In this document: positions 1-64,000 of the stretch, piece by piece
How positions within the stretch are numbered: position 1 is the first letter of the stretch
Layout: every line of letters starts with the position of its first letter
Origin: Chaetoceros tenuissimus
Lineage: Eukaryota; Bacillariophyta; Thalassiosirophyceae; Chaetocerotales; Chaetocerotaceae
Assembly (NCBI GenBank): GCA_021927905.1
Contig: BLLK01000022.1
Span: 2,170,001-2,234,000, forward strand
DNA length: 64,000 nt
Direction: 5' to 3'
Translations under genes and position numbers: made by a program
The notes under the pieces: generated by a model
Database searches by the model: none
Told to the model about the DNA's origin: nothing
The model's input: only the letters and a program-made list of their open reading frames with translations

Positions 1-68
1 AATGATATTAACTTTCATCAAAGTATCTCATAGCTTCACATTTGTATCAGTTTCTATCATGAATCACT

Positions 69-716
69 TCACCTACTCAATCTCCCACTGCCACGTTTCC
101 GCCTCCTTGCTCCATTGAACTCTCCTCCACCAATTGCCAATTTCTTTCTTTTCCTCACCATTGGGGCTAGTCCACCATGTGACATGAAGAATCTATTCCA
201 TGTGAATGCTGCATCAGTCTTTCCTTTCAACCAATCGCGAAATAAAACACATTTCTTACTTTCCTCGACAGTCTCTGCGTCTAAACCAAGACATTCCATA
301 CAAGCATCTCTATACATTTGTTCCTCCGACTTGGAAATAATGTTACTAAAATCAATTTCTTCCTCTTTCTCGCTAGATTTATTCTTTTGTAAGAATTCAT
401 ATGCTTCTGTTATTTTCAAAAATTTATCTGTGAGTTCATCTTCACTTTTTGTTTTATTCAGATCGGGATGACACAGTTTAGCTGCTGTAAAGTAGGCATC
501 ACGTAATTGCTTTGGTGTGAAGTCTCGCTGCAGTTTCAGAACTCTGGTTGCAGAGTTGAAGCTACCACTATAGTATCTGTGGCCAAATCTAGCACGTAAT
601 TGCTTTGGTGTGAAGTCTTGCTGCAGTTTCAGAACTCTGGTTGCAGAGTTGAAGCTACCACTATAGTATCTGTGGCCAAATCTAGCACAGTTTCTTTGTA
701 TTGTTGTAGATAACAT
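69..716 (-). CDS. J-domain (DnaJ-like) protein, probably mitochondrial
   Basis: Predicted 215-residue protein. Residues about 59-112 form a J domain: helix II is followed by the diagnostic HPD tripeptide (residues 83-85) and a helix ending in TEAYEFLQ. J domains stimulate the ATPase of Hsp70 partners. The N-terminus is rich in Arg, Ser and Tyr with few acidic residues, which suits a mitochondrial presequence (inference). The C-terminal 70 residues contain a Trp-rich stretch and a basic tail and match no domain I recognise. A 31-residue segment covering the end of the presequence and the start of the J domain is duplicated in tandem (residues about 11-41 and 42-72), so the first helix of the J domain occurs twice. 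The second copy runs into the intact domain. The start is the first ATG of the frame. Confidence 0.8.
   Translation of the reverse strand: MLSTTIQRNCARFGHRYYSGSFNSATRVLKLQQDFTPKQLRARFGHRYYSGSFNSATRVLKLQRDFTPKQLRDAYFTAAKLCHPDLNKTKSEDELTDKFLKITEAYEFLQKNKSSEKEEEIDFSNIISKSEEQMYRDACMECLGLDAETVEESKKCVLFRDWLKGKTDAAFTWNRFFMSHGGLAPMVRKRKKLAIGGGEFNGARRRKRGSGRLSR
500..685. repeat. 93-bp tandem duplication inside the J-domain gene
   Basis: Two adjacent 93-bp copies (500-592 and 593-685) differ at one base that I can see, a C/T change giving Arg versus Gln. The period is a multiple of three, so the frame is kept and 31 residues are repeated. The near identity indicates a recent event. Confidence 0.95.
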
Positions 717-1083
717 TGTAGAGATTGTAATACAAGTTGTAATTGTGCGTCATCAAGAAAAGGTTTTTGTTTTGTTCATGTTCTTTTTCCTCGTCTGTTT
801 TGTTTGATTATGTACGTACTTTTGATACGACTAAAATGTATGAGACATGCACTAAAGAACTCAATTAGCCACCCCGCAGTCTTATAAAACTGCCTTCACA
901 TTTTCTTCTTGTTTTCCACGATCCACGAATGAGAATGAGCGCACGCCATTATTATGTTCTCGACCAAGATGAGTATACGCCCTGTTCTGTATATAGTAAT
1001 AAAACCACAACCCACATCTCTAGTAACAGTAGCAAAAGTATATTGCCAAAAAGGGACTATAAAAAAGAATATCATACTTGAAC
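717..1083. other. intergenic, divergent promoter region
   Basis: AT-rich spacer between the J-domain gene (minus) and the secreted-protein gene (plus). It holds TATA-like stretches near 884 and 1059. No gene or repeat is seen. Confidence 0.5.
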
Positions 1084-2241
1084 ATGAGCAGATTTCTTAG
1101 TCTTGCAGCTATAGTAGCATCTGCTACAAACTTAACAAGTGCACAGACGTGTACAGACAACACAAATCCCTTTTACGTAACGACAGATGATGGAACACAA
1201 AAATTGAAATCATGTAGAATTGCGAGTAAGAACCCATGGGGTCAGTGTGAAAAACCTGAAGTTAAAGAAAATTGTCCTAAACTCTGTGCTCTCTGCCCAG
1301 ATGACATCATGTGTAAAGTTCGAGTTGATTTGCAGTTTCCACCGGAAGCGGATACGTTCCAGGGATACCATGCAGATTTCATGTCCATTACAAAAGAAGG
1401 AGAGACAGAACCTTGTTACTCTAGCAATAGCAAAACATTTTGGGGTTGCACTTTCTTCGGTAATGATGCATCCATTAATACAATGGGATCTACATTGGAA
1501 AAGACTAGGTCTGTTATCCGAGTATATGATGCTCGTCAATCCAGTTTAAGAATTGGTGTCAGTCATCGTTTCAATGAAAAAGAGGTCATGGAAGACTTTG
1601 ATGAAACAGTGAGATCAAACTTGGTCATCAAAGTGAATGGGCAGATGCTAAGCAAATCCTTTCGACACTCCAAAAATTTGGGGAGATTGACTCATAGTGG
1701 TTTTGATCAGGTATCTACCGTCAATAAGAATGTAGGCTTTGTCAATCCAGAATACAATGGTGATTACTTTGTGGACATTGACTGCGATCAGCAGTGCAAT
1801 TGTAACATTGTGCAAAAGGACGCTACTTGTCGTCTGAAGGCTCAGCTCAAATTTGATCCTATTGTTGATGAGAATTATGGTTTCCGAAGAGATTTTGTGG
1901 AAGCATCAAACGACAAGGGGGAAATCTGCTCAAAGGACAGTGAATTGCATTGGTGCACAGTGTACGGAGACGCGTTGATCCTTAACTTTGAAAATCAAGA
2001 ATATTATGATTTCAACATGGCAAGCTTTATGAATATTCCTGACGCATCAGATAAGACATTCAAATTTCATCTTGGACAGGATGTAGTAGATGAAGCACCT
2101 GCAGAATTGTATGAAGATCCTGCAACTTTGTATCTATACGTAAATAATGAACTTTTGACGAGCTACAAGAGAGACAGAGCCCAAAATAGTTCAACAATTT
2201 CAGTTTCCTGTGACAATTCTTGTGATTGCCACGTCCACTGA
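1084..2241 (+). CDS. secreted cysteine-rich protein with duplicated domain
   Basis: 385 residues from the ATG at 1084; the frame is open a little further upstream but without an ATG. The first 21 or so residues are a typical signal peptide ending in SAQ. A Cys-rich segment follows (about residues 23-72, six or more Cys, ending CPKLCALC) that resembles a ShKT-like disulfide module. Then come two related units of about 140 residues, each beginning with C-(K/R)-(V/L)-(R/K) and containing a (W)GCTFFG or WCTVYG motif and a closing acidic Cys cluster (DCDQQCNC, SCDNSCDC). The closing motifs and spacing indicate an internal duplication. No catalytic motif is recognised. It probably acts outside the cell or in the wall (inference). 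Confidence 0.75.
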   Translation: MSRFLSLAAIVASATNLTSAQTCTDNTNPFYVTTDDGTQKLKSCRIASKNPWGQCEKPEVKENCPKLCALCPDDIMCKVRVDLQFPPEADTFQGYHADFMSITKEGETEPCYSSNSKTFWGCTFFGNDASINTMGSTLEKTRSVIRVYDARQSSLRIGVSHRFNEKEVMEDFDETVRSNLVIKVNGQMLSKSFRHSKNLGRLTHSGFDQVSTVNKNVGFVNPEYNGDYFVDIDCDQQCNCNIVQKDATCRLKAQLKFDPIVDENYGFRRDFVEASNDKGEICSKDSELHWCTVYGDALILNFENQEYYDFNMASFMNIPDASDKTFKFHLGQDVVDEAPAELYEDPATLYLYVNNELLTSYKRDRAQNSSTISVSCDNSCDCHVH

Positions 2242-2432
2242 AAGTGATGGACACATACTATGATTTACTGTAAATGTGTAGAGTAGAAAATATTCATAAA
2301 ATAGAAGGCATAACTTGTTTAGATAGATGGAATCTAATTGTACTCAAGTCACTAATTCACACATTGAAAGCCACACAAGAAACTTCATTTTTCATATAGT
2401 CATATCAACGAGACTAACCAACTGCCTAGATT

Positions 2433-3161
2433 CTATAAACTATTTGGACCAAATAAGCATATATTCATATCATCTTGACTCACACTGGAATATTCCAATC
2501 TCCAAAGTTTCGTTAGATCTGGACAATCCAAGTCTCCAAACGCCTCAACGAGCTCATTTTCTCGCTGTGCATTGTATGCAATAAATACAGGAGCACTCCA
2601 TTTTTCTTTTCTACTCATCAACTGTATACAATTTACCAATTGTTTGGGTGTAACATTTGCAAAAGGTGGATCTATGAAAATAGCATCATAATCATAATTC
2701 ACAAGGAAAGGCTCCAGTAATGAAAATTCTCTATAATTTCTGAGAAAATCAAATCGTTTATCACGATCCAGTAATAGATAATCTATTCCATCTGTATCTG
2801 CCATTACAGCTAGTGAGGGGTTACACATCAACAGTGGTCTCTCAAAGTTTCGGACTAACTGATAGATTCTCTTTGTTGATTTGTCTGAATAAAAGAATTG
2901 CTCAAAGTTATGATTTTCACTGACTCCGGCTAGACTAGCCATTTCTCGATTAGCGGCAGTGGATAGTTCTTCGTCTCTTTCTGCGGAAATGTTTTGTTTT
3001 TGTTTCTTCTTTTTCGGTCTTCGTTTTTGTTTTGCACAGAGTTGAGTTGACATGTATATCGTAGTCGAAGTTGGTAGTAGTATATGACAAGAGTCCATAC
3101 AAAAAGCTGAAGCAGATGTCATGGCAAAGGAGACAAACCCTAATCCTAAAAGATACTTCAT
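2433..3161 (-). CDS. N6-adenine-MTase-like protein lysine methyltransferase (EFM5/EEF1AKMT1 type)
   Basis: 242 residues. The C-terminal 155 residues match the N6-adenineMlase family (the EFM5/EEF1AKMT1 group, which methylates lysine on elongation factor 1A). They show a FEQFFYSD opening, a conserved CNPSLA segment, an LDRDKRF segment and the catalytic DPPF motif at residues 164-167. In this family DPPF follows the SAM-binding strands. Residues 1-20 are hydrophobic and could be a signal or organelle-targeting sequence. Residues 46-57 are a run of Lys and Arg that could act as a nuclear signal. The N-terminal 20 residues are unusual for a cytosolic methyltransferase, so localisation is uncertain. 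It is divergent to the GMC oxidoreductase gene. Confidence 0.75.
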   Translation of the reverse strand: MKYLLGLGFVSFAMTSASAFCMDSCHILLPTSTTIYMSTQLCAKQKRRPKKKKQKQNISAERDEELSTAANREMASLAGVSENHNFEQFFYSDKSTKRIYQLVRNFERPLLMCNPSLAVMADTDGIDYLLLDRDKRFDFLRNYREFSLLEPFLVNYDYDAIFIDPPFANVTPKQLVNCIQLMSRKEKWSAPVFIAYNAQRENELVEAFGDLDCPDLTKLWRLEYSSVSQDDMNICLFGPNSL

Positions 3162-3485
3162 TTTTCAGTAGTATCAGGAAATGATTTTAATCACAGTGAT
3201 AGACTACACTTGACTTGTATAATGTAAAAATGTTTGTTTTCATTATCAAACAACAACAACAACAGAAGAGGAAAAAGTGAGGGCTCACAGCGCCACCTTA
3301 GTATTGTATATCCGTATTGGATCGGGAGATGGAATTGCTATCAAATGTCTTTCTACGACAATAAGCGTCATCATCTTCAAAGTGATGTCTCTCTTTCGAA
3401 TGAACAACGAACAACACACACATGCATTTCTTCAGTATCATTATTGTACGAATACTAATGGTATTTACCATTCTAATGCATCAAA
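3162..3485. other. intergenic, divergent promoter region
   Basis: Spacer between two divergent genes. It holds a short AAC trinucleotide run (about 3250-3264). Short open frames here show no protein-like features. Confidence 0.5.
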
Positions 3486-5796
3486 ATGAAGAAAGGATAT
3501 GGTTCCATCGACGCAACATTGAATTCAACACCTGATTCTTCTCGGGAAGATCTTCGAGAGAGCGAGCGGTTCCTGGATGCGCAAGAAAATCGATGTAAAT
3601 TTGATAATGAGAACCCAATACATGAGAAAGATACCTCTAGAGGAATACATAAACATGAACGAAAAAGAGGCTCCTTATGTCTTTTGAGCCTACAGGCAAT
3701 TATAATAATGAGAATAATGTGGACTGTGGCATTTTACGTGACCCTTTCTCGTGATAGGGAAGAAGGATATCAGTACATCGTTGTAGGAGCTGGACCTGCA
3801 GGAATTGTTACTGCTGTCAATCTTGCAAAGAGGTTGGAACAAGAAGCTGTCAAAGAAGGTAGACAAGCTGAGCGGGTATTACTGCTTGAATCAGGGTCAC
3901 TCAGTCAATCAGAGGTAATGAGAGATTTGCACAAATTTAGAGGAAAGCAATCTAGTTTCAGAAACATGCAGAATAAGATGGAATCCATGTCTTCTTTGTT
4001 ACCAAATGATTTTGATATACCGCTCATGTGGACAAAATTGAATGAAAAGCAAAATGAACAGGAGTATCTGAGTCATCATTGGCCGATAGAAGAGACATTT
4101 CTTGGGAGAGCAGTGGGGGGCTCTGGGATTCACAATGCAATGTAAGTAATATGGATACAAGAACATGTTTGAATGTAATGCATATTCATTTCAAATCGTG
4201 TCTTGACAATATAACATTTTGTTTTCTTACTCTCTCTTTCCACATCTTAGGATTAATGTGCGAGGATTGCCAAGTGATTTTGACAATTGGAATGTTTCAA
4301 AGTGGTCTGCAAACGAAATCATGCCATATTACAATAAATTAGAAGATTATACCAATCCGATGATGGGAGAGAATTTTTGGAGTGCAGAGGATTGGCATCT
4401 CGCTCAAAAGTCTAGAGGAAGAAAGGGGCCACTTAAAGTTAGTATTGCAAGTGATTGGTTTCCAAGTCCATTTGGTGTTAATTTTATCAAAGCTGCGCTG
4501 GACACAGGCATTCCATTGGCTAGTCCTGGATTTAACATTCCAGAGAAGAGGATAGGTGTAGGTTATTATGAATTCAATGTGTGGAATGGAACAAGGCAAT
4601 CCGTAGCACAGGCTCTGATTTCGTCGCAACCAGAGGGTGCTCCAACCAATCTCATCATCGAAACTGGAGCAACTGTGCATAATGTTTTGTTCGAGAGTAA
4701 AGGTAGAGAGAATCAAATACCTGTCGCAAAAGGTATTCGATTCTTTTCTTCCAAGTCCAAAAGCTTTGAAAAAATATATTTATCAGAATCAAAAGAACGA
4801 AATCACAATGGAGAGATGCGGCGACTGGAAATAATCTTATCTGCTGGAGCTATTCTGAGCAGTCAAATCTTGGTGAACAGCGGAATTTCAAGAAATGGAG
4901 ACTTAGTCAACTCACCTAATGTCGGTAATAACCTCCAGGATCACCCAGTGATATCAATCATTTTTCAGACGAATAGAAATCTAACCACCATGATCAAGGC
5001 TTACTTTCACGAAGATGATGAAGTTGAAACTTTTGAATCATACTTAAATTTCATGGAAGAAAAGAATTTTAATAACAAACCAAGTGTTGCCGATGGAACT
5101 CATATCTATGGTACTGCTGGATTTACTGTTGGGGGATTCTTGACATCTCCTTGGGCACAAACCTCTGATCCTGATATTCAACTAACTGTTTTTCCACACG
5201 TGAAAGAACCACACTTTACTTTGCGGAAAGCAGAAAATAAAACATTAGACGAAAGCACTGATGATGATGGATTGGTAATGATAACAGTTGCTCTGCTCAA
5301 ACCTGAGAGTCGAAACTTCCTACAATTCCACGAAGCTAAAGATGTTGACAATGACAGGGAAAATTATAACGGTGATTTTGCTTTTGAAGAATCACTTGAC
5401 TTTCATGTACCAACCATAAAAGGTGGCGAACTTACTCAACTGGACAAAGAGCGCCTTGCTTATGGTATAGATCAAGTCAGATCGATAATGAAAAGTCCTT
5501 CTATCTATAAAACCATTAGAAAGGAGATATATCCAGGATCATTCTACGAAGGCGCAGAACTAAACAAATTCGTAGAGGAAAACATAATGCAGAACTCGCA
5601 TTGGTCTGGTAGTACCCGAATGGGAGACGATGATTCATCAGTTGTCGACAATGAGTTGAAGGTTAGAGGTACTGAATGTCTAAGGGTAGTAGATGCAGGC
5701 ATTATGCCTATCATCCCCAATGGTAATACTCATAGTACTACATGTGTCATTGGATTGAGAGCAGTAGATCTAATTCTAGGTGAGGTCGATGATTAG
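3486..5796 (+). CDS. GMC-family FAD oxidoreductase, membrane-anchored
   Basis: Two exons, 3486-4141 and 4251-5796, joined over a 109-nt GT-AG intron, give 733 residues. A hydrophilic N-terminus of about 60 residues precedes a hydrophobic segment (LCLLSLQAIIIM region), probably a signal anchor. The FAD-binding Rossmann motif GAGPAG follows. The intron falls in the family signature GGSGIHNAM-INVRG, which splicing restores. The second GMC signature (LSAGAILSSQILVNSGI) is present. The C-terminal active site has a SHWSGSTRMG motif with the catalytic His and an NTHSTT segment. The family includes choline, glucose and alcohol dehydrogenases or oxidases; the substrate cannot be told from sequence. 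Confidence 0.9.
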
Positions 5797-5854
5797 GAAA
5801 CTAGTACATGTATAATTAAATTAAGGAAGACTTGAAATGAGAAAGCTTGATATT

Positions 5855-7461
5855 TTACTTGTCATTTATACATCTTGTCAATTGCAAAGTTGCAAACAAC
5901 CATAAACCAGCTATCACATTCGATACCATTACCAAGAGTTTGTCCAATTCTCTCCCTTCTTTCTCCATATATGTTGCTAGGATAAATAGGGATGCTGCAG
6001 TAGCTGATTTACCTAAACGATTAGCAAATAAATTGATCCTTTGTTTTCCTATGAATCTGCTTTCATAATCTAAAGAGGCAAATACTGTCTCGCTTACTTG
6101 TCCTCTGAGAGAATATTCTATAGTCTTCATTGACAAGAATGTGCAACCTACCAATGTAAGGGATGGATTGTCAGCATATTGCTGTATTGTAGTAAATAAC
6201 AACATGATCGACGGCATCAGAAGCCATAGATATGATATATGTACCCTCTTTGTAATGATTGGGAGGATGAAAAATTGCATAACCCCACTAATGCCATTGA
6301 TCCATGCGTAACATCCACCGGTCCAACCAGCTCTCACTGAATCATCTAGGATAGTATCTTTCACTTTCATCATGAACTGCAAGTTTAATACAGATGATAA
6401 ACATTGAGATAAGATTACTTCAAAGAACATGGCGCGTAATATTGGTACTCTTTGAAATAAATCGATGGAACTTTTCTGCTCTTTTTTCTTGTCATCATTT
6501 GAATCTTTTGCTTGAACATCATCGGAATTCTTTCTTTTAACATTCGTAGCCTTTTTGTCGTCGTTCTTTTTCAACAGACCATCATTTGATGGCTCAAATC
6601 CATTCTAACAAGTCAAACATAAAATTAAATAAGAAATGCATTATTCAAAAAAGCGCAATATATTTCATTGAAGATAAAACATACCTTTCTAGAAATACCG
6701 TATGCTTTATCTGCAAAGAATGCACTTGCTCCAATAGTGAATGCTGCTGTTGATAAAAGTCCCAATAAACCCATTTTATCCACAAAATGCTTGACGTTTC
6801 CAGCAGCAAGCGTGCTTGTAATACTACCAACACCAGCAATAGGAGCAAACCAAATTTTTCCCTCTTCTGGCGTCATGACTGATCCTAGGAAACTCCAATG
6901 CTGTGTATATAGAAATTGAACATTTGCACTTTGGACTACAAACATGCCAAAGATGAGCAACTTCCCAAATGTTATCGTATCCTTTTGTGTAACTTCATTC
7001 ACTAAATTTCCCAATTTACTCCCCGCCTCCATTTCATGTACTTTCATATACTTTAGTAGAAAAGTAGCCACCAATAAAAACGAAGAATAAATCATAGTAC
7101 TCCCATTCAAAGCCAATCTAGGTCCAAATTTTTTCAAGATCCTTTTGTACAAGACTAAGACCAATATCGAAAATGGACTAACAGTTCCAACTGCTAATGG
7201 TAATGCTGCAGGATTTTGAAAACCAATTTGTTTCGATGTGAACAAACTTTGTATTGGTGCTCGAGCTAATTCATGTCCTGCAAAATGTATACCCATACAT
7301 AAAGACATGTAAACTATAGATTGCTGATGAGGAGTCAATTGAGCTGACCTTAGTTTCTGCATAGGAGATTGGGTGCTTATATCAGGATTCATGTCTGGAT
7401 CTGATGCTTTGCATCTTTTGAATGTCGGTTTTGTATTTACTGTATCACTCTTGATTTTCAT
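5855..7461 (-). CDS. NTT/TLC-like nucleotide transporter family membrane protein
   Basis: Two exons on the minus strand, 7461-6685 and 6604-5855, with an 80-nt intron that splices in phase 0; 508 residues. The frame stays open upstream of 7461 but the first ATG is there, so a further 5' exon is possible. About ten or more hydrophobic segments are seen, with a Lys/Asp-rich cytosolic loop around residues 260-300. The second half carries an element like NLFANRLGKS, which resembles a conserved segment near the end of TLC/NTT ATP/ADP exchangers used by plastids and intracellular bacteria. The match is partial, so this may be a divergent relative with another substrate. It is convergent with the GMC gene, 58 bp away. 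Confidence 0.55.
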
Positions 7462-7912
7462 GATGAAAATTCGAAGCCTTTTTTCTGCTATCTGAAGTTT
7501 CCAGCTCCTTTTTCTACCAAGATTCCTCTTTAGCTGCACAGAAATCTGCTCAAAACTTTGATACAACACACGAAATAGCACTAGGTCTCTGTAGGGTGCT
7601 TTTTCATCACCAAAGCATCACTTCAATTTTCATTTTCATTGAAATTATTTTTCTGTGTGGTCCTCGTGGAACTTTCCGGGTATCCAAGTTCAAGTACAAC
7701 GTCACTTGGAGCCTCAGAACCTGTTTCCAAAAATCTTGTTATAGCTATTTTAGATGGAAAAGACACGCTGAGATTCTCTTTCACTTTTTGGTTAATGGAA
7801 AGATTTGAGATGTGTGAGATGTGTGAAGTGATTGTTTCAAGTAATGTCCATCATAAGAAATATAAACATTTTAGTCTTCCATCATTCTAATTAACGTCAA
7901 TGAAGAAGAATA
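7462..7912. other. intergenic, divergent promoter region
   Basis: Spacer between the carrier gene and the allantoinase gene. The part up to 7581 is an ATG-less extension of the carrier frame. Nothing else is seen. Confidence 0.45.
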
Positions 7913-9532
7913 ATGCTTCGGAGTAAAAGAGGAATTCAGTTTGTGTATGGACGGTATCCAAAATCTCAGAAAATCCAAAATAAGAACACAGCTTCATCAA
8001 AGCAATCACTTCCAATCTGTGAACCAAAGCTCTTGTATAGTCCAAATGTGGTTTTTCCTTCAAAATATGGAGGCGTTCAAAGTGGTGCTTGTGCCATCAA
8101 TGAAAAAGGAGTCATAGATTCTATATTTCCTTCTACAAATCTTGATGATGCGAAGAATATAGCTCTACAACGTAATTTAGAATTAATTGATCTCGGCGAA
8201 GAGACGGTACTGAGTCCAGGCCTTGTCGATGTTCATGTTCATATATCAGAATTGGGTCGGGAATGGGAAGGATACTATACGGCTACTAAGGCAGCAGCTG
8301 CTGGAGGAATTACGACTCTCATGGGAATGCCATTGAACTCAATACCAGCTACTACCACCGTGGATGCGTTCCAACAAGAAATTGAGGCGGCTGGTAAATC
8401 ACCTTTATATGCAGATGTTGGACTTTGGGGAGGAGCTGTTCCTAGCAACTGTTCATCGGACGAAGTTCTCCCTATATTAGAAGAATTATTAGATGTTGGA
8501 GTATTTGGACTAAAGGCTTTTCTTGTCCCACTACCTAAAGATGCTGGATACGAAACTGTTACTCCAGAAGCACTACATAGAGCATCCATATTATGTGGAC
8601 AAAAAGGCAAGCCAATTTTAGTACATAGTGAGCTGATGACACAAGAAGAACAAGATCTTCAGACTGAGAAAACCTTTCATGGTGAGAGCTTGGGATCTTT
8701 TAATGCACATGTAAAATGTAGACCAGCGAAGTGGGAGCAAAAGGCTGTTCAAGTAGTTTGTGATTTGGCAGATGTTTGTCATATGCATGTTGTGCATTTG
8801 AGTGACGAAGGGTGTTTAGATATTATAGAAAAAGCGAAGTCGAGACTCAATCGTACAAAACTCCTTCGTGGTAACCTGACAGTAGAAACTTGCCCTCATT
8901 ATTTGATATTTGATTTAGAATCGTTGCCACATGGAGACACCAGATTTAAGTGTTTTCCACCCATCAGAGAAAAAGAAAATCAGCGTATTCTATGGCGTCG
9001 AGGATTGCTTGGTACTCACAATGACTATGGCTCGACACTTATTGATATGATTGCATCTGACCACAGCCCTTGCACACCGGATCTACGCTTACGTGAGGAT
9101 AGGAATGTCCGTAAAGCATGGGGAGGTCTGACTGGACTACAGTACCAACTTCCTGCAACATACACCTCACTAGATTCAATTATAAAAGAAGAGCATGGAC
9201 TAGAATATGACGAAAAATCTCGGCTTTATATGCTCTCTAAATGGTGGTCCGAGGAGCCATCGAAGCTTGTTCCTGGTCTCTCTCGAGTGAAGGGGCAGAT
9301 AGAAATTGGTTCTAATGCTGATTTATGTGCTTGGAACCCGCATTACCTTAATCGACCATGTAACTACAGCCAAGAGCATCATAGATGGAAAGGAGATTGT
9401 GCATACACGGACATGAATTTAAAAGGTAGAGTTATGAAAACATATCTTCGAGGAGTCGAGGTCTATGACGGAGAGAAGGATTGCTTTCCAATTGAAGATG
9501 GAGGTGCTGGTAGTATGATGATATGCAAGTAG
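7913..9532 (+). CDS. allantoinase
   Basis: 539 residues, single exon. It hydrolyses allantoin to allantoate in purine ureide catabolism. It is a cyclic amidohydrolase with the full binuclear metal site: HVH (residues 108-110), a carboxylatable Lys in GLKAFLVP (K201), His in LVHSE (H238), His in HVVHLSD (H295) and Asp in ASDHSPC (D383). The segment GITTLMGMPLNSIPATT is typical of allantoinases rather than dihydroorotases or hydantoinases. Residues 1-35 are basic and Ser-rich and may be a targeting sequence. Diatoms have a ureide/urea metabolism in which this enzyme would feed nitrogen salvage (established for the group; its use here is inference). Confidence 0.92.
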   Translation: MLRSKRGIQFVYGRYPKSQKIQNKNTASSKQSLPICEPKLLYSPNVVFPSKYGGVQSGACAINEKGVIDSIFPSTNLDDAKNIALQRNLELIDLGEETVLSPGLVDVHVHISELGREWEGYYTATKAAAAGGITTLMGMPLNSIPATTTVDAFQQEIEAAGKSPLYADVGLWGGAVPSNCSSDEVLPILEELLDVGVFGLKAFLVPLPKDAGYETVTPEALHRASILCGQKGKPILVHSELMTQEEQDLQTEKTFHGESLGSFNAHVKCRPAKWEQKAVQVVCDLADVCHMHVVHLSDEGCLDIIEKAKSRLNRTKLLRGNLTVETCPHYLIFDLESLPHGDTRFKCFPPIREKENQRILWRRGLLGTHNDYGSTLIDMIASDHSPCTPDLRLREDRNVRKAWGGLTGLQYQLPATYTSLDSIIKEEHGLEYDEKSRLYMLSKWWSEEPSKLVPGLSRVKGQIEIGSNADLCAWNPHYLNRPCNYSQEHHRWKGDCAYTDMNLKGRVMKTYLRGVEVYDGEKDCFPIEDGGAGSMMICK

Positions 9533-9583
9533 AAGATGTACTACGAGTAAAACTGAATTACATTACTTAATAATGTGCGATAT

Positions 9584-11335
9584 TTAAACTTGCTCAATAA
9601 TTGGTGCTGCTTCAACCTTTTCTTTTACAACTAGAGTTGATGCATCTTTGAGACTGTCACTCTTCTTTACATCACCTCCAACTTCATCTGAATCTTCCTC
9701 TAACTCAGGAGTGAGTCCACTCCAGTTTTGAACTGCTGAAACTATGCACTCATTCGAACAATTTTGCCAAAACGCATACGTCAGTCTATGCTCACTTATC
9801 TTCCATTTCTGATGGCATTTTCGAAGCATAATGTAAGGCATACCAACAGCTGCTACAGCATAGACTCCAACTACAGGAATGAGCCAAGGTTGTGTCGCAG
9901 CCACACCAGCACCGAGTAGAAAACTTGACTTTGCATTGCATACTGAAGTTGAATGCAAGAATACAGCAGCTTGTAGTGTATTAAATTTTCCTGTTTTACA
10001 CCAGACTGCTAGGCATTCACTATTTGAGTAAAGAATATGATATTTTGGCAATGCAGTTTCATCTTCTGGTTTATCTTGCTCTGCCAAAATAAATCTCACA
10101 CGTTCTAAAACAATTGCCCTAGGATCACTTTTGGGCAACTTTGGCTCTTCTTTAGGTTCTTCATTTTCATGAGAACTGTTTGCAGGAATGGTACCATAAC
10201 CTAAATCTTCAGCATCTGGTTCAGGTTTCTTCTTCTGCAGCGACATTTTCTTGAGTAAGTTGTTCATTCCTGCAATAGGTCGAATGGACCTTTGAGAATT
10301 CGTGGATCGCACGCTTCCGAAAGAGGAAACACTCGAATCATCAGATACCTTGTTTGCATTTCTTCCTTTCAGGAAACCTGGTATTCCTCTTGATCTTGGT
10401 CTAGTCCGTCTTTCAACTTCATTTGCTTCTTGAATCATTTTCTCCAAGTCCTCCATATCATCAAACGACGTAGTCTGCTGGTGTGCCCCATTTGTAGATG
10501 TGGCCGTTTTACTACCTGCAGGTTTGGAATCTCTTTCTTCTGAAACAGTGCCCAAGGTTTGGCTGTGTGCTGATGTTTTAAAGTATTCGTCGTGGTCGTC
10601 AAATAGTGACGAATCATCATCTACTGTACTTTCATCATCAGGCCCATTCTTGTCCTTTTTCTTGTTCGGAATCTTGAACAACTTTTTGATTTTTTCAAGC
10701 TTCCCCTTGGAACTGAATAGACTCTGTCCATAATTCACTTTGCTCCACTTCTTTAAGAGTTTAGGGTCGGTAATTGTACGAAGATGAAACCGTTTTCCGC
10801 CCTCTTCTACCGCTTCGTCATCTTCTTGATCATCTTCGTCCACTTGTTCTTTACTAGGAGGTGGGGGACCTACATGTGAATGAGCTGCTGCATCTTCTCC
10901 ATCTTTCTTGTCATAAAAGTTCTTCATCATATCATTGATACCTTTTATTTGTAGGTGTTTAAATGGCCCTTTTTTCTTTTGCTGTGTAGAGGAGTAACCA
11001 AAGTCCGCAATTACAACTTTGTGTTCTCCATTTTCTGAGACTTCGGATTCCAAGACAATGCCATGGATCTGGATTGGCCAGAGAGCTACTTTTAGTATTT
11101 TCCATCGTATAACATGGTCCCCTGGTTGAAATTTTGGAACTTGTTCTTCTTTTACTTGCTTCTCTGTAGCAGCAGCAGTTGCCGTTGTCGCGATAGATAC
11201 ATCGTCGCCCATGATAGGTCCAACTGATATAAGATCATCATCATTATGTGCCCAACCTCGGAGAAGGCCAGGTTCTGGGTCAGCTTGAGACTGTGGCTTT
11301 GGTGGTTCCGTAGATGAAGCTATTTGCTCAGACAT
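9584..11335 (-). CDS. LRAT-like domain protein with long disordered insertion
   Basis: 583 residues from the ATG at 11335. An N-terminal block (about residues 75-130) has the start of an LRAT/NlpC-P60 fold: FQPGDHVIRWK, then IQIHGIVLE with the likely catalytic His. A C-terminal block (about residues 435-540) has the second half, YSNSECLAVWCKTG, followed by hydrophobic helices. Some 300 acidic, Ser- and Lys-rich residues separate the two halves. Aligned with the family motif NCEHFVTYC, the catalytic Cys position is Ser here (N-S-E-C), with Cys two residues later. Acyltransferase or thiol peptidase activity is therefore doubtful. It is convergent with the allantoinase gene, 51 bp apart. Confidence 0.65.
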   Translation of the reverse strand: MSEQIASSTEPPKPQSQADPEPGLLRGWAHNDDDLISVGPIMGDDVSIATTATAAATEKQVKEEQVPKFQPGDHVIRWKILKVALWPIQIHGIVLESEVSENGEHKVVIADFGYSSTQQKKKGPFKHLQIKGINDMMKNFYDKKDGEDAAAHSHVGPPPPSKEQVDEDDQEDDEAVEEGGKRFHLRTITDPKLLKKWSKVNYGQSLFSSKGKLEKIKKLFKIPNKKKDKNGPDDESTVDDDSSLFDDHDEYFKTSAHSQTLGTVSEERDSKPAGSKTATSTNGAHQQTTSFDDMEDLEKMIQEANEVERRTRPRSRGIPGFLKGRNANKVSDDSSVSSFGSVRSTNSQRSIRPIAGMNNLLKKMSLQKKKPEPDAEDLGYGTIPANSSHENEEPKEEPKLPKSDPRAIVLERVRFILAEQDKPEDETALPKYHILYSNSECLAVWCKTGKFNTLQAAVFLHSTSVCNAKSSFLLGAGVAATQPWLIPVVGVYAVAAVGMPYIMLRKCHQKWKISEHRLTYAFWQNCSNECIVSAVQNWSGLTPELEEDSDEVGGDVKKSDSLKDASTLVVKEKVEAAPIIEQV

Positions 11336-11782
11336 GCTGCTTATTTCATCGTAACAATACAACGCAATACCAGGTCTTTTGGAAGGAATTAGGTGAGTAT
11401 CTTCTTCTCATGGGTATTCCTCTCTCTATTCTCTACCGTAATGTTGGCTTAGAATGAAGTTGGTAACGTCTTTTACTGGAAAAAAATTTCCGTTGAACAT
11501 ATCAGTGGAAAGCTTGCAACGAGCTCTATTTGTCTATTCTACTTTTATAGAAGACATGTTACTTATTGTAAAGAAAAGAGTTTGACATTTTACTATTGCC
11601 CCTACCTTGTTTAGCTCAAATTCGATGTAATATAGATATGACTGACTAAAATTCTGTCAGTCCCATTTCTAAGCCAATAGATTTTCTCAATTCTTCACCT
11701 CGTAGGTACTTTGTCAGTATTCCTTGGTTGTCCGACCTTCACTTCGTACGTACTTTTTCATTGTATCATTTTGAGCTGCAAT

Positions 11783-11896
11783 TGGGGAGTCTTAGTTTCA
11801 ATAATGTTACGTTGCAATAGAACAAAGTCTGAGCTATTGCAACGTATGTCTGGCAACTTCGTATGGCACATACTTGCTGAAATATAAGACTCCCCA
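11783..11896. other. compound hairpin, possible structured RNA or small foldback
   Basis: An outer 12-bp stem (11783-11794 with 11885-11896, perfect) is extended by 5 bp (11796-11800 with 11878-11882). It encloses a perfect 12-bp hairpin (11809-11820 with 11834-11845, 13-nt loop). A second possible stem, GTATGT at 11844-11849 with ACATAC at 11868-11873, overlaps the end of the inner hairpin. The layout resembles a branched RNA, but it could equally be a small foldback DNA element. Confidence 0.45.
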
Positions 11897-12094
11897 GTAA
11901 AATCACTTCGTACTTACTCAACATTACGGTATGCGTTACAGTCGCTTTTTGCACAGAGGAGAGGGTCCGCCGTTCCTTCCGTAGACACGAATGCCAGCTA
12001 AAAAAGGGGTCTAGGATTACAAAGCTGAAATGAATAAGGACGTATGTCCCTTTGTTTTGAGGAAAATAAAAACGATAGACCAGGACCTTGGTAT

Positions 12095-12936
12095 TTAACA
12101 GCAGAGTCGTGTAAGAATACCTGATTTTTGTGAGTTTTTGCTGCAAAGTGAAAATGCTAATTTCGGCTCCAATGGATGCGCAATAAAAAAGTAATACCTT
12201 TCTAAAAGCTCTTTTTACGCTTGTTTCAAAACTGTAATCGACGAGAGCGCGCATGCTTTCTGAGTCGAGAAAGTACCCTCTAAAATAGCTTACTTCGGTT
12301 ATGTCACAGTTTGATTGCAACCATATTTCTCGCCACAAAATGAGTTGTCGATTCTGAGAAGTTACAAATATATTCTTGAAGTTATTTTGTGAATGAATAT
12401 GTAATTACTTTAACCATAGAATAAAAGCAAGTATTTCTATCGAATGCATCTTTGGAGGGGTTTTCTTTGATTCTTTATCGTACGTACAGACTGTACCAAC
12501 AATGGCACAATCTCCGTCATTGGTCTGTGAAATCGAGTGAATTTGAAGCCAATTTCGAATCATGAATCGACAATGTCTTCTATACCCTCAAAAAGATTAT
12601 TTTGCAGTCAATCTACAGCTAATGTAAATACACCAATCTTTCGAAAACTATTCAAATGAACAGTATGTAACTTGTTGGAATCGACAACTCATTTTATGGA
12701 GAGAAATATGGTTGCGATTCAACACCAAATATTTGAAAAAATGACCATCTCGTCTGACAAAAAGCTAAATTTCTCGACTCAGAAAGCTTGCGCGCTCTCA
12801 TCGATTACAGTTTTGAAACAAGCGTAAAAAGAGCTTTTAGAAAGGTATTAGTATTTTATTGCGCGTCGATTGGAGCCGAAATTAGATTTTCACTTTGCAG
12901 CACAAAATCGGTATTCTTACACAACTCTGCTGTTAA
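12095..12936. repeat. long imperfect inverted repeat (foldback-type element)
   Basis: The left arm (12095-12354) is the reverse complement of the right arm (12678-12936), with scattered substitutions and small indels; the spacer is about 323 bp. The best-matched core (about 12165-12260 against 12770-12870) is nearly identical. The outer ends start with TTAACAGCAGAGT. No coding capacity for a transposase is seen, so a non-autonomous foldback/MITE-like element or a decayed hairpin locus is likely. Confidence 0.85.
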
Positions 12937-13165
12937 TAATTTCCCGGCTTCAGTTTTAATATAAATTTATTTATAAAGAACTTTTCAAAGAACTACCAAG
13001 CTTTCTCTTCTTTGGAAATGAAATAGTTGAGTTCATTTTATTACGTATTTTATTAAAATCACTTTTATTAAATTAAAAATACTTTTTCGTCTGTAACGTG
13101 AATATTACTATTACTTTTTGCATGGATATATACATTGAATGAATTAGAAACCAAAGCACGAATGT

Positions 13166-14707
13166 CTATGCTTCGAAATCATCGTCATTGAAAGTCTCTT
13201 TCTTTTGTCCTTTCTCGGCAGCATCAAAGACGTTAGCAAGGTATGGTCCAATAGATGGGTCCTTCTTCATCAACTTCTTCAAAGATGCTGGAGCATTGTC
13301 AGCGAATCCAGGGAGTTTACCCATGTGTCCTGCTCCAACTGGTACGTGGGAAGAACTGTCTCCCATCTCTCCCTTTGCACGCTCCTCAGCGGTTCCAATA
13401 TATACCTCATCACGCTGGTATCCAGCAATCTTTCTGTGAATAGCAGCAATTACCCAAGCAGCTCCACAAAGTCCGGTTGCCTCAAGAAGAAGACAAAGGC
13501 GTAGAAGAATGTAGGTGAATGGAGAAGAAAGGAAAGCAATTGGGAAAGCAGAAGCTACAAGCTGCCAAGAGATGGATGCACAGATGGTGGTGATAAGTGC
13601 TCCAAGGAATCCAAATCCGAAGAACTCTTGAAGTCCATCAGATACTCCGAAAACGTTGTCCTCTCCCTCTGGGATAGATACAGAGGTTACACGAGCAACG
13701 AAGAACATACAGGATACAACACAAAGCTGACGTCCAATCATGAATCCTGGAAGGTTGTGTCCCTCTCCACGGAAAAGAAGCTCACAGGTTTTCTTAGCCC
13801 ATACAGACTCTCCACGCTCAGATTCCTGAATCTTGGATACAGCGAAGAAAGCAATTTGCATACCCTCAAGCATACCTACAACGGACATGAGGAAGAAGAA
13901 GATAAGGGTAGCAAGCCATGCTGGAACTCCCTCCCACATAGTAGTCTTTCCTTGGAAAAGAGCCTGAAGGGTAACAGCGAAACATCCGATAAGGATAGCA
14001 AGAGAGTAAAGACATCTGATCCAGAAGAAAGCAGCCTGTGCAGGGGTACGTGGATCCTCGTTAGACTCAATCTTCTTTCCAGCCATAGCAGCTACAGCCA
14101 TCTGAATAAGGTAGGAAGAGTGAACAAGTCCAGAGAACTCAACAGCCATAGCTACCCAAAGAGTGAAAAGTGCAAAGTAGGTGTTGATGTAGTCAAGCAT
14201 ACAGTGGGAAGCGTTAACCTGAGTGTTAAGCTGTCCAACGTTACATGTGAAAAGAATCATAGCAAGTCCGGTCTGGAAGAAAAGAGTAATGATCCAGTCA
14301 GGCATTCCCCAAAGCTCAGCTCCTCCAAGAGGACCTCCAGAAACGTTAACACTGAAAACAACAAATACAACCATGAACTGACGTCCGAGAAGGTATCTGT
14401 CAAGGTTATCTCCTTTGTTGGTGATGGAAGTACACTTGTAGGAGATGGGGTGAGAATCTCTGTAAAGCTCCTTGTTTACTGGCGCAAGTCCTACAAGGGA
14501 AGCCTGTCCTCCCTCAACCATGGTAAGCCAAAGGATAGCAACCCAGATAAGAACGTAAGCTGCAGCTGGATGTGCATCAGCAGAAAGGTTGGTCTGTCTG
14601 GATGCGATCAATCCCATGATACATACAATGGAAAAGATAAGAAGGCACATGGAGTAGAACCCCTTGAATGCGTTAAGCGGGTTGGAAAGTGCTGAAGAGT
14701 CTCCCAT
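13166..14707 (-). CDS. SIT: silicic acid transporter (SIT)
   Basis: 513 residues from the ATG at 14707; an upstream in-frame extension is not needed. It takes up silicic acid for frustule formation, with Na+ coupling known in marine diatoms. The diagnostic SIT motifs occur once in each of two inverted halves: EGGQ (65-68) with GRQ (108-110), and EGMQ (281-284) with GRQ (325-327). The family CMLD motif is at 169-172. About ten hydrophobic helices are followed by a hydrophilic C-terminal tail of about 90 residues. Codon use is strongly biased (GGA, TCC, AAG, GTT favoured), like the ribosomal protein genes in this window and unlike most neighbours, which suggests high expression. It is divergent to the RluA-type gene. 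Confidence 0.97.
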   Translation of the reverse strand: MGDSSALSNPLNAFKGFYSMCLLIFSIVCIMGLIASRQTNLSADAHPAAAYVLIWVAILWLTMVEGGQASLVGLAPVNKELYRDSHPISYKCTSITNKGDNLDRYLLGRQFMVVFVVFSVNVSGGPLGGAELWGMPDWIITLFFQTGLAMILFTCNVGQLNTQVNASHCMLDYINTYFALFTLWVAMAVEFSGLVHSSYLIQMAVAAMAGKKIESNEDPRTPAQAAFFWIRCLYSLAILIGCFAVTLQALFQGKTTMWEGVPAWLATLIFFFLMSVVGMLEGMQIAFFAVSKIQESERGESVWAKKTCELLFRGEGHNLPGFMIGRQLCVVSCMFFVARVTSVSIPEGEDNVFGVSDGLQEFFGFGFLGALITTICASISWQLVASAFPIAFLSSPFTYILLRLCLLLEATGLCGAAWVIAAIHRKIAGYQRDEVYIGTAEERAKGEMGDSSSHVPVGAGHMGKLPGFADNAPASLKKLMKKDPSIGPYLANVFDAAEKGQKKETFNDDDFEA

Positions 14708-15246
14708 TTTTATTAATACTAGATATGGTATTATCGAGTGTAATTCAGAATTATGAGAACATGAATGAGGAAGAAAGAAATATTTGCATTGAAAATGAGG
14801 GGTTTGCGTTCCGCCGGCCACAACATGTCTTGGATTGTGAGAATGCTTCACCAACCCTTCTCAAATAGGCTAAAGTAATATAAATATAGCTCTTTCAACG
14901 ACAAAGTAAAGCGTTCCATACTTTTGAACATTCCGATGACATTTTTCAAATTTCAAGTATGCCATTACATAAGCCTTTTCTATGCTGGTGAGTGTCTCTA
15001 AAGTAAGTCCAGGTGAGAATAGAGAAGAGGATTGTGAAAGCCAGATGAATGCATCATCCTTCAAAAGAAGAATCAAATCATCATCTATGGTTTGGATTAT
15101 GAAAGTACCTTATTTCTTATTTCACCCCCTCTCCTCCCCCCACAAAAAGATCTTTCCATCTTCCATCATCACCAGCACCACACAAACTCTCGCATTAGAC
15201 TACCTTATCTCCATTCATGATGATGTAAAATGGTCTGTTCGAAATA
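14708..15246. other. promoter region between SIT and RluA-like genes
   Basis: A 539-bp divergent intergenic region with a C-rich pyrimidine tract around 15120-15143. It would hold the SIT promoter. No gene is recognised. Confidence 0.5.
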
Positions 15247-16764
15247 ATGCTCAAGAGCATCATCCATAGGAACCATAAACTGAAGAAGAGAGTCATGACC
15301 ACTGTTTCAGAGCCCAAGAACCATCTACAGACGTTTCTAACGAGGCCTGAATCAGAAGAAACATTCATAGAAGATAATGAGACTTGTTGGGGAACAAAAG
15401 GTGATCTCAAAGACCTCAGAGCATTATTAGATATTCTCGATAAATCACAAACTATTTTGCATGAATGTAAAGACTATATTGCCATCGATAAGCCACCAGA
15501 CTTGAGAATGGACGGTAGCTATAGAGCATCGGTGCACAAACTAACTTCGTATTGGTATCCGTCGCATCTTCTTCGACAACAATCAAATTTATTACAGGCT
15601 GTTGAATGTTTACATCGACACAATTATTTGAAAGATAATGAACTGCGACCTATACACCAATTAGATTTTCCAACCAGTGGGGTGCTACTTATTGGAAGAA
15701 ATAAAAAGGCTGCCGCTATTGCAGGTGAATCTTTTGTTAATAGAACAGCACGCAAATCATACTTGGCAATTGTACATGGACATTTGAATGTTTTGAATAG
15801 AGAATTACCAATTTTAAATGCTTCCAGACTCAAGTTTCTATCTGAATCAGAACGTGACTATAAAAAGATCAAGGATCCAAAAAGAAAAGGCGATACTTTC
15901 ATAGGATTTGTTCCCTTACATACTGCTTTTATAAAATGGCAAAGTGCAATGAAGGAGAAAATAAAATTGAAAGAGACGAGAGATTCCAAGGAATTGGAGG
16001 AATTTCATGCAATGAAAAAACAGCGACAGGAAAAGAAAATGAAGAAAGCTTATGTATTGGATCCAAAAGAATTTGATCAAGTCATGGAAAAATCATTGCA
16101 TATTTCCGAAAAAGATTCCATAGAACTGTTGGATATGAAATGGAAAGATGTCAAATGCAACGTTGCATGGAAGAATGCCTTTGAAAACATGACAAAAGAA
16201 TATAATAGAGTTTTGAAAGACAAACATGATAGAATACTAAACCCTCCTACGGAAAAGTTGCCAACACTTTTTCGTGTAGAAGGTGAAGATGAAAATACAT
16301 TTTATATTTATGCGCCTTGTGCACAAGTGAAGGAAAGATACAAAATGATGCTACTCCCGGATTCACTCGTGAACGATCCATCATTAATTCCTAATGACGA
16401 ACAAATAGAGACGTTGGATTTCAAACCAGCATTGACAAAATGCAAAATATTAGAGAGAGGATATCTTAGTGGGAAAGCCACGACAAAAGTGGAGCTATCT
16501 CCACATACAGGAAGACGTCATCAACTCAGGTTGCATATGGTAGTCGCCGGTAGCCCTATAGTTGGCGACATTAGTTACGAAAATGAGTCCAATCCTTGGG
16601 AAATTTGCTCTAGAATGTGCCTGCACGCGCATAAATTGACATTGGATCTCAAAGGAAAAGAGTTGAGTGTTATGGCGCCAGATCCTTTTATAGTAAACCA
16701 CATTGATGTGGATGGATCGAATGAACGAATAGTCAATTTTCATGTAAAGATACCAGGAAAATAG
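15247..16764 (+). CDS. RluA-family pseudouridine synthase
   Basis: 505 residues. It isomerises uridine to pseudouridine in RNA. The catalytic loop is HQLDFPTSGVLL, with the catalytic Asp at residue 140 (the family consensus is HRLD). The C-terminal RNA-binding segment SPHTGRRHQLRLHM and the GD(I)SY element are present. A charged insertion of about 130 residues, roughly 205-335, rich in Lys and Glu, splits the catalytic domain. Such insertions are uncommon in bacterial members but occur in eukaryotic ones. There is no S4 domain. The N-terminal 20 residues are basic, so an organellar role is possible. The target RNA is unknown. It is convergent with GatA. Confidence 0.88.
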   Translation: MLKSIIHRNHKLKKRVMTTVSEPKNHLQTFLTRPESEETFIEDNETCWGTKGDLKDLRALLDILDKSQTILHECKDYIAIDKPPDLRMDGSYRASVHKLTSYWYPSHLLRQQSNLLQAVECLHRHNYLKDNELRPIHQLDFPTSGVLLIGRNKKAAAIAGESFVNRTARKSYLAIVHGHLNVLNRELPILNASRLKFLSESERDYKKIKDPKRKGDTFIGFVPLHTAFIKWQSAMKEKIKLKETRDSKELEEFHAMKKQRQEKKMKKAYVLDPKEFDQVMEKSLHISEKDSIELLDMKWKDVKCNVAWKNAFENMTKEYNRVLKDKHDRILNPPTEKLPTLFRVEGEDENTFYIYAPCAQVKERYKMMLLPDSLVNDPSLIPNDEQIETLDFKPALTKCKILERGYLSGKATTKVELSPHTGRRHQLRLHMVVAGSPIVGDISYENESNPWEICSRMCLHAHKLTLDLKGKELSVMAPDPFIVNHIDVDGSNERIVNFHVKIPGK

Positions 16765-16837
16765 GCACTAAATTTTGAAGAAATGCAAGATTTAAAGTAG
16801 CTAGCAACAAATATAAAGTAATTACATCGTCCATTAT

Positions 16838-18445
16838 TTACAATTGCAATATTCTAGCTGTATTGATAACTTTCTTATCGGAAAGTCTTGGTCCAAAAAT
16901 CTGCATTCCCACATGGGAAACATCACCTTCATTGATGGGAATATTAATGGAAGGCAGTCCTGCTAAACTTATTGGAACAGTCATGACATCATTCTGAAAA
17001 GCTTCCGTGCTGTCTATCTGAACATCAGTACCAAGCTTTGGTGGCTTTGTCAATGCTGTGGGGATGATCATCAAATCAACAACATCTTCGCTACTGCACT
17101 CGTCCCCTTGACCAAATGCATGATTGAATTCTTTTGTCATTGTTCCTCTTACATTTGAGGCACCTTCATAATGAGTATGAAAGCGGTCAGATGACAAGAC
17201 TGCAGTTCCTGTCAAAATTCTTCTCTGTACTTCTTTTCCAAATCCTTTAGATCGTACAATTGCAAACTGTCCTTCTCTAGCTGCCATTCCTTCTGGAACA
17301 TCTAAATCACCTGAACTTGAAAGCCCATATCGCAATCCATCATATCGTGATAAATTAGAGCTTGCTTCTGCACATGAAAGAACATAGTATGCTGGTAAGG
17401 TCATTTTCACTGTTTCGGATGATATTGTAGACTCGGGAATTATGACAATTGTAGCTCCTTTCTCTTCTAACTTTTGTATGGTGTCATCCCATGCTTGATG
17501 CACATCTTTCGAGCAGCCTGTAATTGAAAATGCAGCAGGTACACCAATTTTGAGTCCCTCCAAGGAATTGTCGGTAGATTCAGGATCAATAATGTCTTCT
17601 CCCATAAAACAAACAGTGGAATCTCTTAAATCCTCTTGCAAGTCCAATGTATTATTGTTCTTCTTTTCATTTTTAATAATGTCAAGAGCATGCCCTACAC
17701 ATGTAACACTAGACCCAATGATTCCAACAGTATCAAGCGAACTTGCATAACTAACTACTCCATCTCTTGAAATACTTCCGTAAGTAGGTTTCATCCCCAC
17801 AACTCCACACCAAGCCGATGGCAACCGTACCGATCCACCTGTATCGGTTCCAATCGATATAAAAGATGATCCCATGGAAACACTCGCTGCACTACCAGAA
17901 CTACTTCCACCAGGACTGACAATATGTTCTCGATCAACATCAAACGAAGGAATCTTGAGAGTTTGAATATTTCGGATAGACTCATCCAAAGAGAAATCAT
18001 GTAAAAAAGGCAGAGGATTCACAGTGTACCCTCGATTACAATTCGAACCTAAACTCCCCATACCAAATTCATCCATATTAGTCTGACCAATCACAATCGC
18101 TCCAGCCCTCTTTAATTTTTTAACCAATAATGCATCATATCCTGGTGTACCTTCCAACATATCAGAGCTTGCACTCAGTGGGAAATCTCGAGTGGCAATG
18201 TTACTCTTTATAGATATAGGTATGCCGTCCAATATACTTAATGGTTGACCAGCTTTGTATCGTTCATGTGATTCATTGGATAAGTCAATGATATCTTGTA
18301 TTGAATTCAAACATGAAAATATGTTGAATGTTTCATTGGTGGAGGACGCGAGTGAAAGGCAGTAGGTGGACAGTTGTGTAGGGTTAATAGTTTGTTGATG
18401 AAATAGTTTGTGGATAATTGGAATCGTCAGTCTATTTCTACTCAT
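16838..18445 (-). CDS. GatA: glutamyl-tRNA(Gln) amidotransferase subunit A (organellar)
   Basis: 535 residues from the ATG at 18445; the frame continues upstream without an ATG. GatA is the amidase of the GatCAB complex, which converts Glu-tRNA(Gln) to Gln-tRNA(Gln) in mitochondria and plastids. The amidase-signature triad is visible: Lys in IPISIKSN, cis-Ser and the nucleophile Ser in the GGSSSGSAASV motif and the following GTDTGGSVR. The segment GQTNMDEFGMGS is characteristic of GatA rather than other amidases. The first 30 residues lack acidic residues and look like an organelle targeting peptide. Confidence 0.93.
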   Translation of the reverse strand: MSRNRLTIPIIHKLFHQQTINPTQLSTYCLSLASSTNETFNIFSCLNSIQDIIDLSNESHERYKAGQPLSILDGIPISIKSNIATRDFPLSASSDMLEGTPGYDALLVKKLKRAGAIVIGQTNMDEFGMGSLGSNCNRGYTVNPLPFLHDFSLDESIRNIQTLKIPSFDVDREHIVSPGGSSSGSAASVSMGSSFISIGTDTGGSVRLPSAWCGVVGMKPTYGSISRDGVVSYASSLDTVGIIGSSVTCVGHALDIIKNEKKNNNTLDLQEDLRDSTVCFMGEDIIDPESTDNSLEGLKIGVPAAFSITGCSKDVHQAWDDTIQKLEEKGATIVIIPESTISSETVKMTLPAYYVLSCAEASSNLSRYDGLRYGLSSSGDLDVPEGMAAREGQFAIVRSKGFGKEVQRRILTGTAVLSSDRFHTHYEGASNVRGTMTKEFNHAFGQGDECSSEDVVDLMIIPTALTKPPKLGTDVQIDSTEAFQNDVMTVPISLAGLPSINIPINEGDVSHVGMQIFGPRLSDKKVINTARILQL

Positions 18446-18877
18446 GACTTTACTTTTGATGGGTCTTTTGGGGATTTGCAAATATCTATTTGATGTGAAT
18501 AGGATACAGACGAGTAGTGATGAGAGTAAAAGATAAGAGCTGAAAGAGTGACTGAGTGAGTGAGATGCTCTGATAAATAATGAGGTTTGGTGGTCGGAGC
18601 CTCATTTTTGTGAGGGGAATAACACATACTTTAGCTATTTTGATCAGATATAGGCTCTTTTCATACTTACAAAACTTTCTTCCAGATCTTTTCATCTTTA
18701 CCAAAAAAGCCAACGCGACGATGTTCGATGTTCATCTCAGTCATCAAGTGATCGAGTCAGAAAAACAGGCACATAATAATACGATAATAGGTGCTTTCAT
18801 TTCATAACATAGACTTGAACTACAACACAACATACAATCTAAAGCATACTATATAAAAATATAGATCACCTCTGAAA
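18446..18877. other. intergenic, divergent promoter region
   Basis: Spacer between GatA (minus) and the MsrB-like gene (plus). A TATA-like run (TATATAAAAATATA, about 18848-18861) lies just before the MsrB-like ATG. No gene is seen. Confidence 0.5.
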
Positions 18878-19770
18878 ATGTATCGCTCAAAGTTATCAGG
18901 TCTCGCGTTTCTTTTCGCAATGATGCACTCTGTAGAAGCTTTCTCATCACCAAACAATCGCCGTGCTTTCCTTGATCAATTGACAACTGTAGCAACTGCA
19001 GGTGTAGCTGCATCTGTTTTGGCACCATTAGATGCAAATGCTGAAGATTTAAAAGTAGGAGGTAATATTAAATTTGGAGGAGAAGATATCATGATTGGAA
19101 AGGCACATGGAACGTCTGCCACTCCAGTTCAAGATGAATTGAGATATGGAGTCAGTGACAAGCTTGCTGATAAGATTTGCAATTTCAATCGTCATTTTGC
19201 AGAGTACTCGGGATATTTTACTGGAACTAGTTTTGAAGAAACTGTTAGAAATAGTGATGGGCCAGTGACTTTTTATGATAGTAACACTGGAAAACCACTT
19301 TTTGTAGCTCCGATTGGAAGAAGTGTAGATGAATTTATTGAGGAGTCTAAATATCAGTAAGTGCAAATTGCAGTAAAGAACTTAATTCTTTGCAATAAAA
19401 GCAAGAATATGCTTATGTGCTAACTACTTTGTACGAATTTGATCATGAAGTGGGTGGCCCAGCTTCAGGGATCAAGAAGTAGGTGAGTATTGAATTTATA
19501 TATTATTAATATCCATAATCTGCTTCCACTAACCACGATTTCACATAAATAGTTTGGGATAATGTCCGAGTTTTGAAGAATAGTGGCGAGACTGTTTCTG
19601 TTGACGGAACTCATCTTGGACGTGAGTACTTTTAACTTGAATTATATTAATTATTATTATCTATAATCTGCTTGCACTAACCATGATTTCGCATAGATAA
19701 CATTCCATCAAGAGATAAAAGAAATCGTTACTGTATTAACTTGGTGAGTGTGGCTGGAAATCCTGTTTAA
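18878..19770 (+). CDS. plastid MsrB-like methionine-R-sulfoxide reductase
   Basis: Four exons: 18878-19356, 19451-19482, 19553-19621 and 19697-19770, with introns of 94, 70 and 75 nt, give 217 residues. The first stop met by simple reading is created by a donor site. The spliced protein contains GWPSFRDQEV, DGTHLGHNIP and the catalytic RYCIN motif of MsrB, which reduces methionine-R-sulfoxide. The N-terminus has a signal peptide ending VEA-FSSP, the diatom plastid ASAFAP-type junction. An NRRAFLDQL segment and a hydrophobic stretch ending ANA follow, which suggests twin-arginine import to the thylakoid lumen. The two CxxC zinc motifs of classical MsrB are absent, so activity is uncertain. Exon 2 is only 32 nt. 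Confidence 0.88.
19515..19695 (+). repeat. homologous segments in two consecutive introns
   Basis: A 33-nt segment at 19515-19547 (intron 2 of the MsrB-like gene) matches 19663-19695 (intron 3) at 30 of 33 positions. It includes a likely branch-point CTAAC and reaches nearly to the acceptor. Flanking ATTAAT stretches are also alike, so the introns appear related by copying. Confidence 0.8.
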
Positions 19771-20136
19771 TATGACTTTGTAGAGAAAGAGAGATACATA
19801 TGAGTCTAGAAGAATCGCATCGATCAAAATTGGAACAAAAGGTAATTCACTCTATGCTGAGGGATAATAGGTTTAGGGATAAGGATGAAAATATATTAGA
19901 ATAGTACTTAATAATGAAAAGAATTCTCAGATTCTGTTTAGATTTATTTAGCATCATACTTGAACCTTTTCTTTGGCAGTAATTTCGTAGGCGGTCTTAT
20001 GACTTCGCATGAATGCAAGCTATGGTTATATAGGTTTCCTCATCCCTTCTTTTTAGCAATAATATATTTTACATGGGAATGGAATTGAAAATGAAATATT
20101 TGTAACAACAGATGAAGAGTTAATCTGATGTGGGGA
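19771..20136. other. intergenic between convergent genes
   Basis: 3' flanks of the MsrB-like gene and the cyclin gene. No gene, repeat or structured element is seen. Confidence 0.5.
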
Positions 20137-21123
20137 TTAATGAAAGATAACACTTCTCGAGTCTGAAGCTTCATCCGTCACACCAATAGGAGAGTATGAT
20201 GTGTATTGTATATCTTCGGTCTTTGTCTCGGCTCTATCAATGTCAAAATCATCGAGACTATATCCTCCTTCATAGAATGTTTCCTTCATACGTAGCATGC
20301 AGGCATGCACATCTTCGGAAAGAACATTGTCTTGTGCCAATTCTTCGAGTTCTTTTACAAAAGAAGTCGCAAATTGGCAGTATATATCTGATCCGGAGCC
20401 TACAATATCAAATGCAGCAAAGACCGCAGCAAGTGCAACGATGGAATGTTTGAACGGAACAAAGAAATAGTCAATGACACTATTCTCGGTGAGAAAATCT
20501 GTTATCTCACAAATGATGTCTTTGCGGGGTATTGATTTTCGTAACAGGGGCTTCAAAAGGAAGCTTGTTTGAATGGTAGGAAGTGGAGGGTTGAGTCTCC
20601 ACTGCAATGCATCAAGCATTTTCTGTTCCATATTGAGAACATCACATGAGTTGAATTTGCCATCACTCATTCGGACTAATAAGCTTAACGGCATAGTTCG
20701 CTCTAAGCACACCTTTGCAGCTATAAAAAGCGATGTAGCAGAAGCTAATTGAAAACTCCATTTACTCATTGGGCACAGACATAGATACCTATCCAAGTAA
20801 TTCATGGCTTGAGCAACGACTTCACGCGAAAGACCTAGATTATCGACGACACAGTATTGCCATGCAACTATTTGTTCACGCCAAGATATTGATAAAGGCT
20901 CAATAGTATGAATACTATTAGTGTCTTCCGCTATATCTTTATTCTGAGCATGTGTTGATTTTACAATGAATGAATTATTGCTTGAATTGTCGACGAGCAT
21001 GTTTTGATGACCAGTTGACAAATAATCTAAACATTCATATAGTTGCTCCTTAGATCGAAGACCTCTATACATTTCACACATCTGTATTGTGGTGAAATCA
21101 ATTATTTTAGAGCATTCTTGCAT
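20137..21123 (-). CDS. cyclin (diatom-type)
   Basis: 328 residues, single exon. A cyclin N-terminal box lies at about residues 80-205: it begins with a WREQIVAWQYCVVD element (the Arg of this helix is conserved in cyclins), then MNYLDRYL and SLFIAAKVCL. The cyclin C-terminal half follows with several helices. The protein would bind and activate a cyclin-dependent kinase. Diatoms have a large expansion of lineage-specific cyclins, and the overall pattern (short N-terminus, PLPTIQTSFLL after the box) fits that group rather than A, B or D cyclins. No clear destruction box is seen. The last 30 residues are acidic and Ser/Thr-rich. Confidence 0.85.
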   Translation of the reverse strand: MQECSKIIDFTTIQMCEMYRGLRSKEQLYECLDYLSTGHQNMLVDNSSNNSFIVKSTHAQNKDIAEDTNSIHTIEPLSISWREQIVAWQYCVVDNLGLSREVVAQAMNYLDRYLCLCPMSKWSFQLASATSLFIAAKVCLERTMPLSLLVRMSDGKFNSCDVLNMEQKMLDALQWRLNPPLPTIQTSFLLKPLLRKSIPRKDIICEITDFLTENSVIDYFFVPFKHSIVALAAVFAAFDIVGSGSDIYCQFATSFVKELEELAQDNVLSEDVHACMLRMKETFYEGGYSLDDFDIDRAETKTEDIQYTSYSPIGVTDEASDSRSVIFH

Positions 21124-21532
21124 ATTGAAACACCTTTTATATAGCTTGAATGAATCTACTTGAATATCTATGCTCCTTTGACCTGATCTTTTTTAATTCC
21201 TGTGCAGAGGTCGACGTAAAAGCTAAGCATCATCACTAAGGAAGGCTAAAAAAGTGATGGAATGTCTGATGTGTCAATGACTTCAACATGAAAAGTCGTA
21301 GACATGCGCTAAATTAGCTTAAAATAGAACGCTTTTTTTCCTTGAAAACCGTCTGTTTTTGGCATGAGTTGAAGACAGCGTGACGCAGTATCTTTTTCAT
21401 TTTCTCCGCATTTTCAATTTGGGCTTCTCGAAGAAAAAAGGTGCCAAAGCAACTTTACTTTGGAGTCTTGATGATTTTCCTTATTTTTTAATAAAAGTTA
21501 CATATACCAATAATATATATATAGGAAATAAT
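21124..21532. other. intergenic, divergent promoter region
   Basis: Spacer between the cyclin gene and the PGRL1-like gene, with TA-rich stretches just before 21533. Nothing else is seen. Confidence 0.5.
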
Positions 21533-22402
21533 ATGAAATATTCATTGAAAGCTATTGTGGTCATCTCTGCCTCTTGGATTTTTCCAGGATTGGTCAATTC
21601 ATTTATGATTGCACCATCGTCTTCATTTGCAACAACCACTTCCCAACAATATATTACGAGATCATCAACAATGATGATGGCTCGACGTAGAACTCCAGAA
21701 TTATTTGAAGATGATGAAGATATGATCCCAATAGCAGAAGCATATATTCATGCAAAATACAAGCAAGTAGCTGCTTCTCATGGTCACAATGTGGCAAATA
21801 GAAAAGATGTACTTGAGGTTCTTCATTCTATTCTTCCACCTGTTACATCAGAAGAATTGAAAAAGGAAGAGGAAAGTATCATGAAATCTTTACTGTCTCA
21901 TGAAAAGAATTCAGCAGATGCAATTGATGAAGATGATTTTGTAAAAAGTATGATTCAGAATAGTTATTGGAAAGAAGCAGGAGATGTGGTGGTAAAAGAG
22001 CTTATGTACTTTGATTCGGTAAGTTTTGCAATCTTTATACTGATGAAGTGTTTGATGACGACTGAGAGTCTATTCTCACAAAAGAATTCTTGTTCCACAA
22101 TCTAGCTTCATTCATATTACACTACTGGCAAGCCACTCCTTGATGATGACAATTACGATGAATTACATGATAATTTAACTTGGGAAGGTTCAAGTGTTGC
22201 AACAATGAGTGCTGATGAGATTAAATTTGTAAGTGCTGTAGCAGCGGCAAAACGAGGAGAGCCAATGATGGATGATGAAGAGTATTTGGCATTGAAGTCG
22301 GGATTGAAAGAGAATGGATCATGGGTTGTCAATAGAGAACAAGATGCATTGGAGAAGAATGGTTTGAATACATTCATGGGATATCTTCATCGATCCATGT
22401 AG
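21533..22402 (+). CDS. PGRL1-like plastid protein
   Basis: Two exons, 21533-22018 and 22106-22402, with an 87-nt intron; 260 residues. The N-terminus is a signal peptide followed by NSF-MIAP, a diatom plastid-targeting junction. The C-terminal half has YYTTGKPLLDDDNYDELHDNL-T-WEGSS and a second related unit (AAKRGEPMMDDEEYLALKSGLKENGS). These resemble the conserved repeats of PGRL1 and related plastid proteins of photosynthetic electron flow. The two transmembrane helices of true PGRL1 are not seen, so I call it a soluble relative of unknown role. The upstream open frame from 21380 is not needed, because the signal peptide starts at 21533. Confidence 0.65.
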
Positions 22403-22602
22403 TTACCATAGATATATAATGATAGATAGTAGTAAACTAAAGACATTCATCTATGACGGACTCAAGCTATATAGCACAGACGATGTTTCAACCAAATATA
22501 TTCTACATATACAATCACAATGGTTAAATGGCAAATGAAATTGTTACAAAGTTAACAAAACGGTGCATTAATTTTGTTTCCTTTACACGTTTTCTTTTTT
22601 TC

Positions 22603-23373
22603 TTAGAATCCAGCCTCTGGAGCAGCCTCAACTGGAGCAGCAGCAGCTGCAGCCTGAGCTGCAAGACGTGCTGCCTCAGCCTCCTCCTGTTGCTGAAGAA
22701 GAGTCTCAAGCTTTGGCTCTTCCTTTGGCTCAATAATGGTTACAACATCATCAAGAGGAATCTTTGGTCCTACAAGTCCCTTAGGATCCTGTGGAAGCAT
22801 GATAGCAACCCTAATTCCGATAACTCCCTGTCTCATAAGAACGTGACGTACAGCGGTATCAGTGTAAACCTGTCCAGCATGTCCAGTCTTGATCATGTAT
22901 CCATCTCCGAACTTCATTGCCTTAGCACGCTGTCCACGAAGCTTTCCAGTGACGATAACCTCACATCCCTTAGCAGAAGCCTCCATTACGAAACGAACAA
23001 CTCCGTAACATGCACGACGTACAGCAAGTCCTCCAAGAAGCTTGTACTTGAGGGATTCAGCCTGAGCCTGAGCACAAAGTCCTCTGTTAAGAACACGCTC
23101 AGCGTAAAGCTCAACAGCACCATCATCGAAGTCGAATCTCTTCTGAACAACGGAGGTCAACTCACGGATGCGCTGTCCCTTCTCTCCAAGAACGTTTTGG
23201 GTACGGGTAGCACGTACAATGATGTTGGTACGGTGAGGGGTGGTGCGTACCTCAACTCCAGCGTAACCATCCTCGGAAAGCTCAGCCTGAAGAAGCTCGT
23301 TAAGCTCAGCGTAGAAGCATCCGTCAGCGACGAACTTACGCTTGGTAGACATCTTAGATCTTTGTGCCATCAT
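22603..23373 (-). CDS. RPS3: 40S ribosomal protein S3 (uS3)
   Basis: 256 residues from the first ATG of a Met-Met pair at 23373; ATGs at 23370 and 23352 are alternatives, and a frame-open stretch further upstream is probably 5' UTR. The protein begins with the family pattern KRKFVADG and AELNELL. It carries the KH-domain region [25 protein letters not shown] with the GxxG-type loop, and the S3 C-terminal domain ([21 protein letters not shown]). An Ala/Glu-rich tail ends the protein. It sits at the mRNA entry channel of the 40S subunit. Codon bias is strong, as in the SIT gene. Confidence 0.96.
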
Positions 23374-24122
23374 CTTGGAACTATGGTTGATGGGAAAGGA
23401 AATATATGAGAAAAGCGTTCGTTTGAAAATGAGTGAATTGCGCTGACCACGATTTTTTTGAGATGGGGAAGTATTGGGCCGCAAAATCCTCCCTCAAAGC
23501 TTGATTGAAGTGATCCTTTCCACTTATTCCATGTTGAACACATTTTCAATTCTACAGTCTCTCAGTGCTACCAAGTCTAGTGTTTACCGCTTACTTGGGA
23601 ACATCACATTTCTTTCTTTCATGGAATCAGCAACGAAATCAATCCCTATTTCAATCCTTCGCTGGCCGCCACAACCCCATATCTCATACATTATCGCATA
23701 TCTTGCATGGTAACTGAATAAAAAGACTTACATTAGTTGTCCTATAGAAGAAAAGGAAGTGAGTTTATGAGTGCGATGAGTGTTGTTGCTCTTGTTGTTG
23801 GGCAGCTTGCAAAAGCAAAAATAAAGGGTCGAGGATCAAGGGGCAAAAATGAGAATTTTCTATTTTGCCCCCCCCCTCCCAAACACCTACTCAACAAGGT
23901 TATAGTCCTATCTTTAGTCCCATCTTTTGCAATTGGGACTGGGCTATCCTCTAAGCATTTCCGCGGCTTTTCATGTTTTGAACTCTTTCATGCCAAATCC
24001 GACACAAGTTGAAGATGATGACATGAACATAAACATAAAACGAATGCAGAAGGATCAGATCTCATTGACACATTAGATGTTATTTCTCTCTCCCGATTTT
24101 CATCACAATCGAGAAAAAACAA
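23374..24122. other. intergenic, divergent promoter region
   Basis: A 749-bp spacer upstream of RPS3 and of the acidic hypothetical gene. It holds a C-rich run around 23867-23880. Short open frames (for example 23474-23713 and 23737-24012) have no protein-like features. Confidence 0.5.
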
Positions 24123-25533
24123 ATGTCATCTTCAAAATCAACCACATCCTCTGGCCGGGCATCCTTGGAACGAATTATAAAAACTGATTCTTCAAGAGCT
24201 CTTCTTCCTCGAGAAAATGGAACCAACAGGGGACGGACTTTGGATAGAAATGACGATGATAGTGGTATGTTTGCATATAGTATTGTTGCTTATGACATAT
24301 CCTATCACATACTAATAATTTCATTCCGTCACATTAGACTCTGACATTGAATTCGTAGGAGTAGAGAATGAGGCAGACAAGACGATGGCGACTAAAACGC
24401 CTATCAAGTTAGAGAAAGAGAACAATGCTTTGAGACGATCAGTACGATCCAAGCCTCATAATCGTCCTTCAAGCCGCAGAGATTTGTTTGATGATAAGGA
24501 CTCAAGTGATGAAGATGAATCTTCTTCATCCGTACCAAGCAGTCGCAAAAGACAGCAAGATAGCGTGAATTACAATGATGACGAAGATGATGATAAGATT
24601 GAAAAGATTCTAACAGAAGATAACAATGCATTTTGGGAAGAGAAAAGGAATGAAAAGAGCAAGATGAGCAACACTGGGGCAAACAAAAAGAGAAAAGTTA
24701 GTCAATCTCGTTTGAAAGTACCAGACGTATTTCTCAACGTTGATGAAAAGAAACAGGTAAATGGAGGAGAGACATTCATGTTGACTGTTTTGAAGAAAGC
24801 TGAAAACATTGGATTTTCTGAAACTTTTGCATACGGCAAATGGAAAAAATTTCAAAATCAGATTCTAGAAGAGGAGTTTGGTACGGGAGGAATTTTTGAA
24901 GAGTGAGTAGTCCATGAAGACGTGTTTTAATTTGCTAGATTTACATAAAAAATGACAACTAACAACATATTTTGACTTTGTAGTTACGAGCAACCTACAA
25001 ACGCTCAAACCTTCAGAGCAAAGCTTGCTACAGCTAAGAAGATTCTAGATGAATTATGCAGAGACAATAGCAAGTGTCCAAAACACATTGAGAAGTGTCT
25101 GGAAGTCTACATGAGAATCAACGGAAAAGGAAATGTAGCTAGCAGGAGAAATTCCAATCACGAAAGTGAAGAAGAGAACAATACTAATGAAGTTGAACAA
25201 GGTAAAAGCTCAAATGAGAGTAGCACAGATTCTTCAGATCCAATTTCAGAGCAAATTGTGGAAGTATTGAATCACTATGACAAAACTGGGAGTCCTTCTG
25301 ATGGCAAACATAAAGAGCATGAATCAATTGATTCAAAGGATAGCACACAAGCATCTGGAGATGACTCAGCTCTATCAAAGGCTAAGCGATTGTTGAAATT
25401 TTATGAGGACCAGAGAATGAAAGCACAAGAGCAGTACAGGCTTGAAAATGACAATGAACTAAAGCAAATTTTCCTTGACGATATTAGATCAATCAAAAAC
25501 AAAATCGACGATCTAAATCAATCCTTGTTGTAG
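24123..25533 (+). CDS. acidic, low-complexity hypothetical protein with C-terminal coiled coil
   Basis: Three exons, 24123-24264, 24338-24902 and 24984-25533, with introns of 73 and 81 nt; 418 residues, and all phases agree. The first 130 residues are Ser-, Arg- and Asp/Glu-rich, with basic clusters (RKRQQ, KKRKVSQSR) that could be nuclear signals. A central part (about 190-265) is better ordered, with CRDNSKCPKHIEKC suggesting a small helical fold. The last 55 residues are charged and heptad-like. I do not recognise the family; a nuclear role is a guess from composition. Confidence 0.7.
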
Positions 25534-25814
25534 TAGATAGGAATACAATACTTTGACCTTTCAATGGAACGATTCTAATAAATATTTTTTTTAAAACTGA
25601 TTCAATATGAAAGATTCAAAACATTTTCTAAAATAGAGATGTATGAGAACATGAGAACCCTGGTTTCTAAGATACCGTGCGCACATACGTACATCATAAC
25701 ACAGAGAACAGACAACAGAGAGAAGATATGGAAAGAACAAAAAGCCGGCCAAAATAAAATATATTCTCTAATCCGAATCTAGTTGTGTACTAACACTATT
25801 CCTTACCTAAAACA

Positions 25815-27257
25815 ATGCCACTAAAGAAAAAGTTTACAGGAGCCGCAGCTCGTCTCTTTGCAAAAATATGCGAACACTACATCACCGCAGCTGAAGATGA
25901 ATGTAATGATGCACCTGAAGAAGTGCCACTCTTTAGTTATCTCAGTCCTCAGCAAAGATTGAGTCTGGTAAAAGATGTCATGATTGGAGCACTTTGTGAA
26001 AATGAGCCTATGTTTCCAGATACCATTCAGCATAATGCCGCTTATCTTGGACTGATTCACGTTCTTCATATACAAATTGAAGTTGAAATAGATTTGGAAG
26101 GGGATTATTCAGTGGGAGATGACTTTATTGATGAAGGAGAGCGCCAAGCGAGACTTCTTAGTTCTAATGGAGCTAAAAGCAATAAGGCATCATCAAGTGA
26201 CCCAATGCTTAATTTCCAAACAAAGCTTAATTTGATTGAAGATCGAGCTGAAAAGAATAAAAAGAAAATTGAAGAGCTTGGAGATGATGTAGGTGAATTT
26301 AAACCTGCTGCAAAGGATATTTGTATGGATGATGCAATAACTTACATGGGCAAAATGGAAGATCTTTGCATCAGTGGTCCTTTGTCTCAAAGACAGCGTG
26401 ATAATATTCGGCCTTTAGAAGAGGACGAAGAATATGCCTATTCGTGGCGATTACTTTGCGATGCTGCTCTTCAAGAAGATAATGGAATAAGTCTTCCGTT
26501 TCCACTTTCTCAAGTCAATTTTGACTTCCGATGTTCAAGTAGTTACAAATGGGTCCAGGCACTGAATATTCTGCTGATTAGCAAACGCTTTGACATTCCT
26601 GACCCAAAAGAAAGTGCACTTGTCTACTGTGGAGAAATCAACCATAACACTTACGCAGATCCTGATAAGTTTCCATTGATTCGTGAGATTAATAGACATG
26701 TAGATGTTCTGCGAAAGGTTTATGAAAAGAAATGGGAAGCTGATAGAAGATCATATGATCAACGATGTATTTATGCTGTGGCCTCTCATGGAATATTTTA
26801 TGGATTTGCGCAAAGGGATTGGCTCGAAGCATTTCTGCAGAAATGCTCAGAACAAAATATAGATATTACTAGAGATTCAAATTATCAGAAAAGACTTCAA
26901 ATTTTTCGAGATACAGTGGAGGAATTCCCAGAAGGACTCAATATACCTTGGAATACCTTTGAAAACTGTGTTGATGGAGCATTGGAAAGGTGGCAACCCA
27001 GCAAATTTGAATCCAATGCATATAATCCAAGTCAACGTCACTGTTCAGGTCCAGAGTATAAAAGAGAAAATTTGAACATCTCCATGCCATGCTATAACAC
27101 AGAGAATCTTCAGGCCTGTTCTTTGTGCAAGGTGGTTCTATATTGCTCGAAAGAATGCCAGAAACGCCATTGGAAGGAACATAAACTTGTCTGTAAGCAG
27201 TTAGCTGCTACACGGAAAGATAAGGACCAAGTGGTCAACATGGCGAAGAATAATTGA
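25815..27257 (+). CDS. MYND-type zinc-finger protein
   Basis: 480 residues, single exon. The C-terminus (about residues 415-470) has a MYND finger: C-x6-C-x2-C, then LYCSKECQKRHWKEHKLVC with the usual Cys, His and final Cys spacing. MYND fingers bind proline-rich partner peptides. The first 410 residues have no motif I recognise apart from a Lys/Glu stretch (about 130-165) that may be coiled. No SET domain is visible, so this is not a SMYD methyltransferase. Similar MYND proteins are numerous in diatoms. Confidence 0.82.
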   Translation: MPLKKKFTGAAARLFAKICEHYITAAEDECNDAPEEVPLFSYLSPQQRLSLVKDVMIGALCENEPMFPDTIQHNAAYLGLIHVLHIQIEVEIDLEGDYSVGDDFIDEGERQARLLSSNGAKSNKASSSDPMLNFQTKLNLIEDRAEKNKKKIEELGDDVGEFKPAAKDICMDDAITYMGKMEDLCISGPLSQRQRDNIRPLEEDEEYAYSWRLLCDAALQEDNGISLPFPLSQVNFDFRCSSSYKWVQALNILLISKRFDIPDPKESALVYCGEINHNTYADPDKFPLIREINRHVDVLRKVYEKKWEADRRSYDQRCIYAVASHGIFYGFAQRDWLEAFLQKCSEQNIDITRDSNYQKRLQIFRDTVEEFPEGLNIPWNTFENCVDGALERWQPSKFESNAYNPSQRHCSGPEYKRENLNISMPCYNTENLQACSLCKVVLYCSKECQKRHWKEHKLVCKQLAATRKDKDQVVNMAKNN

Positions 27258-27640
27258 AGCACGTAGTGTATATAAGTCTACTGCGATGCATTTGCAAGTT
27301 TGGTAAGTGCGTCTTCATTTTAACGTTACTTTCAATCTCTTGCTAACTTCTTGCTCATGATGTCTTCTCCGTGTACAGTTCTTTTTACTTTACCTATAGT
27401 TCAGGTGAATATTACCAAAGTATATATAATCACGGAGTACTGAGTTGTTTCACTGCAACATGTAGCGCGTCTGAAATATTGATACTCTGGAAGTATGAAG
27501 TCATTATAGACTTCGCAATCCTCATTTTGTAGCGCTGCTGCTGTCTACCCTTCTTTTATCAAATAAATTTGTTTAAAAATTTAAAATCTATATGTAACAA
27601 CTATTCCACATCCTAGACTCAACTATCAACCATACAAAGT
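27258..27640. other. intergenic between convergent genes
   Basis: 3' flanks of the MYND and sulfotransferase-like genes. Nothing recognisable is seen. Confidence 0.5.
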
Positions 27641-29230
27641 TTAGCGTCGAGTCTGAAATAAGTAGTCTGGAACTTTGGAAGTTCCGTCTGTATCCTCGCT
27701 TGAAACACTTTCGTATTTCTCATTCTTTCGTCGTGATCGTACATATTTTGCAACAAAGTAATATGTAGGAAAGAGTAACAAGAGAATAATAGCATCCAGC
27801 AATCGGTAAAAATTTGCAGGTGCTGTATTCGAATATTGCATTGAGGGTGTTGTGTTGTTGAAATTTCCTTCCATAGAACCCTTATCGGTTCTCTGCATTG
27901 TAGTCATTTCAGGCTCAAGTGGAGGAGGAGGGATAAGAGCATAATTTGGCTTTCCCTTTCCACAGCATTTGCCATATCCAAAAATATTGTAAATAAAACT
28001 TTCCCTTCCCCGCCGAATCATGTTACTCGTCTCATTATCAAAATAATGTGAGCAAGGTGCATGATGCTTAAGTTGATGACTATTGACAGGATCATCTTTT
28101 GTCCTTTGCTCTTTTGTAAAGTTGAAATCGACTTTTGCCAAATTCCTCTGTTTCTGATTTTCAATTTGAAGATGATGTACCATTTCTGACAATAGTGGTG
28201 CAGTCCAATTGACATACCCTCCCTGATTCTCATATTGCTTCAAACATGTATAGAATGTAGCCTTGAAATTATCCACATACACCCAACAATCCACAGGATC
28301 ATTTATAACTTTATCTTGTATGACACGAGGAGTACCATACGACTTGCGAAATCGTTTTGCAATTTCAAACTTGACGAACCGACTGCGTAACCATACATAT
28401 TGAAAAGCATATACATCCCTTTCCGAATCATAAGTAGGTGGATCCTTGCCATACGCTTGATACACCCAGTCATCAAAAGTTCCATTGTATCGTTTACTCC
28501 GAAATTGATTGCGAAAGTTACCAGCCCCATGAGATCCATATGACCAAAGAGATAGATAATGATCACATGGTTCCCGAATACTACTAATCACAAAGCCTTT
28601 TCCACGTGTCACTGGTCGAACGGGATCAAATTCATTCACAACAAAAAGGGTATCATTTCGTTGTACCAAATCATCTAGATTCACTTTCGGTTTTTCTGTC
28701 GAATTTAAAAGAGTGGAATCATGACGATTGTCATCTAGGAGTAAATCAGTTTGAGAAGTATTGAATGCTTCCAGTATTCGATCTGCTTCATTCTTGTATT
28801 GTGTATTCTTATTGGGTCTATTTCGTTTTTTTCTTTCTGGAAGAGTAGGATGTCTGGAATGTTTAGATTTTGGACGAATGACATCGTTATACTTGACAAT
28901 GTTGTTCTTGAGCTCCGTCAGTAATTCTTCAATTGACCCTCCTCCCGCTTTTGGATTATGTTTGAATATTAACAGTGGTCGATTTGGATATGATTCTTGA
29001 GACGAAAAAGGCTTGGAAGATGAAGGAGTTGACTTGGAAGATGTAGAGGTGTCAGGTGTTTCAGAATCAGTAGCTGTATCAGAATCGTCATCGTCTTGAA
29101 CTACATCATCATCAGTGTCGGTGCTATTTTCTGCATATTGGCCTTCGTAATCATCATCTGTCACTTCCTGCTCTTCATTGGTAACTTGAGTTATGCTCAA
29201 GACTTCTTCAGCCCATCGTCTGTAGAACAT
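27641..29230 (-). CDS. sulfotransferase-like membrane protein
   Basis: 529 residues from the ATG at 29230; a pyrimidine-rich AG just upstream could be an acceptor, so a further 5' exon is possible. PAPS-binding signatures of carbohydrate sulfotransferases are visible: IFKHNPKAGGGSIEELL (5'-phosphosulfate loop with Lys) near residue 90, and ISSIREPCDHYLSLWSYG (3'-phosphate loop with Arg and Ser) near residue 225. The N-terminus is acidic and Ser/Thr-rich. The C-terminus has one transmembrane helix (about 480-502) followed by a basic tail, an unusual orientation compared with type II Golgi enzymes. It probably modifies sulfated polysaccharides or glycoproteins in the secretory path (inference). 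Confidence 0.72.
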   Translation of the reverse strand: MFYRRWAEEVLSITQVTNEEQEVTDDDYEGQYAENSTDTDDDVVQDDDDSDTATDSETPDTSTSSKSTPSSSKPFSSQESYPNRPLLIFKHNPKAGGGSIEELLTELKNNIVKYNDVIRPKSKHSRHPTLPERKKRNRPNKNTQYKNEADRILEAFNTSQTDLLLDDNRHDSTLLNSTEKPKVNLDDLVQRNDTLFVVNEFDPVRPVTRGKGFVISSIREPCDHYLSLWSYGSHGAGNFRNQFRSKRYNGTFDDWVYQAYGKDPPTYDSERDVYAFQYVWLRSRFVKFEIAKRFRKSYGTPRVIQDKVINDPVDCWVYVDNFKATFYTCLKQYENQGGYVNWTAPLLSEMVHHLQIENQKQRNLAKVDFNFTKEQRTKDDPVNSHQLKHHAPCSHYFDNETSNMIRRGRESFIYNIFGYGKCCGKGKPNYALIPPPPLEPEMTTMQRTDKGSMEGNFNNTTPSMQYSNTAPANFYRLLDAIILLLLFPTYYFVAKYVRSRRKNEKYESVSSEDTDGTSKVPDYLFQTRR

Positions 29231-29582
29231 GTTTGCCTTCAAGAAAGAGGTGCTTTTAGGTTATCAGTATGAACACTCGTAGAATAAAAAAGTAATGGAA
29301 TGTAGTGCTACTTTATACGTATAGCAGTATTAAGCAGTCTGGTACTTTGTCTACAAGCTGGTTTCACGATTTTTGATGCTGCCGTAGATTCTACGCAAAA
29401 CCATATGGTGACGTCAAATAGGCCTTTTAACATCTCTTCTCAAGACTCATTTTTCTCGGCTCCTCCATACAAACTACAGTGTAATTACATCAAAATAAAG
29501 CCATTACCAAACATGCCATAAAACCTTAAATATAAAAATTCAATTGGATCCCCATTAGAGGAAGGTTCCTTACCCACTCTAG

Positions 29583-29861
29583 TACCTAGAACTGAAGCGG
29601 ATCCAAGTGGATTTCCATAATACTTTCATACCAGCACTTGTTGCATACGCAATTGAAGATGAATCTTTCAATATGCACAAAGGCAAGTGGATGGTAGAAG
29701 GAACTTTATCAGCACTTTTGCTGAACCATTACAACATTGATAAAGAACTTTCATTTACAGAGGATATACTGGTGAATGCTCTATGGCAGAATAATATAAT
29801 TAGCTTTCGGAAGTACAACATAGCCGATGTTCATGAGTACATCGGAAAGGAACACATCTAG
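29583..29861 (+). pseudogene. coding remnant 1, possible transposon protein
   Basis: An open stretch without a suitable ATG encodes a protein-like sequence (for example VDFHNTFIPALVAYAIEDE and a Trp-Met-Val-Glu-Gly segment). It stops at 29861. It is probably a fragment of a once longer gene. No family is recognised. Confidence 0.4.
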
Positions 29862-30053
29862 GTTACATGCCGTGGATCATCGCCAGTGCAAATATCCCTA
29901 CATCGAAACGCTATGTATGTATGGAGTCAAGATTGATTCCATTCCATTTTTCAATTTCAGTTTCAATTATAATATGTATAAAGCAATTTTTGAAAGTATC
30001 ATTATTATTTATACAGTCATTACATTACACTAAAAAGTTTGAATCTGAAAAAT

Positions 30054-30425
30054 CTATAAAAGAGCAACCAGAGGAGAAACTACAACAACTACTGTAGCTG
30101 TCACTACAAGCCCACCAATGAGAGCACCATGCTCTGTATTCTGAATCATCTTGTACCTCTTGACTTGCTTTGCTCTCTTTTTAAATTGCTTCGCCATGGC
30201 ATTCAACTCTTCACTTCGTTCCTGCATATCTTCCAATCTTTCTTTTCTCGCAAGTGCCATATCAATATTTTCTGCCATGATTTCTTTCGTCGTATTGATT
30301 TTTTGATTCACCATTGCAACACGATCAATAGGCTGTTCCATCTTTTGCAGTAATATCGGTGCAAACGAAGCTTGAGCACATACGAGTAGTACATCTCCAT
30401 AAATCCATTCTTCCGTCTCACGCAT
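30054..30425 (-). CDS. R-SNARE (VAMP/synaptobrevin-like), short or 5'-incomplete
   Basis: 123 residues from the ATG at 30425. The central helix KINTTKEIMAENIDMALAR followed by KERLEDMQERSEEL matches the R-SNARE motif, with Arg at the ionic zero layer (ENIDMALAR, compare NVDKVLER). The basic segment FKKRAKQVKR and a C-terminal membrane anchor (GGLVVTATVVVVVSPLVALL) follow. R-SNAREs drive vesicle fusion. An N-terminal longin domain is missing. A good acceptor (TTTACATTACAG) lies just upstream of the ATG, so another exon may exist, or the gene is a fragment held between the inverted repeats described here. Confidence 0.68.
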   Translation of the reverse strand: MRETEEWIYGDVLLVCAQASFAPILLQKMEQPIDRVAMVNQKINTTKEIMAENIDMALARKERLEDMQERSEELNAMAKQFKKRAKQVKRYKMIQNTEHGALIGGLVVTATVVVVVSPLVALL

Positions 30426-30440
30426 CGTTCTGTAATGTAA

Positions 30441-30798
30441 ACCATTTCTCAAGAAAGCTCTTGACTAAATCTTCATCTAGTGAAAATCCAGCTACCGGAC
30501 TGAAATTCTATACAATCATGTTGCCCGATGAATTAACCAACGAAGAAATTGAAGAAATCGACCGTATAAGTTTCGTGGAGGAAAGCATTACAGGAATAGC
30601 AAATCTGCAAAAGCTGTGAACAAAGGAAGAAGTAATAAACCCGAATTCAAAAAGGGTGATAACCCGTTTGTTCGTTCGTTTGAATTTGGAGTGTCAAAAG
30701 AAGGTTATTGGAGCTACGACCATCTAATAATTCGAATTGAAGATTGCTTTGATGTGAAGAAAAAAGAAACGCTTGCTTCCTTCATTGTTCGGATGTGA
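30441..30798 (+). pseudogene. coding remnant 2, frameshifted
   Basis: Two overlapping plus-strand frames read as one protein with a frameshift near 30605-30620. The first contains FYTIMLPDELTNEEIEEID; the second has KGRSNKPEFKKGDNPF and a GYWSYDHLIIRIEDCFD segment. The remnant ends at 30798. The broken frame and the flanking inverted repeats support a decayed transposon gene. Confidence 0.5.
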
Positions 30799-31141
30799 TG
30801 TTGTTTTTCACTGGCTGAGAATGCATCAGATATGTGACATTTTTACTGCTTTTTAGCTGTCTACGTATAAAACATACCAATCGGGTCATTTTCTACGATA
30901 TCTACTCGATCCGTGAAACCAGCTTGTAGGAGAGAAGGGAGAAGTATGTTCCAGCAAAAAATGTGAGTGTCAATTTTTGAATCCCGGGATTAGTGTTTAT
31001 GTAGCTAGCTACTTTGTAGCCAGACAAAAGAAGATCTTTCGAACTGAAAAGATACGCTTCTTTCAATATTTCAATGAACTACTATCATAGCTTGAATCAA
31101 TCAGTGCACATACAACCACCATATTCATTCCCTACAACAGC
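30799..31141. other. intergenic
   Basis: Contains the right inverted repeat (30912-30929) of the decayed element, then the promoter side of the PRORP gene. Nothing else is seen. Confidence 0.5.
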
Positions 31142-33022
31142 ATGAGTGAGTCAGAGCAGCAACAAAAGACGAAGAAAAGGGCATCATCGCCATCGTCACA
31201 ACCAACCAAGAAAGCAAAGAAAGTAAAGACCAAACATTTAGATCCCAAGATCCTAGAGTTACGCCGTACAATCCAATTATCATGTGGAAGCAATAATCTA
31301 CATAAAGCAATCGAAGCATATGAAAGATTACATGTAAAAGAATCAATCAAAATGGAACCACAGAGCTATTACAATCTCATGAATTTATGTGAAGGATTGA
31401 CGGATCGACAATCGGTTCATGTTGGTACACCTAAAACTTCCAAGGCTTCGTTCAAAGATGAAGAAACGGAAATAGAACCTTTTGCAAAGGAATATACACT
31501 GGAAGAACGAAGAAAGTATGCTTTTCAACTCAAGAAAGAAATGGATGAGATGAATTTACCATTGACGGAAAATGCATATACTGCCTTGATTCGTATTTTG
31601 TGTAAATCTCATGATATCCCTGAAGCTGTCAAATTACTTGATCAGGCTGAAGCAACACCACAGTGTAAACCCAAGTTGAGAATGTATTCTTCCATCATTT
31701 CGTTATGTTGTGATGTAGGAGATTTAGATGGCGCCTTGTCGATATGGGCTCGTATGTCAAGTATACAACGCAAAAATAAAAAGGGGACAGAAGTGATTGT
31801 TATGGAGCCGACAGAAAAGGAATATTGTGCAATTATGAAATGTGCAACTATGCTTGGTGATGTGAAAGTTATGGATCGTGTGCTAGGGGATTTAGCGGAA
31901 GATGTATTGATTCCAAGTATGGAAACTACAGATGCGATAGTCTCGTGGTTTCGATCAGAGCATAGTAGTCGCTTGGAAAGTAATACTTGTTTTGACTCGG
32001 CTTTGGATATAGTAAAGAACTTACCAGAGCGTCAATCAATATCGCTAGGTCCATTGCAAGTATTAGTACAGTCTGATTTTGATAGGGGTATGATTCAATG
32101 GGAAGTATCGAATGATGTTCCAATTGATTGCAAAACAGGAACATTGAAATCTGGTTGTTTGACTGGTAAAACACTCAAACCTGTACCAGTTACAAGTGAC
32201 GCTTGGAAAGCAATGCTGGAAATGAATGAACGCATTGTTCTCAAGGGTGAATTGGAAGAACATGGGAAAATGACTGAATTTGCAGGAGGAGGAAAAGGGA
32301 AAAAGCGTTTCGTAGACCAAGACCAACTGGACAAGAGAGAGCAATATTGGAAAGAATTTCTTGTATTCCTGGAAGAAAAGTATGGAAAGCCATACAATGA
32401 AGAAGAAGAAGCAGAATCCTGCAAAAAGAGACTAGATTTTGTGATTGATGGTGCAAATATTGGATACTACAAACAAAACTTTGCCAAATCTCCCAAGCAT
32501 GTAGATTACAACCAAATAGACGCAGTCATCCAACATATCGAGAAGCAAAATATGTCGGTTCTCGTATTTCTACACAGTCGTCATTTCACAAAAAAGATGA
32601 TGCCGCATTGGGCCGAAAAGATTGTAAACCGTTGGGAAGAAAAGGGTATACTCTACCGGACACCATTTGGAAGTAACGATGACTGGTTCTGGATGCATGC
32701 CGCACTATGGTGTGGACGACACACATTTGTATTATCAAACGATGAGATGAGGGATCATCATTTCCAAATGTGTGCACATAGAATGTTTTTGCGGTGGAAA
32801 GAACGTCAACAAGTTCACTTTGATATCTTTGGAGGTAAAAAGATTGATTTGTTTTATCCAGATGTTTATAGTCGACGTATACAAAAGCTGGATGAAAAAT
32901 GTCTAGTTATACCAAAACCAAAGCGCGGAGATGAGAATCGTTTCTTAGATGGTGCTCATGAGGCAGACGAAAGTGCACCTATTGAAGAAACATATGTCTG
33001 TATCAAGCAACGGAATTCATGA
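31142..33022 (+). CDS. PRORP: protein-only RNase P (PRORP)
   Basis: 626 residues, single exon. It removes 5' leaders from pre-tRNAs without an RNA subunit. The N-terminal half has pentatricopeptide-like helical repeats (for example NAYTALIRILCKSHDIPEAVKLLDQA and MYSSIISLCCDVGDLDGALSIW). The C-terminal half is the NYN metallonuclease: FVIDGANIGYY, the NDDWFWMHAA segment and LSNDEMRDHHF supply the catalytic Asp residues. The zinc-binding Cys/His residues between the two halves are plausible but were not mapped in full. The Lys-rich start (KKAKKVKTK) resembles a nuclear signal; organellar forms normally carry a transit peptide. Confidence 0.93.
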   Translation: MSESEQQQKTKKRASSPSSQPTKKAKKVKTKHLDPKILELRRTIQLSCGSNNLHKAIEAYERLHVKESIKMEPQSYYNLMNLCEGLTDRQSVHVGTPKTSKASFKDEETEIEPFAKEYTLEERRKYAFQLKKEMDEMNLPLTENAYTALIRILCKSHDIPEAVKLLDQAEATPQCKPKLRMYSSIISLCCDVGDLDGALSIWARMSSIQRKNKKGTEVIVMEPTEKEYCAIMKCATMLGDVKVMDRVLGDLAEDVLIPSMETTDAIVSWFRSEHSSRLESNTCFDSALDIVKNLPERQSISLGPLQVLVQSDFDRGMIQWEVSNDVPIDCKTGTLKSGCLTGKTLKPVPVTSDAWKAMLEMNERIVLKGELEEHGKMTEFAGGGKGKKRFVDQDQLDKREQYWKEFLVFLEEKYGKPYNEEEEAESCKKRLDFVIDGANIGYYKQNFAKSPKHVDYNQIDAVIQHIEKQNMSVLVFLHSRHFTKKMMPHWAEKIVNRWEEKGILYRTPFGSNDDWFWMHAALWCGRHTFVLSNDEMRDHHFQMCAHRMFLRWKERQQVHFDIFGGKKIDLFYPDVYSRRIQKLDEKCLVIPKPKRGDENRFLDGAHEADESAPIEETYVCIKQRNS

Positions 33023-33096
33023 GGGAAGCTGACATTTAAAATAAAAAGTTATCTTTAGATAGAGAGTATTCTATAAAGAGCAGTTTGATAGGTACA

Positions 33097-33546
33097 TCAG
33101 TCAAAAACAAAGAATATGTACCATAAGATAACAAACGTTCCAATTGCAATTCCTCCATAAAATCTATTTCGAAAGAATTGCCTTGTGCGTCTCGTTTTTC
33201 CAGGCCAGTTTCTAATCTCTTCGTCAGCCCAGTCATCTCGAATACGATTCATAATGTATGAACTTCCTTCTTGTCCATTCTTCAACTCAATCAGATAGCT
33301 CGACGTCGCAAAAGTCCCAAGCACAGCTCCTCCATAAGCTTTGTTTCTGTTTATTTCACTAATTCGACTCATTTTTTCAGGTACATTTGAAATTTTGTCA
33401 TCAGTCAAATCTTCTTGGATGCGATTTAGTGCTGTCGCCTGAGCCATGTTGTTCGTCAATGTGGGAGGTAACTCAGGCGTCATATGCAAGGAAGGTGCAT
33501 GATAGCGATAAAACTGATGGTGGCTTCTTTCTGTTATAAATCCCAT
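33097..33546 (-). CDS. small protein with two tandem helical/membrane repeats
   Basis: 149 residues from the ATG at 33546. Two related units of about 55 residues follow each other. Each starts with an LNRI or MNRI element, continues through an acidic D-(D/E)-(K/E)-I segment and a P-(E/G)-K pair, then has NR(K/F)xYGG followed by a hydrophobic helix with a GTF motif. The second helix (IAIGTFVILWYIFFVF) is a convincing membrane segment and the first is weaker. The family is unknown. It is convergent with the PRORP gene, 74 bp away. Confidence 0.6.
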   Translation of the reverse strand: MGFITERSHHQFYRYHAPSLHMTPELPPTLTNNMAQATALNRIQEDLTDDKISNVPEKMSRISEINRNKAYGGAVLGTFATSSYLIELKNGQEGSSYIMNRIRDDWADEEIRNWPGKTRRTRQFFRNRFYGGIAIGTFVILWYIFFVFD

Positions 33547-34100
33547 GGTCAACAGAGTAATACTGATACACTGTTTTCATTGGGCTGACCGCTGAGGTTC
33601 TTATGTTGTTGTTGTCGATCGGAATACTTTTTCAGGAACTCAAATACTACTAGAGAAAAATAGAGAAGAGTGTCGCTCCTGCGTCATATGTAAGTATGCG
33701 TTGTGAGGACTATTTTTCATTTTATACTACTCACCGTGTGAGCAATAAGTTGTACTTAGTCTAGTAGTCTAAGTGACAACGAAGGAAAAATAATAAAGCT
33801 GATCTCAAGAAGAAGCATAAATTGAAATGAATGTAATCGTGTACTGGTATTAATTTACGTATTTACCCCGTACATAGCATTCCATTTGCTAAAATCTCAC
33901 AGGAAAAAATGAAAGCAAAAAAGCCGGTATCGACCGTTACAATATTTAAGAATACTTTCAAGGAAGACAAATAAAATGAATTCAATGAAGAACGCAAATT
34001 AAAGGGGAATGCGCGATATGAACATTGTCGGTGAGGAGGAATAGGGAATAGATTAAATATATAAATTGCTTGCATAAATAGTCATAAAATACAAACAAAG
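33547..34100. other. intergenic, divergent promoter region
   Basis: A 554-bp AT-rich spacer between the small membrane-protein gene and the DDHD phospholipase gene. No gene or repeat is recognised. Confidence 0.5.
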
Positions 34101-36062
34101 ATGTTGACCTGGGAAGGAATCAAGGATACATCTAGTGAACCGAAAAGAGTCTGGTTCTCGCGTCTCAAAGACAGCGACCCATGGAAGCCATTGCGGAAAT
34201 CTGACTGTGAAATCATCAATCTAGCTTATCGGAAACAAGAAACGTCAGCAGTTATTACATGTGGACGGGCTACAGTCGACCTGAAAGAGAACAGTATGAA
34301 GTATAATTTCTACAATGCTCCAAGTAGACAGATTTGCAGTGCTGTATGGTTTACAAAAGTATATAAAAATGAAAAGGATACAACTGTTACACCAATCACA
34401 TCTACCATGGATGAAATGTTACTGGAAGAAATGTTTATTGAAGCTAACGAACAAGTCAAATATGGCGCTGATAATGTTGACGAAATTGTAACAGAGGTGG
34501 AATTGAAAGATGCGACTGGATACAAGATTTTCTTATTCAAGGTTGGTAATAACATTAGTATCAAGAAGAGACCCATTTCAATGATTTCTTTACTTGAAGG
34601 TTCTACTGATTTACAAAGAGGGTATGGTGATTACACTGTTGAAGGTGAAGAGGAAGAACTCGCTTTGGGCAGCTGTAAACACCTATCGTTTGTAATTCAT
34701 GGAATCGGTGAAGCAATGTGGAAAAAGTCAGATGGAACTATTCCAAGTCTTGTGGAGAGTGTGGAATCTATGCGATCTTCCACTAATAAGAAATTATATA
34801 CAGCTTGGAAAAATGAATTCCAGCGATGCGAAAAAAAGAAATTAGCTATTCCGCCTCCTCCAAACAGGATTGAGTTTATTCCAGTGGAATGGTTTGATAA
34901 GATTCACTGTGAGTCCAGTCGGCTCAAGAACAATCTCTTGTCGACTACACTGGGAACCATTCCTAAACTGCGAAGTATTGCAAATGATGTCATCTTTGAT
35001 GTACTCATGTATCTTACCCCAGAGTTTTGCGAAGAAGTGTTGACTTGTGTCACAGATCAAATTATTGACTGTTACAAGGCGTTCCACACCATCCATGGTG
35101 ACTTTATCGTTGATGGTACCGTTTCTCTGATTGGACATAGTTTAGGATCAGTCATCACATGGGATATTCTGAGTTTACTTGGAGATAAACTTGATAATAC
35201 ACAAGTACCAATGACTGGGACTATGAGTAACCCTATTGTCATTGATGATGATTCAGTAGAGGTGAAAAAGGATTCGACGGTAGAGGTGAAAGGATACAAG
35301 TTGCCACATGCAGCGGGATCTGAACAATCTGCTGATGTATATCGTGCGTACGCTAGTGGAGGAGATGTAAATGCAGATGCTGTGAAAAATTCAGGAACGT
35401 GGGGACCGGCAACAGTCAACAAAATTAGCAAAACTCTGCCGTTTGTTCCGAAATTTACGTTTCTTCTGGGCTCCCCACTTGGGCTTTTCCTGACGCTCCG
35501 TGGTGCAAAACCAGTATTCAATCAATTGCGATTATTGGAAGAAAATGAAAAGGATATAATCAATCATGCAGATGCATCTGTTGAACCTTCATCTCCATTT
35601 TCGTTACCAACTGTGGCACTATACAATGTCTTTCATCCGAGTGACCCAGTAGCTTACCGTATTGAACCTACATTACTCCCAGAGGATTTTGAAGATCGAT
35701 ATCTTCCTAAGCCATGTTTTGTGACATCTCAAGGAAAAGGAGTCCGTTTGCATGTGAAAGCGCAGGAGATTGGTGACAATATTTTGAAGACTTTTACTGG
35801 AATATTTGAACGTGTACCCAACACTATCCCCAGTGTTGAATCGGACTTGAGTACGTCTTCTACTGCTGCTCGTCCAATTAAATCCAGAGGATCGGGTAGA
35901 AGAAACTTCAAATTTGCTCTTGGTGGAGCAAGCGATCGAGTAGATTATCAATTACAACAGGGTGTGATCGAAAATGAGTATTTGTCTGCTGTTTCGGCAC
36001 ATTCCAGTTACTGGACTAACGAAGATTTACAAGATTTTTTGATTGAAAAGGCTCTCTCTTAA
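34101..36062 (+). CDS. DDHD-domain phospholipase A1-like protein
   Basis: 653 residues, single exon. The lipase fold is shown by HLSFVIHGIGEAMW (about residue 195) and the nucleophile elbow VSLIGHSLGSVITWDIL (Ser in GHSLG, about residue 350). The downstream DDHD region has FLLGSPLGLFLTLRG, a YNVFHPSDPVAYRIEP block and RVDYQLQQG near the C-terminus, ending with the family's YWTNEDLQDFL. In animals and yeast these enzymes cleave phosphatidic acid and related lipids at ER and Golgi membranes. The N-terminal 190 residues (WWE-like start with SRLKDSDPWKP) match the usual pre-domain of the family. Confidence 0.9.
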   Translation: MLTWEGIKDTSSEPKRVWFSRLKDSDPWKPLRKSDCEIINLAYRKQETSAVITCGRATVDLKENSMKYNFYNAPSRQICSAVWFTKVYKNEKDTTVTPITSTMDEMLLEEMFIEANEQVKYGADNVDEIVTEVELKDATGYKIFLFKVGNNISIKKRPISMISLLEGSTDLQRGYGDYTVEGEEEELALGSCKHLSFVIHGIGEAMWKKSDGTIPSLVESVESMRSSTNKKLYTAWKNEFQRCEKKKLAIPPPPNRIEFIPVEWFDKIHCESSRLKNNLLSTTLGTIPKLRSIANDVIFDVLMYLTPEFCEEVLTCVTDQIIDCYKAFHTIHGDFIVDGTVSLIGHSLGSVITWDILSLLGDKLDNTQVPMTGTMSNPIVIDDDSVEVKKDSTVEVKGYKLPHAAGSEQSADVYRAYASGGDVNADAVKNSGTWGPATVNKISKTLPFVPKFTFLLGSPLGLFLTLRGAKPVFNQLRLLEENEKDIINHADASVEPSSPFSLPTVALYNVFHPSDPVAYRIEPTLLPEDFEDRYLPKPCFVTSQGKGVRLHVKAQEIGDNILKTFTGIFERVPNTIPSVESDLSTSSTAARPIKSRGSGRRNFKFALGGASDRVDYQLQQGVIENEYLSAVSAHSSYWTNEDLQDFLIEKALS

Positions 36063-36242
36063 AAAGTGCCAATAACATAATAAATTGAATCTAAAAAAGA
36101 TATTTATGTAGAGATTATCATTGATGAAACTGCATCAACGACTAGAAATAAATCACTTTATCTATTTCTAAAAATTGTACATATCTTTTGCCGAATTGTC
36201 TTTTTTTTTTCCTTAGAGTTCATTTGGTATCATCACTGTTGT

Positions 36243-37895
36243 TTAGCGACCACCTCTAGCTCTAGCTGGTTTGGACATGATTATTTGGTCAACCTTGAGT
36301 ACAGTCAAAGCAGCATCAATAGCCAAACGGAAAGCACTTTCCTTGGTAATTAGGATATCTTCAATGGTATTATCAGTCAAGATTCCAGATTTGTTGTCAC
36401 TGGTTCCATCAAGTCCTCCTTCGATGTCAACACCTGCGGTAGCATTTCCATTTGCATGAGCAGCACTCAATCCAGCAAGAACATGGGTAGCACTCAATCC
36501 AGCATTTTCAGCCAATACCTTTGGACAGAACTCAAGTGTTTTTGCAAAGGCACGAATCGCATACTGATCAAGTCCAGGACATGAATCTGCATAGTTACGA
36601 ATCTGAACAGCCAATTCCATTTCCGTAGCCCCAGCACCAGGCACAAGTCTCCCATCCTTACAAAGCTGTCTACAAGCATGAACACCATCATCAACAGCTC
36701 TTTCCAAATCTTGCAAAACGTTGGTAGTGGAAGCTCTGAGCAAAATGGTTGCAAGTTTGCATCCATCCTTGAGACTCTTGGTTTGCTTGAAGATGGAAAC
36801 AGGTCTAGCTCCAATCTCTTCGACAGAGAATTCATCAACATATCCCATTTCATCAGGGGTAGCAGGTCCAAGTCTCACAAGTGCACTTGCATTGATGGCA
36901 GAACACAATCTTCTCAATTCCCACTTGGATGGAATCTTGATACATACCATGTTATACCTCTCAATAAAGTGCAAAGCCATTTCACTAATGGATCCTCCTG
37001 AAACAATAATCTTTGTCCCAGTATCCGCAATCGATTTGATAATTTCTTCCATTTTGGTTTCTTCCGACTTGTTGTATCCCTTGAGATCATCAGCATTCTT
37101 CATCAAAACAGTTCCTTTCGCTTCAGTACCAGAAGCTTCAATTCCACATGCAAAAACGGTAACTTTTGCATCCTGTGCAGAAGTTAGTGTAGTTTCAACA
37201 TTTCTCAAAGCTACAAACCCATGAATAACTTGCGATTGATCCATTCTCCCTCCTAGAATTTTGGTCACACGTACTTGTTCCGGATTCACACTCAAACCAG
37301 AAGAATAAGAAGGCTTTTTGGACGCAGTTGCCAAGGTAGCTTTTGCAACAAGAGGAGCTAAAACTGTATCACTATCCAGTTGTTTTGCAGCTAATACAGG
37401 ACGAATAGCCTCTGCCAATGATTCTTCATCGACGGTGGTAAATGACTTTGTGACGAGTGTTGGTAGAATTTCACTCAATTTCTGTCCAGCCTTTTTGTAC
37501 CCCGCGATAATTTCCGAAGTGTGTAATCCACTTCTAAGTAATTCTTCAGTTTGATGCAAGAGTCCACCTGCGAATGATACGGTGAGGTTTGTACCGTCTC
37601 CACATTCATCGTCTTGCATGGTGGCTGCCAAAGAGAGCATTTTAGCTGCTGGATGTTCAATTTCGAGTTCTTTGACGATTGTAGCGCAGTCAGATGTGAC
37701 TGTGATCTTTTCAAGGTGGTTGACTACTAGTTTGTTCATTCCATTTGGTCCTAGGGATGTAGATACGATTCGTGAGAGTTCTTTTGCGGCTGTGATGTTA
37801 CGGAGGGTAGCTGCGTCTACGCCTTCGAGGGATTGATGGCCGTCTTTGAGCATGCCGCTAAGGCCTGCTGCTGCATTCAATGCCATGGAACTCAT
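36243..37895 (-). CDS. CCT8: chaperonin TCP-1 subunit theta
   Basis: 550 residues from the ATG at 37895. It is a group II chaperonin subunit; eight different subunits form each ring of the CCT/TRiC complex, which folds actin, tubulin and others. The nucleotide-binding motifs LGPNGMNK and DDECGDGTN (with the catalytic Asp) are present. So is the apical-domain pattern, and near the C-terminus a GVDIEGG loop and the equatorial segment KESAFRLAIDAALTVLKVDQ. The start KDGHQSLEGVDAA and the low-complexity end SKPARARGGR fit the theta subunit best among the eight. Confidence 0.93.
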   Translation of the reverse strand: MSSMALNAAAGLSGMLKDGHQSLEGVDAATLRNITAAKELSRIVSTSLGPNGMNKLVVNHLEKITVTSDCATIVKELEIEHPAAKMLSLAATMQDDECGDGTNLTVSFAGGLLHQTEELLRSGLHTSEIIAGYKKAGQKLSEILPTLVTKSFTTVDEESLAEAIRPVLAAKQLDSDTVLAPLVAKATLATASKKPSYSSGLSVNPEQVRVTKILGGRMDQSQVIHGFVALRNVETTLTSAQDAKVTVFACGIEASGTEAKGTVLMKNADDLKGYNKSEETKMEEIIKSIADTGTKIIVSGGSISEMALHFIERYNMVCIKIPSKWELRRLCSAINASALVRLGPATPDEMGYVDEFSVEEIGARPVSIFKQTKSLKDGCKLATILLRASTTNVLQDLERAVDDGVHACRQLCKDGRLVPGAGATEMELAVQIRNYADSCPGLDQYAIRAFAKTLEFCPKVLAENAGLSATHVLAGLSAAHANGNATAGVDIEGGLDGTSDNKSGILTDNTIEDILITKESAFRLAIDAALTVLKVDQIIMSKPARARGGR

Positions 37896-38652
37896 TTTTA
37901 TTTTTTGTTGGTGAATTAGGGGAAAGGTCAAGTGGGAGAAATGAGTTTATTAGTGTAATTGAAATAGAATAGAGAATGATAGCAGAGTGGTACATTTGAA
38001 TCTGATGAATGCAGCAAAATTTCAAAAAGAGCCGTTGTGAAAAGAAAGAAAGGGAAAAGAGAAAGAGAGAAACGATGAAAAAGAGTTTATTGTAATTGGA
38101 AAATAGGTTAGGAGTACACAACACTTTTTCCAACACCGCTGTTCTCTCTGTTCTATTTATTTGATGCAATTGAAATCATTTGAGAGCACATAGATAGAAG
38201 CTTCACTTTACTTATATAACATTTTCAACTGCATTGCTGACTTATTGAAACAGTAAAGTTGTGGTAAAAGGTCCCGTAGATTTTAATTGAAAAAAGGTTA
38301 CTGAACCTAGTCTGTAAAATCTATACGACAAGTTCAAGCATAGAACCCTACCTAGCTAGGTCATATTCCCTCTCATTGTTTCAAATTAATTTGAAACTGA
38401 AATCTCTTAGTTTCCTTAGACTTTCAATTTTAGTTTAGATTCAACCTATTTTTGAAAACAATCATTTTCAAAGTAAAGGAAACGAATATAGTTTACTCTA
38501 GCTAGAAACACTTTCTTTTGTACATTCGACATTGTATCTTTTGAAAGAATTTAGTTTAGAACTACTAGCTAGTAGCAATATCATTCACTTACTGCTACTT
38601 CCTGTAGATTATACTTTTAGAATCATTCAATCAATATCAATACATTTATAAA
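37896..38652. other. intergenic, divergent promoter region
   Basis: A 757-bp spacer between CCT8 and the helicase gene. It holds three CTAGCTAG-type motifs near 38353, 38506 and 38560, the last being a perfect 14-bp palindrome (CTACTAGCTAGTAG). No gene is seen. Confidence 0.5.
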
Positions 38653-41600
38653 ATGAGCGATGACAGTAGTGACTATGACGATTTATTTGGAGATGAAGAT
38701 TCAGATACAGAAAAGGTGCAAAACACTGATAGTAAACAACAACAAAGTACGACAGATTCAAACTCAAACAATGAAAATACCGATATTTGTAAAACGAGTA
38801 ATGATGCATCGGATGACGATGACTTTGAAGACATGTTTGGAGATGATTCCAGTGATGATGATGAAGTCAAAGTGATTGCTCAACAGAAAATTGATGCTTC
38901 CAAGATTCGAGTGCCAAGAAAGAGAAAACATTCTACTTCTACTTTTGTACAATCATCCAATACTGGACATTTACCAAATTCAAATTCTATATTGAACCAA
39001 CAACAACAAGTCAAACGACCTATTCGACCACCAACTCCGCCCTGTATTTTAACGAGACCACGTAAACAAGAATACAAAACGTACACCATGGATGACTACT
39101 ACAAAACGTTACGATCATGGGATTTCATTACAGAATTGAATTCGCAACAGAAACGACCCAATCCTATGAAAAGCTCTACCAAATCCAACCAATACAATAG
39201 TGACTCTGATTCATCCTCTGAAGATGAACTCGTGATGCAACAAACGACTGCTGAATCTCTACCGGATGAATTTGATTCCATTGAAGAATATATTGCATCA
39301 TGGGCACCTTTGCAATTGACTGAAACCAAGGCTCAAATTCTATCGGATATCACAGCTTCTATCCAGAGTAATGCACATTTATTGAAAACGACACAGGCTG
39401 TACAAGTGACTCCCAAACGATCAGATTCTTATTCGGAAATCTTGACTTTGGATATTGTTTCGAAAACTATAAATGGGAAACAAATGTCAATGAGACATGG
39501 AAACATGTTTCCTCCTCCTCAAAAGAGGAATGAGAGTGGGATTGAGTTTTTACAAAATGATTTGGTGTTGATATCCTGTGAAATGACGATATTGGAACAA
39601 GCCATCAAGGGAAAACTTGACTTTCAAAAGACTTCATATAGTATGGCCAATATGTTATCCATGGCTTCACCTTTTATCAATGGGAGATTAGCAGTGATTG
39701 GTGTGGTTAGTAATAGGTGCAGAAGTGTCGACGGTTTGGTTGTCAATATTAGTAGGAGATTATGGAAAGATCAGAATTTTGGAGCTAGAGATTTATTTCT
39801 ATTTCGAATAGGAGGCAATGTTACAGGTGAGAAAGTTTTATTCATTCAGAATGTTGTAGCTTTTATATGCGGACTTCGTCACAAATGACTCTGTTTCTCT
39901 TTATAACTCTAGCTGTGAGAGAATTCAGAGCTCTTGTGGGGATGAAGGAGATGCCTCTTTCCAAGTATATTCTATCTCCTAACCAAGGTCTAGAAAGTCC
40001 CAATAGGATACGAGCAGCTTTGTTGAAGAATCCCCTTTCGGAGGGAGGAGGTTCAAATGTACTTGGAATAGGGTTTCGGATCTATGTCAAGTCCAAATTC
40101 AATCAATCCCAGCAAGAAGCCATCTCAGCTAGTGCCAAAGATTATGGGCAAGGTGGTTTTACATTGATTCAAGGTATGTAAATCTGTTTGTAATTTCTCT
40201 ATTTCCAATATCTACGTCTAGAACTGAAAATGTTTCATTCATCCAATCCAACCAAAAGGACCCCCAGGAACAGGTGCGAAAAAGTGGAAACAGGAAAAGT
40301 CTGTCTGATTTAATATTTCACCATTCTAACTTTCCATTCTACAATGTACAGGCAAAACCACTACTCTGGTTGCACTATTGAATGCGCTTCACCTTAAACA
40401 ATATCAAAAATACTATTCCTCAGTTGAAAAAATCACGCTAGCTGCAAAAGATTCGAATCCAAGTGAGACGTTGGCCTCAATCAGTGCCGCAGCTGAGGTA
40501 AAGCCTCGTATTCTAGTGTGTGCGCCTTCTAATGCTGCCGTTGATAATGTGATTCTCAAGATAATGGAGGAAAGGTTCCTCGATGGAAATGGCCAAAAGT
40601 ATTCTCCTTCAATCATAAGAATTGGGTCAGGGCAATCGTCCTCGGTTGTCAGTGTTAGTCTGGATACAATAGTTTCGAAGAAGCTTGAACAAGGGACTAA
40701 TCCGACTTTACTTGAGGGTTTAATTGCGGATTCTAGGAAGGAACTTCGACGTCTGCAGGGAGAAATCCAAAACCTGCAAGTAAGAGTAAGACTCATTGCT
40801 CGATCCACTCCCTATTTCTTGTCTAGAGATTGGGAGATAAGAGTTGACGAGGCGTCTTTCAAAGTTGAGAAGAGAGTAGTCTTTTTGAACCACAAGACGA
40901 AGAAGGTCCAACTTACTCGCCCCCCAAAGCCAAATGCAGGCGAAGAACTACTCCCTACTGATCAAATGCCTCATTATCGTAGTTTCATGTCCAATATTGT
41001 CAAGTATATTGAAAGGTACAATGATTTACACTCCAAACTACTCCAGTACGTTCATATGCAAAATACCGCAAAGGAAGTCAACGTGAAGAATCGAAGACAA
41101 TTAACAGCTGAACTACAGCAGACTCTTGAGACAAGTATCCTTGATTCCACTCATATCGTCATGACTACTCTTGGAACAAGTGGATCTAAAACGCTTGAGG
41201 AAGCTCTCAAGTTCTCCGTTGTCGTCATCGATGAAGCTGCGCAGTGTTCAGAGCCTGCCATGTTACCAGCACTCAAATTAGGTTCTTCACATTGTGTCCT
41301 CGTGGGTGATCCACAGCAACTGCCAGCAACAATCTTTTCTATATCTGGACGCGAGACAAAGTACGATCGAAGTCTATTCCAACGACTTCAGGAGGCTGGT
41401 CATGATGTTTACATGTTAAATACTCAATACAGAATGCATCCAAAGATATCAGCGTTTCCTAGAAAGATATTTTATGCTGGATCACTCAAAGATGGACCAA
41501 ATGTAACAAAATCTGAGTACGGAGGAACAGAAGTGCAAGTAATACACAACACCTTTACTCATTTCAAGGTATGTCGTTACACAGCTTTCGTTCCAACATA

Positions 41601-42279
41601 TTGAAAGTACTTTCAAAACTTCTTACTATTCTTTGTCCTCTAGCCATTTACTATTCTGGATGTAGACTCGACAGAAGAAAGAGATGGAACAAGTCTTTCT
41701 AATAAGACAGAAGCTGAATTAGCATACCATCTTTTCTCTACTATACGAGACTTGAGTCAATCCAAAATTAAAATTGCAATTATTACACCTTACCAACAAC
41801 AAGTATCACTGCTACGCCGAATATTTCAGCAAAGACTTGGTCTCTCATACACAAAAGTTGTAGACATTTCTACAATTGATTCATTTCAAGGAAAAGAATC
41901 CTCCATTGTCATATTGACGTGTGTAAGAGCTTCTGCTGCAGGCGGTGGTATTGGATTTCTTAATGACGTTCAACGTATGAATGTTGCTTTGACAAGAGCC
42001 AAGAACTTTTTATTTGTGATTGCTAGATGTTCCACCATTGTTGTCAATCCTTACTGGCGCAAGCTGGTGAAGCAGGCAAGGTGCGAAGGAGCTGTAATCA
42101 AAGTTGCTCCAGGTCATAGAGGTAATAGCAGAACAAAAGGTAATGCCATGAATTTCCCAGATCTGCGAGATATCAAACCTCTTCCACCACCTCCTCCTCC
42201 AAGAAGAGAACGGAAGCAACCAAGAATAGAAGAGCAGTCAAGGAGTAACTCACGAGTCTACGATCCTCGTAATAGGTAG
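38653..42279 (+). CDS. Sen1/senataxin-type SF1 helicase
   Basis: Five exons: 38653-39826, 39913-40173, 40259-40273, 40352-41568 and 41644-42279; 1,100 residues, with all phases matching. The Walker A motif GPPGTGKTTT is built from three exons; exon 3 is only 15 nt and supplies GPPGT. Later motifs are APSNAAVDNV (Ia), VVIDEAAQ (II), GDPQQLPAT (III), NTQYRMHP (IV), ITPYQQQ and DSFQGKE (V), and NVALTRAK (VI). Sen1-type helicases unwind RNA:DNA hybrids in transcription termination. The N-terminal 90 residues are acidic and Ser-rich (DDSSDYDD, DDDDFEDMFGDD). The C-terminal tail is Arg/Pro-rich. Confidence 0.93.
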
Positions 42280-42506
42280 CATAGACTTTTTTTGCATTTT
42301 CGAAAATAGAAAATGACATTGCATTCGCACTCTGTGGTTTAATAGATTGTTCATATTTCAGTAGTTTGCCACATCATTTGTCATCTGTAACATCTATGGT
42401 TGTACAAATCGTAATAATTATTTGCAATCATTGCAACAAACGAATAGAAACATAGTAAATGGATGAGTAATTTTTCTTTTATTTAAACAGCGAGAAGCAA
42501 ATATAT

Positions 42507-42836
42507 TTACTTCTTCTCAGCCATCAACTTCTTGACAGCCTTGTGTTCCTCCAAAAGGAAAGCTCTCATAATTCTAGTCTTTACGCAGTGTGCACATACA
42601 GCTCCACCGTAAGCTCTGGAAACGGTTCTCTCTCTCTTCTTGCTGTTTGCGTACTTGTTAGCGGTCATCTTCTTGATTCCATTGATACGGGTCTTGCAGT
42701 CAGAGCACTTTGGAGCTTTTGTCTTCTTACTGATGACTTGTGCTACAAGCTTTCCACCTGGTGTCTTTACTGGAACAGAGCGACGGCTCTTGGTAGCGTA
42801 GTGTCTTCCAACGAGGGTGATTCTCTTATCAGGCAT
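42507..42836 (-). CDS. RPL34: 60S ribosomal protein L34 (eL34)
   Basis: 109 residues. It shows the family layout: basic N-terminus (RRSVPVKTPGGKLVAQ), a CSDC and CAHC pair forming the zinc-type ribbon, and the highly conserved VSRAYGGAVCAHCV followed by RIMRAFLLEEHK. It is a component of the 60S subunit. Codon bias is strong. A pyrimidine-rich AG about 20 bases upstream of the ATG suggests a 5' UTR intron (inference). Confidence 0.95.
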   Translation of the reverse strand: MPDKRITLVGRHYATKSRRSVPVKTPGGKLVAQVISKKTKAPKCSDCKTRINGIKKMTANKYANSKKRERTVSRAYGGAVCAHCVKTRIMRAFLLEEHKAVKKLMAEKK

Positions 42837-43585
42837 GGTGGCGTAAATTAAAAATCAAACTGTGATGAAAAAAAGATAAATGTTAGAACCTTTGCATGTG
42901 TGAAATAAATCATGAACATTCCTTGAAGTTTGCTATAGCGTTTCTGTCTCTCAAATGTATTCATCAAACTTTTCCTTGCATCATTCATTTGGGCAGCACT
43001 TCCTTCCTGGTTAATATTTCCTTTGCTATTCCATGTTGTCATATTTACTTCCTTCTACATGAATTCTGCAATGTATTCATTATTCTTTGACCTGCAAAGA
43101 TTATGATTCCTTTTTATTCATCCTTTTTCAGGATGTGCACTCTTTTCACATTTACGTGTGTTGCGTGTTTCCAATTTCCTGAATATGTGAAGCTAATTCA
43201 ACAACGGAGTTTCTCTATTTCCAATTCCTTCAATCCAGAGATAGTGCCGTGGTGTGATGATGTAATATCGTCTTATTTGCAAAGTGTTTCAAGTAGTTCA
43301 TGGTTCTAGTATCTCAGGCATGGTAACGTACCGATCAAACAAAGATGATGAGAGTACAGAGATGAAAGCTGCTCTCGTTGTCCAAAAGTTTGTTTGTGGC
43401 TGTGAGGCAAAACTTAGTAAACGAGGTAAATTGGTCTGGTATGGTTTTCCTGTAGAACCTACGTGAGTAAAAATGGCCTGAATGGCCTAGACCCCCATTT
43501 CTCAAACACCAAGCAAGAAAAACCTCCCGACCCTTTACTTACTTACTGAAGTCACCAAACTCTATTTACTAAATACAATATCAAA
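42837..43585. other. region between RPL34 and RPL36, no clear gene
   Basis: The likely bidirectional promoter and 5' UTR region of two ribosomal protein genes. A 64-residue minus-strand frame (42848-43042) and two plus-strand frames (43103-43309 and 43284-43466) are open and mildly protein-like but match nothing I recognise. They may be UTR or gene debris. Confidence 0.4.
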
Positions 43586-44263
43586 ATGGCTAAATCTGGA
43601 CTTGCAAAGGGAGCTAACGCTGGACACATCACCGAGCCTGTTGCTGCTGCACCAAAGGCTAACCGCAGAAAGGGAGTAAGTCTCTTGTAATGGAGATTGA
43701 TGAAGATAGCTGGTGTGCTATGTATGTGTGGACACAAACAAATATGTTCTTAAGAACACATGAATAAAAAGAGAGGTCAAACGCAAGGAAATGAATCGTC
43801 TCTAGTCAAATTTGACGTGATGCAGATGTTTGATGCCTTTCTGTTTTCAAGCGGAATTGATCAGGAAAAAGCAGAAGGGTGTCAATATGTGCATGAAGAG
43901 ACAGCAATCATGAACATGCAAATACATTGAGACAACAGTACAGATAGCATTGAATTTTCATCCACACATACGCACAGAAAGCACGTATTTCAAATCATAT
44001 TTACTTACATTTTTTTCTCTTTAAAGGCACTTAACAAGCGCACCGCACTCTGCCGTTCTATTGCACGTGAGGTATGCGGACTTGCTCCATATGAGCGCCG
44101 TATCCTTGATATGATCAAGACCGGAGGATCTGCTGCAGATAAGCGTATTTACAAATTCGCTAAGAGACGTCTTGGTAGCCACAAGAGAGCACTTGTAAAG
44201 AGAGAGGACATCAAGGCTGTTAACGCTGCACAAAGAGCAAAGGCTGCTGGAGTAGAAGAGTAA
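43586..44263 (+). CDS. RPL36: 60S ribosomal protein L36 (eL36)
   Basis: Two exons, 43586-43675 and 44027-44263, joined over a 351-nt intron in phase 0; 108 residues. The second exon carries the family core SIAREVCGLAPYERR, a KRIYKFAKRRLGSHKRA segment and the helical tail. The 30-residue first exon has the GHITEP segment (compare GHKVT in other eukaryotes). It lies 750 bp from RPL34, in divergent orientation. The intron is three to four times longer than most in this window; I found no convincing snoRNA in it. Confidence 0.95.
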
Positions 44264-45119
44264 ATTGCTCGTCTAAGAAAAGTAAATTAATAGTCCTGTG
44301 TGATTTCTATTATTTTCTTTGACGAATATAGAATTAAATGTTGGATCTGATAAGGGGAAAAGCAATCGTTCAGTTACAGAATAAATTGTGTGGTAGATAA
44401 AAAGCTTAGTTTGGAGTGGTGATAATGTCCCACCAGTAATGTTCATGTATGCTTCCTTTTTATTCATATCGAATTTCTACCTCTTCTATTACATTTGAAG
44501 CTGACTTCATGTTGCATTTGTTTCTTTCCTTCTGATTAATTCAATTTTCAAAAACTTTTTCAACATAGGGAGTGTAATTAGACTATAGTGACAGCTTTGC
44601 CTTAATTCACAGGTTTCTTCCATGACAAGAGCCTATTCTAATAGTTGTTTGCACACTGTACCAATTTCCCTTTCTTATAAAATGAAGTTGTTGCATAGAA
44701 ATAAAGATCCCTCCATTTTACTTATTTACTAGCTAGCTAGTGCAGCTTGTATTTATTCGCGTCTACGTATGTAGCTACGTACTCGTAGGTGCAAATAGTA
44801 CGCTTCTTGGAAACCTACAGCCACGCTCAGCACCCTCTCATATAATTACCATTACTACATCTATACATTCAGAAAATCTCGAGCATTTCCTGAATGTGCC
44901 TCTTTAGATTAAACATAGAATTGCTTTGAATGTGCTGCTTCCCCGCTAAGAAATCTTCGTACCTTAAATGTGACGGTTAATGGATCCGTTACTAGCTTAG
45001 AAAACAAGACTGGTTTTAGTCGTTTTGATTCTTCTTTATTCGTATTCTCGTATTTGTTCAAATCGTTTTGATCATCGTGTGTGTTCCATCGAAGTCACAA
45101 AATAACAAAAGATCGAACT
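44264..45119. other. intergenic
   Basis: 856 bp with no credible gene. It contains CTAGCTAGCTAG and TACGTATGTAGCTACGTA stretches around 44730-44785. It precedes the 45120 gene. Confidence 0.5.
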
Positions 45120-45791
45120 ATGAATCTCCTCAATAAGGCAGAAGACAACAAGTCAAAGGAATTGTGTGAAGAAGCCACGAGAATTCTTCGTTCACAAAAA
45201 GGTGTGCCGTCTGATTTTCATGCAAAAGTTGCTGTTCGAGCTGATGTAGATGCGGTGAAGAATGCAAGAGAAGCTGCCTCAGGTGGTAAATGCTGTCTAC
45301 TCATGTTTTACTTTCCTCCCTTGATTTTTCTTAGTCTCTGCACTGGTTTGATTTGTGGCATCCGTAAAACAGAGAAAATTTTTAACGGCTGGCTTCAAGA
45401 TGCAGAAGAAGACATCTATGTATATGGAGATGCTGGATTTGCAATTCTAAATGGAGGTAAAGTGAAGGAATGGACTCCGATGAACGACTCAGATTTGATT
45501 CTATACCCATCAAGAGATACTTTCTACTATAAAAGTGGTACACATACCACCCGACAGCCAGTTCTTATTCTGAAGAAGAAAGTTTTTGGGGAAAATAACA
45601 GGAGTGCTGGTTGGGGAGAAACTCCAATCAGTGCTGATGTAAGACTAGGAAAAACAAAGCAAGTTTGGTTCGTGGGAAGAAATGATTTCGATACATTACC
45701 TTTCCGTTGTGGTGCAGGAGGTTTGATGAATGCAGGTAACATGAATACTGATATGGCTTCTATGATGCAGAATTTCATGAGTAATCAATAG
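45120..45791 (+). CDS. hypothetical protein, 223 residues
   Basis: Starts at the ATG at 45120; the frame is open a little upstream without ATG. The N-terminus is helical and charged. A hydrophobic segment (about residues 58-80, containing FYFPPLIFLSL) could be a membrane helix. The middle and C-terminus are hydrophilic, with a VWFVGRNDFDTLPFRCGAGG segment and a Met/Asn-rich tail. I do not recognise the family. A GT...AG pair around the hydrophobic stretch was considered as an intron, but splicing it gives a stop at once. The last 37 codons lie in the 1,125-bp duplication and recur at 51094-51204. The gene itself is complete. Confidence 0.6.
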   Translation: MNLLNKAEDNKSKELCEEATRILRSQKGVPSDFHAKVAVRADVDAVKNAREAASGGKCCLLMFYFPPLIFLSLCTGLICGIRKTEKIFNGWLQDAEEDIYVYGDAGFAILNGGKVKEWTPMNDSDLILYPSRDTFYYKSGTHTTRQPVLILKKKVFGENNRSAGWGETPISADVRLGKTKQVWFVGRNDFDTLPFRCGAGGLMNAGNMNTDMASMMQNFMSNQ

Positions 45792-46805
45792 ATTGAACAT
45801 GATGCCAAAAACAGTACACGAGATATTGCCAAGACCTGGCTAATCTTTGCATAGATACTGAATCGATCATAGAATTAGAAGGATACGTTACAAAAAAAAG
45901 AAGAATAATGATAATTATGTTATATTTCAATTCATAGGTAGTGTTTTTAAGATTTTATTCTCTTTTCATTTTTGCTTTTTCTCTTTCGTTTCCGTGTATT
46001 ATTCTATATTATCTATCTTTGTCTAATGTGTGCTTTCTCTTTCGTTTCGTGTATTATTCTATATCTTTGATTCTTATAATTCTTTTTCTCTCTAATTGTT
46101 GCTTCTCTTCATATGGAAGTACATTGCAGTTGCAGCTATTGTACAACCTACCAAAAGTACAAATCCTTGTACTGCGAACATGAAATTCATATTGTTTGGA
46201 TTTGATACATCCAATCTGCGTAATCTTTCTTCCAGAAGAAGCAATTGCTCCATTTCCTTCTCCTTCTCTTCCTTCAACTCTCGCATTTCTGCCTCCTTGT
46301 TTGCATTTGCTGCATCCAATTTACGTAACAATTGCTCCATCTCCTCCTTCTTTTCCATCTTCAATTCTTGCATTTCCTCCTCCTTTTCCATTCTCAATTT
46401 ATTCTCCAATACCTCTAACTTGCTCAATTCAGAAGCCTTTTCCGATGCATATCTAACTTCGAGCTGTTCCAATTTGCGAGCTAGCATAGTATCATCTTCT
46501 ACCGTTCCTGCTCCTCTATTCAATGCAGCAACAATGTATAGAACTTCCTCTTCCTCTCTCTTGTTGTCAGGAGTTCTGAAAATCCCCATGTCACTATCAT
46601 GAGGAATGATTTTCACAGAATGAACGTCTAAACCATGTGACGGTAACAACCTTCTTCTAGTATCAGAAGGAGAAAGATCATGTAGGCTTTGCTTGAGTCT
46701 TCTAAAAATGTCAAAAGAACCTTCGGCTTTGCTGCCTAAGCCTCTTTGATTCTTTGATGATTTAGATTTCATCGAAGGGGGCTTCACATGGACTGTAGTT
46801 GTAGC
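45681..46805. repeat. left copy of 1,125-bp host duplication flanking the retroelement
   Basis: Identical, as far as I can see, to 51094-52218 (offset 5,413). It covers the 3' end of the 45120 gene and, on the minus strand, the last 238 or so codons of the giant gene. It ends at the first base of retroelement sequence; AGC at the junction is shared by host and element. Confidence 0.95.
46092..46805 (-). pseudogene. duplicated 3' fragment of the giant secreted-protein gene
   Basis: Carries the terminal part (coiled Glu/Lys-rich region and C-terminal membrane helix) of the gene whose complete copy is at 51505-62275. It lacks the upstream 3,100 residues because the duplication ends at 46805, where retroelement sequence begins. 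It has no promoter or signal peptide of its own. Confidence 0.9.
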
Positions 46806-47062
46806 TGTTTTCACAAGAATTAGCTACACAAAATACCGATCCAGAAGAAACACCTTCTGATGATAAAAGCGAATACTCTGTCACCTGCGACCGCATGACA
46901 GTATGCTATCACGGTGCTAAAAACTTGAAAAGTATTCTATCTCCAAGAAAAGGCCGATTTGGAAAGAACTTCTCTGTTGCCTCCAGCCTTGCTAAGCTAG
47001 AGGAAACAGCAAATCTCTGAATCCCTGTATCCTTTACAGAGAGGGAATTTCTTCGCTACAGG

Positions 47063-47133
47063 GATTTTTTTCAAATCTTCGACATTATCTGTCCGCTAAA
47101 GCGAACAGATAATGTCTCGATTTGAAAAAAATC
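47063..47133 (+). other. long hairpin in retroelement 3' UTR
   Basis: A 15-bp outer stem (47063-47077 with 47119-47133), a 12-bp inner stem (47081-47092 with 47105-47116) and a 4-bp apical CGCT/AGCG stem, all perfect, separated by small bulges. A 10-bp hairpin (47021-47030 with 47057-47066) lies just upstream. The same structures recur at 50750-50820 and upstream of it. It may be a transcript end or an RT-recognition structure (inference). Confidence 0.8.
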
Positions 47134-47274
47134 ATTTAATTTGGAATTGTGAGCACACCGTACAACATTTTGCAGTACATTTTCATACTGTGTCATGCCC
47201 GGGAGATTAGGCTAATTTAGCTAATATCAGCGATGACTCATTATCGCTCACAAAATGAAAAATAGAAGGTTACG

Positions 47275-47335
47275 CCAACTGATGAAGGCTTACCATGCCG
47301 AAACAAGTGGCTCTCATCTCCACACATTGTTTTGG
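47275..47335 (+). ncRNA. candidate hammerhead ribozyme, left copy
   Basis: CTGATGA at 47279-47285 is followed by a 3-bp stem II (GGC 47287-47289 with GCC 47297-47299) and GAA at 47300-47302. Stem III is ACAAGTGG (47303-47310) against CCAC (47320-47323) and TTGT (47327-47330). The cleavage base would be U47331. Stem I is CCAA (47275-47278) with TTGG (47332-47335). One deviation from consensus is an extra A at 47286 before stem II. Hammerheads in the pseudo-LTRs of Penelope-like elements are established knowledge. Confidence 0.6.
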
Positions 47336-47420
47336 ATCTACCTCTAACTATTAAAACTAGTTTCGAAAAAGTTCTACTTTACATCTACTCTACACTATAC
47401 ATCAGATTATCAACATAAAG

Positions 47421-48605
47421 ATGTCAGAACCTGCGACAACGGCTCTTCTTCCTGCGAGTAAACACTCTAGACTCTCTTTTCAAGATGATGCAGCGCCTTC
47501 GGCGCTGCCATCCATCTTAAAGAACAAGAAAGTGCTTCAAGCTCCTATCAATAGAGCTCGACAGATCATTCGTAAAGCCCTTGAAACGCTCGAACTAGTC
47601 TCAGAAGAGAAAAAGAATGACTTGGCTAACACTTTCACCAATCATTTCAAAACGATCAACAAGAAACGGACTGTGCTTGACAAGTTTAAGGATGACTTCA
47701 TCCCCAAACCGCTTCGAATCAAACCCTCCATTAAAGTTAGTAATAGAGCTGATGAGGCTTTCCAAACCTCTATTGCTGAACAGGAGAAAGAAGCGATTGA
47801 GAAATACCAACAGGCAATGACGAAAGTCATGAAGTCCGCAGCCCAAAAAGAGCTGGAACTTGTATTATTGGACCTGGCTGAATTCAGCGTCCAATTTACA
47901 ACCACTCTTGTTGAAATTTGGATTTATATAAACAAACCCGACAACAGCGAAGAGTTGATCGGGAATCCCAACTTTATAGTCTTAAAAGCTCTCAAGATGA
48001 GAGAAAATGAGAATGACTTAGAGAGCAAACAACTCATGTATGGACTCTTCTCCGGTTGTAATATTGGTCAAGTGCTAGTTAACCTTACCAACATTACAGA
48101 CCTCAGAGCTGATACAGACTCGTATAGTAGACTCGACAGTGCAAAAGACTGCTACAACTTTGTTTGCAAAATCTTGAAAGAGACTTTGTATGACAGCTAC
48201 GATGCCTACACTGCTGCCTATGAAAAAGAAGAGGCAACCCTCAATTTCGACAGCAAATTTGATTTAAAAAAGAAAGAGACAGCAGCAGCAGATATGGAAA
48301 TTGAATTTGATAACGCTGCGGGTCCCGCGGCTGCAATCATTAACAAAAATGCAACAGATGAAAAGATTAAAGCGATGGAAAAAGAAATCAAAAAACTCCA
48401 AAAACTCCAACAGAAATCAAAAAACTTCAATGGGGCCGAGGAGACAGCAAATGCAAAAAAGACAGCAAATGCAAAAAAGAAGAGCGCCAGCAAAAAATCT
48501 TCTCATCGTCAGAAACAACAGCAACAAAGACAAAGAAACCATCAGGGCAGAGGCAGAGGCAGAGGTACCTCAAGCGGAAGATCAAACAACAGATCTCAGA
48601 GATAG
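47421..48605 (+). CDS. retroelement ORF1 protein, basic C-terminus
   Basis: 394 residues, 14 bases after the junction with the partial copy. It is rich in helix-forming charged residues, with a Lys/Glu stretch (about residues 310-345) that may form a coiled coil. The C-terminus is strongly basic, with GRGRGRG and a Ser/Arg/Asn-rich tail like RNA-binding tails. No zinc knuckle is seen. By position it is the ORF1 nucleic-acid-binding partner of the RT. Its end overlaps the RT frame for at least 145 nt. Confidence 0.8.
   Translation: MSEPATTALLPASKHSRLSFQDDAAPSALPSILKNKKVLQAPINRARQIIRKALETLELVSEEKKNDLANTFTNHFKTINKKRTVLDKFKDDFIPKPLRIKPSIKVSNRADEAFQTSIAEQEKEAIEKYQQAMTKVMKSAAQKELELVLLDLAEFSVQFTTTLVEIWIYINKPDNSEELIGNPNFIVLKALKMRENENDLESKQLMYGLFSGCNIGQVLVNLTNITDLRADTDSYSRLDSAKDCYNFVCKILKETLYDSYDAYTAAYEKEEATLNFDSKFDLKKKETAAADMEIEFDNAAGPAAAIINKNATDEKIKAMEKEIKKLQKLQQKSKNFNGAEETANAKKTANAKKKSASKKSSHRQKQQQQRQRNHQGRGRGRGTSSGRSNNRSQR
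48455..48479 (+). promoter_or_regulatory. two candidate -1 frameshift heptamers
   Basis: A-AAA-AAG occurs at 48455-48461 and again at 48473-48479, both in the ORF1 phase required for -1 slippage (gcA AAA AAG). From each site the -1 frame is open through the ORF1 stop and continues into the RT ORF. Confidence 0.6.
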
Positions 48606-50707
48606 AAGACGAAGAAAGGGAATGGCAAACCAAAAGAAATCAGAAGAAATTGAGTTTATTTAACAATAATACTCGTAAAATAATTTCTATCTATGGTTAT
48701 TGCCCTAATCCTCGTCTCTCTGCAAAAACAAATGCCTGCCGACTAGCCGTGAAACTTCCAAAAGAGTTTCAGATAAAAAGACCAAAAAACATGGCATATC
48801 ACAACCTTTGCAAAAATACAAAGGTACCACCATTCATTAAGAATCTACTTGGTTTAGGACTTAAATTCTGTCCAAACCCTAAACAATCAAGCACACCATC
48901 AGATATCGCACTACAACGGCTCAGTGACGATTATCACCGCTTTATCTTCTTCAATAGCAGCACACAAACAGACTATGAGAAGCCCCCCTTGTACATTAAC
49001 AAAAATTGGGTACCAAAGATACCAGAGAAATACAAACAACGATTTGAAAGATTCCAAGAACGGATCATTCATGACTTCTCAAAATCAAAAAAATGTGAAC
49101 CTAACTTGACACTACAACAAAAACGTGCTATGAAATGGCTACAAGATAATCCAAACGTCATTGTGTTCAATGCTGACAAAAATCTTGGTCCAATAACAAT
49201 GGATCGAGATGAATACATCTTCTTAGCCCATAGAGACCATCTCTCCAACACCACCGCATACAAAAGATTGACGCCAGAAGAGAAGACTAACAGAATCCTC
49301 CAAGTCATGAATTCAATTGACACTTTTTGCGACGTTTGGGAAAATTAGAGATGGCTTCCAGAAAATGAAGTGATGTTTATTAAACAAAACACATCAACTA
49401 ATCCATCATGGTTTTATCTCCTAGCAAAGATCCACAAAACCCCACTTAAAACGAGACCAATCATCTCTTATAGTGGTAGTACCTGCTACGGACTTGCAAA
49501 ATGGCTTGATGTAGAGCTCCAAAAGATGCTACCTTTTCTTCCCTACATCGCGACCAGCAGCAGAGAAATTGTATCTGAGCTGAAAGAGCTTGAACTGCCA
49601 GACTCTGCTCGATTAATAACCATGGATGCTACAGCCATGTATACGAACATCCATCTCGAGCACGCTAAGGAGGAATTAAGCAAATTCCTCCTAGAAGACG
49701 AATTAGGCACAAGTGTTGCAACCTTTGCAGGGATATGCCCTGCAATGCTTATTCACGCTCTGGAAATCGTCATGACAAATAATATATTTGCTTTTGGAGA
49801 TACTTTTTGGCTGCAACAAACAGGTACAGCAATGGGAACGCCGCCAGCTCCACCATGGGCTACAATCTATTTCTGTATACATGAACACAGAATTATCAAC
49901 AAGTTTCCAGAATTGCATTACTATCGTCGTTACATAGATGACGGCTTTGGGATATGGATTCCACAAGATGATACTCCCAACATCCGTCTCGATGAGTTTA
50001 AAATGACAATGGCCAGCTACGGTATAGACCATCCTTTCTTTGCACGAACTGGACTACAGCCATTACAATGGGAGTTCAGCTCTCTTGATACCTCTGCTAT
50101 CTTTCTTGACTTGAACATATCCATCAAGAACGGAAAAATAGCTACAACGATCTATGAAAAAGACCTGAATCTATACCTATATATCCCACCACACTCGTGC
50201 CACTCGAAAGGAGTACTTAAAGGTCTCATTTCGGGTATGGTATACCGTGCTAAGTGTCTATGTACTGACACTATTGATATTGTTCCTTTTTTAGTAAAGT
50301 GTCATCAACGTTTACTAGATAGAGGATATCAAGATGAGGATATACGCCCCCTTTTCAAAGAAGCCATTTCTACATACTTTGGACCGAATCAGCTAGATAT
50401 ATCTACAACAGAAACAGTAGAAAAAACAAGACCAATCTTTCTACATGTCAATGTCAATCCTGCCGATCCTCCATCGTCTTACTTTCAAGAGCTGTTTTCA
50501 CAAGAATTAGCTACACAAAATACCGATCCAGAAGAAACACCTTCTGATGATAAAAGCGAATACTCTGTCACCTGCGACCGCATGACAGTATGCTATCACG
50601 GTGCTAAAAACTTGAAAAGTATTCTATCTCCAAGAAAAGGCCGATTTGGAAAGAACTTCTCTGTTGCCTCCAGCCTTGCTAAGCTAGAGGAAACAGCAAA
50701 TCTCTGA
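48461..50707 (+). CDS. retroelement reverse transcriptase ORF (one internal TAG)
   Basis: The -1 frame relative to ORF1, open from the slippery sites; the first internal ATG is at 48650. The frame is interrupted once by TAG at 49346-49348 (WEN-stop-RWLPENEV) and then continues to 50707. RT regions: an N-terminal DKNLGP block before the stop, then LAKIHKTPLKTRPI, MDATAMYTNI (first catalytic Asp), GTAMGTPPAPPWATI and RYIDDGFGIW (the YxDD pair). After the thumb, the C-terminus is short (CYHGAKNLKSIL, PRKG) with no endonuclease domain. The copy is otherwise intact, so it is a recent insertion that has taken one nonsense change, or the stop is read through. Confidence 0.85.
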
Positions 50708-51093
50708 ATCCCTGTATCCTTTACAGAGAGGGAATTTCTTCGCTACAGGGATTTTTTTCAAATCTTCGACATTATCTGTCCGCTAAAGCGAACAGATAAT
50801 GTCTCGATTTGAAAAAAATCATTTAATTTGGAATTGTGAGCACACCGTACAACATTTTGCAGTACATTTTCATACTGTGTCATGCCCGGGAGATTAGGCT
50901 AATTTAGCTAATATCAGCGATGACTCATTATCGCTCACAAAATGAAAAATAGAAGGTTACGCCAACTGATGAAGGCTTACCATGCCGAAACAAGTGGCTC
51001 TCATCTCCACACATTGTTTTGGATCTACCTCTAACTATTAAAACTAGTTTCGAAAAAGTTCTACTTTACATCTACTCTACACTATACATCAGA
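50490..51093 (+). repeat. right pseudo-LTR (604 bp) of the retroelement
   Basis: Second copy of the end repeat (offset 3,687 from the left one), overlapping the last 72 codons of the RT ORF. The junction with duplicated host DNA shares AGA. Confidence 0.95.
50962..51022 (+). ncRNA. candidate hammerhead ribozyme, right copy
   Basis: Identical to the left copy, with CTGATGA at 50966-50972 and the predicted cleavage after 51018. Cleavage at both sites would release a 3,687-nt unit-length RNA from a tandem transcript. Confidence 0.6.
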
Positions 51094-51204
51094 AATGATT
51101 TCGATACATTACCTTTCCGTTGTGGTGCAGGAGGTTTGATGAATGCAGGTAACATGAATACTGATATGGCTTCTATGATGCAGAATTTCATGAGTAATCA
51201 ATAG
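51094..51204 (+). pseudogene. duplicated 3' tail of the 45120 gene
   Basis: The last 37 codons (from NDFDTLPFRCGAGG to the stop) of the hypothetical gene, without its start. The frame is joined upstream to retroelement sequence. Confidence 0.9.
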
Positions 51205-52218
51205 ATTGAACATGATGCCAAAAACAGTACACGAGATATTGCCAAGACCTGGCTAATCTTTGCATAGATACTGAATCGATCATAGAATTAGAAGGATACG
51301 TTACAAAAAAAAGAAGAATAATGATAATTATGTTATATTTCAATTCATAGGTAGTGTTTTTAAGATTTTATTCTCTTTTCATTTTTGCTTTTTCTCTTTC
51401 GTTTCCGTGTATTATTCTATATTATCTATCTTTGTCTAATGTGTGCTTTCTCTTTCGTTTCGTGTATTATTCTATATCTTTGATTCTTATAATTCTTTTT
51501 CTCTCTAATTGTTGCTTCTCTTCATATGGAAGTACATTGCAGTTGCAGCTATTGTACAACCTACCAAAAGTACAAATCCTTGTACTGCGAACATGAAATT
51601 CATATTGTTTGGATTTGATACATCCAATCTGCGTAATCTTTCTTCCAGAAGAAGCAATTGCTCCATTTCCTTCTCCTTCTCTTCCTTCAACTCTCGCATT
51701 TCTGCCTCCTTGTTTGCATTTGCTGCATCCAATTTACGTAACAATTGCTCCATCTCCTCCTTCTTTTCCATCTTCAATTCTTGCATTTCCTCCTCCTTTT
51801 CCATTCTCAATTTATTCTCCAATACCTCTAACTTGCTCAATTCAGAAGCCTTTTCCGATGCATATCTAACTTCGAGCTGTTCCAATTTGCGAGCTAGCAT
51901 AGTATCATCTTCTACCGTTCCTGCTCCTCTATTCAATGCAGCAACAATGTATAGAACTTCCTCTTCCTCTCTCTTGTTGTCAGGAGTTCTGAAAATCCCC
52001 ATGTCACTATCATGAGGAATGATTTTCACAGAATGAACGTCTAAACCATGTGACGGTAACAACCTTCTTCTAGTATCAGAAGGAGAAAGATCATGTAGGC
52101 TTTGCTTGAGTCTTCTAAAAATGTCAAAAGAACCTTCGGCTTTGCTGCCTAAGCCTCTTTGATTCTTTGATGATTTAGATTTCATCGAAGGGGGCTTCAC
52201 ATGGACTGTAGTTGTAGC
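51094..52218. repeat. right copy of 1,125-bp host duplication
   Basis: Matches 45681-46805 over the full length. It restores the complete 3' end of the giant minus-strand gene. It carries a 37-codon tail fragment of the 45120 gene at its left edge. Confidence 0.95.
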
Positions 52219-55200
52219 AGTATTCACATCTAGACATGAACTTTCTACGGATACCGAATCTGCATCCTCAATGTCCATCAGAGCCATGAGATTCTTCTTT
52301 GTATCGCTGGTTATGGACGGAAGAGTCAAGTCTGTGCAAATAACAGTATCTGCTTTGAAATTAAAGGCTGTCGAAGCGGCTGAAAGATCCAAATCACCAA
52401 ATCTCCTAGTAAACTCAATGTTGCCTCGAAGAGGGTCCATCTCATTTCCATTCACATCCTTGATTCTACCAAAGCTACCATCACCAACCGCGCCAATCTC
52501 GACATTGAATGTTTTGCCAAGAAGCAATGCTGGATCAACAAAAGCCAAGTCAACCTGAAATCCGATCGCTCTACCTTCACAATGCACCAACAAATTAGAT
52601 AGCTTGGTGAAAGGTTGATCAATACCTTCAATTGTCATTTGTACATCAAAGCTCAGTGGAAGACTACAGTCCAAATTTTCTGTGAAGACTACTGTAATTT
52701 CTTCCCCTACAATCACGTCCTCACGAAGAGGTAGAGCATTTCCATACTGCTCTGGTCGACTACGATCAATGACTCCAGAAACAATATCAGCTCTGTTGAA
52801 AGAGAACTCATCCGGTCCTCCAACATTTGCACATTCTGTCTCTACAATAATCTCGTAGGTTGCATCAACTAGTTCACCAACATTCCAGCTAGCAGTTGCA
52901 TATCCAAAGCTATCTTCGATAATTGGATCTTGTGAAAAATCAACGTCACCAAGAGTTCCATTTTTTGCCAAATTCCAAGTTTGTGTACCCTCTTGACGAT
53001 AACGCAAATAAACATTTTGCAATCGACCATTTGGTTCGAGCATGTCCTTGAACTTCTTCTTCTTTCCTCCCATCGGATTGAATACTATAACTGAAATTTT
53101 ATCTTCATTGTCAGACTGAGTATTGAGCAAAAAGGTTTGGTCCCTCTTGATCTCGCCGGCCCACTCTACAGTTGGACAAGGTTCAAGCCAACGGAGTCTT
53201 TGCTCGAATGTGACTGGATCAATATAGTTATAGAGAGGAACTGTCACAGATTTCACCAAATAATCCATATCTTGTTCGCACTTGCTCTTCAGCACAAGCT
53301 GTACAGGATTAAAGTCGTATCCATCAGGACCTCTGTATACACGCACTTTTCGATTGACTCCTTTTTCTTTGTCCAACTTGATCATCGATCCATAATATCC
53401 AAGCTTTACTGCATTATCGAGACGAGTTTCCAATGCTGAGCCACCATCTCCCATGTCCTGAGCAATGAGAAAGTAGCTGTAAATATGTTCTCCTACATTC
53501 AGCAATTGGACTTCGAATTCAATTACATCATCTGGAAAAATAAATGAAGATGGTGTTGAAACAAGGGTAAGGCGAGGATCTTCTCCTGCAATTGTATTAT
53601 CCTCTTGATGACATTTACTGATTCCCGATATTGTATCAAACACAAATGATTTATACAATGGATCATGATAAATATCAACCACAAATTCATCCCCATCATC
53701 AGGATCTCCGAAAGCGAATGATATGGATGTCTCGGATTCCTTAGAATCTGTGATTGCTGATGTATGTTCAATATGAATACCAAAATTAAATTCTGGTACC
53801 AGTGTGAAAGCAGTTCCAAAGGCATTCAATTTAGTATTGGCTGTCGTTTCAATACCAAGATCCAATTCATAGTTACAACCTCCTGCTGCGTTCGTAACCA
53901 GAGCTGCTGTTACTAGTGGAATGAGTATGGCTGGAGCCGTGAGTCCAAGTTTTACTCCACCAGCAGCAACGAATCCACCCACTGCTCCTACTATCCCCCA
54001 TGGAATATCGCAGTTCTGCTCCTGATACGATTGCATCGCAGCCTTGTTAAGTGACATTTCTAATGTCCCAGCATCTCCTACAAATTGGACTCTCTTTACT
54101 TCTCTAAGTGTATCTTTCCCTTCACCCGTAATGCTCGTCTTATTTAATGCCAATTTCAGCAACGTTTCGCCATTTTCGGTAAGATTAGCATCCTTAATCA
54201 ATGTTTCAGGCACCAAAGCTGTTTTGAAATCCATCCCATTCAAGTCATTGTTGAAGTCATCGTCAGTCACAACTTGGTCGATTTCATCATCGTCGAACCA
54301 ATCTGATATCGACTTCCCTGCGTCAATAGCTTCTTGTTTAGTTCTTTTTTCTTCATCAAATACTTTCAGCCAGTCATCATAAGCACCTTGCAATATGTCT
54401 TTTTCGTCCTCAATTGCTTTCACATCTGCGTCCATTGAAGCATCCAAGCCAGTCGGTTTAGTACCACACTCACGTAGTTCATCTTCTGGTGCTTTCCCCT
54501 TACAAGAACCATATCCATCTTGACAGCATATTTTCTCCTTATTCTTAGCCTCTTCTATTTGATCTTCCATTGACTGAATTGAATTCGAAATCTCTGGTAT
54601 CTTCACTAATTTTAGATGATAGCGCGAATAGAAGGAAAACGCAGGCTTGTTGTTGGATGATTTGAAATCAACTATAATGGATGTTGGAACTTCAGTGACG
54701 TTCTCCTCCGAATAGTAGTCAAACCTTTCTACTAGAACTGGTTCACAATTATCTTCATCCCACTCAACAATAGAAACTTCCTCATATGCAACATTTAAGT
54801 TTGGTACTGAGACAGGAATGTGAGTGCATCTTGTGTAGTTGGCTACAAAATTAAATCATTCTTTCATCAATGACTTACCAACAAAAATGTCACTTTCGGG
54901 GCCTGCTCTCGTTGGTTCAGAGCTTGTCTGGTAAGACCATGTAACTGAATAAGTACTAGAAGCCTCGCTTTCTTCATTGGAAAAGTCAGTCTGGAGTTGA
55001 GCACCAGGAGTAATAGTTACAACAGAATTTACATCGGCAACATCAGTACAAAAAACTACAATGGCACCCAATCCTCCTCCAGAGCATTGATCCGATTTAA
55101 AGTCGGCACCTAATCCTAATGCTGCTTTCGCCTCACCACTCCCAGTCACTTTCATTGTATCAGATACGGCTCTGATTTTGGTGACAACATTTTCAAACTT

Positions 55201-58200
55201 GGCATAAGAACTTCCACCTGGTGGGTCTCGAATAATAAGAATTGGTTGATGAGTTGGCAACGCAAATGAATTTCCTGGGCCTTTGCTATATAATCCCTCA
55301 ATGAAGAAAACTGATTTATACTTGACATCATATGGAAGTCCCTGTACAGAAAAGAAGATATTCTTTGTGTATGGTGCGCTTTAAAAGAAAGAAAAGAGTT
55401 GGATTCCAATGAGTTTTAAAATTGCACTTCAAACGATATGGTTTCTTGTATAATAGACACTTACATTGGGTTTGGTCTTCCAGTGGCTAGTGAAGTAACA
55501 ATAGTTGCATTTTTATCTGCTCTATTTTCTTGACCAGAGGTCTCATCAACTGTAACTCCAGCATCAACTCCTTCTGAGTTCATTCTTACATCAAAAACAC
55601 AAGCTCCTGAACCGTAAGTTGGGTCGTCAGAACAAAACTTCAGTGCCTCTTGTGTCGCAGGATCTAGTCCCTTGAAGAATGCCTCAAAACTAGCGTCCGA
55701 GTCAATACCTAAATGACTTGCCATTGAGACTGTAATGTTATTCTCAATAATGTCACAAGTCAGCGACATTGAAGGATCCGAGCGTTCAATAAGGACATAC
55801 TCAAGGTCGACTCTAACATAAAAGAAAGTTAGGTAATCCATAACATGGAATGAATCAGCGTCGTCATCAAGTTCACTTCCATAACACTCCTTAAGATCGG
55901 GAAGGACGGATCCACCGACAGGAGTATACTTTACATCCATGTTGAGTATACCATCGTATTGGAATCTAACTGTCGCCTCGTCTTCTTGAGCACCTTTACT
56001 ATCAACATCAGTAGTGTTTTTTGCATCTTTTGTACCAGTTCCTGAGTCCCCAACAAATTGATCTTCGTTAGAATCTTTAATCATCCCATCTCTAACTGAA
56101 GTATCGCGTAAGTCAATAGATCTGATGATAGGAGGATCTTGAAATGCAGCATAAATTGCATTCAGGCGTGTGTCAGTCATAGTGTCAATGATTTCTGTGA
56201 TTTGAACTTCCAAAATTGCAGCTGGCATATTTCCAAACTCTTGTTTATAAGATTCTTGCTCAAGGTCGTGTTTCCAATCACATCCCATTATGTTCACTGT
56301 CGCTGTAGATTTTCCGAGCTTATGATCACAGTCACCTCCAGCAACTAACAACATTATAAACATTGAGAAATCATTTCAAAAATTGTATCATGACAGATTG
56401 AGAAAAGTGCAACTTACCTTCAATAAACAGTCTTGCTTTTGTCACATCCACAAAATCATGTCCAATGTAGAGTTTGTCCGCTTCAATTCTGATACCTTCA
56501 TCATAGTTGAAATCATTGTTTGAATCTTTATCAAAGTCATGTTGATAATATGATATTTTGACTCCTTGGACTAATGAACCAATAACAACAGGAGCAACAT
56601 ACTCTCCATTTCTATCGCTCTCTACACACACAAGTTCCTCTTCAACGCCAGTTGTTGAATTGTGCATCAAGCAAACCTCCGCTTCGACAATTGGGCATCC
56701 ATCCGGAGCATCAATTGAACGGGTACCATCATGAATGATTCTTCCAGAAAAAGGAACTGACGTGTCATCGTATATGTGTAGCGACTTTACAAAATCCAAA
56801 TGAGAGATATATGTTACATCTCCCCCTTCTGAATTACATTCTTCCTGCCCTTCGTTACACAAGAATACATGTTTTATTTCCTTTAGCTCACCATTGTCAT
56901 CTCTAGTAAAAATACTCTTGGACAGTTTGTAACGAAGTGCAATTTCGTTATCATTCTTATTGTAGAGGAATTCATCGTCTGCCTTGATCTTGATGTGAAA
57001 AGAACCTCCCTCAGATGTTCTCTCTTGGCCAGAACAACCATCGCACGACAAGACTGTTGTATTGTCTGCACCAAGTAACTCCCATTCAATCAAAACATCT
57101 TCAATGGGAAGACTTCCGGCATTTGGTTCCGTTGTAACGAGTCCATTTATCTTTGCCTCGAAAAGGATTTTATGTGCGTCACATGTAGAAAGAGATGAGG
57201 TCAGCAGTCTTTCTTCATTTGAAACAGCAAAAGGAGGATCCATGTAGTGTTCTGCAACAGCTCTCACACAATAAGAGTAAATATTTCCTACTTCCAATTC
57301 CGAAATAGATAAATCATCACCAGCCTGCTGAGATGGAGAGATTTTGGTACCACAAGCATCTTCGCCACTGAAATAATAGTCTGCGGCAAAGTTCACTGCA
57401 TCTTCAGCAAAATCAGACAGAAATTCTTCGACTCTGTCTGTACGGTGGAAAGAGAAAGCTATTACAAAGGAATATATTTAGTTGGAGAATATAATGATAA
57501 TAGAAATACGGCATATAAAATTCTTACCTTCTTCACAATAACTATTGTCAGTGAAATTAAACATTACAAATCCATGATCTTGATAAATTGTAAAATTTTG
57601 TGGTCTACCAGTCTTGCCAACAAGGGAGTCATCACATGAGCAGGATGTTACAGCAACTATATCGACAGTATCGTCGACACCACTGATGCCTTGAACTTTG
57701 ACTGTGTAACGATATCCTGGTCTTAATCCGCTCAAAGTAAATGCTGGCACACTTTCATCAAATGAGTATCTATATGTTACTGGTTCTGGTCTATCAAAAT
57801 CTATAGTGCAGAAAAAGTTGTAAGTATCCTGTAAATCAGAATAAAGCCGACATAAATAATGCGATTTTACAAATTCTGTTCATCTCACCTTCTCGAGTGA
57901 CTTCGATAATATTATCCGCAACAAACCCAGCATTGCCACTTCCAACAGACACAGTAATGGAATCACTAGTGGTAGTGACAAGGGGTGATAAAATGATAGG
58001 TATACAATATTGGCTTCCTTCTAGCGTCTGTGTCAATTGGGTGCTATCGGAAGAAATGTAACCATCATTACATTTGCATGTGACACCATTAGAGTCCCAA
58101 GGAACAGAAGCATCGACTAATGTTGGACTAGCATTTTCATCTGTACATGTGTACTCAAACTGTGATATATGTTGAGTAAGACAGGAATAAAGTAAAATGG

Positions 58201-61200
58201 AATTCCATGCGTGTAACTTACCTCAAAAAGCTTTGCTCTTGTGTCTCCGGAGCTTTTCACAAGTACTCTATTGTACTCATCCATAGCGATACCGTCATCA
58301 AAGGTTCCTCTGAAATATGCATCTTCTGCTGGAATGTATTGATCCGAAGCATTGGCAATGCCATCACAGACAGTCTCATCGGAAAATGTACCACATTGAG
58401 TAAAAATAAAGGCATAATCCTCTTCCCCTGCGTTTTTGCTCTCTGCAACAATTGCTAGAGATGTACCATCCGGTGAAAATCCAAGTCTGATTCCAAAATT
58501 CGTCACTTCGGTTTTGAGAGCTACCAAATACTCATCATCATTTTCTAAAATGTCGGCATGTTTTGGAATTGGATCCCCAAATTCTACATACTTACTCCCA
58601 TTGTATTTGTAGACTTGCACCGACCCCTCGATACCATGGGAATGAACTTCTCGTGTTGATGCAATGGCAAGATAAGTACCATCTTTTGTTAAGGCAACAC
58701 TGGAACCAAAGCCAACGTCCTCACTTGGTCCGTAGATATCTTCAGTGATGTAATTCCAATTATTTTTGTGCTCACTATCAGCCTTGAACACAATCACATG
58801 TCCAAAATGATCTTCTCCATTCTCACTAAGTCTACGCCTAGCAACCGGGGGATCTGAGGGTATTTCGCTCGGCTCGTTGGATGGAAAGTTGGATGGAATT
58901 TGGCTTGGAGCTGTTGAGGGCATGTCGCTTGGAATAGATGAAGGTGCTGCTGAAGGTACTGCGAAGAGGTGATCAGGATACCCAACTGCCATAGTTCCAT
59001 CAGAAATTACTGCAATACTACGAACATCATTACCAGTTCCATCTAGATCTTCTACAGATGTATCACCACCCCAACCATTACAATTCAAATTATCGAGTTG
59101 TTCCTTCAATGTCGTTTGGGTTAAATCACTACATAATTGTTGAATTGTTCCTGGACATTCCTTAATCGCAAGTGTGTCACCCATGCTTTTGGCCCTTACA
59201 TAGTTCCTGTGATTAGGAAAAACAACGGACGAAATAGCAACATCCAAACCTTGAAATTCCAAATAACAGCTTGTTCCAAGATCTTTCCATCCTCCTATGA
59301 ATATATCATTATCGTCCCCTAGTTCATTCACAAGACGGATATTTTCAAAAGCAGATTCACCATGCATTGAATTATCATCATTGTCCTGGATGAACGCAAT
59401 GTAATTGATTTCTTCAAAAGAAGCAAGAAATAGTTCTCTCAATTTAATGACGATATTCGTTTCTGGTTCGCAAATATTGTACCGATTCTGGCCAATGTCG
59501 CCAAGATCAATTTTCTCTACATGATCCCAATCATCATACTGGGTTCCGCCAATCATAAAGCAGCGTCTCTTTTGACCACCAAAAGTGTCTTCGTTAAGAT
59601 CCTTGTCAACACAGATTGCATGGCCTTCTGCCTCAGTAAACATCCGAAAATCAAACTTGAGCTCCGACTCTACAGTGACTTGGAAAGGTGCTGGCAATTT
59701 GTAAGCTTTCCATGCGTTACCAAACAAAGTAATGGCTGTCTGTGGTCCTACTACTACACCTCCATCATAATCTTGGTCATAAGTACCGTCACCAATTCCA
59801 TTTCCATAGCTCCCTGCAAAGCTTGCAGAGACCATATTCCCTTCAATCTCTACCATAAGATCCTCTGCAACGCAAACCTTTTTTTCACAACTTCCCGATT
59901 GACGTTGAGGAGTTGGCTCAAGACTGGGTTCAAGAGAAACTGATGGTTGGAAAGACGGCTCACTTGTCGGCAAAGATGTCGGTGTAGCTGAAGGAATTTG
60001 AGATACAGATGGCTGAAAAGATGGTTCACTAGATGGACTGTCGCTTGGACTAGAGGAAGGAAGCAACGATGGTTCTGAACTTGGATTGAGTGATGGTTCC
60101 ATACTAGGCTCAGAAGAAGGGGTTTGACTTGGAGAATCTGATGGTTCGGAAGATGGAAGTGAACTTGGACTGCTTGAAGGCAGTCTTGAAGGAGTACTCG
60201 TAGGAACAAAAGAAGGCGCATTCGATGGTAAGGAAGAAGGCATTGCAGATGGCACTTTTGTTGATTTACTACTTTTTGCTCTTCTTCGAGATTTATCATT
60301 TCTCTCCTTTTCCAAAAGACGACGAGTAGATAATGATGGTGTCATCGATGGTGCATTTGAAATAGATGGTAGACTAGATAATGATGGTAGATGAGAAATG
60401 GAAGGTGCCGTTGTCGGTTCATTAGTTGGTACTCTTCTTTTCAGCAAATCACAACGTTCCTGTGCTAGAATATTTGGACCAAAGAGAGGTCGTTCCTTAC
60501 ATTCCATATCATAGTTACAAGAGTCGCCATCAAATTTGGTTCCAAATGGGAAACTTGGAAAATCACTTGGTTGAAGTGAAACAGATGGTGTGGACGAAGG
60601 AATTGTGGAGGGAATGTTTGATGGAGAATCAGAGGGGACGTTAGTTGGTTGGTCCGATGGTTCTATATACAAAGAGACGAGGTAAAAGGGTTAGTAATGC
60701 AAGAACAAAATTTGATTGGTGAATACAAAGTTCATCTACAAATTCCATAGAGTAGCACTTACTTGAACTGACACTTGGTTGAAAGGACGGTTCAGATGAG
60801 GGTTGACTTGAAGGACTGGTGCTTGGAGCTACAGACTGATGGTCTCCTCCACCACAAATACAACACGCTAGAGCAGGAGTCTTGGCTTCATGTTCAAAGT
60901 CTTTAAACTGTTCACATAGCTCTTCATTGTCTCCAAACATTGCACAGCTCACTTCCACTACAGTACCATCGTCCTTTTGAGTCTTAAAATGCCAGTTGGG
61001 CTCATCACGACATACAGACGGCTGGGACGAAGGCTCACTTGAGGGATATTCATGAAGAGTTGGCAACTGAGATAAAGATGGCTTTGAGGAAGGAGTTGTA
61101 GACGGATAAGTGGTTTTGAAGGTACTACCATGACAAAGACAGCAAGCCTCTGAGATGCTTTTGGACAGGTTTTGGGTACTACTAATTCCTTGAAGCAAGT

Positions 61201-62275
61201 CGCACCACTTCTCTGGATCACCATCAATATGAGCACAAGTCATGTTCTGGAATTCAGAAACACCTCCAACAGTCCATCCTTCTTCATCAACACATTCAGA
61301 AGGAGTTTCACTAGGAATTGATGACGGGGCAGGGCTTGGGTTCATTGATGTAGATGGTACTTGTGATGGGGTCTGGGATGCATCACTAATGATCCATTTC
61401 AATTGAAACTTGTTAATAGACTCGTTCATTTCAGCATTGGTGGGATTTGGATGGAAAAGTCTCATTGCTTGAAGTATCTGCTTACGTGGAACTCCAAGAT
61501 GTGTCATTTGTAAGGAGTCTTTCCTATCAGCCGAGATTTCATTGCCATTTTCGTCAATAAAAAAACGGTATTTGGCATCCTCCATCTTGGATTTCGAGCT
61601 CTTTGCACTTGGACTCATTTTCTTCTTACACTTGGAACTCATCTTCAAAGCTCTTCCTTGCCAAATGAGACACATTTCATCATTGAATCTTAGTCTAAGT
61701 TGACCATAGTAATCCATAAACCACATTTGTTTATGGTTGGCACTATCACAAGCTCTCATTTTAATCTCGGCATCTTCTTCAAATGAACTTGCTTGGACAC
61801 AGAACGCATCTCCACTTGAATCAAAGGGCATTGTGTTTTCAATATGAAACGTCAGTTCTGAATCAATTTTGGAGTGTCCGCGTAGATCATCTTCCTGAGT
61901 CTCAAGTTCCTAACATGTTTTTGAAAATTATAAGTATTGGTTTTTGGCTCTTCTTTGTGAAACAACTTTCTTCAAATTGTATAGACTCACCTTTCTTTCT
62001 ACAGATTTCATAATCTCTACATCTTCTTCATTTGCTTTCACAATGAAAGCAGCAGTGTCTTCAGAGTTGCGTCTAGGTGCCTTTCCTACCCCGAATAAAG
62101 AAGCTGGCATATTATCCTTCAAGATGTCCTCAGATTCATCCTTAGTAGAAGCAGAATTCATCACAGGATTAGAGTTTACCGCTGGAGTTGCATTTGCATA
62201 GGAGAAGGGAAGCATCACGATCGAAATAGTAGCAACCAGGAGGAGTTTCTTCTTTGTCAAAAGAAGAGATGACAT
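51505..62275 (-). CDS. giant secreted/membrane-anchored protein with PSxxPS repeats, about 3,378 residues
   Basis: Nine exons on the minus strand: 62275-61991, 61891-60763, 60662-58222, 58159-57889, 57800-57528, 57437-56418, 56344-55465, 55378-54879, 54842-51505. Introns are 99, 100, 62, 88, 90, 73, 86 and 36 nt; phases agree. The first acceptor (61891) is the one that keeps the frame, but a stronger AG lies 19 bases upstream, so that junction is uncertain. A signal peptide ([19 protein letters not shown]) starts the protein; an ATG at 62353 is an alternative. Then follow a region resembling a ricin-B-like lectin module ([21 protein letters not shown]), Cys-rich segments, long runs of P-S-x-x-P-S typical of diatom wall and adhesion proteins, a large extracellular part, a Glu/Lys-rich coiled region and one C-terminal membrane helix. 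The function is unknown. Confidence 0.8.
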
Positions 62276-63335
62276 TGGTGAATATGGAGCGACATTATCA
62301 CCAGAAGGGAAGCAGTGCTTCTTAGATCCGTTTTCTTTCATCACGGAATTCATTTGTTTCTGAGAGAATCTCTTTTCTAGATACTGGAGCAAACTTTGAA
62401 GCAAGGGAAAATCTGAAGCAAATAATCGATGGGAGCGAATCTGAGAAGATTGTGAAAGCAATTGAAGTTAGTTGGATATATTATGATGAAGGAGATTCTT
62501 CTCTTCGTAGTTTTGTTCATCCAAAAATCATTACAAAGAAACCTCACCTTTTCACTATCTTGTGCAAATTAGAAAGTATCTAAGTAGAAACAAGATGTAC
62601 GAATGCAGTAATAATATACTTTCTCTATTTACAAGAATAAGGTTTGTATACTGGATCAAAGAATTATGAAGTAAGTTCTACAGTCCTTTGATGTGTTATT
62701 TCGTTTTTTCAATATAAACCGTTTGACTACTTTTTGGCACATATTGTAGACTGAAGTGTCTATGTTTTTTCTAACATTTTGGTAGGAAATCAGAGCAATT
62801 TAGGTCTGTACCGGGCACGAATGGTACATATCTGAAAAAATCACCAATCAGAATTTGTTTGGTACAGATTTTTCTGCAAAAACTGGAAGTTTGGCATAGG
62901 CTGATTGACAGGTTATGAATGAAGCTACGAAGAATAGGATTATTTGTTGTAAGTTCAAGTACGTAGGCATAGTGAAAGTTGAATAGAATGCAGAATACAC
63001 ATGCCATGCTCACCGAAGCAATCAAATCTAGAAGGTTCTTGTAGTTATGAAAAAGTAGGTGTGTCTATCATCCATGTTTTGATATATCCACAGCATCAAA
63101 CCGACAGAAAATGAACAATCAAATAATCGAACAATCAAAAATTCTATTGGTTACTTGTAGCCTTCTCATGAGGGCATAAGTATTCTCTGCTATGACCCTT
63201 CATCAGCTCTCGAGGTGAGAAGCCAACCCTTGCAATGATTGCACAATTGCTCTAAATGTTTATCAGTGCTCATCTCGAATATATAAAAGAAGGAGAAACT
63301 TTTTCTAATCCAATCAACAAATCGTAGAAGCAACA
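62276..63335. other. intergenic
   Basis: About 1 kb between two divergent genes. It includes the 5' flank of the giant gene (with an alternative upstream ATG at 62353). Short frames are not protein-like. No repeat is recognised. Confidence 0.5.
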
Positions 63336-63620
63336 ATGAAAATGAGAAATAACTACCTCTTAGCACTGTTGGTTGGTTTAGTCATGGTAGATTCTGTAAG
63401 TGAAAGATAAACTAACTTTCCACAACTCTCAAAGATGAGACCAGTGTTTCTATTATTTGGTTTATTCGTTCGCTAATTTTTCTTTCAATAAAAGGGTTTA
63501 GCAAGAGAAGGTGTTAGAAGGAGACATGGCCTCAGAGGGGCAGTAGAGCAAGCTGTCATCGGTGCAAACGCAGAGATAAGCTGTTGTGGGAGTCCTTCGT
63601 CAACTTTGGCAATCAGCTGA
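63336..63620 (+). CDS. small secreted peptide, 61 residues
   Basis: Two exons, 63336-63395 and 63495-63620, with a 99-nt intron in phase 0. The first exon is almost exactly a signal peptide (NNYLLALLVGLVMVDS). The mature part of about 40 residues begins GLAREGVRRRHG, contains an RR pair and one CC pair, and ends STLAIS. No family is recognised. The size, basic stretch and vicinal Cys pair suggest an extracellular peptide. The gene is too small to be sure without transcript data. Confidence 0.6.
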
Positions 63621-64000
63621 TAAGAAAAGCAAAAAGAGAGGAAAAGATCCGGAACTACAATTATGGAAAATGTAGAAGTCATGAAAGAGTCTTGAAATAT
63701 TACTCATGAAGTCTTGTAGAAAATGAGATGATAAGTAGGCTATTGCGTTGTCACGCAGGTACCTTAAAATGAAACATTCCCACAGTTCCAATTTTAAAAT
63801 TACAAACCTTGTATATAAAACTATAACCAGGCATAGATTTTTTCATGTTTTCTTCTCAATTTCTTCTACAATTCCGTCAAGTGATGCATATAGGATGTCT
63901 AATGATATTTAAGAAGAGTTATGACTACTCTAAAAGCTAGCGGTGTCTATATTAGTCATTCTGTGCATTGTTTATTAAGTTGGCATAAGTATCGATGTCC
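63621..64000. other. right-end intergenic
   Basis: 380 bp to the window edge with no recognisable gene or repeat. Confidence 0.5.

Follow-up and report, generated by a model that had tools for sequence, protein, structure and literature searches.

LINEs with their own endonuclease make the second cut close to the first, and in endonuclease-independent or twin-primed LINE-1 insertion, target duplications are usually short or replaced by deletions. How Penelope-like elements (PLEs) that lack an endonuclease integrate away from telomeres has, to our knowledge, no settled answer. Kilobase target duplications as a rule for PLEs were not found to be reported in the titles and abstract openings of the open-licence literature searched. 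In the excerpted account of Adineta vaga, the Penelope elements with a GIY-YIG domain have target duplications of 8-10 bp or none (PMC3846280), and the same excerpt calls the endonuclease-deficient PLEs Athena and Coprina telomere-associated (PMC3846280).

The retroelement insertions of Chaetoceros tenuissimus described here resemble the Adineta vaga elements, as far as that excerpt extends, in their partial tandems, variable pseudo-LTRs and 5' truncation, in microhomology at the 5' junction, and in captured or chimeric sequences and inverted copies (PMC3846280). Unlike them, they can be flanked by duplications that range from 97 to about 2,690 bp, and they yielded no GIY-YIG domain. Like Athena and Coprina they have a reverse transcriptase (RT), here apparently of PLE type, without GIY-YIG, but the copy studied first (W) and most surveyed copies lie far inside contigs, between long host duplications. 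Like endonuclease-independent and twin-primed LINE-1 insertions, they would use existing breaks and two primed ends, and they have microhomology joints; unlike LINE-1, half of the surveyed copies have long duplications, and the RNAs of two elements can meet in one insertion.

W lies in a window of 64,000 nucleotides with a GC content of 38.9%, on contig C16 of a genome that was searched as 41.03 Mb in 68 contigs. The genome paper, in its excerpted part, gives 41.0 Mb, 38.9% GC and 85 scaffolds, the largest of 4.46 Mb (PMC8613185). Positions without a contig label refer to the window, and C-numbers denote contigs of the same genome. The insert in W is probably a PLE without an endonuclease of its own that entered at two breaks on opposite strands. 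Long host duplications around elements with no recognised DNA-cutting domain suggest insertion at two distant breaks, with the neighbouring genes left whole.

The duplicated host segment, here called X, lies at 45681-46805 on the left of the insert and at 51094-52218 on the right. The initial annotation had described an insertion between two 1,125-bp host copies, and the two are identical at all 1,125 bases. The left edge is ambiguous by three bases: the identity extends three bases leftward (AGA, the same as the element end), and X could start at 45678. The left copy ends in AGC, three bases that are likewise shared with the element, so that both short matches named in the initial annotation, AGC and AGA, are seen at the junctions. 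A genome-wide search found two occurrences of full-length X. When the 30 longest self-matches of the window were screened for direct repeats with a length of at least 80 bp and an identity of at least 90%, X was joined only by the 604-bp repeats of the element and a 108-bp pair at 500-698. The members of that pair are neighbours, at 500-607 and 593-698, and are 95% identical. The same contig has partial, diverged relatives of X, with 90% and 74% identity, at distances of about 24 kb and 116 kb (C16:2245831-2246426 and C16:2099537-2100173), which suggests that the gene at X belongs to a local gene family.

The left copy of X finishes a plus-strand host frame (45072-45791, stop to stop), and the right copy finishes a minus-strand frame of 1,116 aa, stop to stop (51505-54855), the truncated end of which is found inside the left copy (46092-46823, minus strand). 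When the empty site is modelled by script, both convergent frames come out the same as in the filled site, in agreement with the earlier view that one gene is completed by each copy and neither is damaged. The frames are preserved because this geometry keeps any frame that crosses one X edge only. In such models of the empty sites, all nine ORFs of at least 120 aa that cross one X edge are kept, two of them overlapping on opposite strands at locus L025, and no ORF of that length spans both edges.

The insert begins with a 5'-truncated copy of the element (46803-47406, plus strand; unit positions 3084-3687), the first three bases of which (AGC) are common to X, and continues with a full unit of 3,687 bp of the PLE family termed A (47407-51093, plus strand). 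All 604 bases of the truncated copy are identical to 50490-51093; these direct repeats were absent from the initial annotation. This structure is a partial tandem made by template jumping with 5' truncation. The 604-bp repeats were also considered as LTRs, which is ruled out because the length of the repeat follows the cut point and so varies from one copy to another. An LTR retrotransposon was rejected as well, with no integrase or protease domains found by Pfam and a duplication of 1,125 bp rather than 4-6 bp.

In the full unit, ORF1 (47421-48605, plus strand; 394 aa) has no Pfam family above the cut-off. The ORF2 frame is divided in W by one in-frame stop, which ends its first part (48371-49348, plus strand); the second part (49349-50707, plus strand) carries the RT motifs and no GIY-YIG domain that could be found. 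An open counterpart of 778 aa is present on C54. The RT looks Penelope-like by the motifs LAKIHK, MYTNI, GTAMGTP and YIDD, which we take to be of PLE type. It has no match in Pfam or PDB, and the AlphaFold model made in testing it has a mean pLDDT of 35. The RT of the second PLE family, B, is 46% identical to that of A.

That the element has no visible endonuclease, as the initial annotation put it, agrees with the Pfam scans, in which no endonuclease domain was found. None of the PLE proteins scanned has a GIY-YIG domain, and the two GIY-YIG places listed by the genome search (C50:25606 and C44:855772) are not near a PLE copy with an RT. By Pfam, the Exo_endo_phos domain of APE endonucleases is absent from A, B and a LINE-like family, R, which together with its relative N is unrelated to A and B; the domain is present in a control LINE (L039). 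A full-length R copy has an ORF of 2,219 aa with RVT_1 as the sole Pfam domain found, and R could have an endonuclease that Pfam misses. The R/N 3' ends examined carry CCTAAA-type repeats.

A hammerhead ribozyme is common in PLE pseudo-LTRs. The sequence CAACTGATGA...GAAAC is present in A and B; the full hammerhead fold is absent in A and has one weak candidate in B, and neither family has a hammerhead match in Rfam. In both PLE families, a palindrome of roughly 70 bp lies close to the 3' end (unit A 3344-3414, unit B 3282-3348); in W it is imperfect and occurs in the upstream copy (47064-47132) and again in the full unit (50751-50819). The 5' cut points of four copies (L002, L004, L005 and E15) fall within it, and it is possibly a stalling point of the reverse transcriptase.

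The structure of W probably arose from a bottom-strand break at the left X edge and a top-strand break at the right X edge, 1.1 kb apart. The bottom-strand 3' end would pair over a few bases with the 3' end of an element RNA and prime reverse transcription. On reaching the 5' end of this RNA, the enzyme would jump to the 3' end of a second RNA and copy 604 bases, after which the cDNA end would be joined to the other host end at a three-base match. Copying of X from both strands would leave one X on each side. For an element without an endonuclease, the second 3' end would come from an independent break, and the spacing would vary up to kilobases; breaks of the opposite polarity would give no duplication. 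Across the surveyed loci, the two opposite-strand breaks proposed for insertion would be separated by as much as 2.7 kb.

The survey covered 24 copies: seven of family A (W, L001, L002, L004, L003, L005 and L008), nine of family B (E15, E6, E10, E9, L012, L013, L014, L047 and L048) and eight of R/N (E7, L022, E24, L025, E36, L023, the C32 copy (L040/L041) and L042). E6 and E7 consist of pieces of two families and were each counted once, and the E10 array was counted as one. The per-family counts are lower bounds, as they come from the best-scoring candidates and the B listing lacked the array on C19. Outside the survey lie B places at C29:728236, C34:4027445 and C29:337022, R/N places at C16:564060, C14:1051852, C44:1064309, C23:10872 and C65:28524, and R/N relatives of about 65-71% identity.

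Looking for long flanking duplications at other copies had been proposed in the initial annotation, and 12 of the 24 copies, W included, prove to lie between direct repeats of host DNA that measure from 97 to about 2,690 bp. The kilobase duplication that the initial annotation linked to the insertion is supported in kind, and the outcome is a repeated one. The X-element-X arrangement recurs in three families: four of the seven A copies, three of the nine B copies and five of the eight R/N copies have long duplications, and the seven among the 16 PLE copies measure 97 to 2,139 bp, where a canonical Penelope element would have about 10 bp. In family A, the X pairs are those of W (1,125 bp aligned, 100% identity), L001 (1,830 bp, 99.95%), L002 (about 690 bp, 97.0%) and L004 (97 bp, 100%). 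In family B they belong to E15 (2,139 bp, 99.25%), E6 (338 bp, 100%) and E10 (558 bp, 100%), and in R/N to E7 (2,390 bp, 99.87%), L022 (1,870 bp, 99.84%), E24 (1,173 bp, 99.06%, with one mismatch and ten gap positions), L025 (2,693 bp, 99.48%, with two mismatches and 12 gap positions) and E36 (1,678 bp, 100%). Identity reaches at least 99% in eleven pairs, all but that of L002; six of the 12 have no more than one differing base, over lengths of up to 1,830 bp. W lies at 2.2 Mb of a 3.68-Mb contig and L001 at 2.4 Mb of 3.33 Mb; most surveyed copies are far inside contigs, and some are near contig ends.

A recognisable element 3' end lies at most about seven bases from an X edge at 11 of the 12 loci. 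L002 has lost the last 210 bp of the unit, with 7 bp between X and the match. At L022, L025 and E24, stretches at the other X edge, in the 5' parts, have no match to the reference N sequence. Counted by hand, 9 of the 12 junctions of W, L001, L004, E15, E6 and E10 have microhomology of 2-7 nt. The shared bases at the two junctions are 3 and 3 in W, 4 and 1 in L001, 0 and 6 in L004, 7 and 3 in E15, 3 and 2 in E6, and 0 and 2 in E10; both zero-homology junctions (L004 and E10) carry one extra base. Apart from L004, no common sequence motif or hairpin was seen at the X edges across loci. At L004 (C16:882001-889000, about 3204-3300 and 3601-3697), a near-perfect inverted repeat of about 14 bp bounds the 97-bp X in the manner of a hairpin loop. 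The inverted similarity of its flanks scores 22, against a null mean of 7.1 (sd 1.3, maximum 12), and the direct score of 12 equals the null maximum; the other 11 loci gave no signal of an inverted repeat bounding X.

Joins between copies within an insertion connect unit position 1 with the exact unit 3' end in W, L001, E15, E6 and E9, and do so twice in E10; joins elsewhere are found in L002 (3687 to 616) and at one other E10 joint (165 to 3393). The upstream cut point varies from copy to copy, and with it the repeat length, so the partial tandem copies are pseudo-LTRs with a variable 5' cut point, as in PLEs.

Two insertions bear on the number of primed ends. In E6 (L006+L017, C21:552501-567000), the 3' end of an 81-bp piece of family A lies at the left X edge; a B insertion comes next, and its 3' end lies at the right edge. 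E10 has two sets of B copies between its X copies, the first presenting a 3' end to the left X edge and the second to the right edge. At this locus (C19:636001-664000, 6544-20290), the B copies form an array of 13.7 kb in which tandem series face opposite ways; its two right-hand copies have a 67-bp gap (unit 3290-3356) that is not in the first left-hand copy, hinting at different RNA templates for the two ends. The first 64 bp of E7 are a family A 3' end with the orientation of the N sequence behind it, which is what a jump between RNAs would give. Element 3' ends at both X edges in E6 and E10 favour two separate target 3' ends, and two such ends, each extended on its own RNA, would directly give these structures. 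The PLE insertion of E6 sits in the second copy of an older tandem duplication (861-2021 and 7670-8833, 96.7% identity), near which a frame looks like a heat-shock-factor gene.

We infer from these products the breaks, their order, the priming at them and the filling-in. It is about an even bet that the nuclease-less retroelements of this diatom share one route, in which two distant opposite-strand 3' ends are each reverse-transcribed, even on RNAs of different elements. With the same even chance, these ends would come from independent nicks or a broken replication bubble, and the product would be sealed between two copies of host DNA. If this route exists, it would explain how PLEs without an endonuclease live inside chromosomes, and each such insertion would make a kilobase duplication that spares the neighbouring genes. 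By this route, retroelements could occupy gene-dense DNA with the genes left intact; the route would also be a source of kilobase duplications missed by annotation tools that seek short target duplications. With a dozen recent insertions in one genome, two of them apparently primed at both ends, the question can be tested in other strains.

Opposite nicks and a broken replication bubble both fit as a possible source of the two ends. For the bubble, X would be the stretch replicated between two forks that collapse on opposite sisters; the left piece would end with X, the right piece would begin with X, and both 3' ends would prime on retroelement RNA. This gives the same X-element-X geometry and the two primed ends of E6 and E10 without long gap-filling, and it accounts for the kilobase scale; that no common X-edge sequence was seen neither supports nor excludes it. 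We consider the bubble unlikely as the source. Microhomology-mediated break-induced replication, in which a broken end extended on retroelement RNA re-enters upstream and recopies X, would also produce X-element-X and accords with the microhomology at most scored junctions. Its single primed end, however, poorly gives element 3' ends at both X edges of E6 and E10, which makes it improbable.

A draft assembly of a genome with a reported heterozygosity of 1.56%, a figure from the excerpted genome paper (PMC8613185), might lay two haplotypes end to end, but haplotype copies of X should differ by more than 1%, and the near-identity of half the pairs and the recurrence of exact element 3' ends at X edges leave such an artefact very little room. 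Unequal crossing-over between two element copies at the two X edges gives exactly X-element-X at any single locus of a probably diploid host, but it is scarcely credible, since it requires a nearby pair of insertions at each of 12 loci in three families and poorly fits the mixed or opposed elements of E6 and E10. Insertion into the junction of an X that had already been tandemly duplicated is just as hard to credit, having no direct support beyond the older tandem duplication by the E6 locus, needing an insertion exactly at the junction at 12 loci, and finding no other full-length copies of the two X segments searched genome-wide.

The copies without a long duplication count against the preferred reading, insertion at two opposite-strand breaks. 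Within the stretch examined, the long duplication is absent from 12 of the 24 copies: L003, L005 and L008 in family A; E9, L012, L013, L014, L047 and L048 in family B; and L023, the C32 copy (L040/L041) and L042 in R/N, L023 having been tested by a genome search with its right flank. Eight of them (L005, L013, L014, E9, L047, L048, L042 and the C32 R copy) match the reference for their family at about 94-100% identity, and age alone therefore cannot account for the missing duplication. A forward test of the duplication prediction on L047 and L048 failed, with no duplication in either, the right flank of L047 extending just 677 bp to the contig end. In the ten duplication-free copies tested for a short junction repeat (all except L008 and L023), none of at least 6 bp was found; the longest was 5 bp, compared with a maximum of 7 among swapped flanks, and the PLE copies in this test had at most 4 bp.

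The few controls from the same genome include a Gypsy element with a 5-bp duplication (TCTAG) and a 3' fragment of an APE-LINE with ACACATA, which measures 7 bp by eye and 8 by script. In a second APE-LINE fragment (L046) no short duplication is clear, and 14.5 kb around a complete APE-LINE copy contains no long direct repeat. The families surveyed here have either a long duplication or no duplication, as would follow if the second cut is not determined by the element. Among the duplication-free copies, E9 (L021+L009, C16:2928001-2943500) is a near-perfect B copy without a direct duplication, and its right flank opens with 50 bp that recur exactly, in inverted orientation, about 1.15 kb leftward of the element (6846-6895 and 12871-12920).
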